From a virus, in the IMG/VR virus record IMGVR_UViG_3300037138_000245, positions 1 to 26,093 of that record: DNA of 26,093 nucleotides; one strand, given 5' to 3'. The notes below the pieces were generated by a model. That model saw only the letters and a list, made by a program, of their open reading frames with translations, ran no database searches and was not told where the DNA came from. A program made the translations under genes and the position numbers. This document shows positions 1 through 26,093 of this stretch, in pieces. Positions within the stretch are counted from its first letter, which is position 1; the number at the start of each line of letters is the position of its first letter.

Positions 1-43
1 GACACTGTCTGCCAGGGTCTGCTTAAATGAAAGAACACCTTGC

Positions 44-490
<447 letters not shown>

Positions 491-679
491 TTGGGCATTC
501 CGACTGAAGATCTACGATCCATCGCCAGCATCCTCGCCGCCGGCTTCCTCCGGCACCGCGAACAACTTCGGCGAAAACCTCCCCTTGATAGTTCCGCAAC
601 TTCGAGCCCTCATGGACACGAGGTTAACTGCCATGAGAATGGAGAACGAAGTGGAGACCGCGATGCGGAAACAGATTGA
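491..679 (+). CDS. Small unknown protein opening the recombinase operon
   Basis: A 62-residue protein read from TTG at 491. The start is chosen because GAGGTGA (477-483) sits 7 bases upstream and an in-frame stop at 482-484 prevents extension. The translation begins with a short hydrophobic helix-like stretch (ASILAAGFLRHREQL), then becomes polar and rich in Ser, Asn, Asp and Glu. No catalytic motif is visible. It overlaps the DUF2924 gene that follows, so the two are probably translationally coupled. I have an impression that similar short proteins precede DUF2924/recombinase pairs, but I cannot verify it here. No function is assigned. It could also be a fortuitous frame, although the ribosome binding site argues otherwise. 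Confidence 0.5.
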   Translation: MGIPTEDLRSIASILAAGFLRHREQLRRKPPLDSSATSSPHGHEVNCHENGERSGDRDAETD

Positions 680-1169
680 TGAGCTGAGCAGGATGACGGT
701 CGGCCAGCTCCGCCAGAAGTACCTTGGGGTGTTTGGCGATGAGTCCCGATCAAATCACAAACAGTTCCTGTTTCGGCGGATCGCCTGGCGCATCCAGGCA
801 CTGGCCGAGGGCGGCCTCTCCGAACGTGCGCGCCGCCGCGCGCTGGAAATCGCCAACGATGCAGACCTGCGCATCCGGGCTCCCAAGACCAAGTTCGGGC
901 CAGACGTCACCCTGGACCCCACGCTCAGCGTCAGCCGCAAGGTGGCCAGCGCTCTCGACCCACGGTTGCCGCCGCCGGGAACCTACTTGGAACGCGAGTA
1001 TAAGGGCCGCCGAGTCATCGTGAAGGTCCTCGTGAATGGATTCGAATTCGAGGGCGAGATCTACCGGTCCTTGAGTGCGATTGCCAGCGAAGTGGCTGGA
1101 ACGAAGTGGAACGGCTTCCTCTTCTTCAACTTGACGTCCACGGAGGAAAACCCCGATGGCAAGGAATAG
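633..1169 (+). CDS. DUF2924 family protein, recombinase-associated
   Basis: The protein matches the DUF2924 pattern. An N-terminal segment (MTVGQLRQKY, FGDESRSNHKQFL) is followed by the basic helical block FRRIAWRIQALAEG-LSERARRRA-EIANDADLR. The C-terminal part contains EYKGRR-V-V-NGFEFEG-YRSLSAIASEVAGTKWNGFLFFNL. DUF2924 genes are typically found next to serine recombinases in phages and transposable elements, and their biochemical role is not established. The start is uncertain. ATG 633 has GAGG 9 bases upstream, ATG 639 is also possible, and ATG 663 has GGAG 6 bases upstream. The frame stays open back to 378, but that extension does not resemble the family and was not used. The last 14 bases overlap the recombinase gene. 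Confidence 0.85.
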   Translation: MRMENEVETAMRKQIDELSRMTVGQLRQKYLGVFGDESRSNHKQFLFRRIAWRIQALAEGGLSERARRRALEIANDADLRIRAPKTKFGPDVTLDPTLSVSRKVASALDPRLPPPGTYLEREYKGRRVIVKVLVNGFEFEGEIYRSLSAIASEVAGTKWNGFLFFNLTSTEENPDGKE

Positions 1170-2739
1170 CACCGCACTAGCGCCGGCAAAGGCGTCGAAC
1201 GGATCGGCCGATGTGAAGACCGTCCGCTGCGCGATTTACACGCGCAAGTCCACGGAGGAGGGACTCCAGCAGGAGTTCAACTCGCTCGATGCCCAACGGG
1301 AAGCATCGGAGGCCTTCATCGCCAGCCAGAAGCACGAGGGCTGGCAGGTGATCACCGACCATTTCGACGATGGCGGGTACACCGGCGGCAATATGGATCG
1401 CCCGGCCTTGAAGCGGCTCCTGGCGGCGGTCGAAGCTCGGACGGTAGACTGTATCGTGGTGTACAAGGTCGACCGCCTCAGCCGGTCCCTGCTCGACTTC
1501 GCACGAATCATCGAGGTCTTCGACCGGAACGGCGTTAGCTTCGTGGCGGTGACCCAGCAGTTCAACACGACGAGTTCCCTCGGACGCCTGACGCTGAACA
1601 TCCTTTTGTCGTTCGCCCAGTTTGAGCGCGAGATCATTTCGGAGCGCACGCGCGATAAGATGTCGGCCGCGCGGCGGAAAGGCAAATGGATTGGCGGCCA
1701 TCCGGTGCTCGGGTATGACATCGATCCCAAGGGCGGCCGGATCATCGTCAATCCTGCCGAAGCGGAGCAGGTGCGAACCATCTTCGGCCTATACATCGCG
1801 CATGGCTCGCTGCTGCCCGCCCTTCAGGAAACGCAGCGAGTCGGTCTCTTGAGCAAGCACTGGACCACCGAAGACGGCAATGTGCGGGGTGGGAAACCAT
1901 TCACCAGAGGCGCGCTGCACGCGACCCTGACCAACGTGCTCTACACCGGAATGGTTGACCACAAGGGCGTCCTATACCCAGGCGAGCACGACCGAATCAT
2001 CGACCAGGAGACCTGGGATCGGGTCCACGAGACCCTCCAGCACAATGGCAGCACGAAGGGTGCCACCGTTAGGAACAAGCTGGGGGCTCTGCTGCGCGGC
2101 TTGCTCTTCTGCGTGCCGTGCGGAACCCCGATGATGCACACCTACACAATGCGGAAATCGAAACGCTATCGCTACTACGTCTGCTACAACGCCCAACAAC
2201 AGGGATGGCAGAATTGCGAGACGAAATCGGTTTCTGCTCAGGCCATTGAGACCGCGGTGCTGGATAGCATCCGCCGCATCGGAACCGACCCAAAGCTGGC
2301 GGAGGCAGTTGCCGCAGAAGCCCTCGATCAGATGGCGCGCCGCCGCCGGGATCTAGACCAGGAGTTCGACACCCATCGGCGGAGCCTCCGGCAATTCAAC
2401 CAGGCCCTTGCCCGCGAGGCCGGCGACACCAGCGTGGACTCCGGCGCGCGGTTCGACCGGATTGTCGGCATTCAAAAGGAAATCGAAACCACTGAACACC
2501 GCCTGACGGAATTGGCTGCGGAGCGGAAGTCCTGTGACCAAGACCGCATCAACGCAAACGATCTCCGCAGCACGCTTGCCGAGTTCGACTCGATCTGGTC
2601 GTCCTTGACCACCAGGGAGCAGGAGCAGATGATCCATCTGCTGGTCGCCAAAGTCGGCTATGACGGGCGAACCGGCAAAGTCACCGTCAATTTCCGCAGC
2701 GCAGGAGCCAAGGAGCTATGCCAAACAAACATCCAGTAA
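1156..2739 (+). CDS. Large serine recombinase (site-specific integrase/resolvase-invertase family)
   Basis: This 527-residue protein cuts and rejoins DNA at attachment sites to integrate or excise the element. The N-terminal resolvase domain (about 24-165) starts CAIYTRKSTEEG, where Ser32 is the expected nucleophile, and contains YKVDRLSRSLLDF and the SFAQFEREIISERTRDKM helix. A recombinase domain follows (about 175-300, with GYDIDP and GKPFTRGALHATLTNVLYTG). A zinc beta-ribbon then has CVPCG near residue 318 and Cys pairs near 342 and 355. A coiled-coil-rich C-terminal part covers about 385-490. This is the usual length and order for large serine integrases. ATG at 1156 overlaps the DUF2924 gene by 14 bases. 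The family normally acts without high-energy cofactors. Excision usually needs a directionality factor, for which the neighbouring small genes are candidates. Confidence 0.95.
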   Translation: MARNSTALAPAKASNGSADVKTVRCAIYTRKSTEEGLQQEFNSLDAQREASEAFIASQKHEGWQVITDHFDDGGYTGGNMDRPALKRLLAAVEARTVDCIVVYKVDRLSRSLLDFARIIEVFDRNGVSFVAVTQQFNTTSSLGRLTLNILLSFAQFEREIISERTRDKMSAARRKGKWIGGHPVLGYDIDPKGGRIIVNPAEAEQVRTIFGLYIAHGSLLPALQETQRVGLLSKHWTTEDGNVRGGKPFTRGALHATLTNVLYTGMVDHKGVLYPGEHDRIIDQETWDRVHETLQHNGSTKGATVRNKLGALLRGLLFCVPCGTPMMHTYTMRKSKRYRYYVCYNAQQQGWQNCETKSVSAQAIETAVLDSIRRIGTDPKLAEAVAAEALDQMARRRRDLDQEFDTHRRSLRQFNQALAREAGDTSVDSGARFDRIVGIQKEIETTEHRLTELAAERKSCDQDRINANDLRSTLAEFDSIWSSLTTREQEQMIHLLVAKVGYDGRTGKVTVNFRSAGAKELCQTNIQ

Positions 2740-3173
2740 TCACAGTCACGACCCAGCCCGAGGACGGAGCCGTACAGGTCGAGGTGGCAATCTCGTTGCG
2801 CCCGCGCCGCCCCAAAGCCAGCCCAGGCGCACAAAACGCGCCCGTTGCAGAATTGGCGGGACCGCCGCGCATTCCTCGGATCACCCGGCTAATGGCCCTC
2901 GCCATCAAGTTCCAGGAGATGGTCGACCGTGGCGAGGTCCACGACTACGCCGACCTTGCCCGCCTCGGCTACGTCACGCGCGCCAGGATTACGCAGATCA
3001 TGAACCTACTCAACTTGGCACCCAACATTCAGGAGGAGATCCTGTTGGGCCAGGGGACGTCAAAGGTAGTCACGGAGACACACCTCCGCCGCATAACGTC
3101 AGAGGTTTCCTGGCCACACCAGCGGGAACTCTGGAGCAGAATGAGTCCTTTCGGACCAATAGTCCACCCTTGA
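2718..3173 (+). CDS. HTH-like protein coupled to the recombinase gene
   Basis: A 151-residue protein whose ATG lies 22 bases inside the recombinase gene, in another frame, so it is almost certainly co-translated. The N-terminal 50 residues are Pro/Ala-rich and probably unstructured. Residues about 55-120 resemble a ParB/KorB-like helix-turn-helix: ITRLMALAIKFQEMVD, then DYADLARLGYVTRARITQIMNLLNLAP, then IQEEILLGQG. This suggests DNA binding. A role as regulator or directionality factor of the recombinase is inferred from position only. After position 3173 about 60 bases separate it from the convergent defence operon, and I see no clear terminator there. Confidence 0.75.
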   Translation: MPNKHPVITVTTQPEDGAVQVEVAISLRPRRPKASPGAQNAPVAELAGPPRIPRITRLMALAIKFQEMVDRGEVHDYADLARLGYVTRARITQIMNLLNLAPNIQEEILLGQGTSKVVTETHLRRITSEVSWPHQRELWSRMSPFGPIVHP

Positions 3174-3233
3174 ACTTCTGGTTGGCCACGAAGCTACGTC
3201 GTTCTTGAACATCAGGGCTGGCGGCATGTTTTG

Positions 3234-6200
3234 CTAAGCTGGGCCCACGACCTTCTCCAGAAGTTTGCGAATGTACGTGTCCGGGTCGTCTTTCTGGAAC
3301 AACACATTGCACGCCTCGAATTCCCCTTTGGTCATGCCGTCAGACCACCACTTCACCTGCGCGTGAGGCGTGTTCGCCACGATGAACGACGCGAGGGTAA
3401 CAAGCGGGTCGCCGAAACGGACCTCAAGTTCTTTGATCGTCTTATGGAACGCAATCTTGGGGTCGCTGCGGCCTTCCAGGTTTCGTATGCCCTTGGGGTC
3501 CACGAACGTGATGTATTGGCGCTTGCCGACGAGCAGCCAAAGAATGAAGTCCGGGTGGAAGTTGCCAGCCTCAAAGAAGCCGACGCCGCGCCCGCGGCTG
3601 AGATTCCGGAGCAGGTACATCTCGCGCTCCGCGAAGAATGGCTTGTCGGCATCGTAGAAAGTCCGCAGGTCGCGGACGAAATCACTCTCTCCCTCGTTCA
3701 GATCAACCGGACTGATTTCAATCGCGCTGCTGGTGCAGTGCAACAGCGGGTAGTATAGATGCTGCCCAAACCCGATGGCGTGGAGGCTTGAGAAGTTCCA
3801 GTCCTGGATCTTCTTCGATTCCACCAAGACCTTGAGTTCGCCCAATTTCTCCGCGATGTCGGCAGCCGACTCCTCGATCAATAAGCGGTATTCAGCGATG
3901 AAGTTAGGATCGTCCTCCGCAAGCTCACGCAGCTCCAAAAACTGCTGCTCATAAGCGCTTTTCTCGTACTGGTAATAGCGGAGCGCATACTTTTTGAGCA
4001 ACGCCGTGGCGATCTCCTGCCATTCGCGGACTTGGGCGAAGCTCCGGAATTCCAATTCTTCGGCCGGGATGTAGAGCGTATACCAATCGTGGCGGTCGAG
4101 CAGGTCCGAGATGTTCTGCCTGGAAAGATTCAGGTTGAACCAGGCGCGCTCAGCCTTGAAACGCTGCAACTCAAAATAGATCTCGTCCAGGTTGAGGAAC
4201 GGTATGTGCACGCCCGGTTTCAGGCGGCCCTCCTCACGAATGGCCACTTCAGTTTTGTCGGAACCGCGGGCGCTCGCCATGGACTGCAAGCGAGGATACC
4301 AATCCACCACGGCCCTCGCTTTGAGAAGCTTTTCGGGAGGTGGCCCAAGCGTAGGCTTCGGCCCGGTGCGTTTGAAATCGATGCCCTCCCTCAGCTTCAC
4401 CGTCTTGAGCTGCTTGCCGTTCAGGTTCCGCACGACAGGGAGTATGAACGTCGTCCGCTGTTCGTTGGCTGGGAGGCCCTCCTCCTCCAGATATTCCTTG
4501 AACTGCTTCATGTAATCGGCGTGCACTCCGATTACATTTAGCGTCTCCAGAATGCCCACATGCTCCGGAGCCTTGGCGTCGCTAAGCTTGGTGCTCCGTT
4601 TCAGACAGAACTCGTATCCCTTGAGGCGAACACCGCGTCCGAAGAGTTGGATGATCTGAGAGCCTTCGCTCTTGCCGATGTTCATCAATCCCATCGTGCT
4701 GACGCGCCAGCTACTCCAGCCTTCGCTGAACTTGCGGGAACCTATGAGAAGGTTAACCAGGCTGTCGGCGTTATTGAGGCTCGCAAAGAGCGACTTTGAG
4801 AAATCCTTGTCTTGTGTTGTCACACCCTGCTCCTGGCAGAGTTTCAACAGCTTCGTCTCGTCGCCGACGTTGATCACGCCGAAGTAGTCGTTCTCGCCTA
4901 CCCGGATGCCCAGTTCGCCCTCGGCACCCTTCAGATTATCGACGTGCAGTGCCGCCTCGCTTTCCGAATTGAACAGCGTCTGAAGGATCTTTTCGTAATG
5001 GGCAGACGGCGTCGCGTGCTGTTTGATCAGGTAGCCAAAGGCGCCGGCGAAAATCGGCCGCCCTCTCTCATCGTTCAGACCTGGGTCCCCGTTGAGCAGT
5101 CGATCTATCGACGCGACGCTCTCCTGGCGTTCGCGGACAAACCGGTCGAAGAACAACAGCACGTCCAGAACGTCTGAGACCGCACGTTTGTTCTCGGTGC
5201 GCACGGCGTTCACGCTTCCGCCAACGAAGATCCACAAAGGCTTTTCGATTAGAAAAGGTGAAAAGCTCGTCTTCCGGTCAGCATACAGCCGCTGTTGCTG
5301 ATAAAAGGCGAGCAAGCCAGCGGTCAGGTAGAGTCGCCGCTGCTCCTCGTTTTGCTCCTCGGAGAGGTTGCGGATATAGTAATCCTTCCCGTAGCCGTCT
5401 TCGTAAAAATACTTGTAGGAATAGTCAACCAGGATGCACCTGGCGTACTCCTGGGTCAGTGCCGGCTTGTTGGCCGCTTTCATCGCCTGGCCGAACGTAG
5501 CAGAATACTCGAACGAAAAACCGCTTTCACTGAGGCGGTTCCGCATCCCCATCCACTCCTCGCCGCCGGCTCCCCGATGCCCCTCATCCACGAGGACCAG
5601 ATTGTCGCCCTCAAAGGCATCAATGGCCACCGTCTTGGCGCCCATCTCCTCCTTCAGTTTCGTCACCTCGATGATCTCAACGCCGTGGCCGGTAAAGAGT
5701 CCGCGGCCATCCTTGTCAAACATCTCGGCGGGCATGCCTGAAGCTTCAAACTCCTGGAGGTGCTGGCGGCTGAGCCCTTCGTTTGGGGTTAGGAGGATCG
5801 TTCGGTTGAGTTCGCCTGCGCGCCCGTTCTGCTCCAGATAGTGCCTGTACTGGAGGATGTTGACGTGCATGAGGAGGGTCTTACCCGAGCCAGTCGCATT
5901 CCAGAAGGCGAGCTTTCGCAGATCTTCAGACGTGTATTCTCCTACACGATCACCTTGCGGCTTGTCCTCGTTGAACGCCGCAATGTGAGCGTTGAGGTCG
6001 GAAAGCAGGTTGTCCGGATCGCGGAACCAGCGGTCCAGGTAAATCTCCGTGAAGAGAAGAGTGAGGTACTGAAAATACTTGAATTTCAGAAGCCTCTTTT
6101 CCTCGGCGTTTCGCCGCTCGGTGATCTGCCTCCAGTGTCGAACGATATTCTGGTCGTACGCGAGGAGAAGGTCATGCGGTAGTTCCTTCCTCTCAAACAA

Positions 6201-6419
6201 TCGCAATCGGAGCGCCTGGTGAAGGTTGGAGACGTTGTTCTCGTCCAGCCCTTCCAGATGGGCGCCCTTGAGGTCCTTGGCCAGTTCCTCGAAGCGAGTG
6301 ACGCCGAAGAGTCCCAGCATCCATTGGTTCAGGACCAGCCGCTGGTGAAACTTCAGCGGTTTCGCTGCCGCAGGCGTCGCGCGGCGGCGGGTAGATGAGT
6401 TGGTCGTCCTTGTCGGCAT
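3234..6419 (-). CDS. Type III restriction Res-like helicase-endonuclease
   Basis: This 1061-residue protein would translocate on DNA and cleave it as the restriction subunit of the operon. The superfamily 2 helicase motifs are visible. Walker A is ATGSGKT at about 174-180, Walker B is LVDEGHRG near 276, an SAT-like motif occurs at YSATFG, and motif VI is QLFGRGVRLKG near 593. The C-terminal end has a PD-(D/E)XK nuclease signature: FHPDFILW near 953-957 and FVDPKG near 972. The length and domain order fit type III Res subunits. ATG 6419 follows the methyltransferase stop by 8 bases, with AAGGA just upstream. It is the last gene of a four-gene minus-strand operon. The presence of a SNF2 helicase in the same operon is unlike a classical two-gene type III system. 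No DUF1998 domain of DISARM DrmA/DrmB is visible. Confidence 0.88.
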   Translation of the reverse strand: MPTRTTNSSTRRRATPAAAKPLKFHQRLVLNQWMLGLFGVTRFEELAKDLKGAHLEGLDENNVSNLHQALRLRLFERKELPHDLLLAYDQNIVRHWRQITERRNAEEKRLLKFKYFQYLTLLFTEIYLDRWFRDPDNLLSDLNAHIAAFNEDKPQGDRVGEYTSEDLRKLAFWNATGSGKTLLMHVNILQYRHYLEQNGRAGELNRTILLTPNEGLSRQHLQEFEASGMPAEMFDKDGRGLFTGHGVEIIEVTKLKEEMGAKTVAIDAFEGDNLVLVDEGHRGAGGEEWMGMRNRLSESGFSFEYSATFGQAMKAANKPALTQEYARCILVDYSYKYFYEDGYGKDYYIRNLSEEQNEEQRRLYLTAGLLAFYQQQRLYADRKTSFSPFLIEKPLWIFVGGSVNAVRTENKRAVSDVLDVLLFFDRFVRERQESVASIDRLLNGDPGLNDERGRPIFAGAFGYLIKQHATPSAHYEKILQTLFNSESEAALHVDNLKGAEGELGIRVGENDYFGVINVGDETKLLKLCQEQGVTTQDKDFSKSLFASLNNADSLVNLLIGSRKFSEGWSSWRVSTMGLMNIGKSEGSQIIQLFGRGVRLKGYEFCLKRSTKLSDAKAPEHVGILETLNVIGVHADYMKQFKEYLEEEGLPANEQRTTFILPVVRNLNGKQLKTVKLREGIDFKRTGPKPTLGPPPEKLLKARAVVDWYPRLQSMASARGSDKTEVAIREEGRLKPGVHIPFLNLDEIYFELQRFKAERAWFNLNLSRQNISDLLDRHDWYTLYIPAEELEFRSFAQVREWQEIATALLKKYALRYYQYEKSAYEQQFLELRELAEDDPNFIAEYRLLIEESAADIAEKLGELKVLVESKKIQDWNFSSLHAIGFGQHLYYPLLHCTSSAIEISPVDLNEGESDFVRDLRTFYDADKPFFAEREMYLLRNLSRGRGVGFFEAGNFHPDFILWLLVGKRQYITFVDPKGIRNLEGRSDPKIAFHKTIKELEVRFGDPLVTLASFIVANTPHAQVKWWSDGMTKGEFEACNVLFQKDDPDTYIRKLLEKVVGPA

Positions 6420-6427
6420 GCAGTTCC

Positions 6428-9400
6428 TTAAACCTCCTGCACGTCGAACATCAGGCGCGCAAACTCTTCCTCGATGAGGCGCACTTTCCAGGTGTCCTCG
6501 TCCTTCTTGAGGTTTTCCAGGTTGTTATCCCCATTCACGTAAATGAGGTCGAACTCCATGTCCTTCGTGTTGTAGCCTTGCTTCTGGAAGAATTCGTCCA
6601 GATTGGCGTTAGGGTTCTCCTCAAGGTTGCGCCAGATCACCAGGACCTTCTCGCCACCCGAATTGGTGCCGTGAACGACCCGGAAGCCGCGAATGGTATC
6701 GATGTGCTTCACGTGCAGCCCCAGCAGGTAGTTGAACGTTTCTACGAGATCTGCACTCGTCAGATCCGTCTCGCCGACCGTACCAGTAGAGACCTTGAGG
6801 GTGTAACTGAATGGCTCTCGGAACGCATCAATGTTCAATAGCGAGGCACTGCCCTTACTTTCGACGTCCAGCATATAACGGAGGTTATAGTCCTCTCGCA
6901 GACCTGCATTTGTTTCCAGGAGCGATCCCTGCACCTCCGTGCGCCGTAACTCGAGATTGTTCAGTGAGTCTTCATAGGATTCCAAACGGACGTACTTGAA
7001 CACATGACTGGACCCACGTCGAGACACGGGCGTACCGTCCTTCCAGTCGTCCGAATATATAACTTTCTTGACACGAGGTATCAATACCGTCTCGAAGTAG
7101 CCTGCCATCTCGACGCAGATGTACTTCATTCGAACTGAGGTCTGTCTTGCGACCTCAATGGCAGCCTGAACCGTGCTTCCCGAACCCGCAAAAAAATCCA
7201 GCACCAGCGAGTCCGGCGCACTGCCGAAGGATATCAGCCGTTTCAGAAGTTGAGGGGGCTTGGGATTGTCAAAAAGGTCCGAGCCCTTTCCAAATAGCGC
7301 ACTGAGCGCATATGCTCCAAGGCGGCCATCGAGGTCTATCACGCTTCGAAGTGAATCTTGGTAGTCCTTCAGATAGAGCTTGATCTGAACGATGCGGTTC
7401 TCGTCTGGTCCGTAAATGAGTCTGTCCTTGTCAATGTACTCACGCTTCATCGTGCTTTCTGGAAACCGATACCCATTGGCGGGCTTCCGCATTGGGCGCC
7501 CGGTTTCACGGTGGAGAATCTCGAAATCATATCCATTCGGATGCGGATTGTGAACACTCTGAGATCCTGTATAGACGCCGTCCTCGTCGACGAATTTATA
7601 GCGGTCCACCTCGGCTAGAATGTCCTCGTTATCCTTGATGAAGGTCCTGATCCCATCTTGTATTTCGCTCATCGCCAAGCCAGCTTCCTTCAATCTCTGA
7701 TACTCCGCCTGAAGTAGCTCTTTTGCGTCCGCGAAGGAATTCTTCCAAATTGGTTCCACAAAAGCTGCATCCTTCGCGTAACACACAACATACTCATGCT
7801 CGACGGCAATTTGGGTTGGGTTGTTATCCCTCGCGTTGCGCCAGACAATATCGCCGATGTGGTTCCCGACGCCAAATACTTCGTTTAACAGAAGCTGGAG
7901 ACGAGGTAGTTCGTTAGTGTCGATGGACGAGAAAAACACGCCATCCGAACGAAGTAACTGCCGGCCCAGGCTGATACGGTCCGCAATCATCGAAAGCCAT
8001 GAGCCGTGCTTGTAGCCATCTTTGTAGGGAAAGATGTCCTTCTTTGTGTTATAGGGCGGATCAATGTAGATAGTCTTGGCTGCTCCACGATAAGAATTCA
8101 ATAGAGTAGACAGCGCTTGAAAACTATCAGCCTGCACCAGAAGCCCATCGGTAGCGTCATCGATATCGGCCAGTTTCGGCGAAGACAGCAAGCGATCCTT
8201 GAACTCTTTCCCAAAATGTCGCGTGTCGAGGACCAGGGTCGGCTGCGAGCGGAGGAACTCAGCGGTAGGAGGAACGGAGAATCCTGGCTCCGCAAAGTCA
8301 CCGTGAATGAGGTCGAGCCGAAAAAGACGGACCCACTCATCCACTTGTGACGCATTGACGGCGATCTCACCGTAGAGCTCCTCTGGCACTCGGTCGAGAG
8401 TCATGCAATAGTTTGATTCCACTACGAATTTCTTCTTCAGCCACAGCTTCTTTTGAAAGTCTTCCAATTGCGCCACAAAGTCAATCAGCTTAGTGGCGAG
8501 GTTCCGTAGAACCCGTATGCGTGAAAGGTACTGCTCTACTCTCGGCGCCGACGATGATTCGACATCGTCGAGATGCATCACCTCGTTCTTGATGAAAAAA
8601 TCGAGCTCCCGGCGAAGGAAGGAACCCACATTCTTATGGATGAAATAGTCGAAGGTATTCCGTGCTGTGTAGTCCTTCAGGTGCTTTGTGAGAACTGTGC
8701 GGTTCGGATCAGCCTCGGAGGGATCGAGAGCGGCCAATGCAAACAGCCATGCCGCCGTTGCTGGGGCTTCGAAAATGGCCTTTGTCGCGTTCGCGTTGAG
8801 CGCATCCTGCCGACGCTTCTCTGCATCCGGTCTGAATTCGAACCGGATCACCAACTCACCATTCTCCTCGGCGACGGTGTCCCCCTCAGCCAAAATGAAA
8901 CGTCGGTCATTGCCATTGGCGGGTTTGTTGTTGTCCTTTTCGGTGTCGGCGGCAGCCAGTCGAAAATGGACTCGTCTTCCATCTGAGAGCTTGAAAGCGT
9001 AGTCACGCAGGTATTCGCTGCTCTTGATGTAGTACTGATCGTGGTTTGCCCAGTAGAGCTTCACCTCTTCCCCTTCGTAGGGAATCGCATAAACGCCTTC
9101 TTTGTAGCGCCGAAGCGACAGAAAGTCCCCCTCGTTGTAGTACCGACGGAAGAAGTTGAACAGATCAGAGAAGACCTGGTTCTCCAGGGCAGATAGGTCG
9201 ACGGCGGTCGACAGTTTCTCGCGAAGCTCCTTCACCTTTGGCGACAACTCGGGATCGACGCCCGCGTCCTTCAGTTGCTGAACCAGCTTGTCAAGGTCAG
9301 TCTTCAACTGGACCGAGTCGCTCGACTTGTACTGCGAGAACGCCTCCTTGATTTGCGGCAGGAGATCGTTGTCCAGGAAACGCTCGATTTCTGAGCGCTT

Positions 9401-9499
9401 CGAATTCATGATCCGGTAGATGCCAAAGTCGAGATCGGCGCTGTCAAGCTGGAACAGTTCCCGGAGTAAGTTCTTTAGTTTCGTTCGGCTGTCTGCCAT
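6428..9499 (-). CDS. Large beta-class adenine-specific DNA methyltransferase, type III Mod-like
   Basis: A protein of 1023 residues. The AdoMet-dependent methyltransferase core has motif IV first ([11 protein letters not shown], Asp near residue 480) and motif I later ([16 protein letters not shown], near 768-780). That is the beta-class order typical of type III Mod N6-adenine enzymes. The target recognition region should lie between them. About 470 residues precede the catalytic motif and contain helical, charged segments, and about 240 follow motif I. This makes the enzyme far longer than a usual Mod (about 600-700 residues). The start is ATG 9499; an upstream TTG at 9535 would overlap the SNF2 gene and is less likely. 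The gene lies 20 bases after the SNF2 stop. Its role would be to mark self DNA and, as in type III systems, to give specificity to Res. Confidence 0.92.
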
Positions 9500-9519
9500 G
9501 TGTGATTTCCCAAATGAGG

Positions 9520-12405
9520 CTACTCCACCTTCCAACGGATGGTGAAAATCGTCTCACGCTGCGTTCGCTGCGTCATGCGCTCTTCCAGCTTCGTGATCAG
9601 CCGGTCGCGCTTGTCCTTCACTTCATCTTCGAGGTCGAAAATCCGCTGGCGTTGCCGCCGTTGTTCCTTCTCTGCCCCGCGGATGTCATTTTGAATCCTA
9701 AGCTGTTCCTCGGTCGTCGTCGTCAGCCGGGCAGCGCGGTTCAGTCCTTTGATTCGAGCTTTGGTGTCAGCCAGTTCCCGCTCCGCGGCGATGATCTGAT
9801 CGTCCGCCCACTTCTCCAGGCGTTCACGCTCCTCCTGGAAATGCTTGTTGTTCGTCTCCAGCGAGCGGCTAATGGTCGCGGCCGTGTGGCGTTCAGCTTC
9901 CCGGCTAAGCGGCGGCAGTACTTCGGCGGCGACACCGCCCGCAACAACAGCGGCTTCACAGTGGAAGAGCTTTTCGCAAGTCTCCTGGTCAAGCGCCCTG
10001 CCGTCGTCCGTCAAGCCGGAGAAGAGAAGATACTCTTCGCGCTCGAACGAATCGATTGCCAGACGATTGAGCACAAGAATGCCGGACTTGCCCTTGAGGT
10101 TCTCCACCACCCGTATGCGCACGGGATGGCCGGTAATCCGGAAGCTCAGAGTGGCCTCTGGCGTGGGGCACGCCTTCGCTGCGTCGATGGCATGCTCGCC
10201 CAAAGGGTGCGAGATCCGGTAGAGAAATTCTCCATCGATGTTTTGGTGCGTCTTCGAGATCAGATGGTAGCGGCCGGGCTTGACGTCCGGTCGCGGCGTA
10301 TGGCGCAAATCGAAGGCCAGGGTTGCGTCGTCGAAGGTGGCAAGGTCGCCAAGGATGAACTTCGACAGTTGCCAGAACATGCGGCCAACCCAATCGAGGC
10401 GTTGGCGGGTTTCGTCAAGTTGGACCCGGAGCCGGTCGTGAACGTCCTCATCGAAGTTCTCCAAGAGCTTTCGTCTCGTATCGACGAGACGGCTTTGGAT
10501 AGCTTCTTCCATTTCGGTTTGCAACTTCAGGAAGGCCGCGTCGATTTGTTCGGGGGTGCGGCAGGTCTGGTAGATGGCGAAGACACGTTTCTCGAAATCG
10601 ACGCCGGATTCGAGGGTGCCCAGTATGTCGTCGCTGGCGCCGAAGACGCCGGAAAAGAGATTGAACTTCTCGTTGAGGAGCTGGAAGACTCGCTTGTCCG
10701 CTTCATTCCGCTCGTTGAGGAAATTGATGACCACCACATCATGCTTCTGGCCGTACCGATGACAGCGCCCAATGCGTTGCTCGATTCGCTGAGGGTTCCA
10801 GGGCAGGTCGTAGTTGATGACGAGCGAACAAAATTGGAGATTGATGCCTTCCGCGGCAGACTCGGTCGCGATGAGAATCTCTGCGTGATCCCGGAAGTGC
10901 TCTATCAGAGCCAGGCGCTTGTCGGCCAACTTGGAGCCACTGAGCCGCCCCAACGGTGAATTCAGGCGCTCCCATTCCTGGTAGATGCGGTCTACGTCAG
11001 GGCCGGTATTCGTCCCGTTAAACAGCACGATTCTCCCGCCGTAGCCGTTGGCTTCCAGGAAGTTGCGCAGGTACTCCTGCGTGCGGCGAGACTCCGTGAA
11101 GACGACGGCCTTGCGCAGTGCCCCGATTTTCTCCATCTCATCGAAGCCGATCTGCAGTGCCGTGAGGAGCGCGCGGGTCTTTGCGTCGATTTGGATGGAT
11201 CGGGCCCACTGCACGAAGCGGTCGAGTTCAGCGATTTCGGAGTCCAGCTTCTTCAGGTCGACCGGCGCGGGCGATGCGGGTGGATCGCAAGCCGGGATGT
11301 CGCCGCCGTTCGCGGGCTCGTCCAGTAGCTCAGCATTCAGTTCATCTTCTTCGATCAGTTTCTCTGCCAAGCCCTCGCCTTCAGGCAAAGCCGAACCAGC
11401 GTGGGAGCGCGCTTTGAGATCCAACAGGCGTTGGCGGATCATTTCGAGCGTACCTGCCACGGCCTGGGAACTGGAGGACAGCAGCTTGCGCAAAATCATC
11501 GTCGTCAGTTCTCGCTGACGACGCGGAATGGAGTAGGTGTCATCCCTACGCAGGAACGCGGAAACGGCTTCGTAGAGTTGCTGTTCGGAGTCGGCGGGCG
11601 TAAACGGGCGCGTAATCGGCCGGCGCTCGGTGTATTTCACGTACTCCAGGACTTGGCTTCGCAGCGTCCGGTAGCAGAACGAACGAAGACGGTCCTTCAA
11701 GCCGTCCAGGTCTCCGTCCTTCGAACAGTATTGCGTTCGGAAGGCGGTCAGGTCGCCGAACAGATGCTCGTCGATCAGGGTAGAGAGGCCGTAGAGTTCC
11801 AGCAATGAGTTCTGCAGGGGGGTGGCGGTCAGAAGCAACTTCCTGCGGTCCGCGATGGCTGAGCGGATGGCTTGGCCCATCTTGTTGCTTGTGCGGTATG
11901 CACCTCGGAGCTTGTGGGCCTCATCGATTACGACGAGATCCCACGGCACGAGTTGCACCTCACTTGCCATGCGGCTGGCGAAGTTCATGGAAACGATGAC
12001 GACTCCATGGCCGGCGAAGGGTGCCGCGCTCCCTTCACGGATGGCCTCCCGGTATGACGCCGAATCGAGGATGATGCTGGGAAGATGGAACTTCTCCGAG
12101 AGTTCCATGCTCCACTGTTTGCGGAGAGATGCGGGGCAAATGACTAGCAACTTCCGGCGACGCTCGGCCCAACACTGGCACAGCACCAGGCCCGCCTCGA
12201 TGGTCTTGCCGAGGCCGACTTCATCGGCCAGCAGCACGCCTTTCGATAGAGGCGACCGGAAAGCGAACAGCGCGGCCTCAATTTGGTAGGGGTTAAGATC
12301 GACGGCGGCATCGAACAGGGAAACCGACAGCTTCTCCACACCGTCCGTTCCGGACCGGCGGGTCAATTCGTTGCCGAAATACTTTGCATGGTAGCTGGTC
12401 GACAC
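9520..12405 (-). CDS. SNF2/RapA-type DEAH helicase of the defence operon
   Basis: This 961-residue ATPase is predicted to translocate on double-stranded DNA. The SNF2 motifs are visible. Motif Q is NPYQIEAALFAF, Walker A is DEVGLGKT (61-68), Walker B is VVIDEAHKLRG (DEAH at 161-164), and motif III is LLTATPLQNS. The C-terminal RecA lobe contains AVVFTESRRTQEYL, ATESAAEGINLQF, and motif VI IEQRIGRCHRYGQ (about 538-550). A charged coiled coil fills about 830-940. GTG 12405 is used as the start, with AAGGA close upstream. Related SNF2 proteins occur as DrmD in class 1 DISARM and beside other methyltransferase systems, but the partners here differ. The gene lies 178 bases downstream of the SSB-tip gene and 20 bases before the methyltransferase gene. 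Confidence 0.92.
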   Translation of the reverse strand: MSTSYHAKYFGNELTRRSGTDGVEKLSVSLFDAAVDLNPYQIEAALFAFRSPLSKGVLLADEVGLGKTIEAGLVLCQCWAERRRKLLVICPASLRKQWSMELSEKFHLPSIILDSASYREAIREGSAAPFAGHGVVIVSMNFASRMASEVQLVPWDLVVIDEAHKLRGAYRTSNKMGQAIRSAIADRRKLLLTATPLQNSLLELYGLSTLIDEHLFGDLTAFRTQYCSKDGDLDGLKDRLRSFCYRTLRSQVLEYVKYTERRPITRPFTPADSEQQLYEAVSAFLRRDDTYSIPRRQRELTTMILRKLLSSSSQAVAGTLEMIRQRLLDLKARSHAGSALPEGEGLAEKLIEEDELNAELLDEPANGGDIPACDPPASPAPVDLKKLDSEIAELDRFVQWARSIQIDAKTRALLTALQIGFDEMEKIGALRKAVVFTESRRTQEYLRNFLEANGYGGRIVLFNGTNTGPDVDRIYQEWERLNSPLGRLSGSKLADKRLALIEHFRDHAEILIATESAAEGINLQFCSLVINYDLPWNPQRIEQRIGRCHRYGQKHDVVVINFLNERNEADKRVFQLLNEKFNLFSGVFGASDDILGTLESGVDFEKRVFAIYQTCRTPEQIDAAFLKLQTEMEEAIQSRLVDTRRKLLENFDEDVHDRLRVQLDETRQRLDWVGRMFWQLSKFILGDLATFDDATLAFDLRHTPRPDVKPGRYHLISKTHQNIDGEFLYRISHPLGEHAIDAAKACPTPEATLSFRITGHPVRIRVVENLKGKSGILVLNRLAIDSFEREEYLLFSGLTDDGRALDQETCEKLFHCEAAVVAGGVAAEVLPPLSREAERHTAATISRSLETNNKHFQEERERLEKWADDQIIAAERELADTKARIKGLNRAARLTTTTEEQLRIQNDIRGAEKEQRRQRQRIFDLEDEVKDKRDRLITKLEERMTQRTQRETIFTIRWKVE

Positions 12406-12583
12406 GTATCCTTACTCAGGCCGGCGCAGCACAGCGCGACCGTGCGCCATCTTTTCCCGTAAATGACCATTGTCGATCATTGATGGCTTCTCCGTGTAGT
12501 CGTCCGTGAAATACGGTGGCTGCCTTCAGTTGCCCAACGACTGGGATACCTGACGCCGTCGCTGAGCCCTGTCGAGCAGGGTC

Positions 12584-13135
12584 TTAAAACGGGACGTCGT
12601 CATCTGAAATTCCCGGCGCGTCCTCGACGTTCCCGTCTGCTGTTTCCTCGGCGGGAAGATTTCCAAAACCCTCGGGCGGTTCTTCAACCGGGGGCATCTC
12701 GTTGTGGTTCAGCTCAAGCAGTCCGAACGTATTGGGTGCGGGCCGAGTAAAGATCTCCCCGCGTTTCGCGTAGCCACCGAGAGATCCGCTCAGCGACACC
12801 CTATTGCTCTTGTCAACAGGCCGGCCAATCGCTTTAAGGATCTCAGTGACGTGGAGCGGCTTGTTGACCTTGAGAATCGCCTCCCGAGACTTGGCGACGG
12901 CACTGCCAGGTCGCAAGGTCTGTTCGGGCGCGAGTTTCTCGGGAGTAGCCTCCTTGGGGAGCAACCGGATGGAGTCCTGAAGCGCTTGAAGGTACGCGTG
13001 GGCCGCCGCTTGCTGCAGCTCAAGCTCTCGAATCTCCTGCTGCTTCTTTTCAATGCGTTTCAGAATCTCTTCGCGAATTCGCATGACGGGGTGGACCAAG
13101 TTCCCATCATAGCCGCATAGGGGGCAGATCGTCAA
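12584..13135 (-). CDS. Zinc-knuckle, coiled-coil, HARE-HTH-like protein with an SSB-type acidic tip
   Basis: This 183-residue protein opens the defence operon. Visible parts are: a CPLCGYDG knuckle at 4-11, which could bind zinc as a dimer because only two Cys are present; a charged coiled coil at about 19-55; and a winged-helix segment at about 77-142 (SREAILKVNKPLHVTEILKA ... GGYAKRGEIFTR). The winged helix resembles HARE-HTH, a domain found with restriction and chromatin proteins. An acidic, Pro/Glu-rich tail ends SDDDVPF. The tail closely resembles the C-terminal tip of bacterial SSB (DDDIPF), which docks repair and replication enzymes. I infer an adaptor or sensor role. The start is TTG 13135 with no good ribosome binding site; ATG at 13084 would lose the knuckle. 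A short hairpin (ccctg/caggg, 12567-12580) lies just after the stop. Confidence 0.75.
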   Translation of the reverse strand: MTICPLCGYDGNLVHPVMRIREEILKRIEKKQQEIRELELQQAAAHAYLQALQDSIRLLPKEATPEKLAPEQTLRPGSAVAKSREAILKVNKPLHVTEILKAIGRPVDKSNRVSLSGSLGGYAKRGEIFTRPAPNTFGLLELNHNEMPPVEEPPEGFGNLPAEETADGNVEDAPGISDDDVPF

Positions 13136-13221
13136 CGAATGGGAAAGATGGAAAAGATGGAAAATTGATGTTGCGGACGATTATGCGCTCGTGTTAACGT
13201 ACGGGTATTGGGAGTTGAATC
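13136..13221. promoter_or_regulatory. Divergent promoter region with a three-copy 9-base tandem repeat
   Basis: These 86 bases separate the starts of two divergent operons and so should hold both promoters. Three head-to-tail copies of a 9-mer lie at 13139-13165: ATGGGAAAG, ATGGAAAAG, ATGGAAAAT. They sit next to the start of the SSB-tip gene, a good place for an operator. A symmetric GTTAAC occurs at 13193-13198. A ribosome binding site GGAG (13211-13214) serves the TTG start of dinD. I see no recognisable LexA box and no clear -35/-10 pair. Confidence 0.5.
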
Positions 13222-14094
13222 TTGGACCCAGATAAAGAGCTGCTTATCAATCGTTTGGAGTCCTGCAAGCGGATTTCGCCGCGCGGGGTGGAATATTGGA
13301 TGGCTCGGGACCTCCAGCCTCTTCTCGGCTACTCCAGATGGGAAAACTTCGCGAATGTCATTGAGAAGGCGAAGATGGCGTGTGAAAGCGCTGGGGCCCC
13401 CCCATCCGATCAGTTTCGTGACATCACGAAGGGGATAGCCGCGGGCAAGGGCGCAGAGATCCAACGAGTGGATTTCTATCTTTCCCGCTATGCCTGCTAC
13501 TTAATCGCCATGAACGGCGACCCGGCCAAATCGGAGATCGGCCAAGCCCAGACCTACTTCGCGGTCCAAACCCGCCGCCAAGAGGTTCAGGACCAGGACC
13601 CGGAACAGCGCATCGAACTGCGCCAACGGGTCAAGGAGGCGAACCGCAACCTCAATTCGGCAGCAAAAGGCGTCGGCGTGCAGAACTACGGGCTATTTCA
13701 CGACGCAGGATATCGTGGCCTGTACGGCATGGGGCTCACCGATCTCAAAGTCCACAAGAGAATCCCTCCCACAGACGACCTCCTCGACCGGGCCGGCCGC
13801 ACCGAATTGGCCGCCAATGAGTTCCGGATTACGCAGGCGGAAGACAAACTGCGCCGCGAGAACGTAAAGGGGGAGAGTGCGGCGATCAACACCCACCGCG
13901 AGGTAGGACAGGCGGTGCGGACCACGATCCAGAAGCTCGGCGGAAAGTTGCCAGAAGATCTTCCGCCCCAGCCGTCAATCAAGCGGCTGTCCGCAAAGCA
14001 CCGCGCGAAGCCTATCGCTGGCGGCAAGAAGCAGTCATTGGCGCTTCTTCCGGCTGCGCGCATAGAGGAAACCAGTACCAAGGTGGAGGACTGA
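13222..14094 (+). CDS. dinD: DNA damage-inducible protein D (BRO-N family)
   Basis: This 290-residue protein has the DinD organisation. A BRO-N-like N-terminal domain includes GVEYWMARDLQPLLGYSRWENF, DITKG, and VDFYLSRYACYLIAMNGD with KSEIGQAQTYFAVQTRRQE. A helical half follows with NYGLFHDAGYRGLYGMGLTDLK and AANEFRITQAEDKLRRE. E. coli DinD is SOS-induced, similar in length (about 275 residues) and has been reported to inhibit RecA filament activities. The start is TTG 13222 with GGAG 7 bases upstream. The next gene starts immediately after the stop (TGA then ATG). Its position divergent from the defence operon suggests that a DNA-damage response and restriction are linked here, but that is inference. 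The C-terminal 50 residues are Lys/Ala-rich and may be disordered. Confidence 0.92.
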   Translation: MDPDKELLINRLESCKRISPRGVEYWMARDLQPLLGYSRWENFANVIEKAKMACESAGAPPSDQFRDITKGIAAGKGAEIQRVDFYLSRYACYLIAMNGDPAKSEIGQAQTYFAVQTRRQEVQDQDPEQRIELRQRVKEANRNLNSAAKGVGVQNYGLFHDAGYRGLYGMGLTDLKVHKRIPPTDDLLDRAGRTELAANEFRITQAEDKLRRENVKGESAAINTHREVGQAVRTTIQKLGGKLPEDLPPQPSIKRLSAKHRAKPIAGGKKQSLALLPAARIEETSTKVED

Positions 14095-15276
14095 ATGGCA
14101 CTCAAACTCAAGAGTTTTGCTCAGCCGGATCTGCTGAAGAGAATCCAGCCCCAGAATCTGATTCGGCTCCTTGAGCCTCACCGGCTCTTTTTCGATATGA
14201 AGGGGTTCTCCCTTCCCGCCGGAGATGATGGCGAGATCGAGTACCTGGCCTTGGCCGGCGTCCTCGCGCAACCGGATGAAGATATGCCCTCTGACCTCGT
14301 CGAGGCACTTCACGTGATCGGGAATTTCAGCGGCGACGAGCATTTCAATGACCTCCTCGACCTGGCCCATCGGGAAACGCTCGATGTCGATGCGGACGCG
14401 ACGGCGCTAGACCTTGCAACCCGAATTTATCTTCGCGACCCTCAAGTCCTCGAACGGAAAGTGCGCGAGCAGCTCTTCGAGAAGAGAAAGACCTTTGAAA
14501 GCTACCGCGCGGCGAATCCCGAAAGCGTCGTAGACGTCGGCGACTTGCCATCTGACCTGTTGCCCTTGGAGGCGGCTCTCGATAAGTATTTCCAGTCAAA
14601 GAAGCAGGGCGTGGGCTGTCCGATCATCCGCAAGGACTCCGCGGGGGAGATCCGCTTCCTGGTGCAGCACGGGCAAACATGCAAACGTGAACCGAGCCGC
14701 AAGGGGACACAATCCACATGCACCTTCTTCCGCCCGGAGAAGATCGACGTTGTGATCCTCGACATCGCACACAACGAGATGCGTGTCAACGCAGCGAACA
14801 TCCATGATTGTCGCCAATACCGAACTTTGTTTGGCGTGCATCTATTCGGCGACGAGAACAGGTTTGTGTTCACCGAAAAGTACACGCTTGAGCCGCTGAG
14901 GAGTGACAGCGTGGCCGCACTAAACTGCAGGGACGTGGAGGGAATCGAATCCGTCCATCTGCGCGAGATCGAGTACTCATGGGATGGCGCCTTCGACCAC
15001 GTTGAGACACACAGAGCCGAAGATCTGTTCAAGGCACTAGCTCTCTTGGGTAGGAACATTGAGAAGAACGGTCGTATTAGCAGAGCAGTATTCAAGATCA
15101 AGCTGGACGGTGAAAAGAAGGCGCGCACCGTCACCATCAAGGCCGGCAACAAGTCCGGCTACAACCGCGGTGAAGAGGCAACGATGATCGAGGACTGGCT
15201 GCGCGCTCGCAGGTTCGTCCTTACTCAGGAGACGGCCCAGGATGCGCAAGTTGACCAGACTTTGGCAGGCGCTTGA
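14095..15276 (+). CDS. Unknown protein downstream of dinD
   Basis: A 393-residue protein that I do not recognise. ATG 14095 directly abuts the dinD stop, and AGGTGGAGG at 14081-14089 serves as ribosome binding site. The N-terminal third is acidic and helical (SFAQPDLLKRIQPQNLIRLL, then DEHFNDLLDLAHRE). The middle contains a conserved-looking stretch with TCTFFRPEKIDVVILDIAHNEMRVNA, and the C-terminal part has HVETHRAEDLFKALALLGRNI and a strand-rich KARTVTIKAGNKSGYNRGEE. No signal peptide, membrane helix, Walker motif or nuclease motif is evident. The DIAHNE and NAANIHD stretches could suggest a predicted ligand- or nucleic-acid-binding core, but this is a guess. It overlaps the next gene by 35 bases, so the two products are probably made together. 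Confidence 0.75.
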   Translation: MALKLKSFAQPDLLKRIQPQNLIRLLEPHRLFFDMKGFSLPAGDDGEIEYLALAGVLAQPDEDMPSDLVEALHVIGNFSGDEHFNDLLDLAHRETLDVDADATALDLATRIYLRDPQVLERKVREQLFEKRKTFESYRAANPESVVDVGDLPSDLLPLEAALDKYFQSKKQGVGCPIIRKDSAGEIRFLVQHGQTCKREPSRKGTQSTCTFFRPEKIDVVILDIAHNEMRVNAANIHDCRQYRTLFGVHLFGDENRFVFTEKYTLEPLRSDSVAALNCRDVEGIESVHLREIEYSWDGAFDHVETHRAEDLFKALALLGRNIEKNGRISRAVFKIKLDGEKKARTVTIKAGNKSGYNRGEEATMIEDWLRARRFVLTQETAQDAQVDQTLAGA

Positions 15277-16102
15277 GTGTATTCCGGGCCTCAGTGACAT
15301 CTCCGCATATTGGGAACATTACTGTGGTGTAGACTACCCGCTTATCCGGCCGCACCTTCGACCGACCGACGATTTTGGGGCCAGATACCCGTGTCCGCAT
15401 CCGCGCGATGCACACTGCCCGCGCAGCATCGTCGACTACGGCGACGGGTCGTTTGCGGCCAAATGCAGGCACCCTCATCGGCTCTGTGAGGACCTGCCCC
15501 TTTCATCGAAGGACGCCCTTGTCTACCGCTTGGACGTAGACGCGATCATCCGCCCGATAGCGGAGGTTCTTTGCGTTCGCGGCCAGACTCTGCAAGTCAG
15601 GGCACATGGCGTTTGGGAACTCGGGCTCTCGACGAGTCGTACGACGCGGGATCATCCGGCATTTCTGCTGGTCTTCACGCGACACGACGACTTCCGTTCG
15701 GCGGTCCGCGACTTAGCTCTCTCCTGTCCGACTCCCTTCGTCGCCGTCGCACCCACAGGCAATCATCTGACGGTCGAGCTGCGCGAGCACCTGGACAGAC
15801 GCCAGAGCGACTTCATCTCCATGGAGGAACGGGTGGGGCTCTCGGAGGACGGGCGCTTTGTTGCCTTGGAGATTACCGATGCCGACGAGATCGCCCCGAC
15901 TCCAGTTGAGCAACGGCCAGCGGTGGTTGACCAGTACAAGCGGGATTTCGGCTACACCGTCGATAACATCTGCGAAGACGCTGGCGTCAATCGATCAGAT
16001 TTCTACAAGTGGATGAAAGCCAAGCTGGACAGCAAGTCGGGTAAATCCATTCGGATAGAAGAAGCCCTGCGAACGAACCCCAAACTCCGTACCCGCCGGT
16101 AG
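15242..16102 (+). CDS. Unknown Cys/His-cluster protein with a C-terminal HTH
   Basis: A 286-residue protein of unknown function. Residues 51-82 carry a Cys/His cluster (CPHPRDAHC, then KCRHPHRLC after a YGDG turn; C51, C59, C75, C82) that looks like a structural zinc site. The middle is alpha/beta (VYRLDVDAIIRPIAEVL, HPAFLLVFTRHDDFRSAVRDLALS). The last 50 residues resemble a helix-turn-helix (VDNICEDAGVNRSDFYKWMKAKL). Its ATG lies 35 bases inside the previous gene. Similar zinc-cluster hypothetical proteins seem familiar from mobile elements, but I cannot name a family. A DNA-binding partner of the preceding protein is the simplest reading. About 108 bases separate it from the replication operon. 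Confidence 0.75.
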   Translation: MRKLTRLWQALECIPGLSDISAYWEHYCGVDYPLIRPHLRPTDDFGARYPCPHPRDAHCPRSIVDYGDGSFAAKCRHPHRLCEDLPLSSKDALVYRLDVDAIIRPIAEVLCVRGQTLQVRAHGVWELGLSTSRTTRDHPAFLLVFTRHDDFRSAVRDLALSCPTPFVAVAPTGNHLTVELREHLDRRQSDFISMEERVGLSEDGRFVALEITDADEIAPTPVEQRPAVVDQYKRDFGYTVDNICEDAGVNRSDFYKWMKAKLDSKSGKSIRIEEALRTNPKLRTRR

Positions 16103-16120
16103 TCACGGCGGAGACACTTT

Positions 16121-16138
16121 CGCCTACATCGCCTACAT
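16121..16138. repeat. Tandem 9-base repeat upstream of the replication operon
   Basis: Two perfect head-to-tail copies of CGCCTACAT at 16121-16129 and 16130-16138, followed by a partial, diverged copy (tgcatcgcccacg). They lie 73 bases upstream of the HTH gene start, a likely operator or promoter region. The following segment 16159-16181 has an imperfect inverted repeat (ttggac ... gtaccaa). Confidence 0.45.
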
Positions 16139-16210
16139 TGCATCGCCCACGCAGTATCGTTGGACCATTGGCTTGTACCAAATACGCACAAAGCGTAAGG
16201 GACAGGCGAA

Positions 16211-16423
16211 ATGAACGACAAACCCCTCGAAACATTACTCGAAGAGAAACATCTCGCGGAAACACTCCAGGTCTCCATCGGAACGTTACGAACTTGGCGG
16301 ACTGACGGCAAGGGGCCACGTTTCCACCGGATCGGCCAAATGATCCGCTACGCCCCGTCCGATGTGAAGGAGTGGCTCTTGAGCCGCCAAGCAGGTGGCG
16401 GCATGGCGGAGGTGGCGCGATGA
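16211..16423 (+). CDS. Excisionase/AlpA-like helix-turn-helix protein
   Basis: A 70-residue MerR-type winged HTH protein. LLEEKHLAETLQVSIGTLRTWR forms the HTH and is followed by GKGPRFHRIGQMIRYAPSDVKEWL, the usual wing and second helix of excisionase-like DNA-binding proteins. Such proteins act as recombination directionality factors or as small phage activators. AAGGGA lies about 9 bases upstream of ATG 16211. It overlaps the next gene by ATGA and opens an operon of five genes joined in the same way. Its position far from the recombinase but in front of replication genes favours a regulatory role over excision, though both are possible. Confidence 0.85.
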   Translation: MNDKPLETLLEEKHLAETLQVSIGTLRTWRTDGKGPRFHRIGQMIRYAPSDVKEWLLSRQAGGGMAEVAR

Positions 16424-16779
16424 CATCTCCCGTCACAACGCAAGACTTGCTGCCGTCCGAGGTGGCGTTCGTCGCCGCCATGCAGCAACTCGGCTTCGGA
16501 CGCTTTGAACACCTCCAGATCCGCGGCGGCGAACTGGTTCTGAACCCTGGGCCCGTCACGGTGCGCGACGTCAAGTTCGGGACGCCCGTGATGACCGGCA
16601 AGCCGTCGACGGCCTCCTCGGAACTCCGGCCACAGATTGCGGAGTTCTTTGCCTACGTGCGTGAGGTTGACTCCGGCGAGATTCGTGAGGTCGAAGTGCG
16701 GCATGGGTTGCCCTTCTCCATGGAGGTCGAACTCGCCGGGGGGAAAAGCGCCGTTTCGCAAGGAGGCCAACGTGGCTGA
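16420..16779 (+). CDS. Unknown phage replication-operon protein
   Basis: A 119-residue protein that starts at ATG 16420 inside the ATGA overlap with the HTH gene. An upstream in-frame ATG (16372) was rejected because it lies well within that gene. I do not recognise a family. The sequence begins TSPVTTQDLLPSEVAFVAAMQQLGFGRFEHLQIRGGELVL and continues with mixed strand/helix content. The C-terminal ten residues are Gly/Gln-rich. The gene ends 8 bases inside the sigma-like gene, and the tail also encodes that gene's AGGAGG ribosome binding site. Its position between a DNA-binding protein and a sigma-like factor suggests a regulatory or replication accessory role, which is unproven. Confidence 0.65.
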   Translation: MTSPVTTQDLLPSEVAFVAAMQQLGFGRFEHLQIRGGELVLNPGPVTVRDVKFGTPVMTGKPSTASSELRPQIAEFFAYVREVDSGEIREVEVRHGLPFSMEVELAGGKSAVSQGGQRG

Positions 16780-17293
16780 CGTCAGCCTCGACCAGGCACT
16801 CCCCGTCATCCGGAATCTCGCGGGGCGCAAGGCGAACGCGTTCGCACGTCGCTGCCGCATCGCTATCGACGAACGCGAAGACGTGGAAAGCCAACTTGTT
16901 CTGACCTTCATCACCCGCTGGCCGAAGTTCGATGGCGAAAGGGCCTCAGTCCAGACTTTTGCCTCGCGGCTGATGGACAAGGAACTGACGTCGATACTGC
17001 GATATCGTCTCGCAGAAGGCCGCCAGCCGCGCCAACTTCCTATCCCGGACGCCGGCCCAACGTGGGAGCTAATTCGCCAGTTTCGCATTGATCTCGAACG
17101 CGCTTTGGCCCCTCTGCCTCAGAGTGTCCGCGAAACCGCGGTCGCTTTGTCTTGGTTCTCCGCAGTTGATACTGCGCGTGTGGTGGGGTGTTCCCGCCAG
17201 ATGATCGGGAGGCGGAAACATCAAATCCGGGAAGCTCTCCTCGCTGCGGGCATCGGGGCGAACTACTTCGTCGGCAGAGGCGCCAGCCAATGA
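16772..17293 (+). CDS. Sigma-70-like factor (regions 2 and 4)
   Basis: A 173-residue protein started at GTG 16772, chosen because AGGAGG (16761-16766) lies just upstream. Residues about 15-75 look like sigma region 2 (RKANAFARRCRIAIDEREDVESQLVL... FDGERASVQTFASRLMDKELTSIL). Residues about 115-160 look like a region 4 HTH (LAPLPQSVRETAVALSWFSAVDTARVVGCSRQMIGRRKHQIREAL). If it works as a sigma factor it would direct host RNA polymerase to phage promoters. It could instead be a sigma-derived DNA-binding regulator that no longer binds polymerase. It overlaps the gene before it by 8 bases and the primase after it by ATGA. Confidence 0.75.
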   Translation: MADVSLDQALPVIRNLAGRKANAFARRCRIAIDEREDVESQLVLTFITRWPKFDGERASVQTFASRLMDKELTSILRYRLAEGRQPRQLPIPDAGPTWELIRQFRIDLERALAPLPQSVRETAVALSWFSAVDTARVVGCSRQMIGRRKHQIREALLAAGIGANYFVGRGASQ

Positions 17294-18015
17294 CCACCGA
17301 CTCCATCGCTCGTGCTCTCAAGGCCCGTCGTTCCGGCGCCGGCTGGATGGCAAAATGCCCCGCCCACGACGACAACAACCCGAGTCTGAGCATCCGGGAA
17401 GTGGATGGCAAAGTGTTGCTGCACTGCCACGCGGGATGCGGGCAGCGCGAGGTGATCGAAGCGTTGAAGGCCAAAGGGCTGTGGCCGGAGCGCCCGCGGA
17501 ACCCGCGCCGGCAAATCGTAATGACCTACGATTACACGGACGAGTCCGGTAATCTGCTTTACCAGGTCGTCCGGACCCAGCCGAAAGGCTTTTTTCAGAG
17601 GCGTCCTGACGGCGAGAACGGCTGGATCAACAAGAAGAGCAAACGGCAGGTGCTCTATCACCTGCGCGAAGTCATTGACGCCGCCATCGTCTTCGTCGTC
17701 GAAGGCGAGAAGGACGTTGAGACGCTCCGCGAGCACGGCTTTGTCGCGACGACGAGCGCGGGCGGTGCCGAGGCGCAATGGCTGCCTGAGTTCACCGAAA
17801 CGCTTGCCGGGCGCGAAGTCATTGTCATCCCCGATAACGATAAGCCGGGCCGCGACCGGGCCGCCCGCATCGCTCGTGCTCTGATCGGCCGCGTGACGCG
17901 GCTTGTCATTCTCGAACTCGAAGCCGCCAAGGATGTAACGGAGTGGTTCGAAAAGGGTCACGGTGAGCTTGAACTGATCGAGTCGGTTGAAAAAGGCCTG
18001 GCGGCGACGGCATGA
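17290..18015 (+). CDS. CHC2 zinc-finger/Toprim DNA primase
   Basis: A 241-residue primase-type protein. ATG 17290 overlaps the previous stop as ATGA. The zinc-ribbon residues C23-x2-H26 (KCPAHDDNNPSLSI) and LHCHAGC (C46, H47, C50) match the CHC2-type primase zinc domain. The Toprim core shows VVEGEKDVETL (catalytic Glu near 136), TSAGGAEAQW, and VIPDNDKPGRDRA (acidic pair near 180). It would make RNA primers or position the primase on DNA for phage replication. The next gene is the helicase, so the functions fused in P4 alpha protein are split between two genes here. Confidence 0.9.
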   Translation: MTTDSIARALKARRSGAGWMAKCPAHDDNNPSLSIREVDGKVLLHCHAGCGQREVIEALKAKGLWPERPRNPRRQIVMTYDYTDESGNLLYQVVRTQPKGFFQRRPDGENGWINKKSKRQVLYHLREVIDAAIVFVVEGEKDVETLREHGFVATTSAGGAEAQWLPEFTETLAGREVIVIPDNDKPGRDRAARIARALIGRVTRLVILELEAAKDVTEWFEKGHGELELIESVEKGLAATA

Positions 18016-19478
18016 CGAACGAAATCCGCGACGAGACCGATATCAACACCTTCGTCCAGCGATTTGAAACAGGCGCGACGGCCGGCGGCCCAGATCTTCT
18101 TTCGCGTCTCCACAACGACCACGGCAACGCGGAGCGCCTTATTGCGATGTATGGCGAGGATTTAAGGTATTGCCACGCTTTCAGGAAATGGCTGGTGTGG
18201 GACGGCATGCGCTGGGCTGTTGACGACACCGATCAAGCCCGCCGCCTTGGCAAACAGGCGATGCTCGAATTCCTGAGGCTTGCCATCGAACGTGGAGACA
18301 ACGAGAAAGCCGAGAAGTTCGCGCGTGCATCACTCGACGCCCGCCGCATCAGCAGCATGCTCTCGATGGCTGAATGCGAAATTTATGCCCGCCCGGCCGA
18401 TCTTGACACGGACCCGTTCGCGCTGAATTTCCTGAACGGCACGGTCGATTTGCGCACGAGCGAACTGCGCGAACACCGGCGTTCGGACTTCATTACGAAG
18501 CTCGTTCGGTACAGATACGCTCCGTCGGCGGCATGTTCCCGATGGCTCGCTTTTCTGGTTCAGGTGATGGGTGGCGCGCCGGCCGCATCGGACGACGATC
18601 TCGACCGCTCGCAGCGCTTGGTGGCTTACCTTCGGCGGGCGCTGGGTTACTCGCTCACTGGCACGACAATCGAGAAAGCCGTTTTCATTCCGTTCGGCAC
18701 CGGAGACAACGGCAAGAGTACGATGCTCAGTACCTTCCGGAATCTTGTGGAGGAATACAGCCATTTGCTTCAAGTGGACACGCTGATGGTGCGGCAGGAG
18801 TCGAATAACACCCAAGCCGACCTGGCGGACCTGCGCGGGGCGCGTTTCGTCCAGACTTCCGAGACGGAAGAGGGCCAGCGGCTCGCTCAGGGCAAGCTGA
18901 AGCGGATTACGCAGGGCATGGGCAAAATCAAGGCCACGCGGAAATACGAAAACCCAATCGAATTCGCCGAGACGCACAAACTGTGGATGGACACGAACCG
19001 GAAGCCCACCATCCGCGACGTGGACGACAAGGCAACTTTCAACCGGCTCCACCCGATTCCGTTCACGGTGACGATTCCCAAAGACCAGATCGACAAGGAA
19101 CTCCCCGACAAACTGCTGGGCGAAGCTGAAGGGATTCTAGCCTGGGCGGTCGAAGGCGCCCGGCTCTGGTATGCCGAGGGGCTCGCGAAACCTGCGGAAG
19201 TCGAGGCCGCGAAAGATAGGTGGCGGGAGGATATGGACCAACTCGGGCGGTTCATCGATGAGCGCTGCGTCACCGGTGACGGGTTCCGAGCGCGCGCGGC
19301 AGCTTTGTATGCCGATTACAAGCAGTGGGCCACCGACGGCGGCGACCGGTCGCTGTTGACCTCCACCGCATTCGGGACGAAGCTTACGGACCGGGGGATC
19401 ACGAAAACCCACTCAGAGCGTGGCGCGGTATACCTCGGAATCGGGCTTCGGTCCGACGACGAACAGCCGCGTGGCTGA
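18012..19478 (+). CDS. P4/D5-type phage replicative helicase
   Basis: A 488-residue superfamily 3 helicase, ATGA-coupled to the primase gene. An N-terminal D5-like region (about 30-200, with HNDHGNAERLIAMYGEDLRYC and FLNGTVDLRT) precedes the ATPase. Walker A is FGTGDNGKST near 229-237, and Walker B and sensor regions follow at DLRGARFVQTSE and HKLWMDTNRKPTI. The C-terminal part (about 390-460) includes WREDMDQLGRFIDERC and a winged-helix-like segment. This architecture is typical of phage and plasmid primase-helicases that open the origin and unwind the fork. It ends within the first copy of the repeats at 19475, consistent with an origin next to its own initiator. Confidence 0.93.
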   Translation: MTNEIRDETDINTFVQRFETGATAGGPDLLSRLHNDHGNAERLIAMYGEDLRYCHAFRKWLVWDGMRWAVDDTDQARRLGKQAMLEFLRLAIERGDNEKAEKFARASLDARRISSMLSMAECEIYARPADLDTDPFALNFLNGTVDLRTSELREHRRSDFITKLVRYRYAPSAACSRWLAFLVQVMGGAPAASDDDLDRSQRLVAYLRRALGYSLTGTTIEKAVFIPFGTGDNGKSTMLSTFRNLVEEYSHLLQVDTLMVRQESNNTQADLADLRGARFVQTSETEEGQRLAQGKLKRITQGMGKIKATRKYENPIEFAETHKLWMDTNRKPTIRDVDDKATFNRLHPIPFTVTIPKDQIDKELPDKLLGEAEGILAWAVEGARLWYAEGLAKPAEVEAAKDRWREDMDQLGRFIDERCVTGDGFRARAAALYADYKQWATDGGDRSLLTSTAFGTKLTDRGITKTHSERGAVYLGIGLRSDDEQPRG

Positions 19479-19587
19479 CGGGTTCGCCAAAACTGACGGG
19501 TCTGACGGCACTTCCTCAAAAACCATTTCACTACGCGCGCATATGGGAGTTTTTGAAGAAAACGCGTCAGACCCGTCAGCCCGTCAG
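19475..19587. repeat. Large inverted repeat built from six CTGACGGG-type units; candidate origin
   Basis: Arms 19493-19523 and 19549-19579 are inverted copies. The outer 15 bases match perfectly (CTGACGGGTCTGACG against its complement). After 4 unmatched bases on each side come 12 further bases with one mismatch. The loop is 25 bases. Three direct CTGACGG units lie on the left (19475, 19493, 19502) and three inverted units on the right (19563-19570, 19572-19579, 19580-19587). Multi-copy units flanking an AT-richer centre, directly after the helicase gene, resemble an iteron origin such as those bound by P4-type initiators. A transcription terminator is less likely because the loop is long and no T-run follows. 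Confidence 0.6.
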
Positions 19588-19625
19588 GCGCTCGCGGTCG
19601 GGTGAGTAAACGAATCGAAAACGGT

Positions 19626-19654
19626 TTCCACTTTCCGCGCGCTTCGCGTATATT
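19626..19654 (+). promoter_or_regulatory. Weak candidate promoter before the CPEC protein gene
   Basis: TATATT at 19649-19654 resembles a -10 element. The best -35, TTCCAC at 19626-19631, is poor but spaced 17 bases away. It lies 60 bases upstream of the next gene start. Confidence 0.25.
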
Positions 19655-19713
19655 TACTACGAAGGCTCGGTTCGACAGGCGAGCGCAGAGCGCACCCTCC
19701 GGAAGCCAACCCA

Positions 19714-20115
19714 GTGCGAGAGATGGGACTCTCGAAAAACTCCATCCCTTCCGTGCCGTGCCCGGAGTGTGCCCAGATGCAGCGTGAAATCCAAATTCCC
19801 TACTATGCGCCCGACGGAACCTCGCTCGGTTTCCGCTCACTCGAAGCCGCGAGGCGTTTGATCGAAGGCGGGTACGTGAAGCCGTCATACGGGCGCAAAC
19901 AACACTTGAGGGCGATCTGGCTACGGCCGGAAGACGGAAGCAGCCCGGTACCGGCGCACGCCCCGTCTGGGACGCGGTACAGTTTCCCCGAGAACCTCCC
20001 CAGCGGTCGCCGTTGCTGGAAGCACCGGCGCTTGGACCGGCGCGACGAGGATGGCGTGCCCGTGATTACGCGCGGCGTCTTTCTGCAGGTTGTTACGGAG
20101 TGCTGCGTCGGATGA
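19714..20115 (+). CDS. Unknown CPEC-motif protein
   Basis: A 133-residue protein read from GTG 19714, or from ATG 19723 three codons later. The N-terminal CPECAQMQ motif could be half of a zinc site. It is followed by a strand-rich region (IQIPYYAPDGTSLGFRSLEAARRLIEGGYVKPSYGRK) that resembles small phage proteins of unknown role. The C-terminal part (RYSFPENLPSGRRCWKHRRLDRRDED) is basic. Composition and the absence of a competing frame support a real gene. It lies between the origin-like repeat and the methyltransferases. No function can be given. Confidence 0.6.
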   Translation: MREMGLSKNSIPSVPCPECAQMQREIQIPYYAPDGTSLGFRSLEAARRLIEGGYVKPSYGRKQHLRAIWLRPEDGSSPVPAHAPSGTRYSFPENLPSGRRCWKHRRLDRRDEDGVPVITRGVFLQVVTECCVG

Positions 20116-20234
20116 AAGCCAGACGCCAGATCGGCGCGCGGTACATCGCTCGTGCTCGCGGGGCGGTTGTTCGGAACCCCAAGCCGCCCGTTAAAGCCAT
20201 AGGTACTTCCGGGCGGATTTCGGCGGCGCGTTGA
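20112..20234 (+). CDS. Possible 40-residue basic peptide
   Basis: ATG 20112 overlaps the previous stop as ATGA, the same coupling used throughout this element. The product would be very basic (MKARRQIGARYIARARGAVV...). There is no further support, and it may be chance. Confidence 0.2.
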   Translation: MKARRQIGARYIARARGAVVRNPKPPVKAIGTSGRISAAR

Positions 20235-20475
20235 AGAGTAGCGCAATTCCGCTAGCGTCAGGCGCAAAAAGGGGCGGTCAGGTGGTCAGCGGTCAGTGGC
20301 GGCCAGGGCGCGCCCGAGGCGGCGGGTGGACCAACCAGCCAACCCCGAGCCAAACGGCGCGACACGGGGCACCGGGGCGCGAAAGGGTGGCCGATTCCGG
20401 CGCAAGCCAGGGCGAATGTCCAACGTTGGACTTCCTGGCCGTTGACACGCCTCTTCTGTAGTTGCTCGTAACCCA
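20235..20475. other. Intergenic region before the methyltransferase pair
   Basis: About 240 bases without a convincing gene; a TTG-started frame at 20231-20461 has low-complexity Gly/Arg composition and was not accepted. Three GGTCAG units lie at 20276-20281, 20284-20289 and 20291-20296. A perfect 14-base palindrome lies at 20418-20431, and TTGACA at 20442-20447 matches a -35 element although no good -10 follows at the proper spacing. Confidence 0.4.
20418..20431. promoter_or_regulatory. 14-base perfect palindrome, candidate operator
   Basis: GTCCAACGTTGGAC reads the same on both strands. It lies 11 bases upstream of a TTGACA hexamer and 44 bases before the ATG of the first ParB-methyltransferase gene, a suitable place for a dimeric repressor. 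A chance occurrence cannot be excluded. Confidence 0.35.
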
Positions 20476-22047
20476 ATGGCGACACCTCCGGCGACCATAA
20501 CGCCCGCGATGGCTCGGCGCATCGAAATCTGGCCGACCGACCGGCTGGTGCCGTACGCCAGGAACGCGCGCACGCACTCTGCCGAACAGATAGCGCAGAT
20601 CGCGGCATCCATCTTGGAGTTCGGCTTCACCAATCCGATCCTGGTTGACTCGATGGATGGGATCATTGCCGGCCACGGTCGTCTGCTGGCTGCCCGCAAG
20701 TTGGGCCTCGCGGAGGTGCCAGTGGTAGTTCTGGACCATCTCAGCGAGACGCAGCGGCGGGCATACATCCTCGCGGACAACAAGCTCGCGATGAATGCCG
20801 GATGGGACGAGAAAATGCTCGCCAGCGAACTGCGCGAACTCGAAACAGACGGCACGGACCTCGCGCTCATTGGCTTCAGCGACGAGGAACTGGAGGCGCT
20901 GCTCGAAGACGGCGACGCGCCGCCGGAGGATGTGACCGACGAGGTCCCCGAACCGCCAGCCCAGCCGGTAACCCAGCCCGGCGACGTGTGGTTGATCGGA
21001 GCCCACCGCCTGATCTGCGGCGACTGCCGCGACGGGGGAACGATTCGTGTTCTGTTCAGCGATGCGCTGGCCAATGTGGTCGTGACCTCGCCGCCCTACG
21101 CGACGCAGCGCGAGTACGACGCATCGAGCGGCTTCAAGCCGGTTCGTCCGGATGAGTACGTCGCGTGGTTTGGCGCGGTCGCTGCTGGAGTCGAATCGAT
21201 TCTGGCGCCCGATGGCTCCTACTTCCTCAACATCAAAGAGCACGCCGACAACGGGGAACGCGACCTGTACGTGTTGGACCTCGTCATCGCGCACCGGCGG
21301 CAGTGGGGCTGGCGCTTCGTAGACACGTTCTGCTGGCGCAAGACCGATAACGGCGTGCCGGGCGGCTGGGGAAACCGATTCAAAAACGCTTGGGAACCGG
21401 TGTTTCACTTCTGCCGCCAGCAGCAGATCAAGTTTCGGCCGCAGGCCGTGAGCCACGAGTCGGAGGACTGCTTCGACTACTCCCCGAACAATCCGAAATC
21501 AAACTCCGGGAGCGGGCTCCTGGGGACCGGCGCGCGGGGCGCGGCCGCGGACGGGGGGAAGAACCAGAGTGCGTGGCAGCGCAGCAGGAATAGTCTGTCC
21601 GACGATTCGGATGGCCGGCACACCGGACTGGCGCGCCCGAGCAACGTGGTGGAAGTGAAATCGGAATCCTCGCAAGGTTCGCACTCCGCTCCGTTCCCGC
21701 GCGCGCTGGTGGAGTTCTTCTTGCTGGCCTACTCCGACGCCGGCGACGTGGTCTTCGATCCGTTCATGGGCAGCGGAACGACGATGGCCGCGGCGGCGTT
21801 GCTCGACAGGACCGGTTACGGCTGCGAGATCAGCCCGGCCTATTGCGATGTGATTGTGCGGCGGGTTATGAATCTGACCGGCGAGAACCCGGTCCTCGCG
21901 GCCACTGGCGAGACGTTCGCCGCTGTTGCGGAGTCTCGCGGCGTCCCGGCAGACCAGGCGATGAATCCGAAGCAGAACGACGCGCTGCGCATCCAGCACC
22001 ACGGACCCAATCCGCACTACGGACCGAAAAGGAAAGCCCAGGCATGA
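20476..22047 (+). CDS. ParB-domain/DNA methyltransferase fusion with SPPY motif
   Basis: This 523-residue protein combines an N-terminal ParB/Srx-like domain (about 15-125: WPTDRLVPYARNARTHSAEQ, IAASILEFGFTNPILV, GHGRLLAARKLG) with a beta-class methyltransferase. Motif IV is VVTSPPYATQ (near 202-211) and motif I is FDPFMGSGTTMAAAAL (near 426-440), followed by GYGCEISPAYCDVIVRR. The SPPY form is common in N4-cytosine enzymes but also occurs in some adenine enzymes, so the base is uncertain. Such fusions are frequent in phages and are thought to modify phage DNA against host restriction. No cognate nuclease is adjacent. The sequence between the motifs has an insertion with polar Gly/Ser/Asn stretches. 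The start is ATG 20476 without a clear ribosome binding site; ATG 20509 is an alternative. It overlaps the second fusion gene by ATGA. Confidence 0.92.
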   Translation: MATPPATITPAMARRIEIWPTDRLVPYARNARTHSAEQIAQIAASILEFGFTNPILVDSMDGIIAGHGRLLAARKLGLAEVPVVVLDHLSETQRRAYILADNKLAMNAGWDEKMLASELRELETDGTDLALIGFSDEELEALLEDGDAPPEDVTDEVPEPPAQPVTQPGDVWLIGAHRLICGDCRDGGTIRVLFSDALANVVVTSPPYATQREYDASSGFKPVRPDEYVAWFGAVAAGVESILAPDGSYFLNIKEHADNGERDLYVLDLVIAHRRQWGWRFVDTFCWRKTDNGVPGGWGNRFKNAWEPVFHFCRQQQIKFRPQAVSHESEDCFDYSPNNPKSNSGSGLLGTGARGAAADGGKNQSAWQRSRNSLSDDSDGRHTGLARPSNVVEVKSESSQGSHSAPFPRALVEFFLLAYSDAGDVVFDPFMGSGTTMAAAALLDRTGYGCEISPAYCDVIVRRVMNLTGENPVLAATGETFAAVAESRGVPADQAMNPKQNDALRIQHHGPNPHYGPKRKAQA

Positions 22048-23345
22048 CGGCGAAATCGCGCACTACGAATCGGGAAGTCGCCGGCATGGGTGCAGCGTCT
22101 CCGCGCTTCCGCGACCTCGCCGTACAGATTTGGCCCATCGACAAGCTGATCCCGTACGCCCGGAACGCCCGGACGCACACGGACGAACAGGTGGCGCAGG
22201 TTGCCGCCAGCATCATCGAATTCGGGTGGACGAACCCGATCCTTGTCGGTGCCGACTGCGTAGTGATCGCCGGGCACGCGCGCCTGGCGGCTGCTCGACG
22301 CCTGCGAATGGACGAGGTGCCGGTCATCGTGCTGGATCACCTCTCGGAAACGCAGAGGCGCGCGCTCATTCTCGCGGACAACCGCCTAGCCATGAGCGCG
22401 GGATGGGACGAGGAAATGCTTCGCGTCGAACTCGAATCGCTAAAGGAGGACGCGTTCAATCTCGATCTGGTCGGCTTCACGGACGAGGAAGTAGAGGAGT
22501 TGCTCCGCGAACCGGAGACTACGCAGGACGGGCTGACCGATCCGGACGCGGTTCCGGCTGAGCAGGAGGCCATCGTCACGGTGCGCGGCGACGTATGGGT
22601 TCTCGACCAGCACCGGTTGCTCTGTGGCGACGCCACGCAGATGGCCGACATCGAAAAGGTCCTGGCTGGCGGGCTGGCCGACATGACGTTCACCGATCCG
22701 CCGTACAACGTCGCGTATGAAGGCAAGACGGCGAAGAAGCTCACCATCGACAACGATGCTCTCGGCGGCAAGTTCTATGAGTTCCTGCGGGACGCCTCGG
22801 CCAACATGCTCGCGATGACGAAGGGCGCCATCTACATGTGCATGTCCTCGTCGGAGTTGCACACGCTCTACCGGGCGTTCTCCGACGCCGGAGGTCACTG
22901 GTCCACCTTCGTGATCTGGGCCAAACACCATTTCACTTTGGGCCGGTCGGACTACCAGCGGATGTACGAGCCGATCCTGTATGGCTGGCGCGACGGGACG
23001 CAGCACTTCTGGTGCGGTGACCGGAACCAGGGCGACGTGTGGTTCATCAAGCGGCCCATGGCGAACCTGGAGCACCCGACCATGAAGCCGGTGGAACTCG
23101 TCGAGCGTGCGCTCCGCAACAGCAGCAAGACCCGCGACACGATCCTCGATCCGTTCGGCGGGTCGGGGACGACGCTGATCGCGTGCGAGCGCGCCAACCG
23201 CCAGGCGCGCGTCGTCGAACTGGACCCGAAGTACTGTGACGTGATCGTGCGCCGGTGGCAGGATTACACGGGCGGCAAGGCGGTTCTCGATGGCGGCGGG
23301 ACTTTCGATGATGTTGCGCCGGAGCGACTAAGGAATGCGGTTTGA
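22044..23345 (+). CDS. ParB-domain/DNA methyltransferase fusion with DPPY motif
   Basis: A 433-residue paralogue of the preceding protein, started at ATG 22044 in an ATGA overlap; an upstream open frame to 21843 was rejected as overlap. The ParB-like domain (about 27-135: WPIDKLIPYARNARTHTDEQVAQVA, FGWTNPILV, AGHARLAAARRL) is strikingly similar to its neighbour. The methyltransferase part shows FTDPPYNVAYEG (near 215-226) and LDPFGGSGTTLIACERANR (near 370-388), then VVELDPKYCDVIVRR. DPPY points to N6-adenine. Probably it arose by tandem duplication and then changed specificity. It ends at TGA 23343, but the frame stays open for 63 more codons after it. Confidence 0.93.
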   Translation: MTAKSRTTNREVAGMGAASPRFRDLAVQIWPIDKLIPYARNARTHTDEQVAQVAASIIEFGWTNPILVGADCVVIAGHARLAAARRLRMDEVPVIVLDHLSETQRRALILADNRLAMSAGWDEEMLRVELESLKEDAFNLDLVGFTDEEVEELLREPETTQDGLTDPDAVPAEQEAIVTVRGDVWVLDQHRLLCGDATQMADIEKVLAGGLADMTFTDPPYNVAYEGKTAKKLTIDNDALGGKFYEFLRDASANMLAMTKGAIYMCMSSSELHTLYRAFSDAGGHWSTFVIWAKHHFTLGRSDYQRMYEPILYGWRDGTQHFWCGDRNQGDVWFIKRPMANLEHPTMKPVELVERALRNSSKTRDTILDPFGGSGTTLIACERANRQARVVELDPKYCDVIVRRWQDYTGGKAVLDGGGTFDDVAPERLRNAV

Positions 23346-23537
23346 ATCGAACGGTGCCACAAGGAGATTGCGGCAATCGAAACAGAGATCCGCGCCGGGA
23401 ATCCCGACCTTCAAGGGCTGTGCCTCGCTCTCTCGGACTGGTCGGCGGAGTTGCGGATCATCAAAGACGAGCAACGCCGCCTGCGGCGAGGCGGCGATTG
23501 GCAAGCTCTGCGGAAATGCGGGGACGTTGCTACTTAA
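23346..23537 (+). pseudogene. 63-codon in-frame continuation lacking a start codon
   Basis: Right after the methyltransferase TGA, in the same frame, lies a coding-like stretch reading IERCHKEIAAIETEIRAGNP, then LCLALSDWSAELRIIKDEQRRLRRG, ending at TAA 23535-23537. Its amphipathic helical pattern and the conserved-looking DWSAELR suggest a real small protein or domain. No ATG, GTG or TTG occurs early in this frame. An ATG at 23335 in another frame would join it (MRFE...) if one base were inserted near 23345. It may therefore be a frameshifted small gene, a readthrough domain, or a gene using a rare start such as ATT (after AAGGAG) or ATC. Confidence 0.4.
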
Positions 23538-23552
23538 GGATGCGGCGTGCCG

Positions 23553-23581
23553 TAAAAAAAGCCGCCCGTTTCCAGGCGGCT
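23553..23581 (-). terminator. Intrinsic terminator of the DUF3489 gene
   Basis: On the minus strand the stem AGCCGCC (23581-23575) pairs with GGCGGCT (23566-23560) around an 8-base loop, and is followed directly by a run of seven T (23560-23554; the first T also pairs in the stem). It begins 20 bases after the stop codon of the minus-strand gene. The convergent plus-strand side lacks a T-run, so it acts mainly on the minus strand. Confidence 0.85.
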
Positions 23582-23600
23582 GATTGGGAGGCAAGCGTGC

Positions 23601-24041
23601 CTACTTGGCAACGCGGTATGTCCGCTCGCCGGCTTCGTTCTTGGTGGACTCGACCGTGAGGCCCATTTTCTTGGTGAGGTTTCCGCTGATGAAGCCCCGG
23701 ATGCTGTGGTTCTGCCAGTCGGTGGCCTTGGCGATCTCGGCCATCGTCGCGCCCTTGGGGCGGCGCAGGAGGTCCAGAATGATGTTCTTTTTCGAGAACT
23801 CGCGCGGCACTTTGGCCTCCTTCACTTTGGCGGCCTTCTTGCTGGCGACCTTCTCCTTGGCCTGCTTCTTCGGCGCAGCCTTGGCTTGCTTGGCGGCTTT
23901 CTTCGCGCCCTTGCTGGCCTTGGGCGCGCCCTTCTTCTGGCTGGCAGCCTTCTTCGAGGCGGCCTTTTCCGGCGCGACCTGCGCGACCTGTTCCGCAACG
24001 GCGGCGGTTTCGGTGGTGTTGGTAGCTTCTGCGTTCTTCAT
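23601..24041 (-). CDS. DUF3489 protein with Lys/Ala-rich N-terminal half
   Basis: A 146-residue protein read from ATG 24041, with AAAGGATA upstream; an ATG at 24077 would extend it by 12 residues and is less favoured. Residues about 30-85 are Lys/Ala-rich histone-like repeats (ASKKAASQKKG, KGAKKAAKQAK) typical of DNA-binding tails. The C-terminal 60 residues are the DUF3489 winged-helix-like domain: NIILDLLRRPKGATMAEIAKATDWQNHSIRGFI, then KKMGLTVES and ERTYRVAK. It probably coats or bends DNA, or regulates transcription; the role is not established. It is the only minus-strand gene within the phage part, has its own terminator and diverges from the terminase genes, like a phage moron expressed on its own. 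Confidence 0.88.
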   Translation of the reverse strand: MKNAEATNTTETAAVAEQVAQVAPEKAASKKAASQKKGAPKASKGAKKAAKQAKAAPKKQAKEKVASKKAAKVKEAKVPREFSKKNIILDLLRRPKGATMAEIAKATDWQNHSIRGFISGNLTKKMGLTVESTKNEAGERTYRVAK

Positions 24042-24115
24042 GGTGGTGTTTATCCTTTTGGCGGTTGATCCGCGCATGACGATTCATCACTCCGGTGGCC
24101 CCGGAAGGCAAGGGC

Positions 24116-24130
24116 TTATTTCGGGAATAA
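24116..24130. promoter_or_regulatory. Small inverted repeat before the terminase genes
   Basis: TTATT (24116-24120) and AATAA (24126-24130) flank TCGGG, and the inner bases also pair, including one wobble. It ends 4 bases before the terminase small subunit ATG and lies within the divergent promoter region shared with the DUF3489 gene. It could be an operator or could form an mRNA hairpin. Confidence 0.3.
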
Positions 24131-24134
24131 ACAC

Positions 24135-24629
24135 ATGCCAGTAATGAGCCAGCGGGCGTACTCCCGACAGCGCGGAGTCTCGGCGAGCACCGTCCAGAAG
24201 GCAATCGCGTCTGGTCGCATCCACACCTTGCCCAACGGCCAGATCGATTCCGAGATTGCCGACGCAGAGTGGGCGCGCAACACCCAAACCCAAGCGCCAC
24301 CAGTGGACCGGCGCGGCCAGCAACCAGAAGACGACGCGGAGGTCTTTGGCGCGTCGCAGTATACGAAGGCGCGGGCGGTGCGGGAACACTACCAGGCGCG
24401 CCTCGCCAAGATCGATTACGAGGAACGGATCGCGAAGCTCGTCTCGGGCGAAGAAGTCCAGGTCGCCGCCTTCAATAAGTTCCGCCAGTTCCGCGACGCG
24501 ATGATCAACCTCCCCGACCGCCTGGCGGCGATGCTTGCCGCCGAGACCGTAGAGGCCACGGTGCATGCGCTCCTCACGAATGAGATCCGGAAGGCCCTGA
24601 ATGATTTTGCCGACGAATCTAACGGCTGA
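24135..24629 (+). CDS. Phage terminase small subunit (Nu1-like)
   Basis: A 164-residue DNA-packaging protein. The N-terminal HTH (SQRAYSRQRGVSASTVQKAIASGRI) with a wing-like HTLPNGQIDSEIADAEW matches the Nu1-type DNA-recognition domain. A basic/acidic helical C-terminal part (YTKARAVREHYQARLAKIDYEERIAKLVSG, then FRDAMINLPDRLAAML) would mediate oligomerisation and contact with the large subunit. ATG 24135 is used; ATG 24144 is an alternative. The large-subunit gene starts 29 bases before its stop, so the two are co-translated. The subunit would recognise the phage packaging site and load the motor. Confidence 0.88.
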   Translation: MPVMSQRAYSRQRGVSASTVQKAIASGRIHTLPNGQIDSEIADAEWARNTQTQAPPVDRRGQQPEDDAEVFGASQYTKARAVREHYQARLAKIDYEERIAKLVSGEEVQVAAFNKFRQFRDAMINLPDRLAAMLAAETVEATVHALLTNEIRKALNDFADESNG

Positions 24630-26093
24630 AGAGATCTACGGTGCCGCTGCCGCGGCTGGCGCGCGGCCGGACCCGCTGCTCACCATTTCGCAGTGGGCCG
24701 ACCGCTACCGCTGGCTCTCGCAACGCGCGTCCGCTGAGCACGGTCGCTGGCGCACGGAGCGGACGCCCTACTTGCGCGAGATCATGGACTGCCTTTCGCC
24801 CATGTCGCCCATCGAGCGAACGATCTTCATGAAGGGCGCGCAGATTGGCGGCACGGAGTGCGGCAACAACTGGATGGGATACATCATCCACCAGGCCCCC
24901 GGCCCAATGATGTCGGTGCAACCGACTGTCGAGATGGCCAAGCGCAACTCGAAGCAGCGCATCGATCCGCTGATCGAAGAGTCGGAAGTCCTGCGGAAAC
25001 TCGTCCGCGATCCGAGGTCGCGCGATTCCGGCAACACGGTTCTGTCGAAGGACTTTCCGGGGGGCGTGCTGGTGATGACCGGCGCGAACAGCGCGGTCGG
25101 CCTTCGGTCGATGGCGGCACGATACCTGTTCCTCGACGAGGTGGACGCTTACCCAGGTGATGTGGAGGGCGAGGGCGACCCGATCACGCTGGCGATGGCG
25201 CGCACACGGACGTTCGCGCGTCGCAAAGTGTTTCTGGTTTCGACGCCGAAGATCACCGGCATGAGCCGGATCGAGTCGGCGTATGAGGAGAGCGACCAGC
25301 GGAAGTACTGGGTGCCGTGTCCGACGTGCCGCGAGTTCCAGATCCTGAAGTTCGCGCAACTGCGGTGGCCAAAGGGCGATCCGCAGAGTGCGGTTTACGT
25401 CTGCGAGCACTGCGGCCAGGAGATTCGCAACCACCAGAAGCAGTCGATGCTGGCGTGCGGCGAGTGGCGCGCCGGCGCGAAAGGCGATGGTAGGACGGCG
25501 GGCTTCCATATCTCCAGCCTGTACAGTCCGGTCGGTTGGTTCTCGTGGGGCGACGCCGCCAAGCAGTTCGAGCAAGCGCAGAAGAACCCGGCGTTGCTTC
25601 AGGTCTTCGTCAACACAGTGCTGGGCGAGACTTGGACGCTCCTCGGCGAAGCCCCGGAGTGGCAGAAGCTCTACGACCGGCGTGAGGACTATAAGGTCGG
25701 ACTGGTCCCACGCGGCGGTCTGTTCCTCACGGCGGGCGCGGACGTCCAGAAGGATCGCATTGAGGTCGAGATTGCCGCCTGGGGCCGTGGAAAGGAATCG
25801 TGGTCCGTCGATTATCGGGTGTTCGAAGGCGACACCTCTCGCGCGGCAGTGTGGGAGAAACTTACCGGCTTGCTGAACGAATCCTTCGCAACTGAATCTG
25901 GTCTGGAGTTGCCCATCATGCAACTCGCAGTGGATTCCGGCTTCGCCACTATCGAGGTGTACCAGTGGGCGCGGCGGCAGGGCGGGCGCGTGCTGGTGAT
26001 CAAAGGCGATTCGCGGACTCCATCGCTCATTGGTTCGGCGTCTCCGGTAGAAGTCGGGCCGATGGGCGCGAAGCTGAAGCGCGGCGTCCGGGT
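24601..26093 (+). CDS. Phage terminase large subunit, GpA family (partial, truncated by window end)
   Basis: An open frame from ATG 24601 to the end of the window (497 complete codons). The product is a GpA-type packaging ATPase-nuclease. The N-terminal part has ISQWADRYRWLS and the adenine/Walker A-like FMKGAQIGGTE (77-86). Walker B is YLFLDEVDAYP (175-185). A STPKITG coupling motif is visible, then a four-Cys zinc site C240-x2-C243 and C268-x2-C271. The nuclease domain begins near LTAGADVQKDRIEVEI (Asp381) and continues to AVDSGFAT near the edge. It overlaps the small-subunit gene by 29 bases in another frame. The 3' end lies outside the window, so integrity cannot be judged beyond this point. 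Confidence 0.93.
   Translation, partial: MILPTNLTAEEIYGAAAAAGARPDPLLTISQWADRYRWLSQRASAEHGRWRTERTPYLREIMDCLSPMSPIERTIFMKGAQIGGTECGNNWMGYIIHQAPGPMMSVQPTVEMAKRNSKQRIDPLIEESEVLRKLVRDPRSRDSGNTVLSKDFPGGVLVMTGANSAVGLRSMAARYLFLDEVDAYPGDVEGEGDPITLAMARTRTFARRKVFLVSTPKITGMSRIESAYEESDQRKYWVPCPTCREFQILKFAQLRWPKGDPQSAVYVCEHCGQEIRNHQKQSMLACGEWRAGAKGDGRTAGFHISSLYSPVGWFSWGDAAKQFEQAQKNPALLQVFVNTVLGETWTLLGEAPEWQKLYDRREDYKVGLVPRGGLFLTAGADVQKDRIEVEIAAWGRGKESWSVDYRVFEGDTSRAAVWEKLTGLLNESFATESGLELPIMQLAVDSGFATIEVYQWARRQGGRVLVIKGDSRTPSLIGSASPVEVGPMGAKLKRGVR

Follow-up and report, generated by a model that had tools for sequence, protein, structure and literature searches.

This locus raises the question whether four minus-strand genes in close order make up one defence system and, if so, of which kind. 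An earlier note had read them as a distinct or little-described system, in which a type III core of Mod and Res is extended by an SNF2 motor and a small adaptor protein. We analysed the DNA at its full length of 26,093 nt; this whole stretch is called the window, and all window coordinates refer to it (Table 1). All four genes exist as they had been placed, and the gaps given for them, 8 bases between Mod and Res and 20 bases between SNF2 and Mod, were correct. The small gene, however, is separated from SNF2 by 178 bases and lies outside the shared region that begins at about 12487. We concluded that the window is a prophage which carries a three-gene type III cassette as cargo.

Table 1. Features of the window, with positions, strand and the evidence or remarks belonging to each.
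Feature	Position	Strand	Evidence or remarks
tRNA-Asn	44-118		tRNA search
DUF2924 gene	378-1169		near tRNA-Asn and integrase
Large serine integrase	1156..2739	+	Pfam Resolvase/Recombinase; PHROG 95 integrase, 399 bits
Res	3234..6419	-	1061 aa; SF2 ATPase and C-terminal PD-(D/E)xK nuclease
Mod	6428..9499	-	1023 aa from the ATG that fits relatives; beta-class amino-methyltransferase
SNF2/RapA-like ATPase, third cassette gene	9520..12405	-	GTG start
Conserved cassette leader with CAATGATCGACAATGGTCAT	12406..12487	-	four aligned cassette copies; limits of blastn homology
Small phage gene, flanking the cassette	12584..13084	-	coiled coil, possible HARE-HTH, acidic linker, SSB-like tip DDDVPF
Bro-N phage gene, divergent from the small gene	13222..14094	+	Pfam Bro-N; PHROG 8036, 288 bits
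Phage primase (CHC2/Toprim) and D5-type helicase genes	17188..19478	+	
Terminase small subunit	24135-24629	+	PHROG 57, 106 bits
Open frame, reads like terminase large subunit	from 24601 to 26091	+	by eye

The prophage and the limits of its cassette

SNF2, Mod and Res form one minus-strand cassette (window 3234-12487). When the window was compared by blastn with L166, a virus contig, DNA homology ran from 12487 down to the stop codon of Res at 3234, and the gap within it was the recognition region of Mod. The upstream limit of this homology falls inside the space between SNF2 and the small gene.

An Acidobacteriota assembly (L009) carries the same cassette, together with counterparts of the integrase (77% identity to the window), DUF2924 (76%), Bro-N (72%) and the small gene (62%). 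The prophage host was probably a member of the Acidobacteriota. A second copy of the 3' end of tRNA-Asn, as an attachment site, was not found within the window. Two successive genes for ParB-plus-methyltransferase proteins (20476-22047 and 21843-23345), in which a 167-base stretch is repeated at 70% identity, are probably a tandem duplication.

The proteins of the cassette and the small protein beside it

The mechanical open reading frame of Mod starts at a TTG at 9535 and has 1035 residues. Its catalytic motifs follow in the order DPPY (motif IV), variable region, FAGSG (motif I), so that a beta-class Mod with DPPY before FxGxG and a recognition region between them, as in type III systems, was found; in beta-class Mods m4C and m6A formation are not distinguishable by sequence. 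The protein scored 106 bits with Pfam N6_N4_Mtase and is related to the Mod of EcoP15I (PDB 4zcf, 302 bits). PADLOC, which the earlier note had proposed as a check, gave MTase_III for Mod (791 bits), REase_III (PDLC03654) for Res (806 bits) and DrmD for SNF2 (640 bits).

The recognition region of Mod comprises approx. residues 541-780 of the 1035-residue frame. Identity of the L009 and L166 proteins to those of the window is about 93% for SNF2 and about 91% for Res, but only 55-59% for Mod. This difference is unevenly spread along Mod: identity is 92% in the first 60 residues and 87-93% in residues 961-1020, but drops to 7-28% in residues 541-780. Judged from these alignments, the mosaic is what exchange of the recognition region would produce. 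Prophage copies thus have the recognition region of Mod replaced and the remaining cassette kept nearly constant. An active restriction system would be expected to show such differing recognition regions among copies whose SNF2 and Res are 91-93% alike.

Res adjoins Mod and contains the SF2 ATPase motifs ATGSGKT and VDEGH as well as the PD-(D/E)xK nuclease motif HPD...DPKG, as seen in the alignment and in a survey of catalytic motifs; the nuclease motif is canonical, as in most relatives. It scored 37 bits with Pfam ResIII (cut-off 22.5), and the Res of Eco86II reached 2326 bits on the REase_III model. In a PDB profile search the window Res had no solved relative at E 0.01. DPHG or EPHG stands in place of DPKG in the Res of 13 relatives (L007, L008, L016, L018, L042, L045, L058, L067, L071, L080, L094, L096 and L098), in SNF2-bearing and other loci alike. 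The idea that loss of the nuclease lysine is confined to loci with a UvrD-nuclease was therefore rejected.

The SNF2 protein matched Pfam SNF2-rel_dom and Helicase_C, and its best solved relative was RapA. Its gene begins with GTG likewise in the relatives L009, L166 and L175.

The small gene had been drawn from a TTG at 13135. We place its start at the ATG at 13084, the methionine with which the relatives start, because the first 17 residues of the longer frame lack conservation in L009; there is also a sigma-70-like site at 13135-13106. The C-terminal tip of the protein, DDDVPF, was identical in 4/4 homologues, while the linker before it diverges, so the tip that the earlier note had pointed out is real; we take it to resemble the C-terminal tip of SSB. 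A HARE-HTH domain was matched below the cut-off (E 0.017 and 0.036), and the AlphaFold model had a mean pLDDT of 59 and was poor outside the coiled coil. The best profile matches in the PDB aligned repetitive TAL-effector stretches with residues 26-63; these were read as a composition artefact and rejected.

Recurrence of the cassette and changes of partners

The recurrence of the gene set in other genomes had been proposed as a check. A protein search with Mod found SNF2, Mod and Res together in the plasmid neighbourhoods of the best matches, in Blastomonas, Aeromonas and E. coli, and in Conchiformibius together but in another order. In genomes, 79 Mod loci were scanned with family profiles, of which 68 had enough upstream sequence. 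SNF2 accompanied Mod in 52 of these 68 loci, mostly within about 150 bases, with Res nearly always next, and it was not in reach at the other 16, some of which hold close relatives of Mod; as there are at least 482 Mod relatives, of which the 79 are the most similar, the fraction with SNF2 is not a census. The reverse test, starting from SNF2, agreed: all opened plasmid and E. coli relatives with at least 39% identity also have Mod, and Res as well, save one locus broken by insertion sequences. Thus the type III core with an SNF2 motor is a recurrent unit, as had been supposed, but the small gene is elsewhere tied to Bro-N.

SNF2 also stands before Mod/Res pairs of other type III lineages, whose Mods are shorter (about 530-685 aa), in E. 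coli CFSAN004176, Cupriavidus, Ketogulonicigenium, Salmonella, Deinococcus, Rhizobium, Planctomycetes, Roseomonas, Sphingopyxis and Paracoccus; PADLOC classes were obtained for two of these short-Mod loci. In a tree of 76 SNF2 proteins, which covers at least 12 phyla, the distribution of giant-Mod and short-Mod partners requires at least three changes. As far as can be read from this tree, SNF2 is a portable helper that has taken up different Mod/Res partners on at least three occasions.

At some loci a UvrD-type gene occupies the SNF2 position before a giant Mod and Res (L007 5037-7982, L008 5246-8032 and L093 4064-6898). In L007 and L008 (Priestia and Athalassotoga) the encoded protein joins a UvrD helicase to a PD-(D/E)xK/Cas4-like domain; L093 is a virus contig with a gene of the UvrD kind. 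Genes of defence type (AIPR, Abi, AAA with DUF4276, DUF262) often lie inside the operon of relatives. In L009 a further gene lies between Mod and Res (about 12000-13120), and its translation looks PLD-nuclease-like by eye. Directly upstream of the cassette in L166, five successive plus-strand frames (2851-8815; 454, 492, 265, 440 and 455 aa) gave no PADLOC match and no Pfam match above the cut-off, the last being weakly actin/MreB-like; this stretch is possibly an unknown cargo operon. In E. coli L168, a type III locus with AIPR and Abi, the small HTH gene before SNF2 (13808-14008) is annotated mads1 (MAD1), a label that may derive from the HTH family alone.

Function of the cassette and comparison with known systems

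Type III systems that make N4-methylcytosine were described by Murray et al. in 2021 (PMC8259958). In two of them, Eco86II and BspHIV, a third gene for a helicase-like SF2 ATPase lies 5' of mod, and this gene is found alongside mod and res in more than 500 genomes (PMC8259958). Experiments showed that Eco86II methylates DNA and cuts it about 25 bp from GAGCC; the third gene was unnecessary for methylation, and partly purified Eco86II still cut although mass spectrometry found no peptides of the third-gene (SNF2) product (PMC8259958). We found the Eco86II locus in E. coli NCTC86 (L167), where the third gene encodes an SNF2 protein of 963 aa, and a homologous SF2/SNF2 ATPase gene 5' of mod is present in the window. 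On the evidence of its genes the window cassette is very probably a type III restriction-modification system of the Eco86II kind, a confidence that covers type III membership and not the role of SNF2. A match to an already named system was what the earlier note itself had set against its proposal of an undescribed one. The three-gene set maps to the Eco86II/BspHIV kind, named in 2021 (PMC8259958), and the proposal therefore fails.

From EcoP15I and Eco86II we infer methylation and two-site, ATP-triggered cleavage by the window system. Mod would recognise a short asymmetric DNA site and methylate one strand. Res would join Mod and, with ATP, set the complex sliding on unmethylated DNA; cleavage would follow when two oppositely oriented complexes meet, and the lysogen would thereby be protected from other phages and plasmids. 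SNF2 would be an accessory motor on double-stranded DNA, which could remove proteins from the path of the sliding complex or process cut DNA. Since SNF2 has moved among distinct Mod/Res lineages, its target is most likely the DNA itself, and a role as fitted subunit is less likely; to this reading we give about an even chance. The travel of the cassette, the re-pairings of SNF2 and its replacement by a UvrD helicase-nuclease in some lineages argue for a shared DNA-level role of the second motor. Hundreds of type III systems have this third gene, and our literature search found no paper on its function later than that of 2021.

SNF2 may also be dispensable or do something unrelated, as Eco86II cut without its peptides. 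That the system is an ordinary type III one, with SNF2 merely hitch-hiking and without function in restriction, would fit this result, the needlessness of SNF2 for methylation (PMC8259958) and the 16 loci with no SNF2 in reach. However, conserved order and close spacing over at least 12 phyla, together with repeated pairing with different Mod/Res lineages, would hardly be expected of a gene without function, and we regard hitch-hiking as unlikely. Still further from the preferred type III reading is a DISARM system, degenerate or variant, in which SNF2 would stand for DrmD and Mod for the methyltransferase. DrmD was indeed the best family match of SNF2 (643 bits with NCBIfam DrmD_b, besides the PADLOC match), but the cut-off of DrmD_b is 950, and a second NCBIfam DrmD model gave 297 against a cut-off of 610. 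Nine other SNF2 proteins, all taken from type III loci, scored 630-720 bits on DrmD_b, also below its cut-off. Among the window genes scanned there was no DUF1998 protein (DrmB), PLD protein (DrmC) or DrmA, and the partner of SNF2 is a true Res with a nuclease motif. DISARM, which the earlier note had also set aside, is thus extremely improbable.

The small gene had been proposed as a fourth component, an adaptor; in that role the SSB-tip protein would bring SNF2 and Mod/Res to the single-stranded DNA of replicating phages. In the window, L009 and L175 the gene does lie just upstream of the type III cassette with the same orientation, and its tip is conserved. But the limits of homology leave it out of the cassette, and L166 has the cassette at 93/59/91% identity (SNF2/Mod/Res) without it. 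Homologues were found only in L009 (5432-5926), L175 and L176 (8001-8495), always adjoining Bro-N, and in L176 the gene is followed by a frame that looks by eye like a type I methyltransferase (HsdM) instead of SNF2. The other relatives have different small HTH genes upstream of SNF2, or none, and 72,556 plasmid records held no relative of the small gene. From these limits and neighbours we concluded that the small gene is phage backbone at the cargo site and not a component of the cassette; a four-component system is highly improbable. It is very improbable, too, that the protein assists in this prophage family any restriction cassette inserted next to it, be it type III or type I, and guides restriction enzymes or repair factors to the single-stranded DNA of phages.

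Among known systems, ARMADA, BREX type 3 and the DUF499-centred Hma resemble the window in pairing a RapA-like SNF2 motor with a DNA methyltransferase. None of the components PglX, PglZ, YprA-like and DUF499 was seen among the window genes scanned, so that a DUF499 ATPase with methyltransferase and helicase is missing; HmaA was matched by PADLOC at only 170 bits, and Hma and ARMADA were rejected. Class 1 DISARM has a SNF2 helicase of the RapA/DrmD kind adjoining a DNA methyltransferase, as the window does, and is set apart from it by DrmA, DrmB and DrmC, by the DrmD cut-offs that the window protein does not reach and by the Res endonuclease of the window. EcoP15I and EcoP1I share the enzymology of Mod and Res with the window, and EcoP1I is, like the window cassette, prophage-borne; both are two-gene systems with a shorter Mod and no SNF2 gene. 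Eco86II has the same SNF2-Mod-Res order, the same protein sizes and the same catalytic motifs of Mod and Res, with identities to the window over nearly full length of 52% for SNF2 (970 columns), 39% for Mod and 42% for Res. It is an m4C type III system on an E. coli chromosome, whereas the window cassette travels in a prophage probably of Acidobacteriota.

Follow-up and report, generated by a model that had tools for sequence, protein, structure and literature searches.

A DinD-associated phage protein with a candidate mimic of the host SSB C-terminal tip

The locus and its closest described counterparts

In bacteria, the proteins of genome maintenance dock chiefly at the C-terminal tip of SSB. 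The pockets that receive this tip (SSB-Ct) bury its terminal Phe, hold the carboxylate, and contact the Asp residues, and binding is weakened or lost when the Phe is removed or the Pro altered (PMC10164576). The phage gene described here, X, encodes a protein that resembles bacterial SSB at this end, in that an acidic run followed by a hydrophobic residue, Pro, and Phe closes a disordered tail, and the host-specific variants of the SSB-Ct (DDDVPF and DDDEVPF) equal those of X. SSB itself is an OB-fold tetramer, whereas the carrier X is a coiled-coil/winged-helix protein. The winged helix resembles HARE-HTH (PF05066; prototype, the N-terminal domain of RNA polymerase delta) by weak profile and fold similarity, but the architecture differs and the protein analysed here lies under clear significance.

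A second counterpart is DinD, since the gene divergent from X exceeds the curated cutoff of that family (NF008573; PADLOC PDC-S13). DinD appears among the regulators of RecA filaments in PMC4457935 (citing Uranga 2011). The same source (PMC4457935) names PsiB as a RecA regulator. Like PsiB and other RecA modulators of mobile elements, X comes from a mobile element and is predicted to work on the RecA/SSB axis, and no sequence relation between PsiB and X is claimed. No SSB-Ct mimic is known for PsiB, nor is an X partner known for the DinD of E. coli.

The window, meaning the whole stretch of DNA analysed, is a 26-kb virus record (26,093 nucleotides) with phage replication and packaging genes. 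Its features around X are the following.

12584..13084, minus strand: gene X, 166 aa; homologues align from the ATG at 13084, and the promoter overlaps a longer TTG start
13106..13135, minus strand: promoter of X, TTGACG (13135-13130), an 18-base spacer, and TATGAT (13111-13106), with equal spacing in homologous loci
12962..13081, minus strand: predicted N-terminal coiled-coil helix, residues 2-41 (AlphaFold2, pLDDT mostly >80)
12707..12901, minus strand: HARE-HTH-like winged-helix domain, residues 62-126 (AlphaFold2 model; weak Foldseek and PF05066 matches)
12587..12706, minus strand: disordered acidic tail, residues 127-166 (pLDDT mostly low; length and sequence vary among homologues)
12587..12613, minus strand: SSB-Ct-like tip GISDDDVPF, the peptide constant and synonymous codons variable in six clade members
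13222..14094, plus strand: DinD homologue with a BRO-N domain, the divergent partner of X (NF008573, PF02498, PDLC04919)

An earlier note on this DNA had read a longer form of X, the minus-strand open reading frame 12584-13135 that starts at a TTG, and had seen a Cys knuckle in it. Homology among the X relatives starts only at the ATG at 13084. A promoter pattern, TTGAC[GT], 18 bases, and TAT[AG][CA]T, is kept in five loci (window, L096, L097, L098, and L174) with the ATG of X close behind, and in the four homologous loci it reads TTGACT/TATACT at the spacing of the window. The conservation of both boxes at equal position, with the ATG close behind, indicates that the TTG belongs to the -35 box, which puts the CxxC residues ahead of the point where the X transcript probably starts. 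The Cys knuckle was rejected as a false N terminus, upstream of the promoter and missing from homologues.

Read from the ATG, X is a probable dimeric coiled-coil/winged-helix DNA-binding protein. The AlphaFold2 model, made from seven homologues, has a mean pLDDT of 74.7, and "coiled coil," as X was first described, is fair wording for its long helix at residues 2 to 41. The description of the winged helix as HARE-HTH-like is tentatively upheld: Foldseek matches of the model are winged helices, including the N-terminal domain of RNA polymerase delta, all weak, and PF05066 gives a weak match in six of seven family members (best E, 0.0046), the window X itself having no PF05066 entry in its own match list. 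An OB fold was not found in the window X, as PF00436 is unmatched, and the model of helix, winged helix, and low-confidence tail bears out the original statement on this point. A sequence search matched X to no solved structure. Among defence proteins its sole match, a very weak one, was to QatB (E, 0.012), and CPL, HECT_2, and other weak Pfam matches were set aside as coiled-coil noise.

The partner at 13222-14094 scores 307.6 bits against NF008573 (NCBI cutoff, 242) and is a member of the DinD family; it also matches PF02498 and PDLC04919 (E, 5.7e-98) and is the PADLOC phage-defence candidate PDC-S13. X had been called a defence protein, a label that we do not retain, because X is no fixed part of a restriction-modification (R-M) operon and only its DinD partner is a PADLOC candidate. 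Searches with X itself (tblastn against plasmids and phages and single-sequence scans) gave no homologue. A scan with the DinD protein led to five viral contigs, each with an X homologue divergent from DinD, and an X profile led to a sixth, L109, and afterwards to X-DinD pairs in Acidobacteriota. In this collection, reached solely via the DinD neighbour and afterwards by profile, a DinD homologue is divergently adjacent to X in all 18 X loci (phages and Acidobacteriota genomes); the DinD match of L142 is a fragment close to the contig end, and L109 has a truncated dinD (L109:3576-3911) beside a terminase gene. Small winged-helix proteins from another phylum and elsewhere (L147-L152 and L179-L184) have the winged helix and an NTF motif in common with X, lack the tip, and were excluded from the family.

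A profile search of 398 genomes from the phylum to which a Chromatiaceae MAG belongs turned up no X, and in a separate 200-genome sample of Pseudomonadota 27 DinD matches had no detectable X within ~1.5 kb. X is an extra component observed in Acidobacteriota and their phages. Several genome copies consist of X-DinD alone among ordinary genes, and we regard X and DinD as a two-gene mobile module. One X locus, L239, sits in a genome from the same order as a Bryobacteraceae MAG, which makes Bryobacterales (Acidobacteriota) the probable host group.

The tip in the X family and in host SSB

As first noticed, the open reading frame 12584-13135 ends in GISDDDVPF behind an acidic low-complexity tail, and the elements of an SSB-Ct tip, namely, acidic residues, Pro, and a terminal Phe at the stop, can be recognized in the sequence of the window X. 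The earlier note had proposed aligning homologues to see whether the terminal Pro-Phe is conserved, and the alignment gave a divided answer. An acidic-hydrophobic-Pro-Phe end is present in 9 of 18 X proteins (window, L096, L097, L098, L174, L109, L141, L177, and L178), L176 ends in EDDVPW, and 8 of the 18 are without any tip, including L175, which ends in EEPDFPL. These eight indicate that the tip is an optional module, inessential to the X family and to the X-DinD module.

In the six members of the window's clade DDDVPF is constant, although most tip codons differ synonymously and three kinds of stop codon are used, and the tail from the conserved FG motif to the tip varies in length and sequence. 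On this pattern of codon change, the tip in the clade is under purifying selection. Tips outside the clade fall into two groups (L141 and L177/L178). A core-domain tree calls for some four gains or losses of the tip, of which starred branches force two or more, and L141, which has a tip, is the fully supported sister of L192, which has none.

In 120 Bryobacterales genomes the pattern [DE]3-[IMV]-P-F-stop occurs 145 times versus 5 times in the reversed control, or ~1.2 times per genome, mainly in SSB. Every single-hit locus checked (30 of 30) was SSB, and the tip open reading frames fetched from multi-match genomes comprised 24 SSBs, 1 X fragment, and 17 others: DUF669 (5), HerA (2), kinase-like (2), TIR-like/nucleoside-deoxyribosyltransferase-like (2), Abi_C, and unknown proteins, with two of the 17 being short and probably due to chance. 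The tip is therefore uncommon in proteins other than SSB, and for half of a single family to carry it is far from chance. Judged by its sequence, the DDDVPF tip of the window is real and exceeds chance.

The ends of X can be set beside those of SSB genome by genome. The X of G472 ends in AMDDDDEVPF and its own SSB in QMEDDDEVPF, with the SSB of the related genome G1262 ending in AMDDDDEVPF; the corresponding X and SSB ends are GLTDDDVPF and GVTDDDVPF in G1212 and SEEDVPF and TDDDVPF in G1028 and G1032. The viral X of L096 ends in GITDDDVPF, the exact SSB end of G010, G1028, G1130, and G1146. For 14 non-SSB tip proteins (4 X mixed with other families, DUF669 excluded, kinship ignored), comparison of the tip with the SSB of the same genome gave 89 identities versus 77 ± 3 when shuffled (p ~0.0006); the lineage match for X itself comes from only 4 X genomes with a tip and a known SSB. 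The idea of SSB mimicry has thus gained ground through purifying selection, occurrence in several lineages, and likeness to host SSB.

The reading that we favour, with moderate confidence, is that X carries a host-matched SSB-Ct mimic by which X and DinD would dock on repair proteins that interact with SSB and so modulate RecA; the tip suggests that X plugs into the host DNA-repair hub. X likely regulates the divergent promoter region common to X and dinD and acts with DinD, and its disordered tail would present the mimic. The tip would then dock in the SSB-Ct pockets of RecO, PriA, RecG, RecQ, ExoI, and other host repair and replication proteins, RecO being a possible partner that would place DinD or X where RecA is loaded. 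Docking may bring X/DinD to SSB-coated single-stranded DNA, or it may compete with SSB for partners. The most likely outcome would be altered RecA loading, recombination, or SOS in phage replication or lysogeny, which we propose because E. coli DinD is a RecA-filament regulator. An X-DinD complex and its effect on RecA are presumed here, with the function of DinD transferred from E. coli. One point against this reading is L109, where X retains its DDDVPF tip despite the truncated dinD. If mobile elements and defence genes do bear host-matched tips, the long-unclear role of DinD becomes testable jointly with its partner X.

The tip could instead serve as an intramolecular or within-module element, an alternative that we consider unlikely. 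A DNA-mimic acidic tail would bind the winged helix of X, or DinD, and tune DNA binding, and the resemblance to SSB would reflect convergence towards a tail that is acidic and capped by a hydrophobic residue. Autoinhibition of DNA-binding domains by acidic tails is common, and the tail is acidic in the tipless X relatives too. What such an element leaves unexplained is why the end is precisely Pro-Phe, why relatives associated with DinD have lost the tip, and a resemblance to SSB that reaches down to DDDEVPF versus DDDVPF, in genomes where the pattern is nearly confined to SSB.

The restriction cassette behind X and the tip codons

Downstream of X lie genes for a DrmD-like SNF2 helicase, a type III-like methyltransferase (Mod), and a Res-like protein. 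ARMADA/DISARM was rejected as an identity for this region, since ARMADA requires a YprA helicase, none was identified in the window, and only the SNF2 protein resembles DrmD.

X might be an accessory subunit or regulator of SNF2-Mod-Res, its tip bringing RecQ, RecG, or nucleases to restricted DNA. It is upstream of and co-directional with the cassette in the window and L239 (SNF2-Mod-Res) and in L096 (SNF2), and likewise in L097 (type I HsdM) and L098 (another SNF2-family helicase). However, these cassettes are mutually unrelated, and L239 and L097 share 80% identity across 6.4 kb that reaches the end of X, which indicates that X is phage backbone and that what follows it is a replaceable cassette. 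SNF2-Mod-Res is preceded by a leader of its own and is found without X. The viral contig L002 encodes an SNF2 protein 93% identical to that of the window and has no X; DNA similarity runs from SNF2 to 12487 and ends short of X, where L002 carries other genes. The available flanking DNA of the 80 closest SNF2 loci fetched from bacterial genomes contained no detectable X homologue, and several genomes have X and DinD alone. L002 and the 80 loci show X not to be part of the SNF2-Mod-Res system; with the swapping of the cassette behind X, they led us to reject X as an R-M subunit, and we hold the accessory role to be very improbable. The original link to restricted DNA is not supported, as X and the cassette each occur apart.

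Some further observations concern the cassette and its surroundings. The sole gap in DNA similarity to the methyltransferase gene of L002 lies inside Mod (window 6984-8361), as expected of an exchanged target-recognition region. About 80 bases upstream of SNF2 (window 12405-12487) are conserved with L002 and include an inverted repeat, AATGA-N9-TCATT, which may serve the SNF2-Mod-Res cassette as an operator. In L002, the slot of X-DinD upstream of SNF2 is taken by a five-gene cassette (L002:3896-9818) that includes an actin/Hsp70-like protein and is possibly another defence system.

The codons of the tip bear on a still less probable reading, in which recombination with host ssb, or chance, produced the tip and it is functionless. 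Some other proteins do match host ssb at almost all tip codons (9 of 10 in G1021). Over the last 10 codons, however, X and SSB differ at 4 in G472 and at 6 in G1212, and the six clade members keep the peptide through their synonymous differences and different stops. Least likely of all is a role of the tip in turnover, as a tag or C-terminal degradation signal; degrons can be formed by C-terminal residues, but this gives no reason for a match to host SSB, and SSB itself is abundant and stable.

SSB-like tips in other proteins

Docking through a host-matched SSB-Ct mimic, the reading preferred for X, may have parallels elsewhere. An unrelated family of 326-aa plasmid proteins has SSB-like tips (L005:7794-8774; L287, L288, L289:3001-3981; L290:1501-2481; L291-L293), ending in GDDIPF in E. 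coli, Klebsiella, and Kosakonia, TDDIPF in Agrobacterium, ADEVPF in Ensifer, DEIPF in Pseudorhodobacter, and NDEPPF in Rhodococcus; in actinobacterial SSBs the ending is generally DDEPPF. The E. coli member is WP_089576189.1. The gene lies beside vapBC in enteric plasmids, and the protein has no Pfam or PADLOC match and contains FGIQAKKGKL, a possible Mrr-like motif. In Bryobacterales, HerA, protein-kinase-like, TIR-like/nucleoside-deoxyribosyltransferase-like, and Abi_C proteins carry SSB-like tips (L247, L248, L258, L265, L267, L272, and L280), and one TIR-like protein has FSQGITDDDVPF in common with the host SSB.

The plasmid family and the HerA, kinase, TIR-like, and Abi_C cases suggest a general use of host-matched SSB tips. 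We see the case as evenly poised for a docking strategy in general use among proteins of mobile elements and of defence, in which unrelated families (X, HerA, kinases, TIR-like, Abi_C, and the plasmid protein) would each have acquired the tip of the local host to join the SSB hub at stalled or foreign forks. A literature search of incomplete coverage found no published report of SSB-Ct mimicry in phage defence or of such a general use. If such a strategy is real, the last nine residues would be a simple rule to find proteins acting at single-stranded DNA.

As a separate observation, DUF669 genes situated ~0.5 kb from ssb in L252, L270, L275, and L284 encode proteins that end in CDDDIPF, and the adjoining SSB ends in DDDVPF.
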